NCBI GenBank assembly: GCA_028687755.1
Contig: JAQTZL010000006.1
Coordinates: 1 to 64,000 of the forward strand
Direction of reading: 5' to 3'
Source of the DNA: Candidatus Nanopelagicales bacterium
Lineage (GTDB): Bacteria; Actinomycetota; Actinomycetes; S36-B12
DNA: 64,000 nucleotides
Shown: positions 1-64,000 of the stretch, piece after piece
Layout of the letters: every line of letters begins with the position of its first letter
Position numbering within the stretch: position 1 is the stretch's first letter
Made by a program: the position numbers and the translations under genes
Notes under the pieces: generated by a model
Told to the model about the DNA's origin: nothing
The model's input: only the letters and a program-made list of their open reading frames with translations
The model's database searches: none

Positions 1-92
1 CTGCCGTTGCTATCGAACTCAATGGTCGTCCACGCAAAACGCTCGACTGGGATACCCCAGCCGAGCGCCTTGGTGCTTTACTCAAGTCCTAG
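1..92 (+). mobile_element. IS30-family transposase, C-terminal fragment
   Basis: The frame starting at base 3 is open from the window edge to a TAG at 90-92. It encodes a short tail with the motif ELNGRPRKTLDW followed by TPAERL, the characteristic end of IS30-family transposases (DDE integrase core just upstream, outside the window). Transposases of this family bind terminal inverted repeats and move the element. Only about 29 residues are visible, so whether the element is intact cannot be judged. It sits about 70 bp beyond the 3' end of etfA and may mark the edge of the catabolic island. Confidence 0.8.
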
Positions 93-94
93 CC

Positions 95-120
95 GTGTTG
101 CGACGATCCGTTGAAACCGC
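95..120. repeat. Probable terminal inverted repeat of the IS30 element
   Basis: Directly after the transposase stop comes GTGTTGCGACG followed by ATCCGTTGAAACCGCC. This resembles the right ends of many actinobacterial IS30-family elements, which place a GTTGC-GACG-type repeat just after the stop codon. The partner repeat lies outside the window, so the assignment rests on position and recalled similarity only. Confidence 0.5.
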
Positions 121-159
121 CAATGCGCCTGGGCCTTAACTTTTAACACTCTTAAAGGT

Positions 160-1116
160 TTAACCCTTGCGCTTATTGATTTCTTCAGTCAGCTGAGGAA
201 CAACTGTGAAGAGGTCGCCCACAACACCGAAGTCAGCAAGTTCGAACATTGGAGCTTCTGCATCCTTGTTCACTGCAACGATCAACTTCGAGGTCTGCAT
301 GCCAGCGCGGTGCTGAATCGCACCCGAGATGCCATTAGCAATGTAGAGCTGAGGTGAAACAGTCTTTCCAGTCTGTCCGACCTGGAATGCGTGTGGGTAG
401 TAGCCAGCGTCGGTTGCTGCGCGTGAAGCACCAACAGCTGCACCAAGTGAGTCAGCAAGTGCTTCGATCACACCAAAGCCTTCGGCTGCACCAACACCGC
501 GACCACCTGAAACAACGATTGCTGCTTCTGTGAGTTCTGGGCGTCCGCCCTTAACTGCTGCCGAACGGTTGGTGATGGTTGCGCTCTTTGCTGCTGCACT
601 GAGTTCAACTGATACGTCGACGCGAGCCGCTGCACCAGCTTCAGCAACAGGTGCGGTTGAGTTTGGGCGCACGGTGATGATTGGTGTTCCAACTGAAACC
701 TTTGACTGCACAACAGTAGCTCCACCGAAGACACTCTGGGTAGCAGTGAGATCTGGCGCAATGCCAATTGCGTCGGTGATGATGCCTGAGTTAGTGCGAA
801 CTGCCAGACGTGCAGCAACTTCTTTACCTTCAGGTGAAGATCCGATCAGCACTGCGATTGGTGCCTGATCAGCAACGAGCTTGGAAAGCACTTCAGCCTT
901 TGGTGCTACTGGGTGGTTGATGTAATCGGCGCCATCGGCGACGTACACCTTCTGGGCACCAAATTCACCAAGCGTTGCGCCTGCTGCGTCGGTGTAACCC
1001 GGACCAATCCACACTGCACTTGGCTCACCAAGTGCACGTGCGAGGGTAAGCAATTCGGTAGTGACCTTCTTGACGCTGCCATCGGCTGCATCTACGAGGA
1101 CGAGAACCTCTCCCAT
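160..1116 (-). CDS. etfA: Electron transfer flavoprotein, alpha subunit
   Basis: This 318-residue protein is the FAD-binding subunit of the EtfAB heterodimer, which accepts electrons from acyl-CoA dehydrogenases. The C-terminal half holds the family's FAD domain, with SGGRGVG near residue 203 and the signature YIANGISGAIQHRAGM followed by AVNKDAEAPMFELADFG. The N-terminal half is the usual alpha/beta nucleotide-fold domain. The length is normal for the family. It lies 50 bp downstream of etfB and ends the etfD-etfB-etfA minus-strand series. No strong terminator follows; an IS30 end lies just beyond. The many dehydrogenases in the window are its likely electron donors. Confidence 0.97.
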   Translation of the reverse strand: MGEVLVLVDAADGSVKKVTTELLTLARALGEPSAVWIGPGYTDAAGATLGEFGAQKVYVADGADYINHPVAPKAEVLSKLVADQAPIAVLIGSSPEGKEVAARLAVRTNSGIITDAIGIAPDLTATQSVFGGATVVQSKVSVGTPIITVRPNSTAPVAEAGAAARVDVSVELSAAAKSATITNRSAAVKGGRPELTEAAIVVSGGRGVGAAEGFGVIEALADSLGAAVGASRAATDAGYYPHAFQVGQTGKTVSPQLYIANGISGAIQHRAGMQTSKLIVAVNKDAEAPMFELADFGVVGDLFTVVPQLTEEINKRKG

Positions 1117-1166
1117 TACGACTCCTTCAGTTTCAAAAATCTAGTGTGATTGATGAGCCGTAGCTC

Positions 1167-1949
1167 TTAGAGGACCTTCTGAGCATCAAGGAACTCAGCA
1201 ATTGCAACGCCGCCGGCGCCTTCATCTTGAACCACTACGCCTGCAGCCTTTGGTGGTCGAGCAGCAAAGCTGTTGACCTGTGACCATGAGCCAGCTGAGC
1301 CAACAGCGCTGATGTCAATGCCTGCATCAGCAGCCGAGACTGTTTCAACTGGCTTCTTCTTTGCGGCCATGATGCCCTTGAACGATGGGTAGCGAGGTTC
1401 GTTGCTGCGCTCGATCATTCCGAGTACTGCTGGAGTTGCAGCGCTGATGGTTTCGATTCCGTTGTCGCCAACACGTTCAATCGTGACGGTTGCGCCACTC
1501 ACTTCAACCTTGTTTGCGAATGTGAGCTGAGGCAAGCCAAGGCGCTCTGCAACCATCGATGGAACGACGCTCATGCGTGCGTCAGTTGACTCTGAACCAA
1601 ACATGATGAGATCGAAGCCGCGGCCTTCGAGCAACTTTGCCAACGCATAACTCGTGGCTGCTGCATCGGAACCAGCAAGGCTGGCATCAACGAGGTGGAT
1701 GCCTGAATCTGCACCCATGCTCAATGCCTTGCGCACTGCTTCGCCTGCGCGCTCAGGACCCATGGTCACGATGACAACTTCGCCGCCGCCTTGAGCTTCA
1801 GTGATTTGCAGAGCCTCTTCAATGGCGTACTCATCAAGCTCGTTCAGCACAGCTTCTACTGAATCGCGATCAAGGAGTGAGTCACCATCACGGAGCTTCT
1901 TTTCTGCCCATGAATCGGGGACTTGCTTCACACACACAGCGATCTTCAC
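1167..1949 (-). CDS. etfB: Electron transfer flavoprotein, beta subunit
   Basis: This 260-residue protein is the beta subunit, which in ETFs binds AMP and makes most of the contact with partner dehydrogenases. It starts MKIAVCVKQVPD, typical of EtfB, and carries the recognition segment LNELDEYAIEEAL near residue 36 followed by VTMGPERAGEAVRKAL. It lies between etfD (60 bp upstream) and etfA (50 bp downstream) on the same strand, which suggests cotranscription. The length is normal and no defect is visible. Confidence 0.97.
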   Translation of the reverse strand: MKIAVCVKQVPDSWAEKKLRDGDSLLDRDSVEAVLNELDEYAIEEALQITEAQGGGEVVIVTMGPERAGEAVRKALSMGADSGIHLVDASLAGSDAAATSYALAKLLEGRGFDLIMFGSESTDARMSVVPSMVAERLGLPQLTFANKVEVSGATVTIERVGDNGIETISAATPAVLGMIERSNEPRYPSFKGIMAAKKKPVETVSAADAGIDISAVGSAGSWSQVNSFAARPPKAAGVVVQDEGAGGVAIAEFLDAQKVL

Positions 1950-2009
1950 GCGACTGTCCTTTCGTGGCCGCCTAGGTCAGGCGGGTCGTTCTTGTGGGGT
2001 GGGTAAATG

Positions 2010-4154
2010 TTACGACTTGGCAGCATTGAGCAGGAGGGTGGAGACGTCTACGACCTCTACGCCTACGGCTCGGCCTTCTTCTTGCTGACGGGTATTCACA
2101 GCATCGTTCAGCATGACCGAACAGAACGGGCAGCCCACAGCGATGCGCTTGGCACCTGTGGCGATGGCTTCGTCGCCACGAGTCTGGTTGATACGAGTAC
2201 CGAGCTTTTCTTCCATCCACATGCGAGCGCCACCGGCGCCACAGCAGAAGCTCTTGTCACGGTTGCGATCCATTTCAACAAATGAATCTGCAGTTGCACC
2301 AATGAGTTCGCGAGGAGGGTTGTACACCTCGTTGTGGCGGCCCAAGTAGCAAGGATCGTGGTAGGTGACGGTCTGATCGATCTTGTTCACTGGAGTTAAG
2401 CGGCCAGCCTTCACCAGTTCGTTCAACAACTCGGTGTGGTGCACAACCTCGTAGTTGCCGCCAAGTTGTGGGTATTCACGCTTGAGGGTGTTCAAGCAGT
2501 GAGGGCAGGTCACAACAATCTTTGTTGCCTTGATTTCATTCAGCACTTCAATGTTCTGTGCCGCCTGCATCTGGAACAAGAACTCGTTACCTGCGCGACG
2601 AGCTGGGTCGCCGGTACAGGTTTCACCTTCACCAAGCACCATGAAACTGACACCTGCAATGTTCATGAGTTCTGCCACGTTCTTCGTGGTGCGCTTAGCA
2701 CGGTCTTCGTAGGCGCCTGCACAACCAACCCAGAACAGGTAATCAATATCTTCAGGAATGGTGTCTTCGCCATTCATGCCGAAGACCTTCACATCAAAGT
2801 CAACTTCGCTGATCCAGTCGTTACGACCTGAAGCATTCATGCCCCATGGATTGCCCTTGTTCTCAACGTTCTTGAAAAGACCATTGAGTTCAGTTGGGAA
2901 CTCTGACTGCACTAACACCTGGCTACGGCGAATATCAACAATGTGGTCGATATGCGCGATATCAACAGGGCATTGGTTCACACATGCGCCGCAAGTGGTG
3001 CATGACCAAAGAATGTCATCAGCAATGACGCCGTCATCACCAACAAGTGGCTTCTCAGCAAGTTCGATGAGCGCTGGATCAAGGTTTGCGCGCTCTTCTT
3101 CAGTTGCTGTCATCCATGGTGAGATTGCGTGAGCATGGTTACGCATTGCAATGGTGAAAAGCTTTGGTGACAAAGGCTTTTCGGTGTTCCATGCTGGGCA
3201 CTGTGACTGGCAACGACCACACTCAGTACAGGTTGAGAAATCAAGCAGCGCTTTCCAGGAAAAGTCGGTCATCGCTGTGACGCCAAGCGCGATGTCATCA
3301 GGGAAGTCGTCAAGCTTTTCGAAATCAAGGGCAACACCGTCGTACCGGATTGGCTCAAGCTGGCCAAGTGCTGGCTTGCCGTTTGCATTGCGCTGGAACC
3401 ACACGTTGAAGAACGCGAGGAATCGGTGCCAAGCAACACCCATGGTTGGCGTAACTGCAACTGTGACGAACCACGCCATCGAGACCAGGATCTTGCCGAA
3501 GGCAAGCAGCATGATCAACGTTGCTAGAGCCTCGAGTGAAAGTCCGGTCCAGTTCTGGCCAATCCAGCCAGTGAGTGGGAAGTTAGAGTTTACGAACTCT
3601 TCGCCTTGCACAGAGCCGCGAGCGTACTCAGCGGCACGTAATGCGAGCACAAAAATGCCGATGGCAAGAATCGTGATTTCAACGTAGTAGGCCTGCCACA
3701 TTGTTGAACCAAAGAAGCGTGACTTACGTGGCTGCTCTGGATTCGGGCGTCGGGTCACACGCACGGCGATCAAGATCACGATCGCGAGAACCATCAGCCA
3801 CGAGAAAATTTCGATTAAGTACGAGAATGGTGGCCAATGACCGATCAATGGCAATGCAAAATCAGGATTGATGAGTTGGCCGTATGCGGTTATCAACGTA
3901 AAGAACAACACACCAAATGCGATCAGCACGATGAGGTGCGACACCGCGACGATGGGGCCGACCGGTTTTTGCTTCAAGCGCGTGGCAAGGAAGACTTCTT
4001 TGAGCAGGGTGAGCGTGCGCACCGCTGGCTTGTCAGTGCGGTTGATTGATGCACCAACCTTGAACTGACGGACAAAGCCCACCACGGTTCGGGCAAATAG
4101 TCCGACCGCAATCACGGTGACGATCGCAGCGACGATCATGACCAACACATCCAT
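2010..4154 (-). CDS. etfD: Membrane-bound ETF:quinone-type Fe-S oxidoreductase (EtfD-like)
   Basis: This 714-residue protein should pass electrons from reduced EtfAB to membrane menaquinone. The N-terminal third has about five hydrophobic membrane segments of the NarI/HdrE type. Two ferredoxin-like cysteine clusters follow, CTECGRCQSQCP and CTTCGACVNQCP, and then two CCG domains ending in FCCGAGGARMW. This order matches the family of mycobacterial Rv0338c (EtfD), which supports fatty-acid and cholesterol beta-oxidation. It is the first gene of the series with etfB and etfA, and that context strengthens the call. It is somewhat shorter than the M. tuberculosis protein. Heterodisulfide-reductase-like proteins share the fold, but the etfBA linkage makes EtfD more likely. 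Confidence 0.9.
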   Translation of the reverse strand: MDVLVMIVAAIVTVIAVGLFARTVVGFVRQFKVGASINRTDKPAVRTLTLLKEVFLATRLKQKPVGPIVAVSHLIVLIAFGVLFFTLITAYGQLINPDFALPLIGHWPPFSYLIEIFSWLMVLAIVILIAVRVTRRPNPEQPRKSRFFGSTMWQAYYVEITILAIGIFVLALRAAEYARGSVQGEEFVNSNFPLTGWIGQNWTGLSLEALATLIMLLAFGKILVSMAWFVTVAVTPTMGVAWHRFLAFFNVWFQRNANGKPALGQLEPIRYDGVALDFEKLDDFPDDIALGVTAMTDFSWKALLDFSTCTECGRCQSQCPAWNTEKPLSPKLFTIAMRNHAHAISPWMTATEEERANLDPALIELAEKPLVGDDGVIADDILWSCTTCGACVNQCPVDIAHIDHIVDIRRSQVLVQSEFPTELNGLFKNVENKGNPWGMNASGRNDWISEVDFDVKVFGMNGEDTIPEDIDYLFWVGCAGAYEDRAKRTTKNVAELMNIAGVSFMVLGEGETCTGDPARRAGNEFLFQMQAAQNIEVLNEIKATKIVVTCPHCLNTLKREYPQLGGNYEVVHHTELLNELVKAGRLTPVNKIDQTVTYHDPCYLGRHNEVYNPPRELIGATADSFVEMDRNRDKSFCCGAGGARMWMEEKLGTRINQTRGDEAIATGAKRIAVGCPFCSVMLNDAVNTRQQEEGRAVGVEVVDVSTLLLNAAKS

Positions 4155-4206
4155 GCCAGTTCTCCTTGTAGTCCGCTCGTGAGAGGGCGTTTCAAGTCAT
4201 ACAATC

Positions 4207-4216
4207 AGTTATAACT
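4207..4216. promoter_or_regulatory. Palindrome in the etfD/tetR divergent promoter region
   Basis: The 124-bp region between etfD and the tetR-type gene holds the perfect 10-bp palindrome AGTTATAACT. TetR-family regulators often bind palindromes between themselves and a divergent target. The arms are short and AT-rich, so it may simply be part of the etfD promoter. Confidence 0.3.
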
Positions 4217-4256
4217 TTAGCACAAATGGCCCCTCGGCCAAGTGCGGTGCCTGAAC

Positions 4257-4277
4257 CTATCGAAAGGGTGACGGCAA
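4257..4277. promoter_or_regulatory. Degenerate copy of the 21-bp direct-repeat motif
   Basis: The sequence is CTATCGAAA, three bases, then TGACGGCAA. The first half matches the motif upstream of the amidohydrolase, SDR and CoA-transferase genes exactly and the second half matches partly. It ends one base before the ATG at 4279 and overlaps the ribosome binding site, where it could act in autorepression. This is a weak site. Confidence 0.3.
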
Positions 4278-4278
4278 C

Positions 4279-5025
4279 ATGCAAGAATCCGCTTCCATGA
4301 GCGCAATCCCACAAGCGTCCGCCCCTGCGGCCGGCGCTCAACGAAAGCGCAATCCTCGCGGATCCTTGAATCCTGAGGTGATTCTTGCCGAAGCCTTCCG
4401 CTTCAGCAAAGAAGAATCAGTCGAAGCCCTCAGCATGCCAAAACTGGCGAAGCGTCTTGGTGTAGGCGTGACCAGCCTCTACTGGTATTTCCACACCAAG
4501 GAAGAACTCCTTCAGGCGATGCTTTCCCAGGTTGCGGATGACTACCTGTCACTACTTCCCGATCACGAAAATCTTGCCTGGGATGAGCACTTCCGCCGAT
4601 ATTTCAATGATATGCGCCGGATTTTCCTCACGCATGATGTGATCTGCGACTTCTTGATCATGCGTACCCATGTCTCCATGTTTGGCTCGGAAAGCCACTT
4701 CTTCATGGATCGCCTCAATAAAGAAGTAGGGATCCTGCTGACTGCTGGCTTTGAACCCGAAGTTGCGGCCCGGGCCTACCAGGCCATGTCGGTCTACACC
4801 AGCGGCACCGTCCAAAAAGTGCGTATGGCCGAACTTGGCGGCAGCGACCCCAATCGAAAAATGTTTGCCGACCTCTCCACCGAAACAGCCGCCTTACTCA
4901 ATGACAGTTACCCAGCATTGGGTAAAACTCATGACTTTTGGAATTCCACCTACTCCACGTGGACTGACTTCAATTTTGGGCTTAACACCATCCTTGACGG
5001 TCTGCGCACGCATCTTCCGAAGTAA
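4279..5025 (+). CDS. TetR-family transcriptional regulator
   Basis: This 248-residue protein has an N-terminal helix-turn-helix of the TetR type (about residues 33-80). The recognition region reads LAKRLGVGVTSLYWYFHTKEEL, with the YWYF-x-KEEL motif typical of the family. The C-terminal ligand and dimer domain is not assignable. The first 30 residues are Ala/Pro-rich and probably disordered. AAAGGG 10 bp upstream supports the ATG at 4279; an in-frame ATG at 4297 is an alternative. It is divergent from etfD and convergent with a dehydrogenase operon. It is the only DNA-binding regulator I recognise in the window, which makes it the first candidate for controlling the catabolic genes, but the ligand is unknown. 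Confidence 0.9.
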   Translation: MQESASMSAIPQASAPAAGAQRKRNPRGSLNPEVILAEAFRFSKEESVEALSMPKLAKRLGVGVTSLYWYFHTKEELLQAMLSQVADDYLSLLPDHENLAWDEHFRRYFNDMRRIFLTHDVICDFLIMRTHVSMFGSESHFFMDRLNKEVGILLTAGFEPEVAARAYQAMSVYTSGTVQKVRMAELGGSDPNRKMFADLSTETAALLNDSYPALGKTHDFWNSTYSTWTDFNFGLNTILDGLRTHLPK

Positions 5026-5038
5026 CAACCGGGAAAAG

Positions 5039-5068
5039 AAAATGGCCCCGAAGATTCGGGGCCATTTT
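5039..5068. terminator. Bidirectional intrinsic terminator
   Basis: A perfect 14-bp stem (5039-5052 with 5055-5068, core TGGCCCCGAA) has A and T runs at its ends. It sits between the convergent tetR-type and dehydrogenase genes and can terminate both. Confidence 0.85.
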
Positions 5069-5087
5069 CAAAAGATCTTCGACGCGT

Positions 5088-6218
5088 TTACAAACCGATG
5101 AGGTCCGCAATACGACGCTTGTGATCAGCAGGTGTACCGAACAACTGACGATCCGTGGTCGCACGACGCAGATACAAGTGGCAATCGTGTTCCCAAGTCA
5201 CACCCAGACCACCGTGCATCTGCACGCAATCTTGAATGATCTGCACTGACTTCGTGCCGATGTAGGCCTTAGCAACACTGACCAAGCGTGATGCGTTCTC
5301 TGAACGATTGTTCACTGCCTTCACTGCTTCGTCAGCAGTTGCGTTACAGATTTCAATCCAGGTGCGCATGTCAGAGAAACGGTGCTTGAGTGCTTGGTAA
5401 GAAGCCAATGGGCGACCGAATGAGTAACGATCAAATGCCCACTGCACGGTGAACTCAAACACGCGGTTCACCACACCATTGAGTTCTGCACATTGAAGAG
5501 CATTGGCAACCAAGAACATGCGCTCAACGATGTCTGCCGTTGCAGCTTCGTTGCCGACCATTGCTTCTGCCGGAACAGTCACACCATCAAAACGCACAAG
5601 TGCGTGATGACGCGTGAAGTCAAGGGAGTCAACAAGTTCTGTCGTGACGCCATTGGAATCTGCTGGAACGAGGAACAGCGCAACACCATTTTCAGTCTTT
5701 GCAGTCACTAGGAACACGCCAGCAACATCGCCAGCTTCAACGCGATCCTTCACACCGGTAATGACGTAGTTGCCGCCATTCTTTGCAGCAGTGGTGCTTG
5801 GGTTCAACGGATCCCAGTGGCCCTTTGGCTCGTACGCAGCCCAAGCACCGACGAGCTCGCCGCTCATCAATCCTTCGATGGTTTCGCTGTGGTCTGAGCC
5901 TGATGCAGCACCTTCAACCAAGCCCGCAATAACCGTGTTGACGGGAATGAGCGGTGCTGGAGTAACCAAGCGACCAAACTCTTCAGCAACGATTGCTAGG
6001 TCCTGGAAACCATTTCCGGAGATGCTGCCACCACCGAGATCTTCAGGTACGAGCAACGCTGCCCAGCCAAGCTCTGCGCCTTGTTCCCACAACTCTGCAG
6101 GGAAACCGCCGCCAGCCTTGTTGAGTTCGCGAACCTTCTCAACAGGAAGCTTGTCGTCGAGAAACTTTGCAGTGGTGTTGCGGAAAAGCTTTTGATCTTC
6201 CGAGAGTTCCAAATCCAT
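5088..6218 (-). CDS. Acyl-CoA dehydrogenase, subunit of a probable heteromeric pair
   Basis: This 376-residue acyl-CoA dehydrogenase introduces an alpha-beta double bond in an acyl-CoA and passes electrons to ETF. The order is an N-terminal helical domain starting MDLELSEDQKLF, a beta domain, and a C-terminal helical domain with QALKHRFSDM and the motif HGGLGVTWEHDCHLYLRR. It follows a second, dissimilar dehydrogenase 65 bp upstream on the same strand. Adjacent unlike pairs form alpha2beta2 enzymes in mycobacterial steroid degradation, so the same is inferred here. This subunit is the type lacking the SEPxxGSD segment, which is present in its neighbour. The substrate is unknown. Confidence 0.93.
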   Translation of the reverse strand: MDLELSEDQKLFRNTTAKFLDDKLPVEKVRELNKAGGGFPAELWEQGAELGWAALLVPEDLGGGSISGNGFQDLAIVAEEFGRLVTPAPLIPVNTVIAGLVEGAASGSDHSETIEGLMSGELVGAWAAYEPKGHWDPLNPSTTAAKNGGNYVITGVKDRVEAGDVAGVFLVTAKTENGVALFLVPADSNGVTTELVDSLDFTRHHALVRFDGVTVPAEAMVGNEAATADIVERMFLVANALQCAELNGVVNRVFEFTVQWAFDRYSFGRPLASYQALKHRFSDMRTWIEICNATADEAVKAVNNRSENASRLVSVAKAYIGTKSVQIIQDCVQMHGGLGVTWEHDCHLYLRRATTDRQLFGTPADHKRRIADLIGL

Positions 6219-6283
6219 GAGGACTCCTCAATTCTTTCTTTGCTGATTTCAGCAATTGGTCATGAACGATTAGGGGTACGGAC

Positions 6284-7525
6284 TTAGCGTCCGCGGCGGA
6301 TTTCCCGGAAAGGAACATCACGATCAGCAGCCATTTCACGAGGCATCATCAAAACGCGCTCAGAAATCATGTTCTTGCTCATCTCAGCAGAACCACCACC
6401 AAGGCTTGCACCCTGACGCATCAAGTACTGAACGCCAACTGAGCGAAGGTAACCGTCACCCTCAACAGTTGATGTCACTGCTTCGTCTCCTGCGATTTCC
6501 AGCATCGCGTCCATCTTGCTCTGCGGAATCTCCGCGTGAGCAAGACGCATCATCGAGCTCGCCATTGCTGGGTACTCACCTGATGTCATACCCACTGTGA
6601 TGCGCTTGATGAGCTGGTGATTAACGGTGTCAAGAGCGTTCTGCCAGCCCACGAGTTCACGAGTTGCTTCGTCCTTGTCCTTGCCAACCTCGCGAGCAAG
6701 GTTTTCCAAGGTCAAACCGGCTGAGCTACCGCGTGATGGACCGCGACCGCTGGTGTACGGCGAACCGCCACCCACTGCTTGGCGTTCGTAGAACAACTGG
6801 CGCTGGCCAACTGTCCAGCCGTCATTTTCGGTGCCGACAAGGTTTGCAGCTGGAACAACGAGGTCAGTGAAGTACTCCTCACAGAACTCATCTGAGCCGT
6901 CAACCATGCGCACGCGCTGGAGGTGGGTGGCATCGTCATGAACCGGCACGATGATCATGGAAAGACCGCGGTGCTTTGGCGCGTCCCAGTCGGTGCGCAC
7001 CAGGCAGGTCGCGTAGTCGGCGGCGTAGGCGTAGGTGCTCCAGCACTTCTGGCCGTTGATCACGTAGGTGTCGCCATCGCGCTGAGCTCGGGTCAACAGG
7101 CCAGCAAGGTCTGAACCACCGCTTGGCTCTGAGAGGAACTGGCACAGGATGATTTCGCCGGAAATCGCGCCGCGGAGGTACTTTTGCTTCTGCTCTTCGC
7201 TGCCCATATCGAGCAACATGCCCGAGCAGATGGAAAGGGAAGGCACGTTGAGGCGCAGCGGCATTTCATAAGGAAGTGACTCCTCGGTGAATGCCTGCTG
7301 GTGAGCAAGGGTCAGACCCTGGCCGCCGTATTCCTTCGGGAAGCACAGGCCAGCGAATCCACCTGCAAAGAGCTTCTTTTGCAGTTCACGGTGCTCAACC
7401 CACTCGCGGTCAGCGACCCGGTTGGTGTTGTACTCCTTATTTGGATCAAGCTTTGGCATGTTGTCCGCAAGCCACGCGCGAGCGCGAATGCGGAAATCTT
7501 CTACCGATTCCATCTGGTCTGACAT
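6284..7525 (-). CDS. Acyl-CoA dehydrogenase, partner subunit
   Basis: This protein of about 413 residues is an acyl-CoA dehydrogenase with the FAD-domain motif FLSEPSGGSDLAGL and INGQKCWSTYAYAADY. The C-terminal region has GGGSAEMSKNMISERVL in place of the common GTSEI segment. The frame is open to 7651, but MSDQMESVEDF at 7525 is chosen because GGGGAG lies just upstream and family homology begins there. It probably pairs with the dehydrogenase at 5088-6218, 65 bp downstream. A perfect inverted repeat 18 bp upstream of the start suggests operator control. Confidence 0.93.
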   Translation of the reverse strand: MSDQMESVEDFRIRARAWLADNMPKLDPNKEYNTNRVADREWVEHRELQKKLFAGGFAGLCFPKEYGGQGLTLAHQQAFTEESLPYEMPLRLNVPSLSICSGMLLDMGSEEQKQKYLRGAISGEIILCQFLSEPSGGSDLAGLLTRAQRDGDTYVINGQKCWSTYAYAADYATCLVRTDWDAPKHRGLSMIIVPVHDDATHLQRVRMVDGSDEFCEEYFTDLVVPAANLVGTENDGWTVGQRQLFYERQAVGGGSPYTSGRGPSRGSSAGLTLENLAREVGKDKDEATRELVGWQNALDTVNHQLIKRITVGMTSGEYPAMASSMMRLAHAEIPQSKMDAMLEIAGDEAVTSTVEGDGYLRSVGVQYLMRQGASLGGGSAEMSKNMISERVLMMPREMAADRDVPFREIRRGR

Positions 7526-7543
7526 GGACTCCCCAACTCTGCT

Positions 7544-7563
7544 GTGACCAGGGTAATGGTCAC
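7544..7563. promoter_or_regulatory. Inverted repeat GTGACCA-N6-TGGTCAC, candidate operator
   Basis: Perfect 7-bp arms with a 6-bp spacer lie 18 bp upstream of the dehydrogenase start at 7525, in the divergent region shared with the MoxR-like gene at 7721. Its size and symmetry suit a TetR- or GntR-type dimer. No U-run follows, so it is not a terminator. Confidence 0.5.
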
Positions 7564-7720
7564 CAACATCTTGAATGCGAACACGGGCGGGCCAATAAGT
7601 GATAAAAATCTGCCTATTAGACCTAGATGGGTATACGACCACTCGGCGCAAGCCTTGTCAACCGATCTTGGATAACCCGCACGAGATGTTCGTCGCATGA
7701 CGGACCACCAAAGGAGCTCC

Positions 7721-8632
7721 ATGTCCGCCACGCACAACCCAGCACCCTTGGTGATGGCCTCAGCCGTAGCCGCGTTCGCCAATATCAGCGACACTCAAGC
7801 CCGGCTTGCGGAAGTCGGGTACGTCTCCGATCCCCATATTGCTGGCGTGGTCTCTCTGGCTGCCCAACTTGGCAAGCCGCTGCTGGCTGAAGGTCCAGCC
7901 GGTACCGGTAAGACTGAACTGGCCAAGGCGATTGCCCGCTCCCTGAATGCCCGCCTGATCCGCCTGCAGTGCTACGAAGGTCTCGACGAGTCTCGTGCGC
8001 TGTACGAATGGGATTACCGCAAGCAACTCCTTCGCATCCAAGCTGCGCGCCAAGAGGCAGCAGGCGACTGGAATGCCATCGAAGAAGACATTTTCGGCGA
8101 GGAATACCTTCTACATCGCCCACTTCTCGAAGCTATCCAAGCTGAAGACGATGTGGTGTTGTTGATTGACGAAGTCGACCGTCTCGATATTGAAACGGAA
8201 GCATTGCTGTTGGAAATTCTTTCTGACTTCCAGGTTTCCATTCCAGAACTTGGCACCGTTCACGCGAAGCAACTTCCACTTGTGGTGCTGACTTCCAATA
8301 ACAGTCGAGATCTTTCTGAAGCATTGAAGCGCCGTTGCTTGTTCATGCATGTGGGTTACCCAACTGTTGAACGTGAACGCGAAATCATTCTTGCTGCGGT
8401 TCCAGGAATCACCGAGAACTTGGCTGCGCAGGTTGCGCGTATTGTGCGCACCCTTCGCGATCTCAACCTAAAGAAGAGCCCATCGGTCTCCGAAACCCTT
8501 GACTGGGCAAGGGCTTTGGTGCTTCAAGGAAAAACTGAAGTCACTACCGATGTTGTGCTTGAACATCTATCAGTGCTGCTCAAGCATCAAACAGATATCG
8601 AAAAGGCAACTGAGGAACTCACCAATTCATGA
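7721..8632 (+). CDS. MoxR/CoxD-like AAA+ ATPase
   Basis: This 303-residue AAA+ ATPase has Walker A GPAGTGKT at residues 58-65, Walker B LLIDE near 147-151, the sensor-1 region LTSNNSRDLSEALKRRC and a small C-terminal lid domain. MoxR/CoxD proteins work with VWA-domain partners to mature or activate metalloenzymes. CoxD helps assemble the Mo/Cu site of CO dehydrogenase. Its CoxE-like partner begins at 9326. An in-frame ATG at 7697 exists, but AAGGAG at 7711-7716 fits the ATG at 7721. No coxL, coxM or coxS gene is visible, so the client enzyme is unknown. Confidence 0.9.
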   Translation: MSATHNPAPLVMASAVAAFANISDTQARLAEVGYVSDPHIAGVVSLAAQLGKPLLAEGPAGTGKTELAKAIARSLNARLIRLQCYEGLDESRALYEWDYRKQLLRIQAARQEAAGDWNAIEEDIFGEEYLLHRPLLEAIQAEDDVVLLIDEVDRLDIETEALLLEILSDFQVSIPELGTVHAKQLPLVVLTSNNSRDLSEALKRRCLFMHVGYPTVEREREIILAAVPGITENLAAQVARIVRTLRDLNLKKSPSVSETLDWARALVLQGKTEVTTDVVLEHLSVLLKHQTDIEKATEELTNS

Positions 8633-8655
8633 TTCGATTCAATGCTCGACGTTCA

Positions 8656-9288
8656 TCACTCCGACAGGAATCGGAGCACTTCGTCTTGGCACTTGAAGTT
8701 CGATGTGGTGGCGTAATGGTCCACACCCTTGAGCACGACAAGTTTTGCGTCCGGCAATGCAGCAGTCATCGCATCAGCCGGACCAACCATGTCGCGATCA
8801 CCGATCACCACAAGAGCAGGAACGGTGACTTTGCTCAGTTCGCTCAGGGCCGGCATTTCGCTGAAGCCCTTGATATAGCGCTCAACGGAGCCCCGATCGT
8901 TGCCAGCCGTTTCCAAGAGTTGAACAACGAGATCAGCGAGCACAAGGTCGTCGGCGGTAGGTGTGTGCGTCCACATGCCATCTCCAATACCAAGCAGCAC
9001 AATTTTGCGAAATGCACTGGGCTTAGCCAACGCCGCACGAAGCACCAGGCGTGCACCTGCGCTAAAGCCAATGGCATCAACGGGTTCACGGGTGCTCACC
9101 AAAGCCAAAAGTCGCTGAACGGCTTCACTTTCTCCGCCGGGAGCTTCGGAGGCAGCACCATGTCCGGGCAATTCATAGCCCACGACCTCATAGCCTTCGG
9201 ACTGCAAGATGTCATCCCATCCGCTGACACCCCAGTTGTGAGCGAAGGACGAACCAAGACCATGAACAAGCACTACGGGAACGGACAT
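8656..9288 (-). CDS. Alpha/beta hydrolase
   Basis: This 210-residue alpha/beta hydrolase begins MSVPVVLVHGLGSSF, with the HG oxyanion motif. The nucleophile elbow is GFSAG near residue 87, the likely acid is in GDRDM and the base in GVDHYA. The frame stays open to 9507, but homology starts at 9288 and a longer start would run into the divergent CoxE-like gene. An ATG at 9312 is an alternative. The gene lies antisense between the CoxD-like and CoxE-like genes. The substrate is not predictable; esterase, thioesterase or C-C hydrolase are all possible. Confidence 0.85.
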   Translation of the reverse strand: MSVPVVLVHGLGSSFAHNWGVSGWDDILQSEGYEVVGYELPGHGAASEAPGGESEAVQRLLALVSTREPVDAIGFSAGARLVLRAALAKPSAFRKIVLLGIGDGMWTHTPTADDLVLADLVVQLLETAGNDRGSVERYIKGFSEMPALSELSKVTVPALVVIGDRDMVGPADAMTAALPDAKLVVLKGVDHYATTSNFKCQDEVLRFLSE

Positions 9289-9325
9289 GCGTGGAGCATA
9301 AAGCGAACCCATGGGGGTGCGCAGC

Positions 9326-10720
9326 ATGCTTTCAACAGTTGAGGGGTTAGTTCGCGAACTTCGCACCATCGGCATTCCGGTTTCTACTACGGAACATATT
9401 GATGCCGCGCGTGCACTGAAGGTCATCGATATCGGTGATCGATCACAGGTCAAAGCAGCGCTCGCTGCAACCTTGGTGAAACGCATCGAGCATCTGCCGG
9501 CGTTCAATACGGTATTTGATCTTTTCTTCTCAGGCCTTGCTCAGCTTGAAGGAACCCTTGAAGAAACGGGTGAAGAGGGCAGCCCTAACAGCATCGCAGC
9601 AATGTTGAACGCTCTTGAAGATGATGAACTGCGCGAAATGCTCATCAATGCCACGGAATATAACGATGAACTGATGATGAATGCTCTCGTTGAGGCATTC
9701 GTGAATCGCAAAGCGAATATTCAAAAGGGCGCACAAGTTGCCGGAAACTTGTACGTGTTCCGTGTTCTTCGCTCCCTTGATCTGCCTGATGTGCGTGAAC
9801 AACTCATTGAACGCCAAGAAATCGATCCAGAATCACCAGGTGCTGACCTGCAACAACGCATTGCCGAAAGCGATGCCGACCACAAGGTTGAGTTGCTTCA
9901 ACAAAAGGTCGAAGCTGCTGTTCGTATGCAACTTGTAGCCGATCGTGGTGCCGGTGCCGTTGCGCGATCGCTGCGATCAAAGTTGCCTGAAGATATTGAT
10001 TTCCTCACCGGATCAACTGCTGAAATCGAGGCACTGCAATGGACTTTGGCTCCACTTCCAGTGCAGCTTGCCCAAAAACTTGCTGCAAAGCGCTCGCACG
10101 GTCGCCACGGCGCCATTGACTTTCGCGGAACAGTGCGTCACTCCATGTCGACCGGCGGCGTTCCTGTCGATATCGCATATAAGAAACCACATCCACCAAA
10201 GCCTGAACTCATTGTGCTTGCGGATATCTCGGGTTCTGTTTCATCCTTTGCGACTTTCACTTTGCAATTGACCTTCGCGATTCGCTCGCAATTTCGCAGT
10301 GTGCGCAGCTTCGTATTCATTGACGGCATTGATGAAGTCACTGACATCATGCAAAGCGCCGACAACATCGCCGAGGCTGCCGCGCGCATTGATGATGAAA
10401 AGAAAGGCTTCTCCCTTGATGGTCGCTCTGATTATGGATCGGCTTTCCGTTCGTTTGTGAAGCGCTGGGGCATGCAGATCAATAGCCGCAGCATCGTGCT
10501 GATTCTTGGTGATGGGCGTTCCAACTACCGCCAGCCTTCTGAAGACATGGTGGAGTTCATGGCCAAGCGAGCTCACCGAGTGTTCTGGCTCAACCCTGAA
10601 CGCGAAGTCAGTTGGGGCGAAGGTGACTCCGTCATCCCGAAATATGCGAAGCACTGCAGCAAGGTTTTTGAATGCCGAAATGTCCGTCAACTCAAGGAAT
10701 TCATTGACGAACTCGACTAA
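9326..10720 (+). CDS. CoxE-like VWA-domain protein
   Basis: This protein of about 464 residues has a charged alpha-helical N-terminal half and a C-terminal von Willebrand A domain. The metal-ion-dependent adhesion motif DISGS lies near residue 300, in LADISGSVSSF, and later GRSDYGSAFR and LGDGRSN complete the MIDAS-like pattern. CoxE proteins act with MoxR/CoxD ATPases in metalloenzyme maturation. The in-frame ATG at 9311 would overlap the hydrolase more, so MLSTVEGL at 9326 is preferred. The 37 bp between this start and the divergent hydrolase leaves room for only a compact promoter. Confidence 0.9.
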   Translation: MLSTVEGLVRELRTIGIPVSTTEHIDAARALKVIDIGDRSQVKAALAATLVKRIEHLPAFNTVFDLFFSGLAQLEGTLEETGEEGSPNSIAAMLNALEDDELREMLINATEYNDELMMNALVEAFVNRKANIQKGAQVAGNLYVFRVLRSLDLPDVREQLIERQEIDPESPGADLQQRIAESDADHKVELLQQKVEAAVRMQLVADRGAGAVARSLRSKLPEDIDFLTGSTAEIEALQWTLAPLPVQLAQKLAAKRSHGRHGAIDFRGTVRHSMSTGGVPVDIAYKKPHPPKPELIVLADISGSVSSFATFTLQLTFAIRSQFRSVRSFVFIDGIDEVTDIMQSADNIAEAAARIDDEKKGFSLDGRSDYGSAFRSFVKRWGMQINSRSIVLILGDGRSNYRQPSEDMVEFMAKRAHRVFWLNPEREVSWGEGDSVIPKYAKHCSKVFECRNVRQLKEFIDELD

Positions 10721-10756
10721 CGATAGATTTGCAAGGCAATCCAAGGAAGGGAAAAC

Positions 10757-11278
10757 ATGAGCAACATCTCAGAAGCCATGAAGGCTGCTGTAGGTACCGT
10801 CACCGGACGTACCGTGAGTTACCCAGTGAGCGAATCAGATATTCGCAAGTGGGCACTCGCTGTGTACTACCCAGGTCAACCACCAGCAGAGTTCATTGAT
10901 CCAGCAGCAGCGGCGAAGACCATCCACGGTGGCATCGTTGCTCCAGAAGAGTTCAACCCCTTCGCTTGGATCGTCGCGAGCCATGAAAAGTTCATTAAGA
11001 ACGCTGGCAAGGTTGAAAACAACAACCCAGATAACACTGAAATCGCTCTCGGCATTGAAGGCCCCGGCCTGAAGTTCCAGATGAACGGCGGCATGGTGTG
11101 TGAGTACGGCGTGCGTATCCGCCCCGGTGATGTCATCACGAGCGAAAGCTCAATCGGCGAATATTCAGAGCGCGAAGGCCGCCTGGGCCTCATGCTCTTT
11201 AGTCGCGGAATTTCAACATGGACAAACCAAAACGGTGAACTGGTCAAGCGGACCACCGGCACCTTGATTCGGTACTAG
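10757..11278 (+). CDS. MaoC N-type (FAS1-like) hydratase subunit, HadA-like
   Basis: This 173-residue single hot-dog protein belongs to the N-terminal MaoC-like family (FAS1-like dehydratase, PF13452 type). It has SDIRKWALAVYYPGQPP near residue 23 and GVRIRPGDVITSESSIGEY in the core. Such subunits usually lack the catalytic Asp/His pair and bind the acyl chain beside a catalytic MaoC partner. The next gene, 11 bp downstream, supplies that partner. A paralogue follows at 11692. GGAAGGGA upstream acts as ribosome binding site. It hydrates enoyl-CoA or dehydrates 3-hydroxyacyl thioesters; here a catabolic hydratase role is inferred. Confidence 0.9.
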   Translation: MSNISEAMKAAVGTVTGRTVSYPVSESDIRKWALAVYYPGQPPAEFIDPAAAAKTIHGGIVAPEEFNPFAWIVASHEKFIKNAGKVENNNPDNTEIALGIEGPGLKFQMNGGMVCEYGVRIRPGDVITSESSIGEYSEREGRLGLMLFSRGISTWTNQNGELVKRTTGTLIRY

Positions 11279-11289
11279 GAGAGATGAAT

Positions 11290-11682
11290 ATGAACGTTAA
11301 CGTCGGTGACGTAGTCCCAGCATTTGTTCGCCAAACCGAGTTCGCGAACTGGAACCGCTATGCGGCAGTGAACGATGAATTTGTTCCTATCCATATGGAT
11401 GACGAAGCAGGTGCTGCAGCTGGTAACGGTGGTGCATTCGGCATGGGTAACCTTCAGTGGGCATACCTGCACAACATGCTTCGCGACTGGATGGGCCCAA
11501 ACGGCACGATCCTGAGCATGGAAGTTCAGTTCCGCAGCATCAACCACAAGAACCAGATCGTGTCGGCAAAGGGTGTCGTTACCGCTGTTGATGGCGATGT
11601 GGTGACTCTGGATGTGTGGACCGAGCAGCAAGAAGGCACAAAGTTGGCGCCGGGCACTGCAACTGTTCGCATTCCTGCGTAG
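11290..11682 (+). CDS. MaoC-like hydratase, catalytic subunit, HadB-like
   Basis: This 130-residue hot-dog protein carries the hydratase-2 motif as YAAVNDEFVPIHMD (Asp and His), near residues 24-37, followed by AFGMGNLQWAY. It should be the catalytic half of an (R)-hydratase with one or both flanking N-type subunits. AGGAGAG at 11277-11283 is directly next to an ATG at 11284, but is six bases from the ATG at 11290, which is therefore preferred. It is cotranscribed with its neighbours. Confidence 0.9.
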   Translation: MNVNVGDVVPAFVRQTEFANWNRYAAVNDEFVPIHMDDEAGAAAGNGGAFGMGNLQWAYLHNMLRDWMGPNGTILSMEVQFRSINHKNQIVSAKGVVTAVDGDVVTLDVWTEQQEGTKLAPGTATVRIPA

Positions 11683-11691
11683 GTCACGGCA

Positions 11692-12189
11692 ATGCCTGAG
11701 ACCTACCTCGTTCCTGAGGTACTCGCAGCAGCTGGGCGCGAAGTGTCCACTGCTACGAGTTACCCAGTCAGTGCATCTGACATTCGCAAGTGGGCGTTAG
11801 CTGTCTATTACCCAGAACAGCCACCGCAGTACTTCATCGATGCCGAGTACGCGCCAGAGGATTTCGATCCTTTTGCGTGGGGTCCGCAATCACACGAGTC
11901 ATTTCTTCCAGATGATGATTCAGGTATTTGGCATCGCCACGGCATCAACCAACAAGCCTTGGGTTTCCCGGAGTGGGAATTCATTGTCAGTATGAACGCT
12001 GGGATGAAGGTTGAGTACGGCGTGCGGATGCACGTAGGTGATGTGATTACTGATGTGAAGTCCTGTGGTCAATACACCGAGCGTCAAGGTCGCAACGGCT
12101 TAATGTTGATCTCACAAAGCATCAGCACGTGGACTAACCAGCGCGGCGAATTGGTGAAGCGCACGACCAATAGTGGGATTAGTTACTAG
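11692..12189 (+). CDS. MaoC N-type (FAS1-like) hydratase subunit, HadC-like
   Basis: This 165-residue protein is a clear paralogue of the product of 10757-11278. The two share SYPVSASDIRKWALAVYYP-type starts, a FDPFAWG/FNPFAWI block, GVRMHVGDVIT and the ending ELVKRTTxxxISY. The gene starts 9 bp after the MaoC-like gene, so the order is N-type, catalytic, N-type, as in mycobacterial hadA-hadB-hadC. One catalytic subunit may therefore serve two chain-length or substrate-specific partners. A strong terminator follows. Confidence 0.9.
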   Translation: MPETYLVPEVLAAAGREVSTATSYPVSASDIRKWALAVYYPEQPPQYFIDAEYAPEDFDPFAWGPQSHESFLPDDDSGIWHRHGINQQALGFPEWEFIVSMNAGMKVEYGVRMHVGDVITDVKSCGQYTERQGRNGLMLISQSISTWTNQRGELVKRTTNSGISY

Positions 12190-12198
12190 ATTCCTCAA

Positions 12199-12234
12199 CG
12201 AAAAGGGCCCCGATATTTATCGGGGCCCTTTTCG
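12199..12234. terminator. Bidirectional intrinsic terminator
   Basis: A perfect 16-bp stem (12199-12214 with 12219-12234, core GGGCCCCGAT) has a four-base loop. A-rich and T-rich ends flank the GC core. It separates the convergent hydratase trio and VOC gene. Confidence 0.88.
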
Positions 12235-12246
12235 TATTGTCGAAAT

Positions 12247-13182
12247 TTAGCTAGCAAAAGGATCACCCGGAATATCTTCGTCTGTAAAGAACATTGGTGC
12301 GCCCATTGTGTCATCAACGTTGCAGTAGATGAGGTTTTCGCGTAAACGAGTAGTGCGCACACCCTGCTTGTTCAACCATGCTTCTGCTGAATCTAGATCC
12401 TTGACCTTCCAGCGAAGTGAGTAGATGCAGTTGCCCCATTTTTCCACGTGGCGGCCAAGATCCGAATCCATTTCGAGTGGTTGAGCCAGCTGAAGTAAGC
12501 AGTCTCCGAGTTGCATCGTGTAGTACTTGCACTGCAAGTCCTCATCAATGCCTTCTTCGAGTGGGATTGCCTGCATGATGTCAACGTAAGTCTTCACCGC
12601 CGAATCAAGATCTTTCACACCGAGCGTGACGTAATTGAAACGTTCGATAGTCATTGGATGCTGTTCGTATAAACGCATCAACTCGGTGTAAGTGTCTTGA
12701 TCCTTTGGGTCATTGCGCATATCGGTCTTGCATAGTTCCACCATGAGACCAGCGGTGTCGCGTGGGCTTGGATAGAAGTACACGGTTTCTGGATCAAGCT
12801 TTTCGATTTTTCCGCCGCCTGGCGCACCGATGTACACACCCTTTTCGAGTAAGCGATCGGCTAAACCGGCGAGGTCATCAACCTTGTAGCCAACTGAGTG
12901 CAGGTGCTCACCGAACTTTGAGTAGAACTTGCCAACTGGCTTTTCAACATTGACTGGGAAGTTTGGCGCCATTGTTTCAATACATACATCGCCAACCATG
13001 AGTAGCGAAGCCCAACGATCTTCAGGTGGAAGGTAATTGAGTTCATCAATACCCATGTACAAATAGCCACCCAGCACGCGACGGTAAAAGTCGTTGAGCT
13101 TGTTGACGTCATCGGTCATATGAACGATATGGATCATATTGCCGATGCCATAGTCACCGGTGGTCTTGTACTGCCGACGCAT
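12247..13182 (-). CDS. VOC-superfamily protein with two domains (copy 1)
   Basis: This protein of about 311 residues has two vicinal-oxygen-chelate domains, roughly residues 1-140 and 175-305. Possible metal ligands are His in MIHIVHMTDD and FGEHLHSVGYKV and Glu in GLMVELC. VOC proteins include extradiol dioxygenases, glyoxalases and epimerases, and the reaction here is not predictable. AAGGAG at 13187-13192 supports the start at 13182 over the in-frame ATG at 13206. A close paralogue lies directly upstream at 13289-14230. Confidence 0.88.
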   Translation of the reverse strand: MRRQYKTTGDYGIGNMIHIVHMTDDVNKLNDFYRRVLGGYLYMGIDELNYLPPEDRWASLLMVGDVCIETMAPNFPVNVEKPVGKFYSKFGEHLHSVGYKVDDLAGLADRLLEKGVYIGAPGGGKIEKLDPETVYFYPSPRDTAGLMVELCKTDMRNDPKDQDTYTELMRLYEQHPMTIERFNYVTLGVKDLDSAVKTYVDIMQAIPLEEGIDEDLQCKYYTMQLGDCLLQLAQPLEMDSDLGRHVEKWGNCIYSLRWKVKDLDSAEAWLNKQGVRTTRLRENLIYCNVDDTMGAPMFFTDEDIPGDPFAS

Positions 13183-13237
13183 TGCGCTCCTTAAACGAGG
13201 CTTCACTCAGATAGCTGTTTGGTTGTTCCAAAGTTAA

Positions 13238-13261
13238 GGCCCCACGGGGATCCGTGGGGCC
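13238..13261. terminator. Hairpin between the two VOC genes
   Basis: A perfect 10-bp stem GGCCCCACGG pairs 13238-13247 with 13252-13261 around a four-base loop. It lies between the two VOC genes. The flanking U-run on the minus strand is short, so it may be only a partial terminator that lowers expression of copy 1. Confidence 0.7.
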
Positions 13262-13288
13262 AAAACCTAAAAAAGAGTTTCCAAAAGA

Positions 13289-14230
13289 TTACGCGTTCTT
13301 TGAGAACGGATCTCCTGGGATTTCTTCGTCTGTGAAGAACCAAGGCGCACCGAGGGTGTCTTCAACGTTTGCTACAAGCAAACTTGGGCGTGGACGCGTG
13401 GTGCGGATGCCCTGCTTGTTTAACCATGCTTCTGCTGACGCGATGTCCTTAACCTTCCAGCGAAGGCTGTAAATGAAGTTGCCGTACTTCTCGACATGGC
13501 GACCAAAATCGGTATCCATTTCAAGTGGCTGAGCCAACTGCAACAAGCAGTCACCAAGCTGAACGGTCATGTACTTGCACTGCAGATCTTCATCAATGCC
13601 ATCTTGCAATGGGATTGCTTGCATGATGTCAACGTAAGTAGCAACAGCTGCGTCAAGATCCTTCACGCCGAGGGTCACGTAGGAGAAACGCTCGATGGTC
13701 ATTGGATGCTGTTCGAACAGGCGCATCAACTCGGTGTATGTGTCTGCATCTTTTGGATCATTTGGCATGTCGATCTTGCACAGTTCCACCATGAGGCCGG
13801 CGGTATCGCGTGGGCTTGGGTAGAAGTATTGCGTTTCCTCGTCAAGCTTCTCGATCTTTCCGCCGCCTGGGGCGCCGATGTAGATGCCCTTTTCGAGCAT
13901 ACGAGCAGCAAGGCCAGCAAGGTCTTCTACCTTGTAGCCAACTGAGTGCAGGTGCTCACCAAACTTTGAATAGAACTTGCCTACCGGCTTGTTTACGTCA
14001 ACTGGGAAGTTTGGTGCCATGGTCTCGATGCACACATCGCCAACCATGAGCAGTGATGCCCAGCGATCTTCTGGTGGCAAGTAACTTGGCTCATCGACGG
14101 TCATGAAACCAAACGCACCGAAAGCGCGGTGGTAAAGCTCGTTGAGCTTGTTCACATCGTCTGACATGTGAATGACGTGAATCATGTTGCCGATGCCGAA
14201 ATCACCGGTGGTCTTGTACTGACGTTTCAT
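13289..14230 (-). CDS. VOC-superfamily protein with two domains (copy 2)
   Basis: This 313-residue protein is most of the way identical to the product of the VOC gene next door, by eye about three residues in four. It shares MKRQYKTTGDFGIGNMIH, the GAPGGGKIEKLD block and SPRDTAGLMVELC. Two VOC domains are present with the same putative metal ligands. Changes concentrate in the C-terminal domain and near residue 30, which suggests a tandem duplication with some specialisation. AGGAG just upstream fits the ATG at 14230. Confidence 0.9.
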   Translation of the reverse strand: MKRQYKTTGDFGIGNMIHVIHMSDDVNKLNELYHRAFGAFGFMTVDEPSYLPPEDRWASLLMVGDVCIETMAPNFPVDVNKPVGKFYSKFGEHLHSVGYKVEDLAGLAARMLEKGIYIGAPGGGKIEKLDEETQYFYPSPRDTAGLMVELCKIDMPNDPKDADTYTELMRLFEQHPMTIERFSYVTLGVKDLDAAVATYVDIMQAIPLQDGIDEDLQCKYMTVQLGDCLLQLAQPLEMDTDFGRHVEKYGNFIYSLRWKVKDIASAEAWLNKQGIRTTRPRPSLLVANVEDTLGAPWFFTDEEIPGDPFSKNA

Positions 14231-14261
14231 TTTTCTCCTTGTTGGAACTTCTACTTAAAAA

Positions 14262-14603
14262 TTAGCCTTGAAATGCAGCAGGCAGTACGTGCACCCACTG
14301 CATCACTGGTGGATCAATTTCACGATCCATCAAGTTGGTCATCGTCATGGTTGGAATTGCTCCACCAAGGGCAGCTGCCGCAGCTTGAACATCATCAGTG
14401 TCGAGTTCATAAATTGCTGAAACGCGGACCTTTGATTCAACACCTGTTGCTGGGTCAACAACTGCGTAGCGAGTCACCTTGGTGACGCAGCCAATTGCAG
14501 CGCTTACTTCAGGAATATGTGTACCGAGGTACCACTCGTTGTATGCAGGGACGTCAGCTTCTGACGTTGCACTTGCAGTTGCAATGAGGAGTGACTTAGC
14601 CAT
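14262..14603 (-). CDS. EthD-like dimeric alpha/beta-barrel protein
   Basis: This 113-residue protein begins MAKSLLIATASATSEADV and carries AYNEWYLGTHIPEV, a pattern like the EthD/stress-responsive dimeric alpha-beta barrel families, in which a conserved His sits in a WY..H segment. Such proteins include monooxygenase helpers and small cyclases. It lies between the VOC genes and the 3-hydroxyacyl-CoA dehydrogenase gene on the same strand. The family call is moderate and the function is unknown. Confidence 0.75.
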   Translation of the reverse strand: MAKSLLIATASATSEADVPAYNEWYLGTHIPEVSAAIGCVTKVTRYAVVDPATGVESKVRVSAIYELDTDDVQAAAAALGGAIPTMTMTNLMDREIDPPVMQWVHVLPAAFQG

Positions 14604-14631
14604 GGTGAATCCTTCCTATGTTCGATTGTGA

Positions 14632-15486
14632 TTACGAGTCGTAGCGGTAGAAACCACGGCCGGTCTTGCGTCCAAGCCAACCCAAACGTACGTACTGCTT
14701 GAGCATGATTGGTGGGAAGTACTTTGGATCCTTGGTTTCTTCGTAGATCGATGCACCCATGTCATGGACGATGTCCAAGCCAATGAGGTCAGCGAGTCGG
14801 AAAGGTCCCATTGGATGGTTGAAGCCAAGTTGCATCACTTCGTCAATGGATTCCATTGGCGCAACGCCACGCTCGAAAGCACGAATCGCATCATTGAGGT
14901 ACGGCGTGATGAGCAAGTTACCTACGAAGCCTGGAACGTCGTTTACTACAACTGGGCTCTTGCCCATGCGCTGAGCGAGCTCAACCATTGCGGCGACGTC
15001 GTCTTCTGAAGTGACCGGGGTCTTAATGACTTCAACCAGCTTCATTGCTGGGACTGGGTTGAAGAAGTGAAGACCAACAACGCGTTCTGGGCGTGTGGTT
15101 GCGCCAGCCAAAATTACCAACGGAATTGTTGATGTGTTCGATGCGATGAACGTGTTTGGTCCTACAAGCTTGTCGATGCGACCCAGGATGTCATTCTTCA
15201 ACGCGACATCTTCGTACACCGCTTCAACAACGATGTCTGCATTTGCAACAGCACCCAGATCAGTGGTGATGCTGAAAACTTCACGTGCCTTTGCGGCTTG
15301 CTCTTCCGTGATCTTGCCGCGCTTTAATGTTCCATCAAGGCCTGCGTTGATACGCTCATATGCGCGCTCTGCATTTGCCTCACTGGTTTCGATACCGACT
15401 ACTTCGATACCGGTCTGAGCCGCCACCTGAATGATGCCGCTGCCCATGGTGCCGCAACCAACGACTGCCATTTTATTTACTGCCAC
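14632..15486 (-). CDS. 3-hydroxyacyl-CoA (3-hydroxybutyryl-CoA) dehydrogenase
   Basis: This 284-residue protein oxidises (S)-3-hydroxyacyl-CoA with NAD. The N-terminal Rossmann motif GCGTMGSG is at residues 10-17. The catalytic region has SNTSTIPL and GLHFFNPVPAMKLVEVI (catalytic His), followed by PGFVGNLLITPYLNDA and the C-terminal dimer domain GFNHPMGPFRLADLIGLD. Length and motifs are typical of the Hbd/FadB2/MmgB group. It follows a thiolase gene on the same strand across a terminator and supplies the step just before thiolysis. Confidence 0.95.
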   Translation of the reverse strand: MAVNKMAVVGCGTMGSGIIQVAAQTGIEVVGIETSEANAERAYERINAGLDGTLKRGKITEEQAAKAREVFSITTDLGAVANADIVVEAVYEDVALKNDILGRIDKLVGPNTFIASNTSTIPLVILAGATTRPERVVGLHFFNPVPAMKLVEVIKTPVTSEDDVAAMVELAQRMGKSPVVVNDVPGFVGNLLITPYLNDAIRAFERGVAPMESIDEVMQLGFNHPMGPFRLADLIGLDIVHDMGASIYEETKDPKYFPPIMLKQYVRLGWLGRKTGRGFYRYDS

Positions 15487-15567
15487 GAACCTTCTCCTTG
15501 ACTGTGCGGGCTACGGCCGCACCTTGTCTCTTGCCTTACTGAGGTCTAATTTTTCACGCTAGTGCAA

Positions 15568-15603
15568 CCGAAAGGCCCCGTCCACTGGAACGGGGCCTTT
15601 CGG
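15568..15603. terminator. Intrinsic terminator between thiolase and HBD genes
   Basis: A perfect 13-bp stem (15568-15580 with 15591-15603, core AAAGGCCCCG) has a ten-base loop. It lies downstream of the thiolase gene on the minus strand and separates it from the HBD gene. Confidence 0.82.
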
Positions 15604-15611
15604 CGTACGTG

Positions 15612-16790
15612 CTACTTCTTTGGAACTTCGATGATGACTGCGCCACCCTGGCCGCCACCGGCACACATGGTGGAAAGGCCGATGCCGCCGCCACGACGGC
15701 GAAGCTCATGAACCAAGGTTGCGATCTGGCGAGTGCCTGATGCGCCAACAGGGTGACCAAGCGAGCAACCACTGCCGTAGATGTTGACCTTTTCTTCGTC
15801 AATACCCAGGATTTTGCAGGCAGCAACAGGAACTGAAGCAAATGCTTCGTTGATTTCCCATAGGTCAATGTCGTTCACAGTGAGACCTGCGCGCTTCAGA
15901 GCCTTCTCGGCAGCAGCGATTGCGCCCATTCCGGTGAACTTTGGATTCACACCAGCTGCTGCCCATGACTTCACCACTGCAAGTACGTCGAGGTTGTGAT
16001 CAGCCGCGTACTTGTCGCTGGTAACAACGACTGCTGATGCAGCGTCGTTCACGCCTGATGCGTTACCCGCGGTGATTGAGAAGTTTTCAATTTCCGGGTG
16101 AAGTGGCTTCAACGTTGCAAGCTTTTCCAAGGTTGAGCTGCCACGTGGGTGCTCATCAACTGCGAACTCAACGGTTGAACCGTCTTTGGTCTTTACCGTG
16201 ATTGGGCGAATTTCGTCGAGGAATTTGCCATCTTCGATTGCCTTGGCTGCACGCATATGTGAACGCCAGGCCCACTTGTCCATATCTTCGCGTGAAATGT
16301 CATGGGCCTGAGCAACGTTCCAGCCCACGGTGAGTGACACGTCGTCGCGAGCATCTTCTGTCGCTGGGAATGTAGGTGGGATGCGTGATTCGAATTCATC
16401 TTCAGTTCCCGCTACGCGCCAGCTCATTGCAGGTGACATTGAGCCAGCCTGAACGCCGCCAGCAACGATGACATCTTCCATTCCGGCCTTGATGGTTGCT
16501 GCAGCGTTGCCAAGTGCGGTGAGGCTTGATGCACAGTGGCGGTTCACTGCCTGGCCGGAAACATCCTGAAGACCATTAGCAACTGCTGCGTAGCGAGCGA
16601 GGTCGCCGCCGCCGTACATGGCTTCGCCGAAGATCACGTCATCAACATCATTGGCATCAATCCCTGCAGCCTTGATGGCTTGGTCAAGAATGAAGGTGGC
16701 AAGGACTTCACCTGAGGTTTCACTCAAGGTGCCCTTACGAGAAGTAGCAATAGGGGTACGAACAGCACTAACGATGACGGCTTCAGTCAC
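15612..16790 (-). CDS. Acetyl-CoA acyltransferase (thiolase)
   Basis: This 392-residue thiolase cleaves 3-oxoacyl-CoA with CoA. The nucleophilic Cys86 lies in NRHCASSLTALG, His346 in GHPVGASGTRQ and Cys376 in MCAGGGQGGA, all intact. NEAFASVPVA is the conserved loop. It is divergent from the SDR gene at 17021. A copy of the direct-repeat motif lies 122 bp upstream of its start, in the matching orientation. It should act with the 3-hydroxyacyl-CoA dehydrogenase next door. Confidence 0.95.
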   Translation of the reverse strand: MTEAVIVSAVRTPIATSRKGTLSETSGEVLATFILDQAIKAAGIDANDVDDVIFGEAMYGGGDLARYAAVANGLQDVSGQAVNRHCASSLTALGNAAATIKAGMEDVIVAGGVQAGSMSPAMSWRVAGTEDEFESRIPPTFPATEDARDDVSLTVGWNVAQAHDISREDMDKWAWRSHMRAAKAIEDGKFLDEIRPITVKTKDGSTVEFAVDEHPRGSSTLEKLATLKPLHPEIENFSITAGNASGVNDAASAVVVTSDKYAADHNLDVLAVVKSWAAAGVNPKFTGMGAIAAAEKALKRAGLTVNDIDLWEINEAFASVPVAACKILGIDEEKVNIYGSGCSLGHPVGASGTRQIATLVHELRRRGGGIGLSTMCAGGGQGGAVIIEVPKK

Positions 16791-16912
16791 GATTACCTCA
16801 CACAGACATGGCGCCGAAGTAGCGCCAAAGGGACGGGTTCCGCGAGCTGGCCACCGGTTGGCGGACTCTCTGCGGACCCTTGAACTTTAGAATAATAAGG
16901 CCATCTATGTAA

Positions 16913-16933
16913 ATACGGTAGATAATTCGCTAA
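16913..16933. promoter_or_regulatory. Direct-repeat motif site (thiolase/SDR divergent region)
   Basis: The plus strand reads ATACGGTAG, three bases, ATTCGCTAA. This matches the two halves TTACSGTAA and TTWCGATAR at about seven of nine bases each with the right spacing. The orientation suits the thiolase gene, whose start is 122 bp away. It is less conserved than the four best copies. Confidence 0.4.
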
Positions 16934-17020
16934 TATTGGCCATCGGCGCAGGCATCGTGGCCTGAGTCACCAGCAGATCCACGATTTTCGGGGTCATTTG
17001 GACACTTTTCAGGAGGAAAC

Positions 17021-17785
17021 ATGGAACTTCAGGGTTCATCAGCCATCGTTACCGGCGGCGCCGGCGGCTTCGGCGAAGCAACAGTTCGTCGCCTTGTCGA
17101 CAAGGGCGTCAAGGTTGTTATTGCTGATCTTCACGATGAGCGCGCAAATGCTCTCGTGGCTGAACTGGGTTCAGGTGTCCAATATGTCCGTACTGACGTC
17201 ACTGACGAGCAGAACGTGATTGAAGCTATCAATGCTGCCCAGGAGATGGCTCCCCTACGTACCGCGGTTGCCGTTCATGGTGGCCCAGCTGCTGGCAAGC
17301 GCATCGTTGGTCGTAATGGCGAGACCTACCCTGTTGAGACCTTCCGCCGCACCGTGGAAATCTTCCTCGTGGGTAACTTCACTGTTCTTTCCCGCGCAGC
17401 TTCAGTCATGAGCCTCAACGATCCTTTGGAAGATGGTCAGCGCGGCGTGTGCATCGGCACCGCATCAATCGCCGGCTTTGAAGGCCAGGTTGGTCAGGCT
17501 GACTACTCAGCAGCAAAGGGCGGCGTGATTGGTATGACCCTCACCGCAGCTCGCGATCTTGGTCCAGCCGGCATTCGTGTGATGACCATCGCACCAGGCA
17601 CCTTCCACACCTACGCATACGGCGATGTGCCAATCGAAGATCTCAACGAGCGTTTCGCAAAGCTCATCCCTAACCCAAAGCGCATGGGCCGCGCCGATGA
17701 ATACGCACAGCTCGCACTTCAGATCTGTGAGAACGACTTCCTCAACGGTTACACCATCCGCCTTGATGGAGCGCAGCGCTTCTAA
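17021..17785 (+). CDS. SDR, HSD10-like 3-hydroxyacyl-CoA dehydrogenase (copy 1)
   Basis: This 254-residue short-chain dehydrogenase has the cofactor motif TGGAGGFG near residue 12, the Asp in IADLHDE that favours NAD, and catalytic Ser/Tyr/Lys in TASIAGF and ADYSAAKGG. The ending GYTIRLDGAQRF resembles type II 3-hydroxyacyl-CoA dehydrogenases (HSD17B10). It probably oxidises a 3-hydroxyacyl-CoA or a ring hydroxyl group. AGGAGG stands seven bases before the ATG. A close paralogue follows, separated by a terminator, so the two are likely transcribed independently. Confidence 0.92.
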   Translation: MELQGSSAIVTGGAGGFGEATVRRLVDKGVKVVIADLHDERANALVAELGSGVQYVRTDVTDEQNVIEAINAAQEMAPLRTAVAVHGGPAAGKRIVGRNGETYPVETFRRTVEIFLVGNFTVLSRAASVMSLNDPLEDGQRGVCIGTASIAGFEGQVGQADYSAAKGGVIGMTLTAARDLGPAGIRVMTIAPGTFHTYAYGDVPIEDLNERFAKLIPNPKRMGRADEYAQLALQICENDFLNGYTIRLDGAQRF

Positions 17786-17795
17786 GCACAACGTG

Positions 17796-17832
17796 AAAAG
17801 TGACCGACGCATGAGTTGCGTCGGTCACTTTT
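17796..17832 (+). terminator. Intrinsic terminator after SDR copy 1
   Basis: A perfect 16-bp stem (17796-17811 with 17817-17832, core GTGACCGACGCA) is followed by a run of seven T on the plus strand. Confidence 0.9.
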
Positions 17833-17912
17833 TTTGATCGGGCCACATATCAATCCTGAGCCCGCCATAATTCACAAAACAAATCTTCGAATTACGTTCA
17901 ACTGGAGGAAGC

Positions 17913-18689
17913 ATGGAAATCAAGGGCAGATCCGCAATCGTCACCGGTGGTGCTGGTGGCTTTGGCGAAGCAACAGTTCGTCGCCTTGTCGACAAGGGCG
18001 CAAATGTTGTGATCGCAGATCTTCACGATGAGCGCGCAAATGCATTGGTGAAGGACCTTGGTTCCGCAGTGCGTTACGTCCGCACCGACATCACTGACGA
18101 ACAAAATGTCATCGAAGCAGTAAATGCTGCACAGGAAATGGCTCCGCTTGCTTTCGCAGTTGCAGTACATGGCGGCGGCGCAAACGGCGGCGGCGGACCA
18201 CAGCGCATTGTTGACCGCGAGGGCAACCCAATTGCAGTCGAGCACTTCCGTCGCACTGTTGAGGTGTACCTCGTTGGTAACTTCACCGTGTTGTCACGTG
18301 CAGCAGCTGTCATGAGCCAGAACGCTCCAGATGATGACGGCCAGCGCGGCGTATGCCTTGGCACTGCTTCGATCGCAGGCTTTGAAGGTCAAGTTGGTCA
18401 GACTTCATATTCCGCAGCAAAGGGTGGCGTCATTGGTATGACGTTGACCGCAGCTCGCGATATGGGACCTGCAGGCATTCGCTTCATGACGATTGCTCCT
18501 GGCACCTTCCACACCTACGCATACGGCGATGTGCCAATCGAGGCACTCAACGATCGTTTTGCAAAGCTCATCCCTAACCCAAAGCGCATGGGTCATCCAG
18601 ATGAATACGCAAAGCTTGCAATTCAGATTTTCGAAAATGATTTCCTCAATGGCTACACCATCCGCCTTGATGGAGCACAGCGCTTCTAA
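17913..18689 (+). CDS. SDR, HSD10-like 3-hydroxyacyl-CoA dehydrogenase (copy 2)
   Basis: This 258-residue SDR is a tandem paralogue of the previous gene, by eye about four residues in five identical. The TGGAGGFG motif, IADLHDE, TASIAGF and TSYSAAKGG are all kept. The clearest difference is a Gly-rich insertion (GGGANGGGGPQ) near residue 90, in the loop after the central strand, which may alter substrate binding. It has its own ribosome binding site (CTGGAGG) and a 3' terminator. Confidence 0.92.
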   Translation: MEIKGRSAIVTGGAGGFGEATVRRLVDKGANVVIADLHDERANALVKDLGSAVRYVRTDITDEQNVIEAVNAAQEMAPLAFAVAVHGGGANGGGGPQRIVDREGNPIAVEHFRRTVEVYLVGNFTVLSRAAAVMSQNAPDDDGQRGVCLGTASIAGFEGQVGQTSYSAAKGGVIGMTLTAARDMGPAGIRFMTIAPGTFHTYAYGDVPIEALNDRFAKLIPNPKRMGHPDEYAKLAIQIFENDFLNGYTIRLDGAQRF

Positions 18690-18699
18690 GCAATAACGC

Positions 18700-18736
18700 T
18701 AAGGAAGGCCAACGCAATATGCGTTGGCCTTCCTTA
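18700..18736 (+). terminator. Intrinsic terminator after SDR copy 2
   Basis: A perfect 17-bp stem (18700-18716 with 18720-18736, core AAGGAAGGCCAACGCA) has a three-base loop. It is followed by TTTG and lies between SDR copy 2 and the TesB gene. Confidence 0.85.
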
Positions 18737-18770
18737 TTTGTTCGTACCTCTATCGCGTAAGGTCACATCA

Positions 18771-19568
18771 ATGAGCAGCCTTCTTGACGTTCTGACGCTT
18801 GATCAAATTGATGAGGATCACTTCATCACCCGGGTTGTGGCTCCAGATATGCGCGGCATTAATCCAGACTTTACTGGTTTATATGGTGGACAGATGGCTG
18901 CGCAATCACTGTTGGCTGCATGTAAAACCGTGAGTCCGGATCAAGTGCCGCATTCTTTACATGCGTATTTCTTACGCGCTGGTCGCAACACAGTTCCCTT
19001 AGAAATTGCCGTGTATCGCGATCGCGACGGACGCTCTTATTCATCACGGCGTATCGAAGCGTCACAACTTGGCGAAGTGATTTTCACTATGAACGCGTCA
19101 TTCCATCAACTTGAAACAGGACCTGACGTACAAGCAGTGCGCTTGCCAACAGTTCCTTCGGCCCAAGAGTCCATTGCGGTTCCTGTTCCAGTTGGGATCA
19201 CTGATGTCACATTGATTGACGCAACACCAACTGCGGGAAATGCTTTTCCGCATCAAACATGGACCAAGGTTGATGTCGCTTTGCCAGATGATCCACAGAT
19301 TCACGCGTGTGCGTTGACCTATCTTTCTGATTTCTTCAGCGGGCTCGTGCAGTTCGATGAGTTTCCGAAAAAGCCGCGACTAGCAAGCCTTGATCACGCG
19401 ATGTGGTTTCACCGACCCTTCAACATGAATGACTGGCATCTCATGGATTGGCAGGCCCAAACGATGGCGCATGGCCGTGGCCACTACATCGGTCACATCT
19501 ATGACGAACAAGGCCGGCTCGTCGCCAGCATTGGTCAAGAAATGGTTGTACGCGAATCCAAGGTTTAG
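18771..19568 (+). CDS. Acyl-CoA thioesterase II (TesB-type)
   Basis: This protein of about 265 residues has the double hot-dog layout of TesB. The N-terminal half has YGGQMAAQSLLAA and HSLHAYFLRAG. The C-terminal half has LDHAMWFHRPF, with the likely catalytic Asp, then MDWQAQTMAHGRG. It hydrolyses acyl-CoA to free acid and CoA and may relieve CoA sequestration during catabolism. The open frame starts at 18738, inside the tail of the previous terminator, so ATG 18771 with AAGGT upstream is preferred. Its stop overlaps the convergent SDR gene by four bases. Confidence 0.92.
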   Translation: MSSLLDVLTLDQIDEDHFITRVVAPDMRGINPDFTGLYGGQMAAQSLLAACKTVSPDQVPHSLHAYFLRAGRNTVPLEIAVYRDRDGRSYSSRRIEASQLGEVIFTMNASFHQLETGPDVQAVRLPTVPSAQESIAVPVPVGITDVTLIDATPTAGNAFPHQTWTKVDVALPDDPQIHACALTYLSDFFSGLVQFDEFPKKPRLASLDHAMWFHRPFNMNDWHLMDWQAQTMAHGRGHYIGHIYDEQGRLVASIGQEMVVRESKV

Positions 19569-20374
19569 TTGATTGCTGGTGAAATACCAGCGTCAACGTG
19601 CAGGTTGGTGCCGTTAATGATGTCTGAACGTGGGCTTGCCAACATTGTTACTGCGTAAGCAATGTCTGACACTTCACCAACACGACCAACGGTTTGACCA
19701 GTGCCATTGACGAAGTACTCCTCGGCCTTTGGAATGTCATCGCCCCAACCACGCTTCTGCGCGAAGTTGCCGAGAAATTCCATCAAGCCTTCTGTGCGGA
19801 TCATGCCTGGCGATACACAGTTGACGGTGACACCAGTCATGCGAAGAGTCTTGGAAAGACCAAGAGACATATTCACCATTGCGGCCTTTGCCGGACCGTA
19901 ATCAGGCTGAGCTGAGGTTGGGGTGATCGCTGCCGCTGTCGAGATGTTAATGATGCGCCCCCAACCACGTTCTTTCATTGCAGGTGCAAGTGCCTGAATG
20001 AGTCGGAAGGCAGCAACAGTGTTGGCTTCGTAGGTGGCAACAAGATTTTCTGGGGTGACCGCAAAGAAGGATGGGTTTGGCGTATCGAAACTGCCGCCTG
20101 CGTTATTCACAAGGATGTCGATGCCTCCAAAGGCAGCAAGGGCTGCTTCGGCTGCTGCTGCAGCACCCTGGTTGTTGGAGAGATCACCGATGGCGACCTT
20201 GGCTTGGCCTCCAGCCGCATTGATCTTCGCTGCCACTGCATTTGCGCGTTCCTCATTACGGCCATGCACAACAACCAGCACACCTTCGGCAGCGAGTTCT
20301 TCTGCGATGCCCGCGCCGATGCCGCTGCTGCTGCCAGTGACGAGCGCGCGCTTGCCGGTGAGTTGGAGATCCAT
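19565..20374 (-). CDS. Short-chain dehydrogenase/reductase
   Basis: This 269-residue classical SDR has TGSSSGIGAGIAEEL near residue 14, NNAGG, and catalytic Tyr/Lys in PDYGPAKAAM. HGRNEER after the second strand suggests NADP use. SPGMIRTEG follows the active site. It resembles 3-oxoacyl reductases, but the exact substrate is open. It is convergent with the TesB gene (four-base overlap) and divergent from the first amidohydrolase gene. Confidence 0.9.
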   Translation of the reverse strand: MDLQLTGKRALVTGSSSGIGAGIAEELAAEGVLVVVHGRNEERANAVAAKINAAGGQAKVAIGDLSNNQGAAAAAEAALAAFGGIDILVNNAGGSFDTPNPSFFAVTPENLVATYEANTVAAFRLIQALAPAMKERGWGRIINISTAAAITPTSAQPDYGPAKAAMVNMSLGLSKTLRMTGVTVNCVSPGMIRTEGLMEFLGNFAQKRGWGDDIPKAEEYFVNGTGQTVGRVGEVSDIAYAVTMLASPRSDIINGTNLHVDAGISPAIN

Positions 20375-20430
20375 GTCTAGCCTTTCGTTAATCTTCCTAA
20401 ATACGACATTTCAGACAAACCTTGTGAGTT

Positions 20431-20467
20431 GGTATGGCAACCCTTACCTTTGTTCTACGGCCATACC
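20431..20467. promoter_or_regulatory. Inverted repeat upstream of amidohydrolase 1
   Basis: GGTATGGC at 20431-20438 and GCCATACC at 20460-20467 form perfect 8-bp arms, 29 bp apart start to start, ending 33 bp before the ATG at 20501. The right arm overlaps ATACCGTAA, which matches one half of the 21-bp direct-repeat motif. The other half is not recognisable. Confidence 0.4.
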
Positions 20468-20500
20468 GTAAACCCTGGTTCCGCTCTTGAGAGGTCTTTT

Positions 20501-21766
20501 ATGAATATCAATGACATGGTGCTGGTGAGCATCGATGACCACATCATCGAAAATCACGACACCTTTAAAAATCACTTCCCTGAGTCCATGAAGGATCAGG
20601 CTCCAAAGCTCGTGAAGCACCCTGATCTTCCTGACGTTGATGCCTGGATGTTCCAGGGCGTATCCGTTGGCAGCCCAGGCTTGAGCGCTGTTGCGTCTTG
20701 GCCAAAAGAAGAGTGGAACTTCAACCCCACCGATCTTTCGGAAATGCGCCCAGGAACCTACGACATTCACCAACGTGTGCGCGACATGAATGCAAACGGT
20801 GTACTTGCTGGCATGAACTTCCCAACCTTCCCAGGCTTCGCAGGCACTCACCTTGCATCACTTCCAGATCAGGCTTTGTCACTCGTTGCCATCAAGGCAT
20901 ACAACGACTGGTTGATGGACGAACTGTGCGGTGCTTACCCAGGTCGCTTCATTCCGATGGGCATCATTCCGTTCTTTGACATGGAAGAGTCCGTTAAGGA
21001 AATTCATCGCCTTGCCGCAAAGGGCTGCCGCTCAATCACCTTGCCTGAAACTCCGTACGGTGTGGGACAAAAGAGTTTCGCTAGTGGTCACTGGGATCCA
21101 GTGTTTAAGGCCATGGTCGACACCAACATGGTGGCTTCACTGCACATCGGTGGCGGCTTTGGTTTGTTGAAGCGCCCAGATGAATTCCTCATCGATGACA
21201 TCGTCATTCTGGCGTCACTCATTTCAACTGTTGCATGTAGCGACATCATGACCAGTGGCGTGATTAAGCGTTTCCCTGACATGAAATTTGCCATGAGTGA
21301 AGGCGGCATCGGTTGGGTTCCATTCTTCCTTGACCGCATGGATCGCCACATGATCAACCAGTCATGGACTCATTTGGACACCATGCCAAAGGGCATGACT
21401 CCAACTGAAGTGTGGAAGAAGAACTTCATGGCCTGCTTCATCACTGATCCAACGGGTCTGACTACTCGCGATCGTTACGGTGTTGAAACCATTTCATGGG
21501 AATGCGATTACCCACATTCAGATTCAACATGGCCTTACTCACCAGAAGTGTTGATTCAGGAACTTGAAGCTGCGAAGTGCAGTGACGCAGAGATCAACAT
21601 GATCACGCATGAAAACGTCGCACGCTTCTTCGACTGGGATCCGTTCAAGCACACACCACGCGACCAAGCAACTGTTGGTGCACTTCGCGCACTTGCAACT
21701 GATGTTGATGTGAGCGAAACATCAAAGCTTGAATACAAGCGTCGTTGGGCAGAAACACACGCATAA
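20501..21766 (+). CDS. Amidohydrolase-superfamily protein (ACMSD/LigW-like), copy 1
   Basis: This 421-residue TIM-barrel protein is of the amidohydrolase 2 type (PF04909). Probable metal or catalytic residues are in SIDDHIIE near residue 10, LHIGGGFG (His) in mid-barrel and WECDYPHSDSTWPYS near residue 330. The first motif has DxH rather than the classic HxH. Relatives hydrolyse or decarboxylate ring-derived carboxylates. The open frame reaches back to 20429, but GAGAGG upstream and the paralogue's start support ATG 20501. A near-identical gene follows at 21963. Confidence 0.9.
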   Translation: MNINDMVLVSIDDHIIENHDTFKNHFPESMKDQAPKLVKHPDLPDVDAWMFQGVSVGSPGLSAVASWPKEEWNFNPTDLSEMRPGTYDIHQRVRDMNANGVLAGMNFPTFPGFAGTHLASLPDQALSLVAIKAYNDWLMDELCGAYPGRFIPMGIIPFFDMEESVKEIHRLAAKGCRSITLPETPYGVGQKSFASGHWDPVFKAMVDTNMVASLHIGGGFGLLKRPDEFLIDDIVILASLISTVACSDIMTSGVIKRFPDMKFAMSEGGIGWVPFFLDRMDRHMINQSWTHLDTMPKGMTPTEVWKKNFMACFITDPTGLTTRDRYGVETISWECDYPHSDSTWPYSPEVLIQELEAAKCSDAEINMITHENVARFFDWDPFKHTPRDQATVGALRALATDVDVSETSKLEYKRRWAETHA

Positions 21767-21780
21767 CCAACTCAGCACTA

Positions 21781-21819
21781 AAGAAGTCCCGTCGAGCCTG
21801 GCTCGGCGGGACTTCTTTG
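21781..21819 (+). terminator. Intrinsic terminator after amidohydrolase 1
   Basis: An 18-bp stem with one G-U pair (21781-21798 with 21802-21819, core GAAGTCCCG) has a three-base loop. It is closely related in sequence to the terminator after amidohydrolase 2. Confidence 0.85.
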
Positions 21820-21913
21820 TAGTGAACACACAGTTGTAAAAGTGGTGACTTAGGACGAACCCGATGGGACCAAAGTCCCTAAGCACAGTTCAACAAAGTG
21901 AGGCAGATTCTCC

Positions 21914-21934
21914 CTATCGAAAGTATTTCCGTAA
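21914..21934 (+). promoter_or_regulatory. Direct-repeat motif site upstream of amidohydrolase 2
   Basis: The plus strand reads CTATCGAAA, GTA, TTTCCGTAA, ending 28 bp before the ATG at 21963. On the other strand this is two direct repeats of a TTNCGNNAA-like unit 12 bp apart. CCATCGG follows, as it does at the 31.78-kb site. It is one of four strong copies in the window. Confidence 0.6.
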
Positions 21935-21962
21935 ACCATCGGAATTGGAGAGTGAGAAGTAG

Positions 21963-23234
21963 ATGAATATCAATGACATGGTGCTGCTGAGCATCGATGA
22001 TCACATCATCGAAGGCCCAGATACCTTTGCAAAGCACTTCCCAGAGTCAATGAAAGACCAAGCTCCAAAGCTCGTGAAGCATCCCGATAATCCAAACGTT
22101 GATGCCTGGATGTTCCAAGGTGTTTCTGTTGGTAGCCCAGGCCTCAGCGCTGTGGTGTCGTGGCCAAAGGAAGAGTGGGGCTTTGATCCAACTGACATTT
22201 CGGAGATGCGCCCAGGTACCTACGACATTCATCAGCGCGTACGCGACATGAACGTCAACGGCGTGCTTGCCGGCATGAACTTCCCAACCTTTCCAGGCTT
22301 CGCAGGCACTCACCTTGCATCGCTGCCAGATAAGAAACTGTCGCTCACAGCGATCAAGGCATACAACGATTATCTGCTTGATGAACTCTGCGGCGCATAC
22401 CCAGGCCGCTTCATTCCTATGGGCATTATTCCTTTCTTCGACGTTGATGAATCAGTCAAGGAAATCAACCGTCTTGCTGCAAAGGGTGTTGGCTGTCGTT
22501 CCATCACGATGCCAGAAACCCCTTACGGCGTTGGTATGCCGGACTTCTCAACCGGATACTGGGATCCAATTTTCAAGGCACTTGTTGACACCGACATGGT
22601 TGCATCCATGCACATTGGTGGTGGCTTTGGTTTGATCCAGCGCCCACCAGTGACACTTCCAGATGACATCGTCATCTTGGCGGCACTCGTATCAACGATT
22701 GCTGCATCAGACTTGCTCACCAGCGGTGTGCTCAAGCGCATCCCTGATATCAAGTTTGCAATGAGCGAAGGCGGATTGGGTTGGATTCCATTCCTTCTTG
22801 ATCGCATGGATCGTCACATGGTGAACCATTCATGGACACACCTTGATTCCCTGCCAAAGGGCAAGACTCCAACCGAGGTTTGGAAGGACAACTTCCTTGC
22901 CTGCTTCATCACTGAGCCAACTGCGCTCCTTACCCGCGAGCGCTATGGCACTCACACCATTGCTTGGGAATGTGATTACCCACACTCAGATTGCACCTGG
23001 CCATACTCACCTGAGTTGTTGCTGAAGGAACTCGAAGCTGCAAACTGCAGTGACAAGGAAATCGACATGATCACGCACGAGAATGTCGCGAACTTCTTCA
23101 ACTGGGATCCGTTCAAGCACACGCCACGTGATCAAGCAACCGTTGGTGGCCTTCGTGCACTTGCAACAGATGTGGACACAAAGGAAACCTCAAAGGCTGA
23201 ATACCGCCAGCGTTACGAGGCTGCACGGGCTTAG
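21963..23234 (+). CDS. Amidohydrolase-superfamily protein (ACMSD/LigW-like), copy 2
   Basis: This 423-residue protein is a tandem paralogue of the product of 20501-21766, by eye about four residues in five identical. All putative metal and catalytic motifs are kept: SIDDHIIE, MHIGGGFG and WECDYPHSD. It has two extra residues in the KGVGCRSI segment. Differences cluster in the region after the mid-barrel His (IQRPPVTLPDD versus LKRPDEFLIDD), which may shape the substrate pocket. Its promoter carries the 21-bp direct-repeat motif, unlike the half site of copy 1, so the copies may be regulated differently. Confidence 0.92.
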   Translation: MNINDMVLLSIDDHIIEGPDTFAKHFPESMKDQAPKLVKHPDNPNVDAWMFQGVSVGSPGLSAVVSWPKEEWGFDPTDISEMRPGTYDIHQRVRDMNVNGVLAGMNFPTFPGFAGTHLASLPDKKLSLTAIKAYNDYLLDELCGAYPGRFIPMGIIPFFDVDESVKEINRLAAKGVGCRSITMPETPYGVGMPDFSTGYWDPIFKALVDTDMVASMHIGGGFGLIQRPPVTLPDDIVILAALVSTIAASDLLTSGVLKRIPDIKFAMSEGGLGWIPFLLDRMDRHMVNHSWTHLDSLPKGKTPTEVWKDNFLACFITEPTALLTRERYGTHTIAWECDYPHSDCTWPYSPELLLKELEAANCSDKEIDMITHENVANFFNWDPFKHTPRDQATVGGLRALATDVDTKETSKAEYRQRYEAARA

Positions 23235-23252
23235 TTCTTTGGGCAGAACTAA

Positions 23253-23290
23253 AAAGAAGTCCCGGTGGCTAGCGCCACCGGGACTTCTTT
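23253..23290. terminator. Bidirectional intrinsic terminator
   Basis: A perfect 17-bp stem (23253-23269 with 23274-23290, core GAAGTCCCGGTGGC) has A and T runs at its ends. It separates the convergent amidohydrolase 2 gene and small minus-strand gene. Confidence 0.9.
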
Positions 23291-23306
23291 ACGTTTATTC
23301 GTTGAA

Positions 23307-23603
23307 TTAGTCGGAAGCTGGAAGAGCTGAAGCCTGCTTCTGTGAAAGTTCTGCGCCCTCGAAGGTGAGTGGACCTTCGCCTGGTGCAACAACCAACACT
23401 TCAATTCCCACTTCATCGTTGCTGTAGCGCTTGCCGAGGGCGATAACTTCGCCTGCGCCCACAGTAGGCGAACCTTCACGAGCATCGGTGGTCATGACCA
23501 CACCAGCGCAAGAGAGTTCACCGGCTTGGGTTGGAGCCTTCACGACGACAACTTCGCAACCTGAAGTGTTGTTACGAAGACGGGCACCTGGTGCAACTGG
23601 CAT
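23307..23603 (-). CDS. Small conserved protein of unknown function
   Basis: This 98-residue protein starts MPVAPGARLRNNTSGCEVVVVKAP and has SCAGVVM in the middle. The layout (an early strand with CEVVVVKAP, then a cysteine-containing xCxGxxM segment) resembles small actinobacterial proteins of unknown function found near CoA-ligase genes, but this is from memory. It appears beta-rich, with no signal peptide or membrane segment. AAAGGA seven bases upstream favours the start at 23603 over the in-frame ATG at 23624. It stands alone between a terminator and a divergent phosphoesterase gene. Confidence 0.7.
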   Translation of the reverse strand: MPVAPGARLRNNTSGCEVVVVKAPTQAGELSCAGVVMTTDAREGSPTVGAGEVIALGKRYSNDEVGIEVLVVAPGEGPLTFEGAELSQKQASALPASD

Positions 23604-23836
23604 TGAGTATTCCTTTCGAGGCACACCGTCGTTCGGGGTGGAACGCGGTGGAGTTCAAATTGTGGCGGTTCTTGTGTGCTGATGCTATGCCAAGCGGGAT
23701 GTGATCTGCCTCCCAGTCGGCTAATTTCACCACCGCGGTAAGCCATTACGCCAGTCCAATCCGGTCAACTCGCCTATTTGGATTCATGCCTTGGCCTAGA
23801 GTCACTCGCGTTGGCCGCAACCCATCTGGAGTCCAT

Positions 23837-24433
23837 GTGAAGCTCGGCATCGTTTCCGATGTTCATTGTCAGGATGAACATCTGCAGCGAACAGTGGAAT
23901 CCATGATCGCCGATGGGGTTGATGAAATCCTGTGTGCCGGCGATGCTCAGTATGAATATCGCCTCAGCAATGAAGTCACCGAAATTATTCGAGACAATCA
24001 GATTCGCTATATCCAAGGCAATCATGAATGGGTCTTGATGGGTCCAAATGGCGAACGCGCTCGCTCAGGAGAACACGTACGCAAATCGAATCTTGACTTC
24101 ATCGCCGAAACACCTGACGAAATCCGTACTACGGTCAGTGGCAAAACACTGCTGATGACTCACGCAAGCCCTTGGGCACCACGCGGTCACTACCTGTATG
24201 CAGGCGACCCACTGTTTTCACGATGCGATGAATTGGATGCAGATTATTTAATTATTGGTCATACCCATGTGCCGATGGTCGAACGATTTGGTCGCACACT
24301 CGTGATTAATCCTGGATCACTTGTGTTTTCTCGAGAACCTGGTGCTTACGGAATGCTCTCGTACGTAATTCTTGACACCACAACGGATGAAGTCACAATG
24401 ATGCATCCGCCAAAGGATTCCCAAGCTTCGTAA
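23837..24433 (+). CDS. Calcineurin-like metallophosphoesterase (YfcE/MJ0936 type)
   Basis: This protein of about 198 residues has the five metallophosphoesterase blocks: SDVH, GDAQ (a variant of GD), GNHE, a single His in MTHASPWAPRG, and GHTH. NPGSLVFSRE near the end is typical of YfcE-like phosphodiesterases. It uses two metal ions to hydrolyse phosphoesters; the substrate is unknown. The GTG at 23837 with CTGGAG upstream fits the start of homology. An ATG at 23786 adds 17 residues. It is probably a housekeeping gene within the island. Confidence 0.88.
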   Translation: MKLGIVSDVHCQDEHLQRTVESMIADGVDEILCAGDAQYEYRLSNEVTEIIRDNQIRYIQGNHEWVLMGPNGERARSGEHVRKSNLDFIAETPDEIRTTVSGKTLLMTHASPWAPRGHYLYAGDPLFSRCDELDADYLIIGHTHVPMVERFGRTLVINPGSLVFSREPGAYGMLSYVILDTTTDEVTMMHPPKDSQAS

Positions 24434-24444
24434 TGCGCTGAGAG

Positions 24445-25452
24445 TTATGCGAGATGAGCGGCCAGGACTGGTACTTCCGCAAGTGCACGCAACGCATCAT
24501 TCATGTGTGTACATCCATCAATACCAGGCAACAGCACATTCACGTTTGAGCGGAAATCGCGAATAGGTTGACCCACCAAACGATGCACCGACAATGTTGC
24601 CATTGGGCATTCCAAGAATGGAAGCACTTGAGGTATCGCTTCAATAGCTGTTACAAGGCCACTCACGACATTCACTCGCGCCTGAATCGTGTATTCATGC
24701 ACTGCGATTCGATTGCCAGATGGTGCGGTTCCCGAATCTTGGAAGAACGAATCAATGACCCACTCGTCTTCCTCGCGCCAGACATCGATTCGACGTGATC
24801 TGCGAGCAGAAACTTCGGTGGTCTCGAATAGTTCATGCCATGCGTAAGGGTCAAATTCCACAGGAAGATTCGGCACAACTCGAGTTGCGTGTTTTGCTGG
24901 TGGGCCATCTTCACCTAACGCAGATGCACCTTGTTGGAACCCAGCGCAAATCCCCACCATTTTAAGTTTGCGCGATTTGATATCTGGATCCAACGAGTCC
25001 ATTTTCGGTAATTCACCTGGGGCCATCCAATGAGTAAATGCGAATCCCGAAACCAAGGTCGCCCCAGAAATATCGTCAAGTAAAAGATACAGAGGTGTTC
25101 CCCTTTGAACTTGATCTGGAAATGACTCAACAATTTTGGTGCGCAACCCACCCTTCATATCGATCAGGACATCGATTCCCTCGAGTGCTGGAATGGTGGA
25201 AATCTCACTGATTACTCGATTCGGGCGAACCGTGACGTTCAGAACATCTTCTGCAATCACAGCCGGCGAAGAGTTGTCGGCGGGTGTGAAGAGGTCACGA
25301 CATCTACCAATGAGGTGCATATCTGCATCGCGAATATCCCCATCCCATGTCGCGTCAATGGTTGAAGTACGTCGGATTGAATTGTTCCTGCGAGCAGGGG
25401 TTGGTACGGCTGGGCCAATGGGTTGAATGCCAGCAGGCACATCGACAGCCAT
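24445..25452 (-). CDS. DUF2889 protein (copy 1)
   Basis: This protein of about 335 residues is of the DUF2889 type. It has an early IRRTSTID block, GTPLYLLLDDISGA mid-protein, FFQDS, AVHEY and the C-terminal signature GCTHMNDALRALAEV. No function is established. The Cys-Thr-His motif could bind a metal or be catalytic, but that is inference. AAAGGGAAAGC before ATG 25452 supports that start; the frame is open to 25521. A paralogue lies 52 bp upstream and a third copy is at 48563, always among CoA-ester genes. Confidence 0.85.
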   Translation of the reverse strand: MAVDVPAGIQPIGPAVPTPARRNNSIRRTSTIDATWDGDIRDADMHLIGRCRDLFTPADNSSPAVIAEDVLNVTVRPNRVISEISTIPALEGIDVLIDMKGGLRTKIVESFPDQVQRGTPLYLLLDDISGATLVSGFAFTHWMAPGELPKMDSLDPDIKSRKLKMVGICAGFQQGASALGEDGPPAKHATRVVPNLPVEFDPYAWHELFETTEVSARRSRRIDVWREEDEWVIDSFFQDSGTAPSGNRIAVHEYTIQARVNVVSGLVTAIEAIPQVLPFLECPMATLSVHRLVGQPIRDFRSNVNVLLPGIDGCTHMNDALRALAEVPVLAAHLA

Positions 25453-25504
25453 GCTTTCCCTTTCCTCGGCCGGTCTGCAGTGAGTACCGGCTTGTGTGAC
25501 AAAA

Positions 25505-26509
25505 CTACTGAAGTGAAGCAACCAGGATTGGAACTTCAGCTAGCGCACGAAGTGCATCATTCAAATGCGTGCAACCCAAGGTTCCAGGTAATTGATCTAC
25601 CACTGCTTGGCGGAAGTCTTGTACTGGAATTCCGATCATGCGGTGCACGTTCTTCGCTGCCTGAGGGCAAGCATCAAAGGGAAGCACTCTTGGATCTACA
25701 TTCAAAGTTAGCAATTCGCCAGTGTGCAGATCTGCCGTCCCGTTCAAGCAGTATTCGTGGACTGCAACTCTGCCGTGGCTTGGTGTCGTGCAGCTGTCTT
25801 GGAAGTACGCATCAAAATGAATGTCATCATCAATCCACGCGTCGATGCGTCGCGCACGACGCAAGGCAGGTTGATCAGTTTCATCTTGAAGTTTGTGCCA
25901 AGCAAGTGGATCCGTATCAGTTGTCAGAGGGCCCGCAGGTTGCACCTGATGGATGAGTAGACACTTTCCATCTTCGCCAATTGCGTTTGATCCAGCTGCA
26001 TAACCCATACATACGTCGATGGGAGCCATGAAGTCGCCACTCATGTGAGAACTTCGCTGCTCAGGCGCAATCCATTCAACAAGCACATGGCCTGAAATGA
26101 ATAACGCGCCTGGCATGTCATCCAGCAATAAATACAAGGGGCTTCCCGCTTCTCGTTCTTCCGGAACGAGGCTATTCATCACGCGGCGCGAGTTGGGTGT
26201 TCCTTCGGGCCCGACCATGGCTTGCAAAGCAGGGCGATCAGGAAAACTGAAGAGAAATTCATAGGAGCGGTCTTGGTTGACCGTCGCTACCAACACATCA
26301 TCTGCAAGAACTTTGGTCTCATCACCGTTGGTGAGGAAGTCACGCGCACGTCCGCGAACCCGTCGACTTTCTTGGAGTCCATTGGGAAAGTCGATGTCGA
26401 GTGTGGACGTTCGCCGAATTGAATGCGGCGGGCGAGGTGGACTTGGATTGCTCGGCCCACTAACTGCATTGGTGAGCACACGCCCAACAACGGGGAGTTC
26501 ATACGGCAC
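25505..26509 (-). CDS. DUF2889 protein (copy 2)
   Basis: This 334-residue protein is a paralogue of the downstream DUF2889 protein. It has SIRRTSTLDIDF near residue 30, GSPLYLLLDDMPGALFISGH, YFQDS, AVHEY and CTHLNDALRALAEV. A Pro-rich N-terminus (SNPSPPRPPH) probably is a flexible tail. The two genes run in the same direction and are probably cotranscribed. The first faces the SDR/DUF35/thiolase-like operon across a 160-bp divergent region with a strong motif copy. The function is unknown. Confidence 0.85.
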   Translation of the reverse strand: MPYELPVVGRVLTNAVSGPSNPSPPRPPHSIRRTSTLDIDFPNGLQESRRVRGRARDFLTNGDETKVLADDVLVATVNQDRSYEFLFSFPDRPALQAMVGPEGTPNSRRVMNSLVPEEREAGSPLYLLLDDMPGALFISGHVLVEWIAPEQRSSHMSGDFMAPIDVCMGYAAGSNAIGEDGKCLLIHQVQPAGPLTTDTDPLAWHKLQDETDQPALRRARRIDAWIDDDIHFDAYFQDSCTTPSHGRVAVHEYCLNGTADLHTGELLTLNVDPRVLPFDACPQAAKNVHRMIGIPVQDFRQAVVDQLPGTLGCTHLNDALRALAEVPILVASLQ

Positions 26510-26618
26510 GTTTCATCCTCAAGAGCGCACGGTCACTTCAATCACTTCGAGAGTAGCCGATGCCCGATTTGTCGGGAGTGTTTTGGTTCAAGCAATTTCG
26601 GTGAAACCCGGACAAGTC

Positions 26619-26639
26619 GTATCGAAAGATTTACCGTGA
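26619..26639 (+). promoter_or_regulatory. Direct-repeat motif site upstream of the SDR/DUF35/Ltp operon
   Basis: The plus strand reads GTATCGAAA, GAT, TTACCGTGA, ending 29 bp before the ATG at 26669. Both halves and the three-base spacing match the sites at 21914 and 31871. The near-constant distance to the start codon would also suit an alternative-sigma promoter. Confidence 0.6.
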
Positions 26640-26668
26640 GCCCACTGCCAATCGGAAAAGAGTCGTAC

Positions 26669-27475
26669 ATGAACATGCTGGATCTCACGGGCCGCGTTGC
26701 AATCATTACCGGTGGTGGAACAGGTATCGGAGCCACAACAGCACACCTCTTCGCCGAGCACGGCGCTGACGTCGTGCTTTCTGGCCGCAAGGTTGAACGC
26801 TTGCAGACCACCGCAGAAGAGATCATGGCCACAACTGGGCGCCGAGCAATTGCTGTACAGACCGACGTTCGCGAAGACGATCAAGTGCAGAACATGATCG
26901 ATCGTACGATCAATGAGTTCGGCCAACTCGACATTCTGATCAACAATGCCGGTGGGGCCTACATGTTTCCTACCAAAGACACCCCGCCGGATCGTTTCCG
27001 TAATGCCATCGAACTCAACCTGACATCTGCGTACCTGTGTGCACATGCCGCGCTTCCACATCTCTTGAAGTCCAAGCATGCCTCAATCGTTTCGATGTCA
27101 TCGGCAGCGGGCGTGCAAGGCGTCAAAGGCGGCTCTGCCTACTCAGCGGGCAAGGCTGGCTTGCAGATGTTCACCCGCGTGATCGCTGCCGAATGGGGTC
27201 CAAAGGGCGTACGCGCTAATGCGATTGCCGTTGGTGGTGTTGCCTCCGAAGGTGCGCTGCGTTCATGGGAGCGGTTTGGCATGGATGCGGAAAGCATGGG
27301 AGCGAATGTGCCCCTGCGTCGAGTTGGGTACCCAATCGATATTGCCAATGGTGCGTTGTTCTTCTGCAGTGAGATGAGCAGCTGGATCACAGGCCAAACA
27401 CTTTCCATTGATGGTGGCCCGCATGGGATGGGCGGACTCACTGATGACGCCCTATGGCCAGAAGACAGCGAATAG
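26669..27475 (+). CDS. Short-chain dehydrogenase/reductase
   Basis: This 268-residue classical SDR has TGGGTGIG near residue 14, NNAGGAYMFP, and catalytic Ser in SMSSAAG with Tyr/Lys in SAYSAGKAG. SGRKVERL suggests NADP binding. The ending has TGQTLSIDGGPHG. The frame is open far upstream (to 26423), but that part reads through the promoter, so the ATG at 26669 is used. It is the first gene of a three-gene operon with a DUF35 and a thiolase-like gene, and may oxidise or reduce the hydroxyl involved in the aldol-type step. Confidence 0.92.
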   Translation: MNMLDLTGRVAIITGGGTGIGATTAHLFAEHGADVVLSGRKVERLQTTAEEIMATTGRRAIAVQTDVREDDQVQNMIDRTINEFGQLDILINNAGGAYMFPTKDTPPDRFRNAIELNLTSAYLCAHAALPHLLKSKHASIVSMSSAAGVQGVKGGSAYSAGKAGLQMFTRVIAAEWGPKGVRANAIAVGGVASEGALRSWERFGMDAESMGANVPLRRVGYPIDIANGALFFCSEMSSWITGQTLSIDGGPHGMGGLTDDALWPEDSE

Positions 27476-27488
27476 AAAAGGAAACGAC

Positions 27489-27911
27489 ATGACAACTGAG
27501 GTTCTTCCACCCCTTCCGCTGCCAAATGAATTAACTGCACCCTTTTGGGATGGCGCAAACAATGGTCAATTGGTCATTCAACGTTGCAACGCTTGCGGAT
27601 ATTTCCAGCATGCACCGGAACCAATCTGTGCACACTGCTTAAGTTTTGACCTCGGTCATGCAGCGGTGTCCGGCAAGGGTTCGGTCTACACCTTCTGCAT
27701 TCCAACCCAGGCGTTCCATCCTTGGTTTGAAGACAAACTGCCATTTGTTCTCGCCGTTGTTGAACTTGATGAACAACCAGGATTGAAGATGATCACAAAC
27801 ATCGTGGAAATCGATCCCGAAAGTGTCAAGGTTGGCGATCGCGTTGAAGTCACCTTTGCTCCCCTCGGTGAAGGCTTCACCTTGCCCGTCTTCCGCCCAG
27901 CTGCCCAGTAA
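27489..27911 (+). CDS. DUF35 zinc-ribbon/OB-fold protein (pair 1)
   Basis: This 140-residue protein has a zinc ribbon with Cys33, Cys36, Cys47 and Cys50 (CNACG and CAHC), then an OB-fold with SGKGSVYTF and FAPLGEGF. DUF35 proteins bind CoA thioesters and pair with thiolase-like enzymes. In steroid side-chain degradation the DUF35 part of ChsH2 activates the aldolase Ltp2. AAAGGA before ATG 27489 supports the start. It lies 13 bp after the SDR gene and 30 bp before its thiolase-like partner. Confidence 0.92.
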   Translation: MTTEVLPPLPLPNELTAPFWDGANNGQLVIQRCNACGYFQHAPEPICAHCLSFDLGHAAVSGKGSVYTFCIPTQAFHPWFEDKLPFVLAVVELDEQPGLKMITNIVEIDPESVKVGDRVEVTFAPLGEGFTLPVFRPAAQ

Positions 27912-27941
27912 CTACTGGCTTATCTACTTCAGGAGTTACTC

Positions 27942-29096
27942 ATGGCTAAAAAGAATCGTGTTGCAATCGTCGGTGTTGGTTACTCAGATGTAAGCCGCGG
28001 CAGCGGTCTAACTCTCGACAAGCTGACTGCGCAATCAAGCGTTGCTGCAATGAATGACGCTGGCATTAAGCCAACAGATATTGATGGCGTTGTGGTGCAC
28101 AGCTTCCCGCATCAGTTTGTTTCATCAACCCATACCGCTGCAATGCTCGGAATTCCTGATGTTGCTTTCTATTCAGGCAACGTTGACGGTGCTGCATACA
28201 GTGTCGCTGCCATGCACGCAATTGCTGCGATTGCTTCTGGTTCGGCTGAAACTGTGTTGACCCTTCGCACGGTCCATAAGGCAGGTGCTGCCGGCGGTGC
28301 AGCGATGCTTGGGCCACAGCGCGGCATTCCAGGCAACATGCAATTCGGTATGCCCTACGGATCATTTACCGGATCGCACTGGGCCGGCATGTACATGCAG
28401 CGCCACATGGCGATGTACGGATCAACTGAAGAAGACTTCGGTGCATTCGCAATCGCTCAGCGCAAGTTTGCCGTTGCCAACCCAACTGAATCCTTCTTCC
28501 ATGAAGAACTCACCATGGATGACTACATGAACTCGCGTTACATCGCAAAGCCACTGCATCTGCTCGACTGCGACTACCCGGTTGATTCATCCAGCGCATT
28601 GATCTTTACGACTGAAGAACGTGCACGTGACATGAAGCAAAAGCCAGTCTTCTTTGATTCATGGGCAAATGGCACCACCGCGGAAGCTGACTTCAGTTTG
28701 GTTCGCGACATGACCCATTCATCACCGTGGATGGCAGCAAAGCGCATGTGGTCACGCACGGATCTCAAGCCAAGCGATGTGAACACTGCTGGCCTTTATG
28801 ACGGTTTCAGTTTCATCGCCATGCAGTGGTTGGAAGCACTTGGATTCTGTGACGAAGGGGGAAGCGGTGCTTTTGTTCGCTCAGGAGCAACAAGTGCTAC
28901 TGGTTCATTGCCAACGAACACTGACGGTGGAGCATGCAACGTTGGTCGTCGCCATGGTGCGAACTTCTTTATTGAAGTCACCCGTCAACTTCGTGGCACT
29001 GCAGGCGACCGCGCGCTGCCAAATAAGCCTGAGGTTGGTGTTGTGAGCAACGCAGTTGGTGGCTTTGCTGCTTGTGCGCTACTGACTGCAGAGTAG
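27942..29096 (+). CDS. Thiolase-like lipid-transfer protein, Ltp2-type (pair 1)
   Basis: This 384-residue protein has a thiolase fold of the SCP2/lipid-transfer group. At the usual nucleophile position it reads GNVDGAAYSVAAMHA, without a cysteine. AGLYDGFSFIAMQWLEALGF is typical of Ltp2-like retro-aldolases, which use tyrosines for C-C cleavage instead of thiolysis. The adjacent DUF35 partner supports this assignment. It would release a ketone or aldehyde from a hydroxylated side-chain CoA ester. AGGAG stands before the ATG. The stop is directly next to that of the convergent SRPBCC gene. Confidence 0.9.
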   Translation: MAKKNRVAIVGVGYSDVSRGSGLTLDKLTAQSSVAAMNDAGIKPTDIDGVVVHSFPHQFVSSTHTAAMLGIPDVAFYSGNVDGAAYSVAAMHAIAAIASGSAETVLTLRTVHKAGAAGGAAMLGPQRGIPGNMQFGMPYGSFTGSHWAGMYMQRHMAMYGSTEEDFGAFAIAQRKFAVANPTESFFHEELTMDDYMNSRYIAKPLHLLDCDYPVDSSSALIFTTEERARDMKQKPVFFDSWANGTTAEADFSLVRDMTHSSPWMAAKRMWSRTDLKPSDVNTAGLYDGFSFIAMQWLEALGFCDEGGSGAFVRSGATSATGSLPTNTDGGACNVGRRHGANFFIEVTRQLRGTAGDRALPNKPEVGVVSNAVGGFAACALLTAE

Positions 29097-29552
29097 CTAC
29101 TGAACTACTGGTGTCGCTGCATGCGTGGCAACACCAGTAGCAAGTTGCATACCGAGTTTGCCTAGAGCCAACTTCCAGAACCAGCCGGTGCCTACAAGCT
29201 TTGGACGAAACTGCGAACTCCATGTAATCGTGCACCCGGTAGCAGTTGGAGTGACGTCAACGTCGGCTCGGTAATCCTTCACCGCAACCAGTTTGCTTTC
29301 GTTCAGCGTGTACGCGAACTTTGTTGGCGCGTTGATTTCAACGATCTGCTCGAGATTCATCATCAAACCGCTGTTCCATTGACGGATTGCGCCAACACTC
29401 TCGCCGCCATCCACGCCTGGCGTATGCAGCGCGTAGGTCTTAATAGGACTCCACTGTGGCCAGGTCTCACCATGGGCAAGCAGTGCAAACACAGCCTCGG
29501 CCGATGCAGTCGACTCTGCGGTCGCACTGACTTTGATGAGTTCGCTAGCCAC
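29097..29552 (-). CDS. SRPBCC (START-like) family protein
   Basis: This 151-residue protein starts with a strand containing VSATAESTASAEAVFALLAHGETWPQWSP, a typical SRPBCC/polyketide-cyclase opening, and has repeated beta strands with GCTITW. The last 25 residues form a hydrophobic amphipathic helix (KLALGKLGMQLATG). Such proteins bind hydrophobic ligands in a helix-grip pocket. It lies 11 bp downstream of the enoyl-CoA hydratase gene on the same strand and is probably cotranscribed. The ligand is unknown. Confidence 0.85.
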   Translation of the reverse strand: MASELIKVSATAESTASAEAVFALLAHGETWPQWSPIKTYALHTPGVDGGESVGAIRQWNSGLMMNLEQIVEINAPTKFAYTLNESKLVAVKDYRADVDVTPTATGCTITWSSQFRPKLVGTGWFWKLALGKLGMQLATGVATHAATPVVQ

Positions 29553-29563
29553 AGCGGTGCTCC

Positions 29564-30409
29564 TTAACGTCCGGTGAACTTCGGTGCGCGCTTTTCCTTG
29601 AAGGCAAGCATGGCCTCCTGGCCGTCTGGGCCAGGACCCATACCGAGGTACGTAACCTCATCCTTCCACGACTGACGCATGTTCTGATCCAGAGCATCGT
29701 TGAGCTGGGCCTTTATCTGTCCGATCATGATTGTTGGTCCATTGGCCAAACGCTCAGCAACTTCGGTAGCTTTCGCGAGAACTTCAGCAGGCGGAACCAC
29801 AACGTTTACTAGGCCCCATTCAAGTGCCTTTGGCGCTGGGAGTGGATCTCCGAAAAGCGCGATCTCCTTAGCGCGCACTGGGCTCACGCTGCGAGAAAGA
29901 ATGTATGCAGCACTTGCTTCTAGCGGCAGACCACGCTGAACAAAGACTTCGCAGAAGCGAGCAGTTTCACCAGCAACGATGTAATCGGCGGCTAGAGCGA
30001 AGTTCGCACCAAAGCCATACGCCGCACCATCAACAGCAGCAACGATTGGCTTGAGGTTGTGCCACATTTTTTCGATAACGCGGTACCAACCATGCAGCAA
30101 GCCATCTTCGCGAGCAATGTGTTGCTGGAATCCACGGCGATAGTCCGCAGGAATTTCAATGTGATCCGCTTCAGTCAAGTCGGCACCCGAACAAAAAGCG
30201 CCGTCGGCACCATGAATCACTGCAGCACGAATGTCTGCATTGATGTTGACTTCATCAAGAGCCTTGAGAATCGCGTTGCGCAAAGGGTGCGTCACTGCAT
30301 TCTTAATATGCGGACGATTCAAAACAAGAAAGGCAACTTGATTCTTTACGTAGAAATCAAGGCCGGCTTCTTTCCATGCTGCGATATCTGGTCTTGTGTA
30401 ATGTTCCAT
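29564..30409 (-). CDS. Enoyl-CoA hydratase/isomerase
   Basis: This 281-residue crotonase-fold protein has the oxyanion-hole motifs HGADGAFCSGADLTEAD near residue 65 and DGAAYGFGANFALAAD near residue 120. The usual catalytic Glu position falls in RGLPLEASAAYILSR, where Glu stands in place of the commoner Asp. It hydrates or isomerises enoyl-CoA, though ring-opening or decarboxylase activity cannot be excluded for this superfamily. It shares a transcript with the SRPBCC gene. Confidence 0.92.
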   Translation of the reverse strand: MEHYTRPDIAAWKEAGLDFYVKNQVAFLVLNRPHIKNAVTHPLRNAILKALDEVNINADIRAAVIHGADGAFCSGADLTEADHIEIPADYRRGFQQHIAREDGLLHGWYRVIEKMWHNLKPIVAAVDGAAYGFGANFALAADYIVAGETARFCEVFVQRGLPLEASAAYILSRSVSPVRAKEIALFGDPLPAPKALEWGLVNVVVPPAEVLAKATEVAERLANGPTIMIGQIKAQLNDALDQNMRQSWKDEVTYLGMGPGPDGQEAMLAFKEKRAPKFTGR

Positions 30410-30518
30410 GAATCGTCATTCCTTTGTGAGTGTTCCGCTAAGACTTCTTGCATGAAGATCGTTGGAGCCACTATTTCATCTTCATCGGTTGTTTGTGCGA
30501 TGTGTTGGAAAGTAATAC

Positions 30519-30556
30519 AAAGAAGCGGCGTCCGGAATTCCGGACGCCGCTTCTTT
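30519..30556. terminator. Terminator, perfect 38-bp palindrome
   Basis: Two 19-base arms (core GAAGCGGCGTCCGGAA) meet with no unpaired loop in the sequence. AAA and TTTT ends suit termination on either strand. It lies 14 bp beyond the stop of amidohydrolase 3. Confidence 0.88.
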
Positions 30557-30570
30557 TACGTATCGAGCAA

Positions 30571-31713
30571 TTAGCCCTTGCGTGGGAAGTTGTACACGCG
30601 ACGAGCATTGAGTTCTGCTATCTTTGCGGCTTCATCATTTGGCACGTTTGCAAGTGACTCTTCGAGCATCTTGCGGGTGTGTGGCCAGTTGCTGTCTGAG
30701 TGTGGGTAATCCGACTCAAACATGATGTTGTCGATGCCAATGAGGTGGCGGGAGAAGATGCCTGCATCGTCGTAGATGAACGGTGCATACATGTTCTTGA
30801 ACCACAGCTCTGAAGGCTTGATTTCGCGGTTCACATCGTTGTACCAACGGTGGCGATCCCAGACGTAGTCAATACGCTCGAGCATGTAAGGAACCCAGCC
30901 AATGCCGCCTTCACTCAACACGAACTTCACATCTGGGTAGTTGTGGAACACAGGTGACAGCAACAATTCTGCGGTTGCGTTAGCTGAGTTCAACGCGAAG
31001 AGTGAAATACCGACGGTGAAGTTGGTGGTGACGCCTTCTGTTGACACGCCTGGTGGGAAACCACCTGAACCGAAGTGGATCGAGATTGGCATGTTGCGAT
31101 CGGTTGCTGCTTGCAGCATTGGGTTCCAGTGATCGGTGTGCCATGAAGGAAGGCCCAGACGATGTGGGAGCTCAACGAAGGTGAAACTCTTTGCACCCTT
31201 GTCGGCTGTGCGGTGAATTTCCTTGACCGTGAGGTCAACATCCCACCATGGCACGATCACAAGCGGAATCTGACGGTCTGGGTAAGCAGCACACCATTCG
31301 TCGATGATCCAGTCGTTGTATGCCTGGATTGATGCAAGGCCGAGTTCTTTGTCCTTGGAGGTCGCAAAGGTTGTGCCAGCGAAGCCAGCCATGTTCGGGA
31401 AGTTCAACTGTGCATGAACACCTTCGATGTCCATGTCTTTAATCCGCTCATGAATGTCATGGCAGCCATCGCGCATGTCATCATATGAACGAGGGTCCAT
31501 TGCGATGTCTTCTTTTGCACGGCCTGCGACTGCGTTCAACGCAAAGTTGCCTGCTTGTGCACCTTCGTATGTCCAGTGATCGCCATTGACTGCGTCACGA
31601 ACCAGATTCGGGCCGGCTTCCTTGAACTTGGCTGGAAGGCGATCGGTCCACACAGTTGGGTGTTCAATTACGTGGTCATCAACACTGATGATCTGTACGT
31701 CTTTTTCAAGCAC
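30571..31713 (-). CDS. Amidohydrolase-superfamily protein, copy 3
   Basis: This 380-residue protein belongs to the same amidohydrolase 2 group as the tandem pair at 20.5-23.2 kb but is more distant and about 40 residues shorter. The motifs are SVDDHVIEHP near residue 10, SIHFGSGGF in mid-barrel and FESDYPHSDSNWPHT near residue 330. The shared DDH, HFGSGG and DYPHSDSxWP blocks imply the same metal-dependent chemistry on a related substrate. It is divergent from a CoA-transferase gene; both promoters in that 212-bp region carry the 21-bp direct-repeat motif. Confidence 0.9.
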   Translation of the reverse strand: MLEKDVQIISVDDHVIEHPTVWTDRLPAKFKEAGPNLVRDAVNGDHWTYEGAQAGNFALNAVAGRAKEDIAMDPRSYDDMRDGCHDIHERIKDMDIEGVHAQLNFPNMAGFAGTTFATSKDKELGLASIQAYNDWIIDEWCAAYPDRQIPLVIVPWWDVDLTVKEIHRTADKGAKSFTFVELPHRLGLPSWHTDHWNPMLQAATDRNMPISIHFGSGGFPPGVSTEGVTTNFTVGISLFALNSANATAELLLSPVFHNYPDVKFVLSEGGIGWVPYMLERIDYVWDRHRWYNDVNREIKPSELWFKNMYAPFIYDDAGIFSRHLIGIDNIMFESDYPHSDSNWPHTRKMLEESLANVPNDEAAKIAELNARRVYNFPRKG

Positions 31714-31780
31714 GGGGGCCTCCTTGGCCGAAGGTGTTCTTTTATGGGGCAGAACTTCTCGGTCACCAGGACCGATGGCG

Positions 31781-31801
31781 TTACGGTAATACTTACGATA
31801 A
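31781..31801 (-). promoter_or_regulatory. Direct-repeat motif site upstream of amidohydrolase 3
   Basis: The plus strand reads TTACGGTAA, TAC, TTACGATAA, the clearest direct repeat of the set: two copies of TTACGRTAA 12 bp apart. It lies 67 bp upstream of the start at 31713, in the matching orientation. The flank CATCGG is shared with the 21914 site. Confidence 0.6.
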
Positions 31802-31870
31802 CTCCACGCAAGGGGTTTTCGGAAAGATTTTGAAGAATATTTTGTCCCTAAGAAAAGGCTGGCGTAACCC

Positions 31871-31891
31871 CTATCGAAACCATTACGGTGG
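31871..31891 (+). promoter_or_regulatory. Direct-repeat motif site upstream of the CoA-transferase
   Basis: The plus strand reads CTATCGAAA, CCA, TTACGGTGG, ending 34 bp before the ATG at 31926. The first half is identical to the 21914 site. With the 31781 copy it brackets the divergent promoter region. Confidence 0.58.
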
Positions 31892-31925
31892 GCCTTCGTC
31901 AGATCCGCATTACTAAGGAGCGTTC

Positions 31926-33161
31926 ATGAGTGGTCCAATGAAGGGAGTGCGCGTTCTTGAGATCGCGCAGTTCACTTTCGTCCCTGCAGCAGGAGCAGTG
32001 CTTTGCGACTGGGGCGCCGACGTCATCAAGATTGAGCATGCCGTCACTGGCGATGCCCAGCGTGGTCTCGTTCGAGTGATGGGCCTTGATGCTCTGGCTC
32101 CAGGATCAAGTTTCTTCCCAATCATGGAAGGCCCAAACCGCGGCAAGCGCAGCATCGGTATGGACCTGACCAAGCCTGAGGCTCAGGAAATTCTTCGTGA
32201 ACTCGTGCTCAACAGCGACGTTCTCCTCACTAACTTCTTGCCAGGCCCACGCCGCAAGATGGGTATTGACGTTGATCAAATCAAGGCAATCAACCCAAAT
32301 ATCATTTACGTGCGCGGTACTGCCTTTGGTAACAAAGGTGACGAGCGCGACAAGGGTGGTTACGACTCAACGGGTTTCTGGGCTCGCAGTGGCGCAGGCT
32401 GGGCAACCACCTGGGATGACGCAACTGACCTCACTCAGATGCCAACCGGCGCTTTCGGTGACAACACCGGTGGCATGACCATTGCAGGTGGCGTCGCAGC
32501 AGCGCTATACAAGCGTGCAGTCACTGGCGAAGCATCAGTGGTTGACGTTTCGCTGCTTGGCGTTGGCGCATGGTCAACCCAGTTTGGCTCAAACCTTGCC
32601 ATGCTTATTGGCGGACCAACCCCCGCTCCAAAGCGCGTTCCACCTGCTGGCACACCAGGCAACCCGCTCACTGGTTCGTACCGCACCAAGGATGGCCGCT
32701 TCATCATGTTGACCATGTTGCAGCCAGGTCAGTACTGGCCAATGTTCTGCGATGCGTTCAACAAGCCTGATTGGAAGGCAGATCCTCGCTTTGCAGATGC
32801 CGGCTTAATCGTGCAAAACGGTTACGAAGGCCGCGCCTTGGTTGCTGAACTTTTTGCGTCAATGAACCTTGAAGAGCTCAAGGCCGTCCTAGGAACCCAG
32901 ACTGGTCAATGGGCAGTTGTTCAAGACTTCTGGGAAATCAGCCAAGACAAGGGTCTTCGCGACAACGGCTTGATCGCCAAGGTCGTCGACGCTGATGGCA
33001 AGGACCGCGAGCTCGTTGCCAGCCCAGTGCTCTTCGACGAAGTGAACCCAACCCTTACCCGTGCACCACAGTTCGCTGAGCACACTGATGAGGTCATGCG
33101 TGAGCTTGGCATCAACGACGAGAAGCTCATTGAGCTCAAGATCGCTGGCGCAATCACCTAA
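31926..33161 (+). CDS. Family III CoA-transferase (CaiB/BaiF type)
   Basis: This 411-residue protein moves CoA between acyl groups through an aspartyl-CoA intermediate. The start GVRVLEIAQFTFVPAAGAVL and WGADVIKIEH is typical. The catalytic Asp is expected in GAFGDNTGGMTIAGG near residue 182. RTKDGRFIMLTMLQ marks the C-terminal half. It probably activates a substrate acid with a CoA ester as donor. AAGGAG lies before the ATG. It is followed by a terminator and then a dehydrogenase gene. Confidence 0.93.
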   Translation: MSGPMKGVRVLEIAQFTFVPAAGAVLCDWGADVIKIEHAVTGDAQRGLVRVMGLDALAPGSSFFPIMEGPNRGKRSIGMDLTKPEAQEILRELVLNSDVLLTNFLPGPRRKMGIDVDQIKAINPNIIYVRGTAFGNKGDERDKGGYDSTGFWARSGAGWATTWDDATDLTQMPTGAFGDNTGGMTIAGGVAAALYKRAVTGEASVVDVSLLGVGAWSTQFGSNLAMLIGGPTPAPKRVPPAGTPGNPLTGSYRTKDGRFIMLTMLQPGQYWPMFCDAFNKPDWKADPRFADAGLIVQNGYEGRALVAELFASMNLEELKAVLGTQTGQWAVVQDFWEISQDKGLRDNGLIAKVVDADGKDRELVASPVLFDEVNPTLTRAPQFAEHTDEVMRELGINDEKLIELKIAGAIT

Positions 33162-33177
33162 TTCGCCAACGTGACTT

Positions 33178-33211
33178 CGAGAGGCTCAGTTCTTCGGAAC
33201 TGGGCCTCTCG
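33178..33211 (+). terminator. Intrinsic terminator with UUCG tetraloop
   Basis: A 15-bp stem with one G-U pair (33178-33192 with 33197-33211) closes the very stable C(TTCG)G tetraloop. It is followed by GCTTTTCT, downstream of the CoA-transferase gene. Confidence 0.9.
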
Positions 33212-33298
33212 GCTTTTCTAGGCCATTTGGGATAAAGAGTTCGATAATTCCGCTATTCTTTTTCTCGTTTGGTCGTTGAACTTTCGAAAGGAACTGCC

Positions 33299-35434
33299 AT
33301 GTCCCTGGCTCTCACCGAAGAACACCGCTCACTCGCGGACGTTGCTCGCTCATTGCTCGCCGACAACGGAGGCATCGCGCAGGCTCGCGCAACGCTTGAC
33401 GCGCCAACAGAAGTGCTCCCAGCATTCTGGGCACCTTTCATTGACAACGGCATGTTTGGTCTTCACTTGCCTGAAGAATTCGGCGGCCAAGGCTTTGGCC
33501 TCGAAGAGACCGCCATCGTTGTTGAAGAACTTGGTCGCGTTGTTGCACCAGGTGCCTTCCTTCCAACGGTTGTTGTTTCAGCAACCATCGCTGCTGCAGG
33601 CACCGACGCACAGAAACAAGCATTGCTTCCAGGTTTTGCAGAGGGCACATCTAGTTCAGGTTTCTCGCTGCGCAACAACGTCAGCGTTGCAGGCGGCAAG
33701 GCGAGCGGAACCGCAAAGTCAGTAACTTCTGCTGAACTTTCAACGCACCTTGCATTTGTTGTTGGTAATGACCTCGTCATCGTTCCTGCATCAAATGCAA
33801 CCATCACGCCTAATAAGTCAATTGATGATTCCCGTCGCAATGCCAAGGTTGAACTCAAGGATGCACCTGCAGAAGTCATCGTTGGTGGTGGCGAACTCGC
33901 TCTTCGCATCGGTCGCGTGCTTGCTGCAGCAGAAGCTGCAGGTGGTGCACGTATAACCACAGAACTTGCAACCGAATACGCGAAGATTCGCGAACAGTTC
34001 GGTCGCACAATCTCAACCTTCCAGGCCATCAAGCATCACTGCGCCAATATGTTGATTCAGACAGAGATGGCAACAGCTGCTGCTTGGGATGCCGCTCGTA
34101 CCGTTCTTGATCCAAAGGCTGGCCCAATCGCAGCAGCTGCAGCAGCAGCTCTCGCATTGCCAGCCTTTGAATTCAATGCTCGCAAGAACATTCAGATCCA
34201 CGGCGGTATCGGCTTCACTTGGGAGCACGATGCACATCTGTACTTCAAGCGTGCTGCTGCAACTGCAGTAATTTTCGGAACCTCCGATGATGCTGCAGCT
34301 GACCTCACTGCGTTAAGCGCAAACGGCAACCATCGTGTGTATGCCTTCGATCTACCTGAAGAAGCTGAAAGCTTCCGTGCAGAAGCAAAGGCTGCAGTTG
34401 CTGCCTATCACGCAGCTGCAGATGCTGATAAGCGTCGCGTGCTCTTTGAATCCGGTTACTTGGTTCCTCACTGGGGCAAGCCTTGGGGTCGTCAGGCATC
34501 GGCTGTTGAGCAGATTGTGATCGAAGAAGAGTTCACCGGAATTGATGTTCCTAACCTCGGCATCACCGGCTGGGTTGGTTTGACCTTGTCGCAACTGGCT
34601 ACCGAAGATCAGGTTCAGCGTTGGTTGCGCCCAGCAATGCTCGGTGAAACGGTGTGGTGCCAGCTGTTCTCGGAACCAGGTGCCGGATCAGACGCAGCCG
34701 CTGTTTCAACTAAGGCCGTCAAGGTCGATGGTGGCTGGAAGGTTGATGGCCAAAAGGTCTGGACTTCCGGCGCTCAGTACTGCCAGTTCGGTCTAGCAAC
34801 AGTGCGCACAGATCCAGAGGCACCAAAGCACAAGGGTGTCACCGCAATGGTGATCAAGATGGATGCACCAGGTGTAACCATCCGCCCACTTCGCGAAAAC
34901 AGTGGCGATGAAATGTTCAACGAAGTCTTTTTCGATGGCGTGTTTGTTGCAGATGAAGATGTCGTTGGTGACATCAATAACGGCTGGGCTGTCGCTCGCG
35001 CAACCCTTGGAAACGAGCGAGTGACCATCGGTGGTCAGGCTCGTAACGGTATTGATGCATACGACCTCATCGATCTCTTGCCAGGCGGCGTCAAGGCTGA
35101 TCTTGGTCATGATCGCGAAGTTGGCAAGCAGGTAGCACTCGAGCAGGTCATTCGCTTGATGAACCTTCGCGCTGCAACGCGTGCAGTTATTGGTTCAGGT
35201 CCAGGAGCTGAAGGCAACATCACCAAGGTTCTTGTTTCTGAACTTGCTCAGTCCACGACTGAAGTTGCAATGAAGCTGCTTGAAGATGGTGGCGTCGATG
35301 GTGAAAACGCAGAGATCACCTACCAGTACGTCTTCAATCGTTGCCTCACCATTGCAGGCGGCACTTCAGAAATTAGCCGCAACGTAATCGCTGAACGAAT
35401 CCTTGGAATGCCACGAGATCCACTGATTCGTTGA
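33299..35434 (+). CDS. Fused two-domain acyl-CoA dehydrogenase (FadE34-like)
   Basis: This 711-residue protein contains two complete acyl-CoA dehydrogenase modules. The N-terminal one (about 1-345) has QAIKHHCANM and HGGIGFTWEHDAHLYFKR. The C-terminal one (about 375-711) has LFSEPGAGSDAAA, VDGQKVWTSG and GGTSEISRNVIAERILGMP. This is the single-chain version of the alpha2beta2 enzymes, like mycobacterial FadE34, which acts on steroid side-chain CoA esters. AAAGGA before ATG 33299 supports the start over 33269. The stop overlaps the TTG start of the MFS gene. Two split pairs of the same enzyme type also occur in the window. Confidence 0.93.
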   Translation: MSLALTEEHRSLADVARSLLADNGGIAQARATLDAPTEVLPAFWAPFIDNGMFGLHLPEEFGGQGFGLEETAIVVEELGRVVAPGAFLPTVVVSATIAAAGTDAQKQALLPGFAEGTSSSGFSLRNNVSVAGGKASGTAKSVTSAELSTHLAFVVGNDLVIVPASNATITPNKSIDDSRRNAKVELKDAPAEVIVGGGELALRIGRVLAAAEAAGGARITTELATEYAKIREQFGRTISTFQAIKHHCANMLIQTEMATAAAWDAARTVLDPKAGPIAAAAAAALALPAFEFNARKNIQIHGGIGFTWEHDAHLYFKRAAATAVIFGTSDDAAADLTALSANGNHRVYAFDLPEEAESFRAEAKAAVAAYHAAADADKRRVLFESGYLVPHWGKPWGRQASAVEQIVIEEEFTGIDVPNLGITGWVGLTLSQLATEDQVQRWLRPAMLGETVWCQLFSEPGAGSDAAAVSTKAVKVDGGWKVDGQKVWTSGAQYCQFGLATVRTDPEAPKHKGVTAMVIKMDAPGVTIRPLRENSGDEMFNEVFFDGVFVADEDVVGDINNGWAVARATLGNERVTIGGQARNGIDAYDLIDLLPGGVKADLGHDREVGKQVALEQVIRLMNLRAATRAVIGSGPGAEGNITKVLVSELAQSTTEVAMKLLEDGGVDGENAEITYQYVFNRCLTIAGGTSEISRNVIAERILGMPRDPLIR

Positions 35435-36714
35435 GTTCAGACACAACGGGTTCTACGACTAGCCCGCACCCGCAGCAGATCGGCACCGCTCGATCTGCAT
35501 TGCAGGTGCGGGCTTTTCGCTATGTTTTACTCGGTTCATTCATGTCGCAGATTGGCACATGGATGCAAACCATTGTGCTCGGTGCATTTATTTATGACCG
35601 CACAAAATCGCCACTTGCAGTAGGCATCATTACGTTCGCCCAACTTGGGCCGATGTTGTTCCTGCCCACTGTTGGCGGTTGGATGACTGACCGCTTTGAT
35701 GTACGCAAGTTCATTTTGATCATGCAGACCTGGCAAGTGCTATGTGTATTGACATTGGCATATGTCTTAGCCCGCCCAGAGCTGTACTTCACTGGTGTCT
35801 TTCTTTGCGTCCTTGGCGTGGGCATTGGTAACGCAATGATTGGTCCGGCGTGGGGATCTTCTGTTCCAAGCCTCGTGGGCCCCGAAAACCTCCGTGCAGC
35901 AGTGTCCTTGAACTCAACGCAAATGAATGCGGCACGGGTTATCGGCCCAGCACTTGGCGGCATCCTCTTTCCCATTATTGGGGCTTCAGGTGTGATGCTG
36001 CTTAACGCGGCGAGCTTTGTATTCGTCATGACCGCGGTGTACCTCGTGCGCTTTCCCGCACGCAAACCTGGCACCAATGCCACGTCAGGACTCGGCGGCG
36101 GTCTTGAAATGATGCGCGAAGACCCATTCGTGCGACGCATTATCGTGAGTGTGTTTGCCCTTGCTCTATTCACCTTGACCTTCTTGTATCAACTTCCCAC
36201 GATCGCTGGTCAAAACTTTGGCATCGACGTTGAGTCGTCGGCTTACGGTTGGTTGTATGCGTGTCTCGGTGGTGGTGCGGTGCTTGGCGCAATCGGACTC
36301 AGCACGTTCCTCGTGCGTCGCAATCCATTCAAAGTCATTGGCTCTGGGCTCATTGGAGTGTGCGTCATTCTGGCGATCCTGCTTTTCGTACGACAGGCGC
36401 CATTGGCTTACCCATTGATTTTCGTTCTTGGAATCTCATACCAACTTGTAGTGATTGGCCTCAACGCTTCGGCACAAAGCCACGTACCACTTGAACGACG
36501 TGGCCACCTGATGGGTTTGTGGATGACTGCCCTGGGTGGCACCGTGCCTATCGGCATGTTGCTTGCCGGTGCTGTAGCTCAACGCACCTCAATCACTGTG
36601 GTGATCGGGTATGGCTGCGTTGTCGCTATTTGGGTTACTTGGCGATTGCGCCCTACCAAGATGCGCCAACTTGAAAAAGAAAGCACCCAACTTGGACTGG
36701 CGAGTACTAGCTAG
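35431..36714 (+). CDS. MFS transporter (EntS-like)
   Basis: This 427-residue protein of the major facilitator superfamily has about 12 hydrophobic segments. After a short cytoplasmic tail come FRYVLLGSFMSQIGTWMQ and GGWMTDRFDVRK, the latter a loop 2-3 motif typical of MFS_3/EntS-type exporters. It starts at TTG 35431, overlapping the dehydrogenase stop by four bases (TTGA), so translational coupling is likely. It may export a toxic intermediate or import the substrate; direction cannot be told from sequence. Confidence 0.88.
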   Translation: MSSDTTGSTTSPHPQQIGTARSALQVRAFRYVLLGSFMSQIGTWMQTIVLGAFIYDRTKSPLAVGIITFAQLGPMLFLPTVGGWMTDRFDVRKFILIMQTWQVLCVLTLAYVLARPELYFTGVFLCVLGVGIGNAMIGPAWGSSVPSLVGPENLRAAVSLNSTQMNAARVIGPALGGILFPIIGASGVMLLNAASFVFVMTAVYLVRFPARKPGTNATSGLGGGLEMMREDPFVRRIIVSVFALALFTLTFLYQLPTIAGQNFGIDVESSAYGWLYACLGGGAVLGAIGLSTFLVRRNPFKVIGSGLIGVCVILAILLFVRQAPLAYPLIFVLGISYQLVVIGLNASAQSHVPLERRGHLMGLWMTALGGTVPIGMLLAGAVAQRTSITVVIGYGCVVAIWVTWRLRPTKMRQLEKESTQLGLASTS

Positions 36715-36752
36715 TCTTGTCTTAGAAGCACTCGGTTATGAGAGGACCTGCC

Positions 36753-37793
36753 ATGCGTTTGTCGTACACCCTTGATTACACCAAAGATGTTGTTGCGCTC
36801 ACGCCGACAATTTTGGATCTTGAACAAGCGGGTCTAGATCTCCTTTGGTTACAAGAGGCCTACAGCTTCGATGCAGTTTCAGCGATTGGCTATCTCGCTG
36901 CGAAGACCAGCACGATCGGCCTTGGCACCGCGATCTTGAATGTGTACAGCCGTACGCCAGGTGTGTTGGGCATGACCGCAGCAGGCTGTGACCATCTCAG
37001 TGGCGGTCGTTTCCATCTTGGCCTTGGTGCATCAGGCCCACAGGTCGTTGAAGGCTTCCACGGCATGGCGTACTCCAAGCCACTAACTCGAACCAAAGAA
37101 GTAGTCGACATTGTTCGCAAGGTTGTTGGGCGCGAGGTTGTTGAGTACTCCGGTGACACCGTGAGTGTTCCGCTGACTAAGGAAGCCGGCGGCACAGGTT
37201 TAGGTAAGCCGCTCAAGCTCATCAACAAGCCAGACCGCTCAATTGTGCCGATCTACCTCGCCGCTCTTGGGGATAAGTCAGTAGAAACCGCAGCCGAAAT
37301 TGCTGAAGGTTGGCTGCCCTTCTTCTGGGTCCCAGAAAAAGCACAACAGGTATTTGGAGCCGCTTTGGCACCAGGCCTAGCCAAGCGCTCACCAGAACTC
37401 GGTTCCTTAGACATCGTTGCAAATACCACCGTGGCTATTGGCGACAATCTTGATCGTGACGCCCTGCTCGCGGGTATGCGCAATCACATTGCCCTGTATG
37501 TCGGTGGCATGGGTGCTCGCAATGCCAACTTCTACAACGATCTGGCCCAACGCATGGGTTGGGTGGATGAGGCGCTGGCCATTCAGGAGTTCTTCCTCAC
37601 TGGTAAGCGTGAAGAGGCAGCTGCAGCTGTTCCACAGGCTTGGCTTGATCAGGCAACCTTGGTGGGTCCAGCCTCCTTTGTTGCTGAACGCCTGGCTGCT
37701 TACAAGGAATCTGGTGTCACCAGCTTGGACATTACGATTCCAGCGGGTGTGGATCCAGTTGCAACAGTCGAGCAACTTCGTTCTTTGATGTAG
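36753..37793 (+). CDS. Luciferase-like monooxygenase, probably F420-dependent
   Basis: This 346-residue TIM-barrel protein of the luciferase-like (LLM) group starts MRLSYTLDYTKDV and has LWLQEAYSFDAVSAIGYLA, TIGLGTAILNVYSRTPG and GRFHLGLGASGPQVVEG, a set common in F420-dependent reductases or dehydrogenases of actinobacteria. The in-frame ATG at 36738 lies inside the sequence GAGAGGA that serves as ribosome binding site for ATG 36753, so the latter is preferred. Cofactor assignment (F420 versus FMN) is inferred from family resemblance. A terminator follows. Confidence 0.88.
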   Translation: MRLSYTLDYTKDVVALTPTILDLEQAGLDLLWLQEAYSFDAVSAIGYLAAKTSTIGLGTAILNVYSRTPGVLGMTAAGCDHLSGGRFHLGLGASGPQVVEGFHGMAYSKPLTRTKEVVDIVRKVVGREVVEYSGDTVSVPLTKEAGGTGLGKPLKLINKPDRSIVPIYLAALGDKSVETAAEIAEGWLPFFWVPEKAQQVFGAALAPGLAKRSPELGSLDIVANTTVAIGDNLDRDALLAGMRNHIALYVGGMGARNANFYNDLAQRMGWVDEALAIQEFFLTGKREEAAAAVPQAWLDQATLVGPASFVAERLAAYKESGVTSLDITIPAGVDPVATVEQLRSLM

Positions 37794-37802
37794 CAATTGG
37801 GC

Positions 37803-37828
37803 AAAGTGCCCTACGCGAAGGGCATTTT
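37803..37828 (+). terminator. Intrinsic terminator after the LLM gene
   Basis: A 10-bp stem with one G-U pair (37803-37812 with 37819-37828) has a six-base loop and ends in TTTTCT. It lies 10 bp after the stop. Confidence 0.75.
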
Positions 37829-37873
37829 CTGCCTAAGTTCTTCCTATACGAACACGTTTCCCAAGGAGGAGCT

Positions 37874-38260
37874 TTGCCGATTCCGATCGTTAATTACTTG
37901 GCACTCGAGCCGCAGCCACATTTGGTTGCGCAACAGTGCATGGCCTGCAAGGCAAAGGTATTTGGTCGCCATAACGCGTGCCCAAATTGCTTCGCCCTTG
38001 ACTTCACCGAGGTCGACATTCCGACTACTGGGATCTTGAAGACCTTCACCATCGTGCATCACGATGCCAAGGGTGTTCCTGTTCCGTACTGCGCGGGTGT
38101 GATCGACTGCGGCGGCATGACAGTGATGGGCAACATCATCGGTGTCGATCCAGATCCAGAAATCATCACACGAGGCATGGAAGTGCAGCTCAAGACATAT
38201 TCACTCGGTCAAGACGCTGAAGGCGTCGAGGCCATTGGCTTCGGCTTCGAGCCGGTTTAA
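37874..38260 (+). CDS. DUF35 zinc-ribbon/OB-fold protein (pair 2)
   Basis: This 128-residue protein has zinc-ribbon cysteines 22, 25, 36 and 39 (CMACK and CPNC) and an OB-fold with GILKTFTIVHHDAKG and GMTVMGNIIGVDPD. The start is TTG at 37874, with the strong ribosome binding site AAGGAGGA four to ten bases upstream. It is 18 bp from the SCP2-type thiolase gene that follows, the usual DUF35 partner. It should present the acyl-CoA to, or stabilise, that thiolase. Confidence 0.9.
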   Translation: MPIPIVNYLALEPQPHLVAQQCMACKAKVFGRHNACPNCFALDFTEVDIPTTGILKTFTIVHHDAKGVPVPYCAGVIDCGGMTVMGNIIGVDPDPEIITRGMEVQLKTYSLGQDAEGVEAIGFGFEPV

Positions 38261-38278
38261 GAAGACGAGGAACATTCA

Positions 38279-39475
38279 ATGACTGAAAACGTTTGGATTC
38301 TCGGAATCCACATGACACCGTTCGGCAAGCGTGCCGACAAAGATGTACTCGATCTTGCTGCCGAAGCAGCGCTGGCTGCATTGAAGGATGCTGGCGTGAC
38401 CATGCGCGACATGCAAGTCATGGGCTACGGGAACCTGCGCGGACAAACCAGTGGACAAAGCCTGCAAAAGCAGATCGGCCAAACCGGTATTCCTTCGTAC
38501 AACGTCTCAAACGCATGTGCAACAGGATCAACCGCCATGCGCGCAGTGATGATGTCCATCAAGTCTGGCGAATCAGACATGGGTATTGCTGTGGGTGTTG
38601 AAAAGCTTTACGGAGCAGGCCTACTCACCGGCAATGATGTCGGTAGCGGTCCAGAAACATGGACACCTAAGGGTCGTAATGGCGCCATCAAGAATCTCGA
38701 TGGCTACATCGGTACAAGTGGCATGGCTGGTTTGTTTGCTCAAATTGGTATGGCCTATAACAACAGTGATCCACGCGCAGATTTCGAACTCTTCGCACGC
38801 ATTGCTGAAAAGAGTCATTCACATTCAACACTGAATCCGAATGCGGCCTACCAAAACAAGATGTCACTTGAGCAGATCATGAACGATCCAATGATTGCCT
38901 ACCCACACACGCGTTCTATGTGTTCGGCGAACTGCGATGGCGCTGCAGCAGCTGTACTCGTCAGTGAGTCGAAGTTGCGTACGTTGTCCCTTGAACAGCA
39001 ACGCCGCGCAGTGAAGATCAGCGCTTCGGTGTTGGCATCAGATCCTTGGACCGAATCTGCTCAGGAATTTCCTGATGTCAGCACCGTGACTCGCAATGCC
39101 GCGATCAAGGCGTATGAGCTGGCCGGTGTTGGCCCCCAGGATATGAACCTTGTGGAATTGCATGACTGCTTTGCAGCTGCTGAATTAGTCCACTACGACA
39201 ACTTGCAGTTGTGTGAACCGGGTGGCGCTATTGATTTCTTCAATTCAGGGGCAACCTGGCGTGATGGCAAGACGCCCGTGAATGTTTCTGGTGGTCTGCA
39301 ATCAAAGGGGCACCCAATTGCAGCAACCGGTATTGCCAATATCTGGGAAGTTGCTACCCACTTACGCAATGAAGCTGGCGCACGCCAGATCGAAGGCGCA
39401 AAAGTTGGTATGGCACACGTGATCGGCTTGGGATCCTCCTGCACTGTTCACATCTTGGAAAAGAGCAGCCTCTAA
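38279..39475 (+). CDS. SCP2-type thiolase (pair 2)
   Basis: This 398-residue thiolase of the SCPx/lipid-transfer type keeps a candidate nucleophile in NVSNACATGSTAMRA near residue 80, HDCFAAAEL near residue 300 and GGLQSKGHPIAATG (catalytic His). It is therefore likely a true thiolase, unlike the cysteine-less partners in pairs 1 and 3. It cleaves 3-oxoacyl-CoA, possibly branched or side-chain substrates. It follows its DUF35 partner. Its stop overlaps the convergent Nudix gene by four bases. Confidence 0.92.
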   Translation: MTENVWILGIHMTPFGKRADKDVLDLAAEAALAALKDAGVTMRDMQVMGYGNLRGQTSGQSLQKQIGQTGIPSYNVSNACATGSTAMRAVMMSIKSGESDMGIAVGVEKLYGAGLLTGNDVGSGPETWTPKGRNGAIKNLDGYIGTSGMAGLFAQIGMAYNNSDPRADFELFARIAEKSHSHSTLNPNAAYQNKMSLEQIMNDPMIAYPHTRSMCSANCDGAAAAVLVSESKLRTLSLEQQRRAVKISASVLASDPWTESAQEFPDVSTVTRNAAIKAYELAGVGPQDMNLVELHDCFAAAELVHYDNLQLCEPGGAIDFFNSGATWRDGKTPVNVSGGLQSKGHPIAATGIANIWEVATHLRNEAGARQIEGAKVGMAHVIGLGSSCTVHILEKSSL

Positions 39476-40134
39476 AGAATCCGCTCAAACACCCAAGGCC
39501 GGTCCCCCATATAGAGGCGGTGCCGGCCTTGGGTGTTTTCGGAGTCCGGATATTCACTGTCGCCAGCCCACACAAGCATCATGCCTTCATCAGTTTTCAC
39601 ACCATGACTGGTGTACACAGGAGGTTCTTCAACCGCCGCGGCTATCGCAAGGATGTCATCCACGCTCGTGGCTGCAGCCAGACCTTGAATGGTCACGAAG
39701 GTCGGTGGCATCAAATCAATTTCACCTCGCTGATGCAATGCAATAGCTTCTTGTGGGGATACCCACACATGCTCAACAAGTTCGGTCTCTGGAAGTTCAA
39801 CGAGTGAATTCGCTGGAACGACGCCCACAAAGAACCAAGTGTGAAAGCGCACCGGTGCCTGAATGGGGGGAAGCCATACGGCGAAGTGGTGGAGTTCTGA
39901 CGGCTCAATGTGGAGTCCCGTTTCCTCCATCGCTTCCCGCGCTGCAGTGCGGCGAGCGACATCGACTTCCTCGTCGTCATCGCTGAGCACGTCATCCACT
40001 TCAACGCGCCCGCCTGGAAATACCCAGGCGTTTGCAAAAGCACCGTGTTGTGGGCGCTTCAACAACAGAAGTTCAGCGCCATCATTGCTTTCCCGAAGGA
40101 GGACAACAGTTGCCGCTGCTTGTAAATCAGCCAT
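39472..40134 (-). CDS. Nudix hydrolase (NUDT19-like)
   Basis: This 220-residue Nudix protein has GAFANAWVFPGGRVE and, after an acidic insertion (DDDEEVDV), REAMEETGLHI. The Nudix box is thus interrupted by a longer loop, as in NUDT19/NUDT7-like proteins, some of which are coenzyme A or acyl-CoA diphosphatases. Given the context, a CoA-pool role is plausible but inferred. It is the last gene of the long minus-strand series. The terminator of the convergent thiolase gene lies inside its 3' coding end. Confidence 0.88.
   Translation of the reverse strand: MADLQAAATVVLLRESNDGAELLLLKRPQHGAFANAWVFPGGRVEVDDVLSDDDEEVDVARRTAAREAMEETGLHIEPSELHHFAVWLPPIQAPVRFHTWFFVGVVPANSLVELPETELVEHVWVSPQEAIALHQRGEIDLMPPTFVTIQGLAAATSVDDILAIAAAVEEPPVYTSHGVKTDEGMMLVWAGDSEYPDSENTQGRHRLYMGDRPWVFERIL
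39487..39538 (+). terminator. Terminator hairpin within the Nudix coding end
   Basis: A perfect 16-bp stem (39487-39502 with 39523-39538, core ACACCCAAGGCCGG) has a 20-base loop and ends in TTTTC on the plus strand. It lies just after the thiolase stop and inside the last codons of the convergent Nudix gene. Confidence 0.7.
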
Positions 40135-40148
40135 GTAAAAACTTTCAG

Positions 40149-40901
40149 TTAGCTGGAGAGCGATGCTCCACCGCTCACCCGGAAGGTTTCCCCGGTGATG
40201 AAACTTGCCTTATCGGAAATCAAAAACATCATCATGTTGACGATGTCTGCTACTTCACCTTGACGATGGATGTACTGCATTTGATTGATGATCATCGACA
40301 CCATGTCAGCAGGAAGATCTGCCATCGCGCTGTCAGTTGCCATCAATCCGGGTGAGATGGCGTTGACTCGCACACCTGCATCAGCGAATTCTTTGGCGAA
40401 GGCCATCGTGAGTCCACGAACTGCCATCTTTGACACACCATATGGCGAGGTCGCCATGTTGCCTGCCATAGAAGAAATATTGATGATGTTGCCGCCACCG
40501 CGACTCTTCATCGAGTCAATCGCTGCGCACGAGCAGTTCACAATTCCCATAACGTTCACGTCAAAGAGTGCTCGTACGTCATCGCGAGTCAACGTAGTGA
40601 AGGGCAGGTTGTATTTCGTTAAGTGCAGGCCGGCGTTGTTGATCAAAATATCAATCCCGCCAAATTCTGCTACCGCTTTTGCTACCGCTGAGTTGACTGC
40701 ATCTTCATTTGCAACATCGCAATCAACTGCTATTGCCTTGATTCCTTGGGCCTGAAGTTTTGCTACGGCATCATTTGCGCCTTGCACATTGATTTCAGCA
40801 ATCACAACTGAAGCGCCTTCGCGCCCAAGCGTTTCCGCGAATGCGTAGCCAAAGCCCATTGCGCCACCGGTAATAAAGGCAACCTTGCCGTTCAAGCTCA
40901 T
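40149..40901 (-). CDS. Short-chain dehydrogenase/reductase
   Basis: This 250-residue classical SDR has TGGAMGFGYAFAE near residue 11, IAEINVQG (an acidic residue favouring NAD), NNAG, Ser in NISSMAG and Tyr/Lys in PYGVSKMAV. It ends TGETFRVSGGASLSS. It may oxidise a 3-hydroxyacyl-CoA or an alcohol intermediate. It lies 33 bp from the gene upstream and 14 bp from the Nudix gene downstream, so it belongs to one minus-strand transcript. Confidence 0.9.
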   Translation of the reverse strand: MSLNGKVAFITGGAMGFGYAFAETLGREGASVVIAEINVQGANDAVAKLQAQGIKAIAVDCDVANEDAVNSAVAKAVAEFGGIDILINNAGLHLTKYNLPFTTLTRDDVRALFDVNVMGIVNCSCAAIDSMKSRGGGNIINISSMAGNMATSPYGVSKMAVRGLTMAFAKEFADAGVRVNAISPGLMATDSAMADLPADMVSMIINQMQYIHRQGEVADIVNMMMFLISDKASFITGETFRVSGGASLSS

Positions 40902-40934
40902 GGAGTTCCTCTCGACGAAGACCCCATCGTCTCG

Positions 40935-41753
40935 CTATTTCGTAGCAGTTTCCATCGATTTCACAAATTGCTCAGCTGCCTGCAAGACCAATGGATCTGA
41001 TGCGACTAGCGAGCGCAAAATGCTCACGTCTTTTGTCAGAGCTGGTTTTGCCGCACCAGATGCGATGACCTCGACGGATCCGGCCCCCCGGAACATGTCA
41101 ACCGCAAAACTCTTGCCCGAGCTGGAAGAAATTGCCTGCATCAATGCTTGCGGATCAATCGACAACTCTGATGCAAGCTGAACAACTGATTCAACAATTG
41201 CTAACTGGGCAGTAAACACCGCGTTATTCATCAGCTTGGTTTTTTGACCGGCGCCAATATCACCGAGATGAATGACGCAAGTAGCAAGAACATCGGTGAG
41301 TGGCTTGGCTTGCTCGAGATCCTCGGAACTGCCGCCGGCCATGATCGTGAGTTCCCCCAATTCTGCACCATTTGGCCCACCACTCACAGGAGCATCAATC
41401 ACTTTGATGCCGTGCGCCTTAGCCCGAGCAGCAAAATCAACGATGAACGTCGGCGGGACTGTGCTGTGCACCAAAACAACGCAGCCAGGTGCCAAGCCTT
41501 CGACCAAACCTTGTGCACCAAACATCACTTCTTCGACGGCAGCATCATCAAAGACCACAATGCTGACGAGATCCGATTGTGCACCAAGTTCAGCTGGTGT
41601 TTGGGCACGTTGGACCGAAGAAGGAAATTCTTCAAGCACTTCTGGTCGACGAGCCCATACCGTCAGCGGTAGTCCACTTCGTGATAGGTGAATCGCCATT
41701 GGTTTCCCAATGCTGCCCAATCCGATGAATCCAATACGTGCTGATTGAACCAT
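40935..41753 (-). CDS. 3-hydroxyisobutyrate dehydrogenase-like oxidoreductase
   Basis: This 272-residue beta-hydroxyacid dehydrogenase has the N-terminal cofactor motif GFIGLGSIGKPMA near residue 8, the substrate signature DAPVSGGPNGAELGELTIMAGG and the catalytic Lys in GAGQKTKLMNN near residue 170. It oxidises 3-hydroxyacids such as 3-hydroxyisobutyrate or related semialdehyde precursors. It lies 14 bp after the thiolase-like gene, which fits processing of a released small fragment. Confidence 0.92.
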   Translation of the reverse strand: MVQSARIGFIGLGSIGKPMAIHLSRSGLPLTVWARRPEVLEEFPSSVQRAQTPAELGAQSDLVSIVVFDDAAVEEVMFGAQGLVEGLAPGCVVLVHSTVPPTFIVDFAARAKAHGIKVIDAPVSGGPNGAELGELTIMAGGSSEDLEQAKPLTDVLATCVIHLGDIGAGQKTKLMNNAVFTAQLAIVESVVQLASELSIDPQALMQAISSSSGKSFAVDMFRGAGSVEVIASGAAKPALTKDVSILRSLVASDPLVLQAAEQFVKSMETATK

Positions 41754-41767
41754 CGGAACTCCTTGAA

Positions 41768-42958
41768 CTAGTTGGAAATACCTCGTGTCAACAACATGGC
41801 ACCTGCGATTGGACCGCCACCGTTTGCTGCAACAGCAACTTCAGTGTTAGGAATCTGACGTTCGCCAGCCTCGCCGCGCAACTGCACAGCGGCTTCGTAG
41901 ACGTGGCCAAAACCATGCAGGCGACCTTCAGATAGCTGACCACCGTGGGTGTTAATCGGAAGCTCACCGGTGCGAGCGATGCGTTGGCCACCTTCGATAA
42001 AGGCACCGCCTTCGCCTTGTGCGCAGAAGCCAAGTGCCTCAAGCCACGCCAAGGTGATGATGCTGAAGCCGTCATACAACTCAGCTACGTCAACATCGGC
42101 AGGCTTGAGGTCAGTGCGTGACCACAACTGCTTCGCCACACCTTGAGCCATCATTGAGGTCATGTCTTCGTATTGATCCCATGATGGGCGGCCGTACTGC
42201 GCGGTACCAACAGCGTTGATGTGCACTGGAATCTTTGGTGCATCATTGGCGTAATCAACATGGGAAATGATGATTGCGGTTGATCCGTCTACCGGAACAT
42301 CGCAGTCCAACAAGCACAATGGCGTTGAAATCATGCGAGCATTTAAGTAATCGTCCATGGTCAATGGATCCCGATATACCGCGCGTGGGTTAACCCCAGC
42401 ATTCGTGCGGCAGGTCAACGCAATCTGAGCAAGCTGCTCACGCGTGGTGCCGTACTTATGCATATGAAGTTGAGCAACCTGTGCAAACCAGTTGGTTGCA
42501 GAGATTGCGCCAAATGGTGCGAGGAATTCCATGAAGCCGGAAGCTGCCTGCATGCCTTGGCCGGGGTTTCGGCCTTTGGCGCCTTGCATGGTTGATTCAG
42601 TGACTGTGCGGAATACGAGCACATGCTTAGCCAAACCTGCGGCTACAGCCATCGTTGCTTCAATGATTGCGCCGAGCTGTGCTGAACCTTCAGCAGCGCC
42701 GTACATGTAATTGAGATCTAGTCGGAGGGCATCTTGCACCTGTGGTGCTGACGGTCCACCAAAACCTCGAGAAGCAATGGCATCTCCACCTGGGTAGGTA
42801 GCAACACCATCAATATCTTCACGCTTGAGCCCTGCATCTTCAATTGCTTCAAGCGCAGCTTCGAGAGTGAGGTCCATAGCCGTGCGGCCTAGTCGACGAC
42901 CAGAAGCTGAGCGACCTACACCACTGATGAATGAAAGGCGTTCTGGGTTCTTGCTCAT
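41768..42958 (-). CDS. Thiolase-like lipid-transfer protein, Ltp2-type (pair 3)
   Basis: This 396-residue protein is a paralogue of the Ltp2-like protein at 27942. The nucleophile region reads MYGAAEGSAQLGAIIEA, again without cysteine. AELYDGFSIITLAWLEALGF and NTHGGQLSEGRLHGFGHVYEA are typical of Ltp2-type aldolases. Its ATG overlaps the stop of the DUF35 gene by four bases, so the pair is translationally coupled and probably forms one complex. It would cleave a 3-hydroxyacyl-CoA side chain. Confidence 0.9.
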   Translation of the reverse strand: MSKNPERLSFISGVGRSASGRRLGRTAMDLTLEAALEAIEDAGLKREDIDGVATYPGGDAIASRGFGGPSAPQVQDALRLDLNYMYGAAEGSAQLGAIIEATMAVAAGLAKHVLVFRTVTESTMQGAKGRNPGQGMQAASGFMEFLAPFGAISATNWFAQVAQLHMHKYGTTREQLAQIALTCRTNAGVNPRAVYRDPLTMDDYLNARMISTPLCLLDCDVPVDGSTAIIISHVDYANDAPKIPVHINAVGTAQYGRPSWDQYEDMTSMMAQGVAKQLWSRTDLKPADVDVAELYDGFSIITLAWLEALGFCAQGEGGAFIEGGQRIARTGELPINTHGGQLSEGRLHGFGHVYEAAVQLRGEAGERQIPNTEVAVAANGGGPIAGAMLLTRGISN

Positions 42959-43392
42959 GCTGGCGCTCCTTCTGGAACGAAGGTTGGGTAAAAGATGTCA
43001 TCGCGTGCAAGGAACCGGGTTTCCACACGGCTGCCAATGAGATCGGCCGGTGCGATGTCCAGTGGCACACCAGCAAGCAATGCGGTGAGGCGCAGATCAG
43101 GCTGTTCATCCATCGTGACGATGACAATGATGTACGGCTCTTGGCCAGGAACCCACTGCTGAACGTTCACGGTGAAACTCAGCACAGTGCCCTTGCCGGA
43201 CACCACTTCTGGTTCCATTTTTGCGCTTAGGCACTTTGGGCAGCGTGGTGTTGGTGGATGCGAGAAGTACCCACAGTCACCGCAACGCTTAAATCGAAGC
43301 TGGCCATCGGCTCCGCTTTGCCAGAAAAATTCACATTCTGGGTTGTCTTGTGGCGGGATTCGCATCGTCAAGATGTCGAGATCAATAGCCAA
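42955..43392 (-). CDS. DUF35 zinc-ribbon/OB-fold protein (pair 3)
   Basis: This 145-residue protein has zinc-ribbon cysteines 37, 40, 51 and 54 (CGDCG and CPKC) and an OB-fold with SGKGTVLSFTVNVQQW. It has a longer N-terminal lead (about 20 residues) than pairs 1 and 2, with FFWQSGADGQLRFKRC resembling the ChsH2 DUF35 entry segment. It overlaps its partner gene by four bases and lies 32 bp downstream of the acyl-CoA ligase gene. Confidence 0.92.
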   Translation of the reverse strand: MAIDLDILTMRIPPQDNPECEFFWQSGADGQLRFKRCGDCGYFSHPPTPRCPKCLSAKMEPEVVSGKGTVLSFTVNVQQWVPGQEPYIIVIVTMDEQPDLRLTALLAGVPLDIAPADLIGSRVETRFLARDDIFYPTFVPEGAPA

Positions 43393-43424
43393 GGCAAACT
43401 CCTAGCGTTGTAGTTGCGAAGTAC

Positions 43425-44933
43425 TTAGTTTTGTTCTTCGTGCAAAGCGAACTCAGTGACTAAATTACGGCGAAGCAACTTGCCCGTTGCTGTTTGTGGC
43501 AGCAACTCGTGACGCAAACGTACGTAGTCAGGAGTCTTTGATGAGCGAAGCTTCTCGCGGCAGAAGTCTTTAATGTCTTCTTCTGTGCAGGTCATGCCTT
43601 CACGAAGCACAACGAACGCAGCGATGCGCTGGCCCCACTCTTCGTCAGGCACGCCGGCAACTGCGCATTCGAGCACTGCTGGGTGACGGTGAATGACTTC
43701 TTCAATTTCTGCAGGAGCGATGTTCTCGCCGCCGCGAATGATGGTGTCGTCGGTGCGACCTTCGATGAACAGGAAGCTTCCTGCATCCAACCAACCGCGG
43801 TCGCGTGTATTGAACCAGCCATCGTCGTCAACAACCTTGCCGCTTTCGAGGTATTCGCCTGAAACCTGTTCGCCGCTTACCCAAATTGCACCTGGTTCTC
43901 CAAGTGGCAGTTCATTGCCTTCGCTATCGCGAATCTGAAGATTGACGTTCGGCAGAACCTTGCCAACTGAACCAAGGCGAACACGAACTTCTGGATCCGT
44001 GCTGTTGAATGAATCGCGGTGATCTTCTGGTCCAAACACTGCAACAGAAGATGAAGTTTCCGTGAGCCCGTAAGCATTGACGAAGCCAACATTGGGGAAC
44101 AAACCAAGTGCACGCTCAAGCGTTGCCTGAGCAATGCGAGCACCGCCGTAGCTCAAGCTGCGCAAGGTTGGTGGAGCCTGACGGCCAGTTTCTTCCATGT
44201 GTTCAACGATGCGCGACAACATTGTTGGTACGAGCATTGCGTTGGTGACGCCTTCTCGCTCAACCGTGTCAAGCCAAATCTGTGGTGTGAAGCGATCCAA
44301 GTACACCACTCGACGGCCGGCGTACAAGTTCGACAACAGGTTCGCAACTGCTGCAATGTGATACGGCGGAACCGAAACAACCATGGCATCTGTTGGTTCT
44401 GCGCTTGCAAAGTCAACTGATCCAAGGACGTATGCGACAAGGTGCTTGTGACGAAGCACTGCACTCTTAGGAGCGGATGTTGTGCCGGATGTCTGAAGCA
44501 ACAATGCAATGTCTTCTGGGTCTGGCTCTGAGTCGAAGACAGGAACGTCGCCGCTGCCGGTCTTTTCAATCCACTCGTCAAACGTCATCACTACCTGTGC
44601 TGAACCTTCAGGCACGATGCTTGGGTTGTCGGTCACGATGAACGGTGCCGGCATGCCCATGATTGCCTTGGCAATGTATTCCTCAGCCAAGCGGTAGTTC
44701 AGTGGAAGGAACTGCATCTTGGCGAAACCTGCGCCAAAGAGTGCGATGGGGAATGACGGCCCGTTCTCGCCACAGAAGATGACGCTCTTAGCACCGGAGT
44801 CCTGAATCAACTTGCCGCCGCGGGCAGCAGCAGCACGCAGTTGGGCGTAGGTCATGCCATCGGCCAGGCTGCCGACCGCGACGCGATCGTCGTAACCGCC
44901 TGAGACCATTTCCAACAAAGTAAGCAGATTCAC
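43425..44933 (-). CDS. Acyl-CoA synthetase (AMP-binding)
   Basis: This 502-residue ANL-superfamily ligase makes acyl-CoA from acid, ATP and CoA through an acyl-AMP. The P-loop-like motif QTSGTTSAPK spans residues 147-156, YGLTETSSS is the mid motif, RTDDTIIRGGENIAPAEIE is the hinge region and Lys485 in TATGKLLRRN is the catalytic lysine. It is a medium-length enzyme of the FadD3/FadD17-like size. Its 5' region has four TCGCAA repeats. As the first gene of its minus-strand run it is the likely entry point of the pathway. Confidence 0.93.
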   Translation of the reverse strand: MNLLTLLEMVSGGYDDRVAVGSLADGMTYAQLRAAAARGGKLIQDSGAKSVIFCGENGPSFPIALFGAGFAKMQFLPLNYRLAEEYIAKAIMGMPAPFIVTDNPSIVPEGSAQVVMTFDEWIEKTGSGDVPVFDSEPDPEDIALLLQTSGTTSAPKSAVLRHKHLVAYVLGSVDFASAEPTDAMVVSVPPYHIAAVANLLSNLYAGRRVVYLDRFTPQIWLDTVEREGVTNAMLVPTMLSRIVEHMEETGRQAPPTLRSLSYGGARIAQATLERALGLFPNVGFVNAYGLTETSSSVAVFGPEDHRDSFNSTDPEVRVRLGSVGKVLPNVNLQIRDSEGNELPLGEPGAIWVSGEQVSGEYLESGKVVDDDGWFNTRDRGWLDAGSFLFIEGRTDDTIIRGGENIAPAEIEEVIHRHPAVLECAVAGVPDEEWGQRIAAFVVLREGMTCTEEDIKDFCREKLRSSKTPDYVRLRHELLPQTATGKLLRRNLVTEFALHEEQN

Positions 44934-44995
44934 GAAAGACTCCTAGAAGAGAAACACAAAAATTGGCACTTGTCGCGAGGATCGGGGTTTCCGGA

Positions 44996-45053
44996 TCGCA
45001 ACATGTGAAGGATGGTCGCAAGGGGTAATCGCAAGCCATTCGGTAAGTCGCAA
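44996..45053. repeat. Four TCGCAA repeats upstream of the acyl-CoA ligase
   Basis: TCGCAA occurs at 44996-45001, 45016-45021, 45029-45034 and 45048-45053, at steps of 20, 13 and 19 bp, all in one orientation. They lie 63-120 bp upstream of the ligase start in a 196-bp gap. Near-helical spacing of three copies suggests a multi-site operator. Each unit is short, so chance is not excluded. Confidence 0.4.
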
Positions 45054-45129
45054 CCCTACGGCAACGGCTTACGACGTTGCTAGGTAATCCCCCAAAGTGA
45101 GCGCGACCTCACATAGGGGGATTTCCCCT

Positions 45130-46317
45130 TTAGAGACGCTCAATAATGAGGCCATTTGCCAGGCCGCCGGCCTCACACATGGTCTGGAATCCGTAGCGGC
45201 CACCCGTCTCTTCCAAGGTGGTCAGCAAGGAGACCAACAGGCGCCCACCAGAAGCACCAAGTGGGTGGCCTAGAGCTATTGCGCCACCGTTTTGGTTGAC
45301 CTTGGCAACATCCACGCCGGTGTCCTTCAGCCAAGCCAGCACGGGCGCTGCGAAAGCTTCATTGACCTCAAAAGCATCGATATCGGCCAGGGTCAGACCC
45401 GCCTTTTCGAGGGTTTTCTTGGTCACGGGGATCACAGCAGACAGCATTTCCACTGGGTCATCTCCAATAACCGACGAGGCCACGATCCGGGCGCGAGGCT
45501 TCAGGCCTAATTTCTTAACCATGGCTTCGCTGGCAATGAGTACTGCCGAAGCGCCATCGCTGATCTGAGAGGCGTTGCCTGCAGTGATGGACCAGTCGAT
45601 TTCTGGGAAGCGTTCCTTGGCGCCGTCATTCACAAATGCTGGCTTGAGCCCACCGAGGGCTTCCAATGAGCTGTCAGCGCGAATGCCGTCGTCAGCTGAG
45701 ATGACTGTGCCATCAGGCAAGGTCACCGGAACGATTTGCTTGGCCAAGGTGCCGGCCGCCTGAGCTGCTGCTGCGCGTTGATGTGATGACAATGAATAGG
45801 TATCCATGTCTTCACGACTCAATTCCCAACGTGAAGCAATGAGTTCTGCGGAAATGCCCTGCTCAACCAGACCGCCACCTGCATAGCGCGCGGCAACTGT
45901 TGGACCGAATGGGTCTTCACCGTTTTTGTTACTGAACATTGGGGTGGTGCTCATTGATTCAACGCCAGCAGCAATGACGAGATCGTAAGCGCCTGCCATC
46001 ACGCCTTGCGCACCGAAGGCAACTGCTTGCATTGAAGATCCGCATTGACGATCAACAGTGGTTGCCGGTACTGATTCCGGAAATCCTGCGGCAAGCACAG
46101 CACTGCGCGTGATGTTGTTGCTCTGACGGCCAATCTGAGTAACACAACCGCCGATGACATCGTCAACCAAAACGGGATCGAAGCCATTGCGCTCAACAAG
46201 TGCGCGCAAAGGCACGGCCATTAAGTCAGCTGAATGCAAAGGTGAGTAGGAACTGCCATCACGCTTCACGCGCGCAGTTGGTGTACGAACGATGTCGACA
46301 ATGTATGCGTCGGTCAT
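45130..46317 (-). CDS. Acetyl-CoA acyltransferase (thiolase)
   Basis: This 395-residue thiolase has Cys92 in VDRQCGSSMQAV, His351 in GHPLGASGGR and Cys381 in MCEAGG. Homology starts at MTDAYIVDIVRTP (46317), although the frame is open to 46356. That ATG overlaps the stop of the upstream dehydrogenase gene by four bases, so the two are coupled. It is the second classic thiolase in the window and is well diverged from that at 15612-16790, which suggests a different acyl-chain preference. Confidence 0.94.
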   Translation of the reverse strand: MTDAYIVDIVRTPTARVKRDGSSYSPLHSADLMAVPLRALVERNGFDPVLVDDVIGGCVTQIGRQSNNITRSAVLAAGFPESVPATTVDRQCGSSMQAVAFGAQGVMAGAYDLVIAAGVESMSTTPMFSNKNGEDPFGPTVAARYAGGGLVEQGISAELIASRWELSREDMDTYSLSSHQRAAAAQAAGTLAKQIVPVTLPDGTVISADDGIRADSSLEALGGLKPAFVNDGAKERFPEIDWSITAGNASQISDGASAVLIASEAMVKKLGLKPRARIVASSVIGDDPVEMLSAVIPVTKKTLEKAGLTLADIDAFEVNEAFAAPVLAWLKDTGVDVAKVNQNGGAIALGHPLGASGGRLLVSLLTTLEETGGRYGFQTMCEAGGLANGLIIERL

Positions 46318-47414
46318 GCGGTGAGTCCTAACAGTTGTTGGAGTTGGTTGCGGCACGAGAGTGCGTCACCGAAGAGAATTTCATCCGTCTTGACTCGACG
46401 AAGGTAGAGATGTGCGCAGTGTTCCCATGTGAAGCCGATGCCACCATGAACCTGAATCGTTGCTTCGGCAACCCAAGGCGCAAAGCGTGCGCAATAGGCC
46501 TTCACTACCAATGACTGTTCGTGAAGGGAAGCGCCGTCGGCTGGATCAACAAGTGACGAGGTCTCAACCGCAGCGCGCATTGATTCAACATGCGCAAACA
46601 TTTCAGAGCAACGATGCTTAATGGCCTGAAAAGCACCAATTGGCTTGCCGAACTGAACACGGGTCTTTGCATACTCAACAGAAACCTCCATCAGCTTCTC
46701 TGACATGCCGAGAAGTTCCGCGCTCACTGCAATGCGTCCGTACGCATTCAATGCCTTTAACGCGTCGCTGTATTCGCCACCAATACGAGTTGCCGCAACA
46801 CCTTCAAAGGTAACGAGTGCTGTTGGTCGAGTGAGATCGAGTGATTGTTGAGGTGTAATCACAAGGCCCGATGCCTTCGCATCAACAAGGAACAAACCAG
46901 TTCCCGATGGTGTCGTTGCGACTACCAAGATTCGGTTTGCAATCCGCGCATTGAGCACTGCTGTCTTTGAGCCGTAGACACTCCAGCCATTTTCATCCCG
47001 CGCAACCGTGTTAACACCCGCGCCGTCAATCAATGCAACGGTGATGATTTCGCTACCGTCTGCAATAGCTGGTAACACTTCAACATTCACTGCGGCATCG
47101 CCTGCGAGCTGAATTGCGATTGGGGCCAAGACACCTGAAGCAAGGAGCGGTACGACCGCCAAAGCGCGTGAAGCCTCTTCAAGTGCAACAGCCATTTCTC
47201 CCATACCCATGCCTTGGCCGCCGAACTCTTCTGGAATCAAGAGTCCAGCAACACCAAGGTCCGTTGCCAAGCCTCGCCAAGCTGCTTCGTCAATACCCGA
47301 ATCACTTGCGATGACTTCACGGACACGGGTTTCAGGTGACGTATCTGTGAAGAAATCACGCAGGCTGGCTCGGAAATCGGCACGTTCCGACGCGGAAGTC
47401 GTTGAGCTATTCAT
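46314..47414 (-). CDS. Acyl-CoA dehydrogenase, subunit of a heteromeric pair
   Basis: This protein of about 366 residues is an acyl-CoA dehydrogenase of the type lacking the SEPxxGSD segment. It has FGGQGMGMGEMAV near residue 60, QAIKHRCSEM and HGGIGFTWEHCAHLYLRR. It forms an adjacent pair with the dehydrogenase at 47439, which has the complementary features. The frame begins at TTG 47423, but ATG 47414 with AAAAGGG upstream is preferred. It is coupled to the thiolase gene downstream. Confidence 0.92.
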   Translation of the reverse strand: MNSSTTSASERADFRASLRDFFTDTSPETRVREVIASDSGIDEAAWRGLATDLGVAGLLIPEEFGGQGMGMGEMAVALEEASRALAVVPLLASGVLAPIAIQLAGDAAVNVEVLPAIADGSEIITVALIDGAGVNTVARDENGWSVYGSKTAVLNARIANRILVVATTPSGTGLFLVDAKASGLVITPQQSLDLTRPTALVTFEGVAATRIGGEYSDALKALNAYGRIAVSAELLGMSEKLMEVSVEYAKTRVQFGKPIGAFQAIKHRCSEMFAHVESMRAAVETSSLVDPADGASLHEQSLVVKAYCARFAPWVAEATIQVHGGIGFTWEHCAHLYLRRVKTDEILFGDALSCRNQLQQLLGLTA

Positions 47415-47438
47415 AATCTTCAAATCCCTTTTCGATGC

Positions 47439-48548
47439 TTAGTCGCGTGGAAGACCGAGTACACGGTCGCCGATGATGTTCTTGACGATGTCTGAGGTTC
47501 CTGCAGCGATCGTTGCCGAGCGAGCAGTGAGGTAGCCAACCTTGGCGTCATTGGCGTCACCTGTGATGCCATCGATGCCTGCAAGTTCCATCACCGTCGT
47601 GTCTACGCGCTGGCTCAACTCACTCCACACCATCTTGATAACTGATGATTCGGAACCTGGCGCAACGCCACCGGCAATTTTTGCGAGCATCTGGCGGCCC
47701 ATCATGCCTAGCACTCGGCTCTCCACATAGAACTCTGCAAGCTCATCAGCAATGATCGGCGAAATTTGGGTGTCGCTCTTGGTGACATCTTCGACCAAGT
47801 TGCGGATGCGTTGTTCAAGGCGTCCTGCAAACACAGCAACACCAGCACGCTCATGGCCAAGAGTGGTCATGGTGACGTTCCAGCCTTCGTTCAAAGGTCC
47901 GATGAGATTTGCTACAGGCACGCGAACATCAGTGAAGAAGACCTCGGCGAATTCAGCACCACCGTTGATCTGCTTGATTGGGCGAACTTCAAGCCCTGGC
48001 GTATCAATTGGCACGATAATCGCTGAAATGCCCTTGTGCTTTGGTGCATCAGGGTCCGTACGTGCAAGTAACTGCATGTGTGTTGCGTACATGCCGTTAG
48101 AAGTCCAAACTTTCTGACCATTAATCACGAACTCATCGCCATCAATGACCGCACGCGTGCGCAATGAGGCAAGGTCTGACCCTGCGCCTGGCTCGCTGAA
48201 ACCTTGGCACCAGAACTCATCAGTGTTAGCGATCTTTGCCACGCTCTTGCGTTGTTCATCATTACCAAAGCGCATCAAGGTTGGTGCAACGTTCTTTACG
48301 CCGATCATGCCCGGGATCTGTGGGGCGCCATATTGAGCAACCACATCTTCAATAGCCAGCATTTCCATGGTGCCAAGACCGCGACCACCAAACTCTTCTG
48401 GCCAGGTTGCCGTTGTCCAGCGACCTTCAGCCATCGTGCGCTGCCAATCCAACTTGGCTTCCCACGTGTCTTGGTCAGGCCACTTCGCGCGCCAGGCGGG
48501 AAGAGCATTCGCGAGAAATTCGCGCAGGTCAGCAAGCAGTGCATCCAT
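47439..48548 (-). CDS. Acyl-CoA dehydrogenase, partner subunit
   Basis: This 369-residue acyl-CoA dehydrogenase has GFSEPGAGSDLASLRT near residue 116, INGQKVWTSNG and the ending AAGTSDIVKNIIGDRVLGLPRD, where GTSDI replaces the usual GTSEI. It resembles the C-terminal half of the fused protein at 33299-35434, while its neighbour resembles the N-terminal half. The two probably form an alpha2beta2 enzyme. It lies 14 bp after the third DUF2889 gene. Confidence 0.92.
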   Translation of the reverse strand: MDALLADLREFLANALPAWRAKWPDQDTWEAKLDWQRTMAEGRWTTATWPEEFGGRGLGTMEMLAIEDVVAQYGAPQIPGMIGVKNVAPTLMRFGNDEQRKSVAKIANTDEFWCQGFSEPGAGSDLASLRTRAVIDGDEFVINGQKVWTSNGMYATHMQLLARTDPDAPKHKGISAIIVPIDTPGLEVRPIKQINGGAEFAEVFFTDVRVPVANLIGPLNEGWNVTMTTLGHERAGVAVFAGRLEQRIRNLVEDVTKSDTQISPIIADELAEFYVESRVLGMMGRQMLAKIAGGVAPGSESSVIKMVWSELSQRVDTTVMELAGIDGITGDANDAKVGYLTARSATIAAGTSDIVKNIIGDRVLGLPRD

Positions 48549-48562
48549 GGTTGTTCTCTCTT

Positions 48563-49558
48563 TCAGTTCAGCTGGGTAAGCATCACGTCGGTGGAGCGGA
48601 TAAATCTCATTGCATCATTTAAGTGCGTGCAACCAAGCTCGCCACGAAGGTGAGTTCGCACACCTTCGTCGAGTTGGTTCGGTGTGCGTCCGAGTAGCAG
48701 GGTTACATGCTCTGCTGCAAGCGGGCAATCGCCCATCGGCAATGTGCGTGGAGTTGCGTGCGCTGCAACCAATACGCCATCAGCATCAAGCTCGCCAGTT
48801 ACGACATACTCATGGAGCGCGCCATCTTCATCAATTGCTCGATGCAGTGAATCTCTGAACCACATTTCTATTTCGATTGCACCGTTTTCGCCTCGGTAAA
48901 TATCAAGGAGGCGCCGACGCTGCATGGTGCCAAAGGAAACTTCTTCTTCGTAATGCCAGGCATCATCGCTATCGATGAGTTGGTGAATCGTTGGTGCAGT
49001 TGGCAAGTCACCGAGGATGCTTTCGCCACTTGCTGTAGCGGCAACTCCACCCGCTCGCCATCCTGCGCATGTTCCAACTTGAGGGGAATTGGAAAGAAAT
49101 CCTGGAGTCTGTGGTGCAGAAACGATGCGGCCGTAGCCAGCGACGTGACGCATCCCGGAAAGTTCATCCAACAAACAACCGATCAATGAACTTTCGGAAT
49201 AGGCATCACCAAGTGTTGCCACAGCCCCGCGAAAACCGGGACCAATATTTCGGCCCTTCAGTTCTTGCGTCAACGAACGATGGTGCGAGTCATCACTGAC
49301 ATCGATCATCACCAGATTGCCCATGCCATCGGTGCGAGCAGACAACCCTGCAGAGTGTTCCCATGTGATGGCGCCGTCTGGACCAATGGCGATATCTCGG
49401 GCAATGCCGCTCAAGATGATTCCTGAGGCCCAATCGGGCTCGGGAGTGCCGTGCAGAGTCACGGTGCGACGCACCGAATTGGCCCGAAGTGGCCACAATG
49501 CCGGTATTGGATCATCGATGCCACGAGTAAGCGGAACGCCGACCGTGGAAGATGACAT
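48563..49558 (-). CDS. DUF2889 protein (copy 3)
   Basis: This 331-residue protein is the most diverged of the three DUF2889 proteins in the window. It keeps NSVRRTVTLHG near residue 28, SGIARDI, WFRDS, ALHEYVVTG and GCTHLNDAMRFIRS. It is placed at the head of the acyl-CoA dehydrogenase pair and thiolase genes, 14 bp from the first dehydrogenase, so it is probably cotranscribed with them. The function is unknown; repeated linkage points to a role with CoA esters. Confidence 0.85.
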   Translation of the reverse strand: MSSSTVGVPLTRGIDDPIPALWPLRANSVRRTVTLHGTPEPDWASGIILSGIARDIAIGPDGAITWEHSAGLSARTDGMGNLVMIDVSDDSHHRSLTQELKGRNIGPGFRGAVATLGDAYSESSLIGCLLDELSGMRHVAGYGRIVSAPQTPGFLSNSPQVGTCAGWRAGGVAATASGESILGDLPTAPTIHQLIDSDDAWHYEEEVSFGTMQRRRLLDIYRGENGAIEIEMWFRDSLHRAIDEDGALHEYVVTGELDADGVLVAAHATPRTLPMGDCPLAAEHVTLLLGRTPNQLDEGVRTHLRGELGCTHLNDAMRFIRSTDVMLTQLN

Positions 49559-49645
49559 TGCCTACTCCCATCAGGTCTGATTTGCCGTGAATTGTCGGCA
49601 ATCGATGCCCTCACGGTATCAGTGAAATGCAGGGGTCTGAAGGGG

Positions 49646-50863
49646 TTATTTGGTAACTGGGATCACGCTTTTGGCGTACCTGGGAAGTACAAGAACAACG
49701 AGAAGAACCAACCCAATCACCGAGCACAAGGCCCCGAAGCCGAAGACCGCTCGGTATCCACCGAGCGCGGCTGCGATACCCACCACCAGACCACCAAGGC
49801 CCTGTGCAATATCGAAGAACATAGTGAAAGTTGAAATCGCGGAAGGGCGGACCCGGTCATCAACATCGCTCAACACCAAGGCCATTAATCCTGGGTATTG
49901 AAGCGCGATGCCTGTTGCGAGTGGGATGAGTGCCAGGTAGATCCCGGGCCAACTTGGGGTGAGCGCCATGATCACCAGACCGATGACGATGAAGCTGGTA
50001 GACCAAATCCCTGTTTTACGTGGACCAACCCGATCGGGAATGCGTCGCCCAAAGAGTCGAATCGACAGCACCACTGCGGCATAAAAGAAGAACATCCACT
50101 GGACCTGTGAAGTGCCAAGCTCAGGAGCGTAAAGCGGAAGGAAGGCATTCATGCCAACCATCCCGACGATGCCAAGTGCCAAGACGGTGCCAGGCAGCAA
50201 CGCCGGAAGATAAAACTTTGGTGGCGGCACAGCAGTTGGATCGTCAGATGTTGCCGTGCCCAAATCAATCTTCATATTGCGCAGAGTCAAAATTGGTAAA
50301 GCACCTACAAAGGCAATCACTCCCGACAAAACAAAGGCGGACGTGAAGCCGAATGACTTGTAGGTCAGCTGACCAATCACTGGTCCGATTGCCAAACCGA
50401 TGTATGGAGCAACGGAAAACACACTCGCAGCTTCGGCTCGGCGCCATTCACTGACCCACGACATGATTGTGGACAACATGGCAATGAACATGGCTGCCTG
50501 TGCTCCGCCAAGCACCAAGCGCAGAAACACGAGCGTGATGACGTTTGGCGAGAATGACATCAATCCCATGCTTAAAGCGCCAAGGAGCGCGCCCCACATA
50601 ATGACCTTCACTGCGCCGTAACGAGCCATGCGCGGATTTATCCACGGCCGCACCAAAATTGCAGCAACTGCTTGAATCGCCACAACGATGCCGATGGCCA
50701 AATCTGATCCGTGCAGTTCATCGCGAACAAACACAGGAAGCAATGGTAACGTCATTCCGACGCCAACAAAGAACATAAAGGCAAAGAGCAAAATCAAGAA
50801 GAACGGTCGAGTGACAAGTCGATCAGCTTGCGCAGCTGATCCAGTGGTGTTTTCAGTCGACAC
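49646..50863 (-). CDS. MFS transporter (copy 1)
   Basis: This 405-residue protein has about 12 hydrophobic segments and starts, after a short tail, with FFLILLFAFMFFVGVGMTLPLLPVF. The loop motif appears as RPWINPRMARYGAVK. Mid-protein FYLPALLPGTVLALGIVGMVGMNAF and later FTMFFDIAQGLGG match the next gene's product closely in layout. It probably transports the substrate or a metabolite. It lies 21 bp downstream of its paralogue and about 90 bp upstream of the DUF2889 gene. Confidence 0.9.
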   Translation of the reverse strand: MSTENTTGSAAQADRLVTRPFFLILLFAFMFFVGVGMTLPLLPVFVRDELHGSDLAIGIVVAIQAVAAILVRPWINPRMARYGAVKVIMWGALLGALSMGLMSFSPNVITLVFLRLVLGGAQAAMFIAMLSTIMSWVSEWRRAEAASVFSVAPYIGLAIGPVIGQLTYKSFGFTSAFVLSGVIAFVGALPILTLRNMKIDLGTATSDDPTAVPPPKFYLPALLPGTVLALGIVGMVGMNAFLPLYAPELGTSQVQWMFFFYAAVVLSIRLFGRRIPDRVGPRKTGIWSTSFIVIGLVIMALTPSWPGIYLALIPLATGIALQYPGLMALVLSDVDDRVRPSAISTFTMFFDIAQGLGGLVVGIAAALGGYRAVFGFGALCSVIGLVLLVVLVLPRYAKSVIPVTK

Positions 50864-50884
50864 AATTCACGCTTTCTTTGGTCA

Positions 50885-52072
50885 TCACAGCACTCGAGTA
50901 CTGACAGATCGTTTCATTGCTTCATAGCGAGGAATAACAACGATCAGCAATATGAGAAGTCCTACAAAAGCCATGAACGCAGACGCACCAAATACGGCAC
51001 GATATCCAGCGGCTGCTGCCACAACTCCCACAAATAGGCCACTTAAACCATTAGAAATATCAAACAACATCGTGAAGGTAGAAATTGCAACCGGACGATC
51101 ACGATCTTCCACATGTTCAAGGGTTAACGTCAACAGACCTGGGTATTGCAATGCCATACCCATCGCAAAGGGAACGATCGACATGTAGGCCCACCAAGCC
51201 CACGGAGTAACTGACAATGCCGCCAACCCAACGATAAGCCCTGTAGTTGCCACGATGCCTGTTCGTTTTGGACCCCATCTGTCTGGCAGTTTGGCGCCAA
51301 GGATGCGAAAAGCCAACACAACAACAGAGAGTGTGAGAAAGGCAAACTGCACTTGCATGCCAGGAATCGTTGGAGCAAAGAGTGGAATAAACGCACCGAA
51401 GGCGATCATGCCAACAATTCCGAATGCAATGACAACTCCGGGCATTACTGCGCCTGGGTAGAAGCGTTTGGCTGGAAGGCCATCCGTTGGTGGTGCAGGT
51501 TTTGGTGCATGCAGGAAGACCATCGGAATAATGCCGATTCCTGCAATAACACCGGCCACGATAAACGTGGCCATGTAATCAAAATTGTGAAAGATCCACT
51601 GGCCTAAAAATGGCCCTAGTCCCATGCTGATGTACGGCGCAGCAGAGAAAAGACTGACTGCTTCACCTGCTCGTGACGGCGGAACCCACGAGGTGATGGC
51701 AGTGAGCGATCCAATGAAGATGCACGCCATTGCCGCACCGAACAGCAATCGAAGAATGATCAACGAGACCACATTTGGCATGAACCCTGAAAGGCCAATC
51801 GAAAACCCCGCAGCTGCAAAGGCGCCCATCAGGATGGGTTTGTACCCCCAAGTATTGAACTTGGGGGTAACCCACGGTCGAATGGCAATTGCAGAAACCG
51901 CAGTAATGGCAAAGGTCAAACCAACAGCAACGTCGCCACCACCGAGCGGCCCTTTCACGAACAAAGGCAACACCGGTGTAATCACACCGTTAGCGAAGAA
52001 CACTCCAAAGGAACCGGCAAAAACAATCAGGTAGCGGCCGGTGAGGATCCGCTCCTTTATTTCAGTTGGCAT
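50885..52072 (-). CDS. MFS transporter (copy 2)
   Basis: This protein of about 395 residues is a paralogue of the previous MFS protein. It has YLIVFAGSFGVFFANGVITPVLPLF, RPWVTPKFNTWGYKPI, FYPGAVMPGVVIAFGIVGMIAFGAF and FTMLFDISNGLSG. The open frame extends to 52207, but that part overlaps the CoA-transferase gene, so MPTEIKERIL at 52072 is chosen. It is 7 bp from the CoA-transferase stop. The two transporters may handle related compounds. Confidence 0.9.
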   Translation of the reverse strand: MPTEIKERILTGRYLIVFAGSFGVFFANGVITPVLPLFVKGPLGGGDVAVGLTFAITAVSAIAIRPWVTPKFNTWGYKPILMGAFAAAGFSIGLSGFMPNVVSLIILRLLFGAAMACIFIGSLTAITSWVPPSRAGEAVSLFSAAPYISMGLGPFLGQWIFHNFDYMATFIVAGVIAGIGIIPMVFLHAPKPAPPTDGLPAKRFYPGAVMPGVVIAFGIVGMIAFGAFIPLFAPTIPGMQVQFAFLTLSVVVLAFRILGAKLPDRWGPKRTGIVATTGLIVGLAALSVTPWAWWAYMSIVPFAMGMALQYPGLLTLTLEHVEDRDRPVAISTFTMLFDISNGLSGLFVGVVAAAAGYRAVFGASAFMAFVGLLILLIVVIPRYEAMKRSVSTRVL

Positions 52073-52079
52073 GGAAGAA

Positions 52080-53291
52080 CTACGCCACCGCTCCTGCTGC
52101 TCGGAATCGTGCAATAGCTGCATCATCGAATCCACCGACATCACGAAGTACTTCATCTGTGTGCTCATTGAAGTCAGGCGCACGGTCGCATGGCCCGGAA
52201 TCTTCATTGAACATCACAGGGGGCATGACAACTGGCTGCGAAGTATCGCCGTACTGAACCGTGCGGATCATGCGATTGGCCTGGACCTGAACATCATCGG
52301 GCATTTCTTCAACAGATTGAATTGGTGCCCACACGCCCTTGCTGGTGACAAGAATGGTTTTCCACTCGGCAAAATCCTTCGTTGCGAAAACGTCATCCAT
52401 GATCGACATGAGGTCGCCGGAATTAGCCATGCGATCAGCTGGTGATCCAAAACGGGGATCTGCAATCAGATCTTCTCGATTCATGTGGCGGCAAAGATCT
52501 TCGAATTCGTTTTGATGATCGCCTAAGTGAAGAAGTCCGATGAAGCGGCCATCCTTGGTCTTATAAGTAGCGCCTGACCACTGACCCATTTCGCGAGGGA
52601 TGTACTTACCCATCTGAGCATTCGCGCCATCAACGACAGAGCCAATAATCGCTGGTGCGTTGAACCAAGTTGCGGTGCCCAGCAGCGATGAGTCAACAAC
52701 TGTTGCTTCGCCGGTCTTCAATCGATGGAACAACGCAGCAGAAATGCCGCCGGCAAGAACCAAACCAGACATGCCGTCGCCATGGCCCACCATGCCTGAT
52801 GGGACTTCAGTGCGTGTCACGTTCATGACTGACTGAGCCAGCGACCCGCGATGCCACCAGGTGGCTCCGTCGTATCCGCCACGATGATTCTCTGGGCCAA
52901 GTGGTCCACCACCGGTGCCCTTTGCGTAAATGATGTTCGGATTGATGGCACGAAGTTGATCAACATCAAAGCCAAGCTTTTGGCGTGTGTTGGGAAGGAA
53001 GCTCGTCAGGAATACATCTGATTCCTTCACTAATGCATATAGCGCTTCTTTACCTTCTGGAGTTGCGAGATCCAACGTGATCGCGCGCTTGCCTCGGTTG
53101 TAGTGCTTAAAGAACCAGTGTGCACCATTTGGTTCGAGGCTGCCACCGCCGAATAGGCGCATTGGATCTGGATTTCGAGGGTTTTCAATGTGAATGACGT
53201 CTGCACCCCATTCAGCGAGCACTGCTCCAGCTGACGGGCAAAAGGCCCACATTGTTAGATCAAGAACACGAATACCGTCGAGCATTTTCAT
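52080..53291 (-). CDS. Family III CoA-transferase (CaiB/BaiF type)
   Basis: This protein of about 404 residues is a paralogue of the CoA-transferase at 31926. It has GIRVLDLTMWAFCPSAGAVL, WGADVIHIEN, GMVGHGDGMSGLVLAGG (expected catalytic Asp) and KTKDGRFIGLLHLGD. GAGGT before ATG 53291 supports that start over 53303. It heads a minus-strand run through the two MFS genes and probably activates an acid as it is imported. Confidence 0.92.
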   Translation of the reverse strand: MKMLDGIRVLDLTMWAFCPSAGAVLAEWGADVIHIENPRNPDPMRLFGGGSLEPNGAHWFFKHYNRGKRAITLDLATPEGKEALYALVKESDVFLTSFLPNTRQKLGFDVDQLRAINPNIIYAKGTGGGPLGPENHRGGYDGATWWHRGSLAQSVMNVTRTEVPSGMVGHGDGMSGLVLAGGISAALFHRLKTGEATVVDSSLLGTATWFNAPAIIGSVVDGANAQMGKYIPREMGQWSGATYKTKDGRFIGLLHLGDHQNEFEDLCRHMNREDLIADPRFGSPADRMANSGDLMSIMDDVFATKDFAEWKTILVTSKGVWAPIQSVEEMPDDVQVQANRMIRTVQYGDTSQPVVMPPVMFNEDSGPCDRAPDFNEHTDEVLRDVGGFDDAAIARFRAAGAVA

Positions 53292-53389
53292 TGCTGACCT
53301 CACTTGTCTCTAGCTCATGTTTTTGCAACCTACGGACTCACCGCTGGCTCTGCAACCGATTTAGAAAATCAATCAGGAATTTCGCAAAA

Positions 53390-53426
53390 AAGTACGGCCC
53401 AGGTGATGAACACCCGGGCCGTACTT
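53390..53426 (-). terminator. Intrinsic terminator after livF
   Basis: A 16-bp stem with one mismatch (53390-53405 with 53411-53426, core AAGTACGGCCC) is followed on the minus strand by a run of T (from the A run at 53386-53390). It ends the ABC-transporter operon. Confidence 0.85.
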
Positions 53427-53441
53427 GAAAACATTTCGAAC

Positions 53442-54161
53442 TTAGGCTGCGCCCTCACCACTGAGGAAGCCGCGCACAATGCTGTCAGCATTACTGTCAG
53501 CAGGTCCGCTCCATACTTCATGACCATGCACCATGAGCAGAGCACGATCTGCGAAGCTCAATGCGCGGTCGATGTACTGCTCAATGAGCACGATCGTCAC
53601 ATTGTTAGCTTCACGCGCCTTACCGAGGGCGGTGTAGATGTCGTCAATGATCAATGGAGCCAAGCCCAGTGAAAGTTCGTCAACAACGATGACTTCTGGG
53701 TTTGTGATCAATGCCTTTGCTACAGCCAACATCTGCTGCTCGCCACCTGAAAGTGTGCGGGCCTGCTGCTTACGACGATCGCCGAGCTTTCCGAAAAGGT
53801 CGTATGCGCTTTGAACAGCTGCCTTTGGATCAGCCGCCAACTTACGAGCACCCAGCATCAGGTTTTCTTCAATGGTGAGTGTCGGGAAGATTGCGCGACC
53901 TTCTGGAAGGTACGACAGCTTGCGCTGTGCGATCAAATATGGCTCAAGATTGGTGACATCGTCGCCATCAAGAATGATGTTGCCTGATGCAGGTGGAAGC
54001 AAGCCGGCAAGTGACTTACCGATTGAACTCTTACCTGCACCGTTAGCACCAAGGATGGTGAGGCATTCACCATGCGCAAGTGAGAACGACACGTTGTCAA
54101 CGGCAAGTGCATCGCCGTACTTGAGCGTGAGGTTTTGAACCTCAAGTTTCGCGTTCGACAT
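53442..54161 (-). CDS. livF: Branched-chain-type ABC transporter ATPase
   Basis: This 239-residue ABC ATPase of the LivF type has Walker A GANGAGKSS near residue 38, the signature LSGGEQQML and Walker B VIVVDELSLGLAP. LivF-type subunits pair with LivG and drive import of amino acids, amides or aromatic and steroid-derived acids. It starts directly after livG (stop and start codons are adjacent). It is the last gene of the operon. The substrate is not fixed by sequence. Confidence 0.95.
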   Translation of the reverse strand: MSNAKLEVQNLTLKYGDALAVDNVSFSLAHGECLTILGANGAGKSSIGKSLAGLLPPASGNIILDGDDVTNLEPYLIAQRKLSYLPEGRAIFPTLTIEENLMLGARKLAADPKAAVQSAYDLFGKLGDRRKQQARTLSGGEQQMLAVAKALITNPEVIVVDELSLGLAPLIIDDIYTALGKAREANNVTIVLIEQYIDRALSFADRALLMVHGHEVWSGPADSNADSIVRGFLSGEGAA

Positions 54162-54968
54162 TTAGTCCTCCACTGTTCCAAGGTAAGCGGCCTGTACAGC
54201 CTTGCTGGCGCGCATTTCTGCTGGGGTTCCACTGTCGATCAATTGACCGAAGTCGAGAACGAAGACTCGATCGCAAATGCCAAACACCAATTCGAGGTCA
54301 TGCTCAACCAAGATGATGGTGATGTTGCGCTCACGTGCGAGCTTCTTGATCATTTCACCGAGGTTCTCGGTTTCTGAACGGTCAAGACCAGCTGATGGCT
54401 CATCGAGCAACATGATCTTCGCATTGGTTGCCAGACAAATTGCAACCTCAAGAAGACGGCGCTGACCAAGGGTGAGGTCTGATGGACCCTTGTCCTTGTC
54501 TTTGCCAAGACCAAGTTCATTGATAAGTGCATCTGCACTTTCAATTTCAGCCTTGGAAATGCCGCGGGAGAAAAACGGAATCAACGCAATGATGAAGTTC
54601 AAGCTGGTGATGAACTTGCCGGCACGAACCTGCTTGCCGGCACGAGACGCGAGCACGACATGCTCGCGAACCGTCAGTTCGGTAACCAACTGTGGACCCT
54701 GGAAGGTGCGAGCCATGCCCATCGACGCACGCTTTTGAGGCGAGGTCTTTCCGACACTTGTTTCACCAACGAAGATCGTGCCTTCGTTTTGTTCCAAGGT
54801 TCCTGAAATGCAACCAAGCATCGTGGACTTGCCGGCACCGTTAGGGCCGATCAATCCGGTGATTTGACCTGGTTGCGCGTCAAGACTGACCTTGTTCAAT
54901 GCCTGCACACCGCCGAAGCGGATGCTGACACCTTCTGCGCGAAGTGTGGTGCTAGTTACGTTTGACAT
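54162..54968 (-). CDS. livG: Branched-chain-type ABC transporter ATPase
   Basis: This 268-residue ABC ATPase of the LivG type has Walker A GPNGAGKST near residue 40, the signature LTLGQRRLLE (a variant of LSGGQ) and Walker B IMLLDEPSAGLD. The C-terminal IDSGTPAEMR and VQAAYLG are typical of LivG. The frame is open to 55046, but AGGAG before ATG 54968 gives the right length. It lies four bases after the permease gene stop. Confidence 0.95.
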   Translation of the reverse strand: MSNVTSTTLRAEGVSIRFGGVQALNKVSLDAQPGQITGLIGPNGAGKSTMLGCISGTLEQNEGTIFVGETSVGKTSPQKRASMGMARTFQGPQLVTELTVREHVVLASRAGKQVRAGKFITSLNFIIALIPFFSRGISKAEIESADALINELGLGKDKDKGPSDLTLGQRRLLEVAICLATNAKIMLLDEPSAGLDRSETENLGEMIKKLARERNITIILVEHDLELVFGICDRVFVLDFGQLIDSGTPAEMRASKAVQAAYLGTVED

Positions 54969-54972
54969 TAGT

Positions 54973-56991
54973 TCACACTCCTGCTGGAACGTTGGACTTA
55001 ACTTGGTCATCGTCAATAGGTGCTGGATCATGAAGTGATCCACCACTTATCTTGATGGCAAGACGACGGAATTGAGCACGCACACCTGGCTGGATACCAA
55101 TTGGATCCTTCACCATGTTGATGGCGACCAGACCGAACAACAGCACTGGAAGATCGACCAAACGCTCTGGCAAGAATTCCGCGAAGATTGCTGGCATCAA
55201 CAACATCCCCATGCCACCGGCAGCAAGGCCACCCATAGAGCTCGTGCCCTGGGCAACCGCAAGTGCGAACCAGACCAGACCGATCACCATGACGTAACCA
55301 TTAGGGAACGCGACGAGCTGGAAGCTCGCAACCATCGTGCCACCGATACCTGCAACTGCTGCGCCAAGTGCGAATACACCCAGACGAGCGATGAAGATGT
55401 CAAAGCCAAGGGTTGCTGCGCGAACGCGGCTGGCGCGAATCGTTGCAAAGACCAAACCAGTAGTCGAACGGCGAAGTGACCACAGGATGAACATGATGAT
55501 GAACATGATGACTGCAGCAAACCAGTAGTACTTCTTCGGCGTATCAAAATCCATGCCGAACAAGGTTGGTCGACCAAATGGCAAACCAGATCCGTAGTTT
55601 GAGAACTCATCGCGGGTGTAGACCGCTTGGTCAACGAGCAGTGCGAAACCGAAGGTCACGATTGCTGCGTAGAGAGGGCCAAGTGGCAAACACACCATGC
55701 CCACGATGGCACCGATGATGCCTGCGACTACGCCGCCAATCAGCATCGCCAACAGAATCGGCACTGTGCCCTTTGCGCCAAATGGCGTGTCGTTGTTCAC
55801 CACGTATGCCGCGGCAATCACACCCAAACCGGCGAAGCTGATTTGGGAAAGGCTGATGATGCCTGCTTCACCTGTGACAAGTCGGTATGACAAGAACACC
55901 ACGGTGTATGCAAAGCCAACGGCGAACAGGCCGGTCCAATAATCGTTAAAGACCAGCGGAATGCCGACCATCACGACGATGAGAACTGCGTAGCCAACCC
56001 ACTTATCCCAGTGGCCCTTTGGATTACGCATGATCGACAAGTAATGCGAAAGCGAAACTTCGTACGCATTGTTGACCGAAGCAACTTCGACCTTTTGCGT
56101 GTCAGCGCGAACGTCCTTGTTTCGGCTGTAAATGAGGACTGCGCCCACCATGAACAGGAACGGAAGGCTGGGGCGAAGTGCGGTGCCAAGAAGACCATCA
56201 GATGGCAAGTACAGAACGAGAACTTCCTGAACGAGACCAAGGAACAAAGCTCCAAAGAATGCGCGCCACAGGTTGGTGAACTTGCCGATAACTGCACCAG
56301 CCATCGAAGCTGCGATGAGGTTGGCGAAGCCGCCTGGGCTCAGGCCCACCTTTGGGAGAACCATCAGACCAGCAAGGCCAGCGACTGCGGTTCCGATTGC
56401 CCATGTTGAAGCAACAACGAACTTTGGGTTCGTGCCTGTAAGCACTGTCATGAGTTCTGAGTCCACAGAACCACGGGTGACCAGACCCGCCATTGTCTTA
56501 TTGAGAACCCAGTAGCCACCAAGAGCGACAATCGCAGCGGTGACGATGATGATGAACTGTTCGTTAGAAACGTTCACATCAAAAATTGAGAAGATGACCG
56601 ACGGTTCGCCGACTGGGCCGTACACGAGGTACACCGGATCGTGGCCGAAGATCAAGGTGGTTACAGCGACGAGTGCGACCTGAAGGCCGATCATCACAGC
56701 AACCTTGGTGAGCGGAGCGAGGTTGCCCAGCTTGCCCAACAAGATCCACCAAAGGAATAGGCCCAGCAATGGACCGGCGATCAACACGACAACTGCCGCA
56801 GCAAGCCATGAGTTCCAGCCGAGTCCGGTATCTGGGTTGCTCAAGAAGAAGAAGCAATAGGCCAAGAAGAAGGCCATGCCACCTTGAGCGAAGTTGAAGA
56901 CGCGTGAAGCGTTATAGGTGATGACCAATGCCATAGCTGACATCGCATAAAGCGCGCCAACGGCAAGGCCAGCAATAACAAAACTGAGCAC
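54973..56991 (-). CDS. Fused LivH-LivM ABC permease
   Basis: This 672-residue membrane protein joins the two permeases of a branched-chain-type importer. The first half (about 1-290) is LivH-like, with LAVGALYAMSAMALVITY and NFAQGGMAFF. The linker is near residues 290-330 (YSRNKDVRADTQ, a charged cytoplasmic stretch). The second half (about 335-650) is LivM-like, with GEAGIISLSQISFAGLG and LARLGVFALGAAVAGIGG-type segments. LivH and LivM are normally separate proteins, though fusions are known in some actinobacteria. The ABC ATPases follow directly. No frameshift is visible. Confidence 0.92.
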   Translation of the reverse strand: MLSFVIAGLAVGALYAMSAMALVITYNASRVFNFAQGGMAFFLAYCFFFLSNPDTGLGWNSWLAAAVVVLIAGPLLGLFLWWILLGKLGNLAPLTKVAVMIGLQVALVAVTTLIFGHDPVYLVYGPVGEPSVIFSIFDVNVSNEQFIIIVTAAIVALGGYWVLNKTMAGLVTRGSVDSELMTVLTGTNPKFVVASTWAIGTAVAGLAGLMVLPKVGLSPGGFANLIAASMAGAVIGKFTNLWRAFFGALFLGLVQEVLVLYLPSDGLLGTALRPSLPFLFMVGAVLIYSRNKDVRADTQKVEVASVNNAYEVSLSHYLSIMRNPKGHWDKWVGYAVLIVVMVGIPLVFNDYWTGLFAVGFAYTVVFLSYRLVTGEAGIISLSQISFAGLGVIAAAYVVNNDTPFGAKGTVPILLAMLIGGVVAGIIGAIVGMVCLPLGPLYAAIVTFGFALLVDQAVYTRDEFSNYGSGLPFGRPTLFGMDFDTPKKYYWFAAVIMFIIMFILWSLRRSTTGLVFATIRASRVRAATLGFDIFIARLGVFALGAAVAGIGGTMVASFQLVAFPNGYVMVIGLVWFALAVAQGTSSMGGLAAGGMGMLLMPAIFAEFLPERLVDLPVLLFGLVAINMVKDPIGIQPGVRAQFRRLAIKISGGSLHDPAPIDDDQVKSNVPAGV

Positions 56992-57311
56992 CTGGGGTCC
57001 TCCTGGTCAGGGCCGATCGAATCCGCTTCTGGCGAGGGCCAGATTCGGAACGTACGAGGTGGCATTCAGCGATGGTGGGCTGATCGAAGCCGTTTTCGAG
57101 GTTTTCGGCGGATAACGCCTTGTCCCCCTAGACATTAGTTCGCTAAGCGCCTGGGTGCGGGCGCTTTTTGTCCTAATTCATTACAGATGGTGAGGTCGCG
57201 AGCCTATGGAGGGAGCAAGGGTCCGTCAAGGGAAACAGCCGAATTGGTTACATCTATTTGTTCACGGAATGTGTTTTAGATGGACATACCTAAAATTGAA
57301 CAAATGTTCAC
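56992..57311. other. Non-coding gap between permease and binding-protein genes
   Basis: No supported gene lies in this 320-bp stretch. It holds a hairpin with 7-bp arms (57145-57151 with 57160-57166, AAGCGCC) followed by TTTTT on the plus strand, where no gene reads into it, and a TGAACA-AA-TGTTCA palindrome at its right end. It should contain the promoter of the permease operon. Confidence 0.6.
57297..57310. promoter_or_regulatory. Palindrome TGAACA-AA-TGTTCA
   Basis: Perfect 6-bp arms lie one base beyond the stop of the binding-protein gene, at the start of the leader for the permease operon, 305 bp from its ATG. It could be an operator, or chance in an AT-rich stretch. Confidence 0.3.
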
Positions 57312-58547
57312 TTAGGTTTTCAGGAGTTGACCACAGGTTGGACCGGTGTCAGGTAATAAAGAATCACCACGCACGGTGATAAACCAGCTGCACTTGGCAG
57401 GGTCGCCGTCAGGTGTGACTCCCGGAGCAAATGAAATCTTTCCGGGCAACATATTGCCGGCGGTGTAGTCAGTGACTCCTCGTTCAATCCGAATGAAGTC
57501 TTCTCGAGTTGGGCACTGCCCTGCAGCGCTGAGCCCCGCAATCATCACATCCGCGGCGATATAGCCCAGGGGCGCAAATGATGCATACGGATTTGCTCCC
57601 GCAGAAACCATGCCGGCGACATACCGTTTCACTTCGGGAGTGTTGAGTTGCAGCGGTACGAATCCATGAGGAACGCCAATAGCCCCGTCGAGAGCGCCCT
57701 GTGCATCGAGCACTGTCGCGGGATCAATGAGTCCATTCACCATGACAGGCATCTGTTCTGCGCCCAAACTCTTCAATGACTTGGTCAACGACTGTCCGAC
57801 GCTAACCGGGGCAATCACATTGACTGCATCAGCCTTTGATTTGACGATCGCTTTCGCAATCGCAGAAGTGCTGGATGAACTCGACGTCAACGATTGAATG
57901 GGAAGTGCTGACTTCAACGCTTGCGATGGCAACGTGGCAACGAATCCTCGTGCGCTGTTCAGCGCGCCAGGTGTTTTCAAGGTAACGGTAGCGATTGATC
58001 TAGCTTTGATTTTTCGAAAGCGCTGTGCAGCTGCTGTCGACGTGTAGCCAGTGGAATAAGCACCTGTGACACCAAAAGCGTTGAGGTCAGTTGCATACGG
58101 AGGAAGATTAGGAACACCTGCGATAGGAACATTAGCTTGTTTCAAAATCGGATACATTGATTGTTGTTGCGAGGCGGCAATGATGCCAAACACGCCATCC
58201 TTCAACGCTTGCTGAGCAACGGAATTTTGAGCTCTGGGATCATTACGATCGTCATAAATTTTCAGGCGAATCTTTCGTCCATTGATTCCATCAAGAGCGT
58301 TCATTTCATTCATGCGCAGCTGTGCTGCTACATCAAAGTTTGAAAATGTCGATGCTGCTGTTCCACTTTTTGGGAACACCACTCCAATGGTGATAGTCGA
58401 ATCTGTGATTCCCGGAACTGTTGCGCAGGTTCGTGACGGTGTTGGTGTTGATGACCCAGAGGCGTTGGTGTCACTACTTGAGTTACCGCACGCAGAGAGG
58501 CCCAGAACACAAACCAAACCCATCGAGAGAACTGCGTACAACTTCAC
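57312..58547 (-). CDS. ABC transporter substrate-binding lipoprotein (LivK-type)
   Basis: This 411-residue periplasmic-type binding protein has a lipoprotein signal: MKLYAVLSMGLVCVLG then LSAC with the lipidated Cys20, followed by a Ser/Thr-rich linker. The binding domain opens with DSTITIGVVFPKSG and has GINGRKIRLKIYDD. The end is PTCGQLLKT. It captures the substrate for the LivHM/LivG/LivF importer downstream. It is paralogous to the next gene's product (GPTCG versus NPTCG endings, CSWFITVRGD versus CTWFMIAKGD). Confidence 0.93.
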   Translation of the reverse strand: MKLYAVLSMGLVCVLGLSACGNSSSDTNASGSSTPTPSRTCATVPGITDSTITIGVVFPKSGTAASTFSNFDVAAQLRMNEMNALDGINGRKIRLKIYDDRNDPRAQNSVAQQALKDGVFGIIAASQQQSMYPILKQANVPIAGVPNLPPYATDLNAFGVTGAYSTGYTSTAAAQRFRKIKARSIATVTLKTPGALNSARGFVATLPSQALKSALPIQSLTSSSSSTSAIAKAIVKSKADAVNVIAPVSVGQSLTKSLKSLGAEQMPVMVNGLIDPATVLDAQGALDGAIGVPHGFVPLQLNTPEVKRYVAGMVSAGANPYASFAPLGYIAADVMIAGLSAAGQCPTREDFIRIERGVTDYTAGNMLPGKISFAPGVTPDGDPAKCSWFITVRGDSLLPDTGPTCGQLLKT

Positions 58548-58582
58548 GAGTCAATGGTGCGCTATCCCCTGAATAAATGAGA

Positions 58583-58616
58583 CAGCGGGTGCCGAGCTTT
58601 CGCTCGGCACCCGCTG
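58583..58616 (-). terminator. Intrinsic terminator between the two binding-protein genes
   Basis: A perfect 15-bp stem (58583-58597 with 58602-58616, core AGCGGGTGCCGAGC) has a TTTC loop, 17 bp after the stop of the upstream binding-protein gene. The U-run on the minus strand is weak (TCTCATTTATT). Confidence 0.8.
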
Positions 58617-58633
58617 CAAGGTGTTCATCACTA

Positions 58634-59917
58634 CTAGCCCTGTACAACAGCCCCAGTTGAGGTGTTGACGTACTTAGCACCACAGGTTGGATTCTTATCC
58701 GGAACCAATTGATCACCCTTGGCGATCATGAACCAGGTGCAATCAGCCATGTTGCCATTTGGCGTTGAGCCTGGCTTGAAGCTGATCTTTTCTGGTACCA
58801 GACCGTTACCGGTGTAGTTGGAGACGTTGCGCAACTTATTGATGAAGAGATCACGCGTTGGGCATTGGCCGGCTTCCTTGAGACCACGGATCAACAGATC
58901 CACACCAAGGTAACCCTGAGGTGCTGCAGCTGAGTAAGGGTTCAAGCCTGCAGCCTTCATGCCGTTTGTGTAGGTGCGTACTGCAGCACGTGGAACACCA
59001 ACAGGAACCGTGCCGTAGTTGGTGCCGAGCGCACCATCAAGGGCTGTACCCGTCGTACGAAGCACCGCTGGATCTGAAAGACCAACAATGCTCATACCGT
59101 TCAGCGTGACGCCCTGCTGCTTCAATGCCTGAGCGATTGATACGCCACCTTCAATGAAGCCAACAATAATCGCGCCGTTTGATCCGGTGCTCTTAATGCG
59201 CAGTGCGGTTGCCGTTGCATCATGTGAACCTTGTGGTTCATCAGCGATACGAAGTGACTCAGTGATGCCTGGGACGAGCTTCAACAAACCTGAAGTCGTG
59301 TTTCCAGAAATGGCCGCACCAGCCGAGGCATGGTTGATGTTGGCCACTTTAGTGACGCCCATTTCCTTGAGTTTTTGAATCACAAGGAGCGAACCAATTC
59401 CGACAGGAGGTGGTGCACCAGTTGGGGCAAAGGCATTGCGATCAGAGTTGAAGGCCTGGTTGTTAAAGCCAGTTACCGGAATATTGGCTGTCTTCAAGGT
59501 TGGGAATGCTGAAACAGTTGAAGACTGAAGCGTCAAACCAAACATCTTGTCTGACTGAATAGCCTGCTGAGCGGCCGAGACCTGAGTGGTTGGGCTTGAG
59601 GCATCGTCATACACCTTGAAAATAATCTTGCGGCCGTTGATGCCACCCTTAGCGTTTTCCTGGTCGGCACGAAGCTGAGCAGCTTGAGATGAACCGATGT
59701 AGTTTGCAGAAGCGGCGCCGGTTTTTGGACCAAGCCAGCCAAGGTTGATCGTGGTTGGCGTGACACCGTCAACTGGTGCGCACTTTGCATTCTTTGCAGC
59801 ATTACTTGGAGCAGGCGCAGCCTGAGCACCAGTGGCCGCAACTGAAACCACCATTGCCGCGGCAAGACCGCCGACAACAAAGGCCGAGCTACGGCGCTTG
59901 TTTGAAGAAACCGACAT
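58634..59917 (-). CDS. ABC transporter substrate-binding protein (LivK-type), copy 2
   Basis: This 427-residue protein has a Sec signal peptide: positive residues (NKRRSS), a hydrophobic core and a likely cleavage after GAQA near residue 33. There is no lipobox. The binding domain has PTTINLGWLGPKTG, GINGRKIIFKVYDD and the end CTWFMIAKGD...NPTCGAKYVN. The frame is open to 60025, but GGGGAG five bases before ATG 59917 marks the start. It is a tandem paralogue of the lipoprotein; a decayed third copy lies upstream. A perfect 10-bp inverted repeat precedes it. Confidence 0.92.
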   Translation of the reverse strand: MSVSSNKRRSSAFVVGGLAAAMVVSVAATGAQAAPAPSNAAKNAKCAPVDGVTPTTINLGWLGPKTGAASANYIGSSQAAQLRADQENAKGGINGRKIIFKVYDDASSPTTQVSAAQQAIQSDKMFGLTLQSSTVSAFPTLKTANIPVTGFNNQAFNSDRNAFAPTGAPPPVGIGSLLVIQKLKEMGVTKVANINHASAGAAISGNTTSGLLKLVPGITESLRIADEPQGSHDATATALRIKSTGSNGAIIVGFIEGGVSIAQALKQQGVTLNGMSIVGLSDPAVLRTTGTALDGALGTNYGTVPVGVPRAAVRTYTNGMKAAGLNPYSAAAPQGYLGVDLLIRGLKEAGQCPTRDLFINKLRNVSNYTGNGLVPEKISFKPGSTPNGNMADCTWFMIAKGDQLVPDKNPTCGAKYVNTSTGAVVQG

Positions 59918-59938
59918 CAACACTCCCCTAGAGGTGAG

Positions 59939-59961
59939 CAACTGTGCACCTTGCACAGTTG
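59939..59961. promoter_or_regulatory. Inverted repeat CAACTGTGCA-N3-TGCACAGTTG, candidate operator
   Basis: Perfect 10-bp arms with a 3-bp spacer lie 21 bp upstream of the binding-protein start at 59917. There is no U-run after it in the gene's direction, so it is more likely an operator or leader hairpin than a terminator. Confidence 0.55.
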
Positions 59962-60144
59962 AGTCGAACCCACTTGCACCGATGTGATCGAGCAAGGTGA
60001 CGAAAGAGTGACCTTCGATTGACACATTGAAAAGCCCGAATAAGAAAGCGTGTTCAATTCGTTATGAAACTTGGAGTTTTTGACCTGACTTAGTCGACAT
60101 ATGCGAATTCATCTGTATTGCGTGTTAAGTAAGTATTGAGTGGA

Positions 60145-60282
60145 TTAATCTTGCATAGTTGCATCCGTTAAGGTGTTGATGTGCTTGATGCCACAGGCTG
60201 GCTTTGGACTAGCCATGAGGTGATCGCTGGCCACCATGAACCACGTGCAGTTAACTATGTTGGTATCAGCGTACCCTTCGCC
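60145..60282 (-). pseudogene. Remnant of a third substrate-binding protein gene
   Basis: The minus strand encodes 45 residues up to a stop at 60145 that match the C-terminus of the neighbouring binding protein: NCTWFMVASD against DCTWFMIAKGD, KPACGIKHINT against NPTCGAKYVNT, and DATMQD against GAVVQG. Upstream of this the reading frame (open to 60588) has no resemblance to the family and reads antisense through the enoyl-CoA hydratase gene. The rest of the gene is therefore gone, probably by deletion at the junction near 60283. Confidence 0.8.
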
Positions 60283-60283
60283 C

Positions 60284-61309
60284 GTGATCACCAATTTGAC
60301 AGCGCTGATTGCTGCTCGGGATTGGTATCCCGAGATCAGCACTCGAGGTGAAGTAACGAATGCTGTTCGATTCATTGATCTAGACCAAGAAATTCCCAAG
60401 AATGTCCAAGCTTTGCGTGACCGCGTATGTCTCCTCATTGGCCTGACCAGCAATCCAACCTCGGAAGTACGAGCGGTTTCCAAATTCCTTGACCTCACGC
60501 TGACCACTGCAACGATTGATGACACATCGCTCGTCACGGTTGCTGATCTCAATGAAGCCGTTTCGCTGATCGATGCGGCCATGGCCAACCGCGCACGCAG
60601 TGCAATGGTGTTAGCAGCAGTACTACGACAAACACCGCAGTTAGATATTTCTGATGCAATTGCTGCAGAAGCTGCGGCTTACTCAACCCTCTTAGCTGGA
60701 CCTGAATTTGCGGAATGGTTAAGCGCGCGTTCGGTCAAGAAGCTCGAGCCAGCAGCTGAACCGGATCGCGTTCTGACTTCGATTACTGGCAACACACTCA
60801 ATATTCGAATGAATCGAAAACTGCGACTCAATGCAATTGACGGACCAATGCGCGCTGCACTTGTCGAAGCGTTTGCCATCGCACTTGCTGATCCGACACT
60901 TCAAGTGAAAGTCACCGGCGAAGGGTCCTGCTTCAGCAATGGTGGTGATTTACGCGAGTTCGGTTCAACACCTGACGCATCAACTGCATGGGCTGTGCGC
61001 ATGACACAACATCCTGGTTGGTGCATCGCAGAACTTGCTGATCGCACCACTGTGCATATGCACGGCAAATGCATTGGCGCTGGCGTTGAAATGCCTTCCT
61101 TCGCATCGCATGTCATTGCAGATCCGGAAACAACATTCTCGTTGCCTGAATTATCGATGGGTTTGATTCCGGGAGCGGGTGGTTGCGTGAGCATTGCGAA
61201 TCGCATTGGGCGCTGGCGCACATTATGGATAGTGCTCACCGGAACAACTCTTACTGCGCACGATGCATTGGCGTGGGGATTAATTGATGACATCGCTCCC
61301 ATCAATTAA
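60284..61309 (+). CDS. Enoyl-CoA hydratase/isomerase with N-terminal extension
   Basis: The C-terminal half is a crotonase domain with TGEGSCFSNGGDLREFG, HGKCIGAGVEMPSFASHVIA and SMGLIPGAGGCVSIANRIG. The first 180 or so residues are an extension with AAAYSTLLAGPEFAEWL just before the crotonase domain, as in a subgroup of actinobacterial enoyl-CoA hydratases. The start is uncertain: ATG 60236 would place the first residues antisense to the binding-protein remnant, so GTG 60284 is given. The 3' end overlaps the next gene by 23 bp, which suggests translational coupling. Confidence 0.85.
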   Translation: MITNLTALIAARDWYPEISTRGEVTNAVRFIDLDQEIPKNVQALRDRVCLLIGLTSNPTSEVRAVSKFLDLTLTTATIDDTSLVTVADLNEAVSLIDAAMANRARSAMVLAAVLRQTPQLDISDAIAAEAAAYSTLLAGPEFAEWLSARSVKKLEPAAEPDRVLTSITGNTLNIRMNRKLRLNAIDGPMRAALVEAFAIALADPTLQVKVTGEGSCFSNGGDLREFGSTPDASTAWAVRMTQHPGWCIAELADRTTVHMHGKCIGAGVEMPSFASHVIADPETTFSLPELSMGLIPGAGGCVSIANRIGRWRTLWIVLTGTTLTAHDALAWGLIDDIAPIN

Positions 61310-62591
61310 CGCCACAGATTGGGCGAATCAACTTCTCACCCACGTTGGAAATTCACGGCGCATTGAAGCACCCACATTTGAAAGCGCTCCCTTAACAGAT
61401 TGGGCGCGCAGTGGCGCCGTCGCCATAACCGGAACACCAAAGCAACCACTGATGCCAACTGGTTTTGCGGCAACGGCTGCCAGAGGTGCGATGTTGGCCT
61501 TTGACTCTATTACCGGTTCAACCGGTATTGCAGGAGAGCAACTGCTCGGCGAACGTGCTGCGCTATCAGGTTGGCCACCCAAAGCGCCATGGACGTTAGG
61601 TCTGCATTGCCGTGCAGTGAGAACACTTGATGGTTGGTTCGCTCTTTCCCTTGCACGTCCAACTGACCTTGCATATGTGCCTGCCCTCATCAGTGCACCG
61701 ACAACAAATGAGTGGATCAGTGTTGATGCGTGGGCTCGCACACATACAACTCAAGAAGCAGTAGATCGATGTCGTTTGTTGGGAATGCCAGCGGGCGCAA
61801 TTGATTCAGTGCCCTCACGTGAGCTGATGCGTATTGAATCGACAGGAAAAAGTGCGGTCCGCGAGCTCAAGGGTATGCGCGTTATCGATCTCTCAACTCT
61901 GTGGGCCGGCCCGCTTTGTGGCAACTTGCTGCACACGGCAGGGGCAGAAGTCATCCGAGTTGAAAGTGCATCACGCCCAGATGGAAGCCGTGAAGGTATT
62001 CTAGCGTTTGATGATCTTCTGCACCTCGGTCAATTGTCAGTGACCTTTGATCCAGGGAATTTGGATTTTCTGCATGCACTCATCGACACCGCAGACATTG
62101 TGATCACTTCTGCGCGGCCACGTGGTCTGGTATCTCTTGACTTAGATCCCCAACGTTGGCTGGCAAATCGAAATAACGGCGTGTGGGTGCAACTCAGTGC
62201 TTATGGTTCTACAGGTGAAGAAGCCAATTGGATTGGTTTCGGTGATGACACTGCAATGGCCGCAGGATTAGTGCGTTGGATTGATGGCATTCCGATTCCT
62301 GTTGCAGATGCACTCGCTGATCCACTGACCGGCATTCATGCTGCAGTGGCGGCTGCTGCGCTTGCAACACAAGGTGGAACGCACTTGATCGATATTGCGT
62401 TGGCAAATGTTGCAGCTGCGACTCGAAGTAATGAATCAGTTATCGATCCGACTCAACTAAACGGGAAGTGGGTCGTCGAAACAGAATTCGGCATTCGTCC
62501 CGTAGAACGACCAAAGGCTCGAACTGTTCATGGAACAGCCCGAGCCCTCGGTGCGGATAACGATCTAGTGCGAGCAGAACTCGCGAGTTAG
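61287..62591 (+). CDS. CoA-transferase family III protein with permuted domain order
   Basis: This 434-residue protein has the usual CaiB start, MRVIDLSTLWAGPLCGNLL and GAEVIRVES, only at about residue 195. The catalytic-type DPLTGIHAAVAAAALA follows near residue 345. The first 190 residues contain RTLDGWFALSLARPTD, which resembles the C-terminal half of normal CaiB proteins (RTKDGRFIMLT). The halves thus seem swapped. The upstream crotonase gene overlaps it. TTG 61284 is directly before ATG 61287. Its stop abuts that of the DoxX gene. Confidence 0.82.
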   Translation: MTSLPSINATDWANQLLTHVGNSRRIEAPTFESAPLTDWARSGAVAITGTPKQPLMPTGFAATAARGAMLAFDSITGSTGIAGEQLLGERAALSGWPPKAPWTLGLHCRAVRTLDGWFALSLARPTDLAYVPALISAPTTNEWISVDAWARTHTTQEAVDRCRLLGMPAGAIDSVPSRELMRIESTGKSAVRELKGMRVIDLSTLWAGPLCGNLLHTAGAEVIRVESASRPDGSREGILAFDDLLHLGQLSVTFDPGNLDFLHALIDTADIVITSARPRGLVSLDLDPQRWLANRNNGVWVQLSAYGSTGEEANWIGFGDDTAMAAGLVRWIDGIPIPVADALADPLTGIHAAVAAAALATQGGTHLIDIALANVAAATRSNESVIDPTQLNGKWVVETEFGIRPVERPKARTVHGTARALGADNDLVRAELAS

Positions 62592-63107
62592 TTACTTCTT
62601 TGCAGGTCGGTAAGAAGTTGCGAGCATCAACAATGCGGCACCGGTGCCAAGCACTCCAGCGATGATCGCCCAGTTCACTCCGAACATTTCGATGTTCAAT
62701 GCATTGTCGACTGACCATTCACCTGAACCACCTGAAGCCAAAGCCAAAGCGGTCAACAAGATGTAGAGCACGTACTCCCAGCCACCCTTGAATACGAAGT
62801 AGCCCTTACCGCGGTGATCGGTCAACATGGCGACAACCATCAGGCCAACCACACCAGCGGCACTCAAGCCGGTGAGGAAACCAATGGTGATCGCAATACC
62901 GACTGCCATTTCGGTGCCAGCTGCAACGCGTGCATGAACCCAGCCTGGCTTCAGTCCAAGGGATTCAAACCAACCGGCAGTGCCCTTGAGGCCACCTGCG
63001 CCGAACACCTTGTTGTAGCCATGGACGAACAGCATTGGGCCGATGGCCAAGCGAATGAGCAGCATGGCGAGGTTATAAAAGTTGAGATCTGTAGAGATCG
63101 TGTTCAT
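62592..63107 (-). CDS. DoxX-family membrane protein
   Basis: This 171-residue protein has four hydrophobic segments. The first contains LIRLAIGPMLFVHGYNKVFG, typical of DoxX, followed by GTAGWFESLGLKPG. DoxX proteins are small quinone- or thiol-linked membrane proteins whose partners vary. AAGGAGA six bases before ATG 63107 favours that start over 63125. It is convergent with the CoA-transferase gene (adjacent stops) and divergent from the SDR at 63261. Confidence 0.88.
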   Translation of the reverse strand: MNTISTDLNFYNLAMLLIRLAIGPMLFVHGYNKVFGAGGLKGTAGWFESLGLKPGWVHARVAAGTEMAVGIAITIGFLTGLSAAGVVGLMVVAMLTDHRGKGYFVFKGGWEYVLYILLTALALASGGSGEWSVDNALNIEMFGVNWAIIAGVLGTGAALLMLATSYRPAKK

Positions 63108-63260
63108 TGAAGTTCTCCTTGGCAAGCGAAGTGTGATGTTCGACGGCGTTTGGGCATACGCCCCACGAAGGGTCGGCTACACAGTTATGGTGGTGAGTAT
63201 CCCATCAAAAGCCGCGGACCGGGCGTTAGTTCGGGCAAATTCGGAACAGGACTTCTCGTT

Positions 63261-64000
63261 ATGCAGATCGCAGGAATCAGCGCAGTAATCACCGGAGCTG
63301 GGTCAGGCCTTGGTCTTGCCACGGCAAAAACGATGGCTGCGGCCGGTGCCAACGTGGTGATCGTTGACCTTCCTTCCTCAAATGGTGAAGCCGAAGCCGC
63401 AGCAATCGGTCCAAATGCCGTGTTTGTCGCTGCTGATGTGCGCGATGAGGATCAGATCAAGGTGGCCCTCGATGCTGCCGAAGATATGGGTCCACTTCGC
63501 CTGGTCGTGAACTGCGCAGGAATCGCAACTCCTAACCGTGTGATGCGTAAGGGAGTTGCAACTGCTCAAGCCGAGTTCGAGCGCGTGATCTCCATCAACT
63601 TGCTTGGCACGCTCAATGTGATTCGCCTGGCTGCCGAGCGTATGTCGGTGACCGAACCCGCAGGTGAAGAACGCGGCGTCATTGTGAACACTGCATCGGT
63701 CGCCGCATTTGATGGTCAAGTTGGTCAGGTCGCTTATGCCGCTTCAAAAGCGGGCGTTGCTGGCATGACCTTGCCACTGGCTCGCGATCTCGCTCAATTC
63801 CTTATTCGCGTCATCGCTGTTGCACCTGGAACCTTTGAAACACCGATGGTTGCCGGGCTTCCACCGGAGGCAGTGAAGTCACTGGGTGATCAAGTTCCGC
63901 ACCCAAGTCGCCTAGGTAAGCCTGAAGAATACGCAGCACTTGTGAAGCACATTGTGGAAAACCCAATGATCAACGGCGAAACTATCCGCATTGACGGCGC
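63261..64000 (+). CDS. SDR, HSD10-like, truncated by the window end
   Basis: The frame from ATG 63261 is open to the window edge (246 codons). It encodes an SDR with TGAGSGLGLATAK near residue 11, VDLP, NCAGI, Ser in NTASVAAFDGQ, Tyr/Lys in VAYAASKAG and APGTFETPM. It ends NGETIRIDGA, a few residues before the expected C-terminus. It is of the same group as the tandem SDRs at 17.0-18.7 kb (shared TASxAxFxGQVGQ). It probably oxidises a 3-hydroxyacyl-CoA. Confidence 0.9.
   Translation, partial: MQIAGISAVITGAGSGLGLATAKTMAAAGANVVIVDLPSSNGEAEAAAIGPNAVFVAADVRDEDQIKVALDAAEDMGPLRLVVNCAGIATPNRVMRKGVATAQAEFERVISINLLGTLNVIRLAAERMSVTEPAGEERGVIVNTASVAAFDGQVGQVAYAASKAGVAGMTLPLARDLAQFLIRVIAVAPGTFETPMVAGLPPEAVKSLGDQVPHPSRLGKPEEYAALVKHIVENPMINGETIRIDG

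Follow-up and report, generated by a model that had tools for sequence, protein, structure and literature searches.

Three PF04909 "amidohydrolases" at an actinobacterial CoA-ester degradation locus are probable dinuclear oxygenases of the ARO family

Three proteins, P0001, P0002 and P0003 (hereafter ARO1, ARO2 and ARO3), encoded in the window, the 64,000-nucleotide stretch of Candidatus Nanopelagicales DNA analyzed here, are almost certainly members of the amidohydrolase-related dinuclear oxygenases (AROs), which have the PF04909 fold (PMC10811679). The PF04909 name "amidohydrolase" is misleading for them. We further consider it rather probable that the ARO1–3 locus carries out an O2-dependent beta-hydroxylation of a cyclic acyl-CoA, followed by retro-aldol cleavage by a ChsH2-Ltp enzyme.

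All three open reading frames were confirmed in the window, and 20501 is the correct start of P0001 because the alignment with DitZ starts there:

20501-21766, + strand: ARO1 (P0001), 421 aa, probable DitZ-type dinuclear oxygenase; ligands D12, H14, H215, E267, D336, H339 and D341
21963-23234, + strand: ARO2 (P0002), 423 aa, tandem paralogue of ARO1; ligands D12, H14, H217, E269, D338, H341 and D343
30571-31713, − strand: ARO3 (P0003), 380 aa, of a separate ARO clade and lacking the C-terminal extension; ligands D12, H14, H213, E268, D335, H338 and D340

ARO1 and ARO2, which the earlier note had called near-identical, share only 80% identity across 423 residues, while the third protein is indeed diverged, with about 39% identity to either of them. 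In other genomes of the genus, these three genes reappear together with most of the genes around them, their order kept. A recent duplication in this strain alone was rejected as the origin of the pair, as a six-frame search found the ARO, SDR and VOC pairs genus-wide; the same search showed the second ARO in L019.

All three proteins matched the PF04909 profile (1e-20 to 3e-32), a similarity well beyond what chance would give, in agreement with the superfamily membership proposed earlier and with the fold of the AROs, and none was assigned to a named family in NCBIfam. The previously described DDH, HxGSG/HIGGGFG and DYPHSDSxWP motifs were also found: the unusual DxH first motif lies within SIDDHIIE/SVDDHVIE, the second reads HIGGGFG in ARO1/ARO2 and HFGSGGF in P0003, and the third reads DYPHSDSTWP, DYPHSDCTWP and DYPHSDSNWP across the three proteins. 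Mononuclear enzymes such as ACMSD and LigW have HxH or ExH as their first motif; DxH is a hallmark of AROs. Instead of the pattern of mononuclear PF04909 members, HxH/ExH with no extra acidic ligand, all three proteins have DxH and PHSD. We took the ligands of AibH2, LynB7 and PtmU3 from the literature and aligned about 120 relatives. The seven active-site positions in all three window proteins are those reported for these enzymes, consisting of the six dinuclear ligands (D-x-H, H, E, D-x-x-H) and an acidic residue two positions after the last His (D341/D343/D340 in ARO1/ARO2/ARO3); such an acidic residue after the PH motif has been reported in dinuclear members only (PMC7782822). The combination DHHEDH plus D or E occurred in 119 of the 121 rows with full data. 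Given that the seven ligands match and are near-invariant among the relatives, the reading of these proteins as enzymes of hydrolysis or decarboxylation is unsupported.

By sequence and tree position, the PtmU3/DitZ subgroup is nearest to the three proteins. DitZ of Rhodococcus rhodochrous (PDB 8uyr, Mn-substituted) matched P0001 at 7e-197 and P0003 at 4e-74, with PtmU3 second (2e-34 and 7e-38, respectively), whereas decarboxylases matched at about 1e-10 to 1e-6. DitZ is 64% identical to ARO1/ARO2 from end to end, C-terminal extension included, but only 35% identical to ARO3; every ligand position is the same as in the window AROs. In the tree, ARO1 and ARO2 are sister to the DitZ-containing clade, ARO3 falls in a supported ARO clade of its own, and PtmU3 stands in a clade apart from the window AROs. 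The AF2 model of P0001 (pLDDT 87) gave a Z score of 56.2 (1.4 Å) with DitZ, 34.8 with PtmU3, about 30 with other AROs and 28.4 with ACMSD. Our literature search found no published activity for DitZ, whose orthologues in Rhodococcus and Williamsia lie in a different neighbourhood (P450, fused ChsH2-Ltp, aldehyde dehydrogenase). PtmU3, from platensimycin/platencin biosynthesis (PDB 6omp), is described as a nonheme diiron monooxygenase, termed a beta-hydroxylase, that takes CoA-ligated substrates and hydroxylates C-5 of a diterpenoid-CoA (PMC7782822, PMC10127204), and as having a larger cavity (PMC7782822). It has the same ligands, TIM barrel and CoA-linked setting as the window AROs, but is only 25–28% identical to them, has Glu at the seventh position where they have Asp, and serves a biosynthetic rather than a catabolic context. 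Two sister genomes (L174 and L183) have PtmU3-clade genes inside the same cluster. Because the family was described in 2019–2024, the window proteins are not a new enzyme class but members of a known family in a new setting.

The surrounding genes, which include those for a CoA ligase, CaiB, acyl-CoA dehydrogenases and thiolases, bear out the repeated linkage to CoA-ester degradation that had been pointed out for the three proteins:

10757-12189, + strand: three MaoC/FAS1-dehydratase-type genes (10757-11278, 11284-11682 and 11692-12189)
12247-14230, − strand: two-domain VOC proteins, two in tandem that share 82% identity
17021-18689, + strand: SDR dehydrogenases, two in tandem that share 82% identity
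24445-26509, − strand: two DUF2889 proteins, 39% identical to each other, with ARO2 on one side and OB_ChsH2-Ltp1 on the other
27408-27911, + strand: OB_ChsH2 (DUF35 zinc ribbon plus OB fold), which pairs with the Ltp at 27942; the true start is probably within the ORF
27942-29096, + strand: Ltp1, thiolase-fold retro-aldolase candidate
31926-33161, + strand: CaiB-type CoA transferase
33269-35434, + strand: fused two-half acyl-CoA dehydrogenase; top PDB matches, T. curvata Tcur3483/Tcur3481
38279-39475, + strand: SCP2-type thiolase with both cysteines (NAC80, HDC297F)
41768-42958, − strand: Ltp3, second retro-aldolase candidate (YDGF)
42955-43392, − strand: second OB_ChsH2, adjoining Ltp3
43425-44933, − strand: acyl-CoA ligase, which likely activates the acid substrate

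Ltp1 and Ltp3 each have a DUF35 partner and a thiolase fold without the catalytic cysteines, and the TcLtp2 aldolase (6ok1) was the top PDB match of both; the product of 38279-39475, judged by its sequence, is a true thiolase, unlike these two. The base Tyr of the YDHF motif of Ltp aldolases (PMC12329534) is retained in both as YDGF. Both have Arg in place of Y344, the second catalytic Tyr of TcLtp2, and we therefore regard them as aldolase candidates only; Sal also lacks this second Tyr, but employs a Cys (PMC12329534). A Rieske ferredoxin was rejected as a local electron donor, as no gene for one was found in the window (six lie elsewhere in the genome). A linked Rieske ferredoxin marks the AibH2/SfbO subgroup and not AROs overall, because PtmU3 is an ARO. 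It was through this linkage that SfbO-type AROs were detected, and its absence from the window counts against our proposal. Rieske motifs near AROs (10/40 loci, against 2/20 and 3/20 in controls) were in no clear excess and mostly chance matches. A MoxR/VWA pair as a general metal-insertion helper was likewise rejected, as neither MoxR nor VWA occurred near any of the 40 loci with AROs elsewhere.

AROs were present in all nine genomes of the genus, at 3–10 per genome; 26 genomes from the rest of the family had none. Ltp and ChsH2 lay together within 10 kb at 11 of 40 ARO loci elsewhere, compared with 0/20 random and 1/20 CaiB-centred controls; relative to the CaiB-centred set, the enrichment is modest (p=0.037 for ChsH2 and p=0.052 for Ltp), and the loci are non-independent. 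Ltp-ChsH2 pairs adjoin AROs in L174, L180, L183 and L023, as well as on Mycobacterium branderi and Rhodococcus YL-1 plasmids. The idea that AROs substitute for P450s in a P450-poor genus was dropped, as P450 counts did not clearly differ: 1–6 per genome, compared with 3–7 in five genomes of other family members.

In the mechanism that we propose, a carboxylate-bridged dinuclear site, Fe/Fe or Mn/Fe, would be built from D12, H14, H215, E267, D336 and H339, and D341 would be a labile ligand or lie in the second sphere. We infer that ARO1–3 are active as oxygenases: the dinuclear site would activate O2 and hydroxylate a cyclic acid, presented as its CoA thioester, at an unactivated C-H. The most likely target is the tertiary beta carbon, by analogy with PtmU3 and C-5 of its diterpenoid-CoA. 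The reaction would yield a beta-hydroxyacyl-CoA and require no alpha-hydrogen, and could therefore get round an alpha-quaternary centre at which normal beta-oxidation stops. An adjacent ChsH2(DUF35)-Ltp retro-aldolase would then break the bond between the alpha and beta carbons, which would either open the ring or release a short acyl-CoA, and the resulting fragments would pass into ordinary beta-oxidation. Ring opening, which the earlier note had suggested as one option for these proteins, may thus be the outcome, but of two steps, the second of them by another enzyme. What the analysis itself establishes is the family of the proteins, with their ligands, their fold and their place in the tree, along with the CoA-degradation setting and the aldolase-type active site of Ltp1/Ltp3. 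The substrate may be polycyclic and isoprenoid-like, and ARO1–3 may divide the labour among them. As a counterpoint, the MaoC hydratases and acyl-CoA dehydrogenases of the cluster could themselves make the beta-hydroxyl. More tentatively, this freshwater actinobacterial genus might possess a route built on several AROs that beta-hydroxylate alpha-quaternary cyclic acyl-CoAs (resin-acid- or terpenoid-like) and pass the products to ChsH2-Ltp, an oxygen-driven detour where beta-oxidation is blocked, with tandem duplicates of ARO, SDR and VOC genes devoted to parallel substrates.

The AROs might instead hydroxylate their CoA esters elsewhere, at a gamma or remote ring position, with the product being oxidized by SDRs and not cleaved by Ltp. 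SDR genes do flank the AROs, and at 29 of the 40 loci surveyed elsewhere no Ltp+ChsH2 lies within 10 kb of the ARO, but PtmU3 works at the beta carbon, and Ltp-ChsH2 pairs adjoin AROs in several lineages; we regard this as unlikely, though to be taken seriously. A non-CoA substrate (free acid, amine or sulfonate) appears improbable. AibH2, SfbO and other Rieske-linked AROs, which act on small free molecules, share the six metal ligands plus the acidic residue and the fold (Z about 30); they are, however, at most 20% identical to the window AROs by structural alignment and linked to Rieske ferredoxins, whereas the window proteins branch with DitZ and PtmU3, the latter with its larger cavity and CoA-ligated substrates, and are encoded at a locus dense in CoA enzymes.

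Mononuclear, metal-dependent hydrolysis or decarboxylation of ring-derived acids, the chemistry first suggested, seems very improbable. ACMSD, LigW and gamma-resorcylate decarboxylase are recognizable relatives that share the superfamily and the barrel, but they are mononuclear and non-redox, with Z scores of at most 28.4 and 16–20% identity; DitZ and PtmU3 are far closer, and the full dinuclear ligand set is present. The tree likewise does not favour the comparison with ACMSD and LigW that had been recommended, as it puts the proteins with DitZ/PtmU3 AROs. Ligands, sequence, tree and fold thus led us to reject a hydrolase or decarboxylase identity. For that identity, the refuting outcome named at the outset, a clear match to an enzyme with a different known function, was obtained.

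PF04909 proteins are routinely labelled amidohydrolases, a label that here conceals probable O2-activating oxygenases. Our analysis offers a concrete proposal for the catabolic role of DitZ-type AROs, namely to supply a beta-hydroxyacyl-CoA to a retro-aldolase where beta-oxidation is blocked, and tractable enzymes, DitZ having been crystallized. If the substrate is terpenoid-like, the locus would identify a gene set for degrading such acids in freshwater bacteria. In Pseudomonas abietaniphila, an unexplained 5-hydroxylation of dehydroabietic acid has been described (PMC13063091). Its position number is the same as that which PtmU3 oxidizes in its own diterpenoids.

The three genes that the earlier note took for amidohydrolases are present as open reading frames P0001–P0003 whose positions agree with it; we designate them ARO1–ARO3 (amidohydrolase-related dinuclear oxygenases).

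20501-21766, forward strand, ARO1 (P0001)
21963-23234, forward strand, ARO2 (P0002)
30571-31713, reverse strand, ARO3 (P0003)

ARO1 and ARO2 are indeed paired copies, though at 80% identity not the near-identical ones described; ARO3 is 39% identical to ARO1. All three match Pfam PF04909, and NCBIfam gave no named family for any of them. Among solved structures, Rhodococcus rhodochrous DitZ (8uyr) is the closest to all three (E 7e-197 for ARO1 and 4e-74 for ARO3) and shares 64% identity with the ARO1/ARO2 pair and 35% with ARO3. In these sequence matches of ARO1 and ARO3 to the structure database, PtmU3 ranked second (E 2e-34 and 7e-38, respectively), with the classical decarboxylases far below both. 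PtmU3 belongs to the nonheme diiron monooxygenases and acts on diterpenoid-CoA intermediates, which it hydroxylates at C-5 (PMC10127204; PMC7782822).

The metal ligands are D25, H27, H211, E265, D337 and H340, with D342 nearby, in AibH2 (PMC7782822), and D11, H13, H197, E252, D320, H323 and possibly D325 in LynB7 (PMC10127204). The aligned residues of ARO1 are D12, H14, H215, E267, D336, H339 and D341, and all seven letters are identical in ARO2 and ARO3; the 'DDH' motif noted earlier is the D-x-H of this dinuclear set. DHHEDH followed by D or E occurs in 119 of 123 aligned rows, the others being two fragments and two sequences that deviate only at the seventh position, where E313 of PtmU3 falls (E308 in a fragment beginning at residue 6).

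An AlphaFold2 model of ARO1 (mean pLDDT 87) matched DitZ with Z 56.2 across 404 residues, PtmU3 with Z 34.8 and other AROs with Z around 30; an uncharacterised Mycobacterium avium protein (4dzi) came third (Z 32.4), and decarboxylase-type structures reached at most 28.4 (ACMSD). Since ligands and fold agree with the ranking of DitZ and PtmU3 far ahead of the decarboxylases, the previous hydrolase/decarboxylase reading gives way to a dinuclear oxygenase. A tree of 96 sequences places ARO1 and ARO2 in two paired, genus-specific lineages, whose sister clade contains DitZ, Rhodococcus/Williamsia orthologues and further paralogues from the same genus; ARO3 belongs to a different, supported clade. 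ARO1–ARO3 are new members of a known enzyme family in a new and informative setting.

The proposed link to a CoA-ester pathway is retained. The window is dense in genes of CoA chemistry: a ligase, CaiB transferases, acyl-CoA dehydrogenases, MaoC-type hydratases, SDRs and thiolases. One fused acyl-CoA dehydrogenase has Thermomonospora curvata Tcur3483/Tcur3481 as its best PDB matches. An F420-dependent LLM enzyme and, as read from the open reading frames, a LIV-type ABC transporter are also present. Two thiolase-fold genes, Ltp1 (27942-29096, forward strand) and Ltp3 (41768-42958, reverse strand), each adjoin a ChsH2-type DUF35 gene and best match TcLtp2, a steroid retro-aldolase (6ok1). Compared with the catalytic motifs of TcLtp2-type aldolases (PMC12329534), both lack the thiolase cysteines and keep the base tyrosine, with YDGF in place of YDHF. 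By sequence they are likely retro-aldolases, an assignment not secured because the second catalytic tyrosine of TcLtp2 is arginine in both. A third thiolase-fold gene (38279), which retains the two cysteines, is an ordinary SCP2-type thiolase.

We examined the linkage of AROs with Ltp and ChsH2, detected with iterated profiles, in 40 ARO regions (up to 20 kb each) taken outside the genus, in 20 actinobacterial genomes; the controls were 20 arbitrary and 20 CaiB-centred regions from part of the same genomes. Ltp and ChsH2 occurred together in 11/40 ARO, 0/20 arbitrary and 1/20 CaiB-centred regions. Tested separately against the CaiB set (one-sided Fisher), ChsH2 gave p=0.037 and Ltp p=0.052, values that are optimistic because several loci share a genome. 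Within the genus the association is closer. PtmU3-clade AROs lie directly between two ChsH2–Ltp pairs as insertions in the same cluster of two sister genomes (G002 L174, 4143-6665; G003 L183, 4207-6664), and ARO-ARO-ChsH2-Ltp are consecutive at another locus (G002 L180). ChsH2, thiolase and ARO adjoin on a Mycobacterium branderi plasmid, as do ARO and thiolase on a Massilia plasmid.

In cholesterol side-chain breakdown, a dehydrogenase and a hydratase make the β-hydroxyacyl-CoA. With a quaternary α carbon, such as C-4 of diterpenoid acids, dehydrogenation cannot take place. We propose that in such a case an ARO would add a hydroxyl group to the β carbon using O2, which would yield the same type of product, a β-hydroxyacyl-CoA. 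The Ltp2–ChsH2 aldolase cuts such an ester in cholesterol side-chain breakdown (PMC12329534). The steps of this mechanism are a proposal, of which the analysis shows the enzyme families, active-site residues and gene neighbourhood.

The divergence of the ARO tandem pair (20501-23234, 80% identical) matches that of the adjacent VOC (12247-14230) and SDR (17021-18689) pairs, both 82% identical, and all three pairs are retained in several of the genus's genomes (L019, L174). The pattern suggests that three steps in one pathway were duplicated in a coordinated way. Two tandem MFS transporters (49646-52207, 43% identical) and two tandem ABC substrate-binding proteins (57312-60025, 39% identical) suggest that the cell imports at least two related substrates. 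MoxR/VWA pairs often mature metalloenzymes; a MoxR-type AAA ATPase (7697-8632) and a CoxE-like VWA protein (9311-10720) are conserved with the cluster within the genus and on plasmid pYLL1, with no general linkage to AROs in the 40 regions outside it. DUF2889 proteins (PF11136; 24445-25461, 25505-26509 and 48563-49558), of unknown function, were found in 11/26 ARO-bearing genomes outside the genus and 0/26 without an ARO, a taxonomically confounded sample, and one adjoins an ARO in another genome (G147, L095). The association is a possible lead to a role in CoA-ester catabolism.

At E≤1e-60, AROs of this type number 3–10 in each of the genus's nine genomes, whereas 26 genomes representing 13 other genera of the family have none, and of 24 in the rest of the order one has a single ARO; phylum-wide, 26 of 295 other genomes have them (E≤1e-70). 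The near relatives' records, MAGs of Candidatus Nanopelagicales bacterium and Actinobacteria bacterium, suggest a freshwater habitat. Related genes, mostly 42-65% identical, lie on the linear plasmid pYLL1 of Rhodococcus sp. YL-1: VOC, two MaoC, MoxR, VWA, acyl-CoA dehydrogenases, ligase, CaiB and ARO3. Taken with the patchy distribution, this set suggests that the module was transferred horizontally. Each of the plasmid's two inverted ARO3 copies (L194, 18001-19133 and 28127-29259) is interrupted at the same position, near residue 174; a frameshift common to both, a sequencing error or another cause may account for this. A fourth PF04909 protein of the genome that holds the window (L187, 9246-10466; C2:197542) has DADQH, not DDH, as its first motif and directly adjoins a gene for a two-domain VOC with 33% identity to those of the window.

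Follow-up and report, generated by a model that had tools for sequence, protein, structure and literature searches.

The element described here, a 19-bp inverted repeat with the consensus TAYCGWAA-N3-TTWCSGTA and a nearly free centre (derived from sites across genomes), is probably the repressor operator of a local, genus-specific catabolic regulon, placed over the core promoters of its genes. Four sites in the window (the whole stretch of 64,000 nucleotides that was analysed) are genuine and have been kept through evolution in the genus (Table 1). A sequence-only reading of the window had taken them for a regulon operator, which is supported by the intergenic position of the exact matches upstream of acyl-CoA-type catabolic genes and by positional conservation across the genus.

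Occurrence of the motif

All four sites were recovered with the sequences and at the coordinates first listed for them. The spacing of 28-34 bp before an ATG, given earlier for three of the four, is right (28, 29 and 34 bp), and the fourth site lies 67 bp from a GTG. Every window site shares the orientation of its gene. The whole-genome scan was made with patterns: TATCGWAANNNTTWCSGTRR has four exact matches in the window and the same four in the 2.5-Mb genome, and all exact genome matches to TATCGWAA-N3-TTWCSGTRR (4 of 4) fall in one 10-kb catabolic cluster, so that the catabolic genes are not scattered in this genome as had been supposed. These matches are without exception intergenic, 28-67 bp upstream of a start codon, and precede acyl-CoA-type catabolic genes; the outcome that would have spoken against an operator, hits at chance frequency inside genes or before unrelated ones, was not seen. 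The motif stands in several copies before co-functional catabolic genes, in conserved contexts, and is rare in the rest of the genome. Tolerating up to 2 mismatches gave 5 matches in the window, where 0.04 would be expected from dinucleotide shuffles, and in the own genome the matches with 2-3 mismatches were not above the reversed-control level of the pattern scan. It may be noted that the base composition predicts about 0.007 exact matches per 2.5-Mb genome, a value that is circular if taken alone because the pattern was derived from the four sites, and the independent support is conservation in other species.

Two weaker copies had also been proposed, and neither holds. The copy at 4257 before the tetR gene is not conserved in four relatives (G060, G062, G063 and G064) and is probably a chance match. 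The copy at 16913 has a motif score of 9.8 against 27-31 for the strong sites, and its arms do not fit the motif; it sits in a block of another design, nearly invariant in 4 species, which is probably functional as another operator. A match at 45027 was rejected, as it is not conserved as this motif.

Table 1. Predicted sites, putative promoters and genes (distances run to the start codon)
Feature	Coordinates	Strand	Details
Predicted operator site, amidohydrolase 2	21915..21934	+	TATCGAAAGTATTTCCGTAA; 28 bp to ATG 21963; exact match
Predicted operator site, SDR/DUF35/Ltp operon	26620..26639	+	TATCGAAAGATTTACCGTGA; 29 bp to ATG 26669; exact match
Predicted operator site, amidohydrolase 3	31781..31800	-	TATCGTAAGTATTACCGTAA; 67 bp to GTG 31713; exact match
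Predicted operator site, CoA-transferase operon	31872..31891	+	TATCGAAACCATTACGGTGG; 34 bp to ATG 31926; exact match
Decayed counterpart, amidohydrolase 1	20433..20452	+	TATGGCAACCCTTACCTTTG; ~48 bp to ATG 20501; aligns with strong sites of G061, G064, G059
Decayed counterpart, DUF2889 gene 48563	49600..49619	-	ATACCGTGAGGGCATCGATT; aligns with G060, G061, G066 sites
Weak copy before tetR, not supported as operator	4258..4277	+	common only to G065; broken in G060, G062, G063, G064
Conserved block around the weak copy 16913-16933	16900..16937		different element; ~38 bp, CATCTATGTAAATACGGTAGATAATTCGCTAATATT
Putative SDR promoter	-35-like CGGACA 26609-26614; -10-like TACCGT 26632-26637	+	17 bp spacer; CTGACA in G066
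Putative amidohydrolase 3 promoter	-35-like TTGCGT 31806-31811; -10-like TACCGT 31783-31788	-	17 bp spacer; TTG kept in 8 species
Putative CoA-transferase promoter	-35-like TGGCGT 31860-31865; -10-like TACGGT 31884-31889	+	18 bp spacer
TetR-family regulator, candidate only	4279..5025	+	Pfam TetR_N, TetR_C_1
Amidohydrolase 1 (PF04909), regulon member in sister species	20501..21766	+	Pfam, context
Amidohydrolase 2 (PF04909)	21963..23234	+	Pfam
SDR, DUF35 (ChsH2-like OB-fold), Ltp thiolase-like; presumed operon	26669..29096	+	Pfam, ORFs
Amidohydrolase 3, enoyl-CoA hydratase, polyketide-cyclase-like; presumed operon	29097..31713	-	Pfam
CoA-transferase III, double acyl-CoA dehydrogenase, MFS, F420-type luciferase-like, DUF35, Ltp; presumed operon	31926..39475	+	Pfam

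Conservation and extent of the proposed regulon

A search of 85 family genomes with the exact pattern gave 16 matches, all of them in this genus (in 6 of its 9 genomes) and none in the 76 family genomes outside it. When the wider pattern allowing TAYCG was applied to 166 genomes of the order, 18 of the 19 exact matches were in the genus, and the remaining one, in G159, is compatible with chance. Once 1-2 mismatches are allowed, the other genus members have sites at the same positions, and in sister species these precede orthologues of the same genes. The named relatives are metagenome-derived, and their isolate names suggest a freshwater lineage. A 208-bp spacer with a divergent promoter region separates amidohydrolase 3 from the CoA-transferase; when it is compared across 8 species, the mean pairwise identity is 0.88 at the 31781 site and 0.87 at the CoA-transferase site as against 0.57 for the rest, and 31781 and 31871, the coordinates reported for the sites, are exactly where its two best-conserved 20-bp windows begin. 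Similarly, upstream of amidohydrolase 2 (6 species) the identity is 0.83 in the site and 0.56 in the remaining upstream region. The SDR site is less conserved than the others. Near the mycobacterial distant relatives of amidohydrolase 3 (47-48%) the motif was not found.

Across the genus the sites keep their distance from the start codon: about 28 bp for amidohydrolase 2, 33-44 bp for the CoA-transferase, 64-89 bp for amidohydrolase 3 and about 30-38 bp for the SDR. In sister species, extra sites stand 45-48 bp upstream of amidohydrolase 1, 38-42 bp upstream of the DUF2889 gene 48563 and 51-52 bp before an MFS transporter gene on another contig, where the orientation is reversed relative to the gene; in G000, G060 and G065 the transporter site is present only in a partly decayed form, TTCTCGAAAANCTTTCGATA. 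Sister species also retain the gene order of the CoA-transferase operon (31926..39475). The cluster as a whole contains PF04909 amidohydrolases, a CoA-transferase III, acyl-CoA dehydrogenases, Ltp/DUF35 pairs, an enoyl-CoA hydratase, SDRs and an F420-type luciferase-like enzyme, gene kinds reminiscent of steroid side-chain or alicyclic acid degradation; among the profile matches of the cluster genes no model identifies the substrate of the pathway. The sites define from sequence alone a predicted co-regulated set made up of the amidohydrolases, the CoA-transferase operon and the SDR/DUF35/Ltp operon, which in sister species extends to the DUF2889 gene and the remote transporter. For an uncultured freshwater lineage this narrows which of the many CoA-ester genes of the cluster act together, and the motif can be used as a probe to trace both the regulator and the inducing substrate.

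Structure of the motif and its likely action

The sites had been described as two direct repeats, clearest at 31781. At that site the description stands (8 of 9 bases agree), but when 26 distinct sites are taken together an inverted repeat is the better reading, with a mean arm agreement of 5.6 of 8 positions as against 4.8 of 9 for the direct repeat. The near-palindromic sequence of the right arm, TTACSGTAA, accounts for the direct-repeat appearance; the period from half to half is 12 bp. An inverted repeat of 19 bp is within the size of about 14-24 bp of the palindromic operators of local catabolic regulons under TetR-type repressors.

At 3 of the 4 sites a TANNNT hexamer of the -10 type (TACCGT or TACGGT) lies within the right arm, 17-18 bp downstream of a -35-like hexamer, the spacers of these three putative promoters being calculated from coordinates, and this arm seems to serve as an ordinary -10 as well. 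A protein on the palindrome would cover both the spacer and the putative -10, which makes repression the likeliest action. We infer the repression, the -10 overlap, the protein family and the inducer as follows. A repressor dimer, most likely a TetR-type protein, would bind the inverted repeat TAYCGWAA-N3-TTWCSGTA in the spacer between -35 and -10, with the right arm including the -10 hexamer at 3 of the 4 sites, and would thereby exclude RNA polymerase from several promoters of one acyl-CoA/amidohydrolase degradation cluster. In sister species the same repressor would also shut one distant MFS transporter promoter, and an acyl-CoA or another pathway intermediate would probably free it from the operator. 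Some observations do not favour repression: site 21915 has TTCCGT in place of TANNNT and is a poorer fit to the -10 idea, the -35 hexamers are weak as a set, the site at the MFS gene has the opposite orientation, the SDR site has decayed in two near relatives (G060 and G065), and no regulator gene examined (TetR and GntR) has a conserved copy of the motif, even though autoregulation is common for TetR repressors.

Weak -35 hexamers are also a trait of activated promoters, and the sites might instead bind an activator, for example an IclR- or LysR-like protein, that recruits RNA polymerase, which we consider rather unlikely. IclR-type operators have a common centre, GAAA-N-TTTC, an IclR gene is present in each genome, and a LysR gene adjoins the distant MFS site in five genomes. 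Yet a position over the spacer and the putative -10 would be unusual for an activator, and this LysR was rejected as the binder because it is absent from four genomes (G059, G062, G063 and G064) that retain sites. The shared orientation towards the gene at all four sites, 28-67 bp upstream, and the likeness of the right arm to part of a promoter would suit the alternative offered by the sequence-only reading, in which the halves form the two elements of a nonstandard promoter; it would then be one read by a special sigma factor. The elements of such a promoter stand about 16-19 bp apart, whereas the halves repeat with a 12-bp period and, measured from centre to centre, are too close for a -35 and a -10 (12 bp versus about 23 bp); the element is moreover palindromic over 26 sites and reversed at the MFS gene, all of which makes this promoter improbable. 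Still less probable is a site for a MerR-type activator such as the LiuR-like regulators of acyl-CoA degradation: in these acyl-CoA catabolic promoters the palindrome does lie between the putative -35 and -10, but MerR sites fill a lengthened spacer of 19-20 bp and leave the -10 free, whereas here the spacer measures 17-18 bp and the palindrome includes the -10-like hexamer. Chance resemblance or a leftover of gene duplication can be set aside almost entirely, for although amidohydrolase 1 is a tandem paralogue of amidohydrolase 2 and the sites themselves supplied the pattern, the flanks are unrelated, the downstream genes belong to different families, the sites are the most conserved islands of their spacer and one more lies at an unlinked transporter.

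Candidate regulators

For the repressor itself, the TetR-family protein encoded at 4279 is a tentative candidate. Its orthologues occur in 8 of 9 genus genomes (60-86% identity), whereas elsewhere in the family the best match has about 29% identity over most of the length. Within the genus its helix-turn-helix core hardly varies; conservation of the DNA-binding domain does not discriminate between the candidate regulators. No TetR gene in or beside the cluster was found to have its own operator: TetR 4279 is linked in the window, but the weak site before it is not conserved. Of the 10 TetR-type matches of the genome none has a strong motif before it, and besides TetR 4279 only the group C2:185384 is present in 8 of 9 genus genomes, with a different conserved inverted repeat upstream.

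A more doubtful candidate is the FCD-type GntR encoded just outside the window at 68,447-69,235 of the contig, which is genus-specific and found in all 9 genus genomes. In the stretches surrounding this gene the motif was not found. Operators of FCD-type GntR proteins have a palindromic GT-N3-AC core, which the consensus, with AA-N3-TT at its centre, does not show. The phylogenetic profile cannot pick the regulator because the cluster, the TetR and the GntR are all genus-specific. The tetR/fadF spacer has a different conserved element, and the two candidates seem to be tied to each other by it, because in these genomes its relaxed form, AGTTAT(N0-2)CTNATTGTG, is confined to that spacer and the region before the GntR gene.

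The binder could also be another regulator than these two, as no conserved motif copy was found at the regulator genes examined (the TetR genes and the GntR). We give a low probability to the motif being the operator of an undescribed genus-specific regulator that lacks autoregulation, is not of a known TetR type and, in uncultured freshwater actinobacteria, controls the breakdown route of a compound; the nearly palindromic right arm and the 12-bp period would then let two dimers bind side by side.

Comparison with known systems

As far as the compared literature goes, the operator would be ordinary in kind and new in sequence. LiuR, of the MerR type, likewise uses a palindrome between the -35 and -10 of acyl-CoA catabolic promoters, but with a longer spacer, a free -10 and an activator mechanism. 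The TetR-type KstR2 of mycobacteria and rhodococci has three local sites 22-82 bp before the starts, with the 14-bp motif AnCAAGnnCTTGnT, which is also found before kstR2 itself (PMC3068626). The likeness lies in a local CoA-ester catabolic cluster with a few palindromic sites in divergent spacers and at similar distances from the starts; the difference is that here the palindrome is another one, of 19 bp, and no regulator gene examined has a conserved copy. In Caenibius tardaugens, a proteobacterium, the TetR-type EdcR has its operator, TnnCnnTACnAnTnGTAnnGnnA, over the -10 box of steroid-degradation promoters, and a weaker site of its own at edcR (PMC8700777). Here too the palindrome would overlap a -10 box, a putative one, whereas the sequence and the genes are other and EdcR has a proteobacterial host. 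The best explanation would be a regulon of the KstR2/EdcR kind, with one distant transporter site in addition.

Conserved elements in promoter regions and spacers

The AGTTAT(AA)CTNATTGTG element gave 9 exact matches in 9 genomes, all nine at the fadF/tetR locus or at that of the FCD-type GntR gene, and the TetR and GntR regulators may be cross-wired through this common element. In the thiolase/SDR spacer we found a block of about 38 bp (16900-16937) that is almost invariant across four species and is probably another operator. The hairpin block of the thiolase/acyl-CoA synthetase spacer (CCCCC-ATGTGAG...CTCAC-TTTGGGGG plus GTTGCCGTAGGG) has a fold z-score of -3.7, shows weak covariation among 5 sequences and has no match in Rfam; it is possibly a structured leader RNA.

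Positions of the conserved elements
Element	Position	Strand	Location
AGTTAT(AA)CTNATTGTG	4193-4225; also 68350 on the contig		promoter regions of fadF/tetR and of gntR
GGGACCAAAGTCCC then TAAG	21866-21879	+	35 bp upstream of the putative repressor operator at 21915
Conserved hairpin block	44934-45129	-	thiolase/acyl-CoA synthetase spacer

Gene content and position of the cluster

The parA/parB, dnaA, gyrB and gyrA-like genes, identified by eye, lie at 109-123 kb on the same contig, which would put the presumed origin of replication fairly near the 10-kb catabolic cluster. A 721-aa protein encoded at 33269-35434 (+) consists of two tandem acyl-CoA dehydrogenases. The genus is amplified for PF04909 amidohydrolases (genes at 20501-23234 and 30571-31713, relatives in the congeneric genomes G059-G066), with up to 18 matches in G064 and 14 in G061; some adjoin TetR genes of their own, and close relatives are rare elsewhere in the family.

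Second element upstream of amidohydrolase 2

The GGGACCAAAGTCCC element upstream of amidohydrolase 2, present as one copy only within the window, has a conservation of 0.81 versus 0.56 (6 species). By analogy, a second regulator may act on this gene, since the layout of GGGACCAAAGTCCC-TAAG is that of a mycobacterial DosR box.
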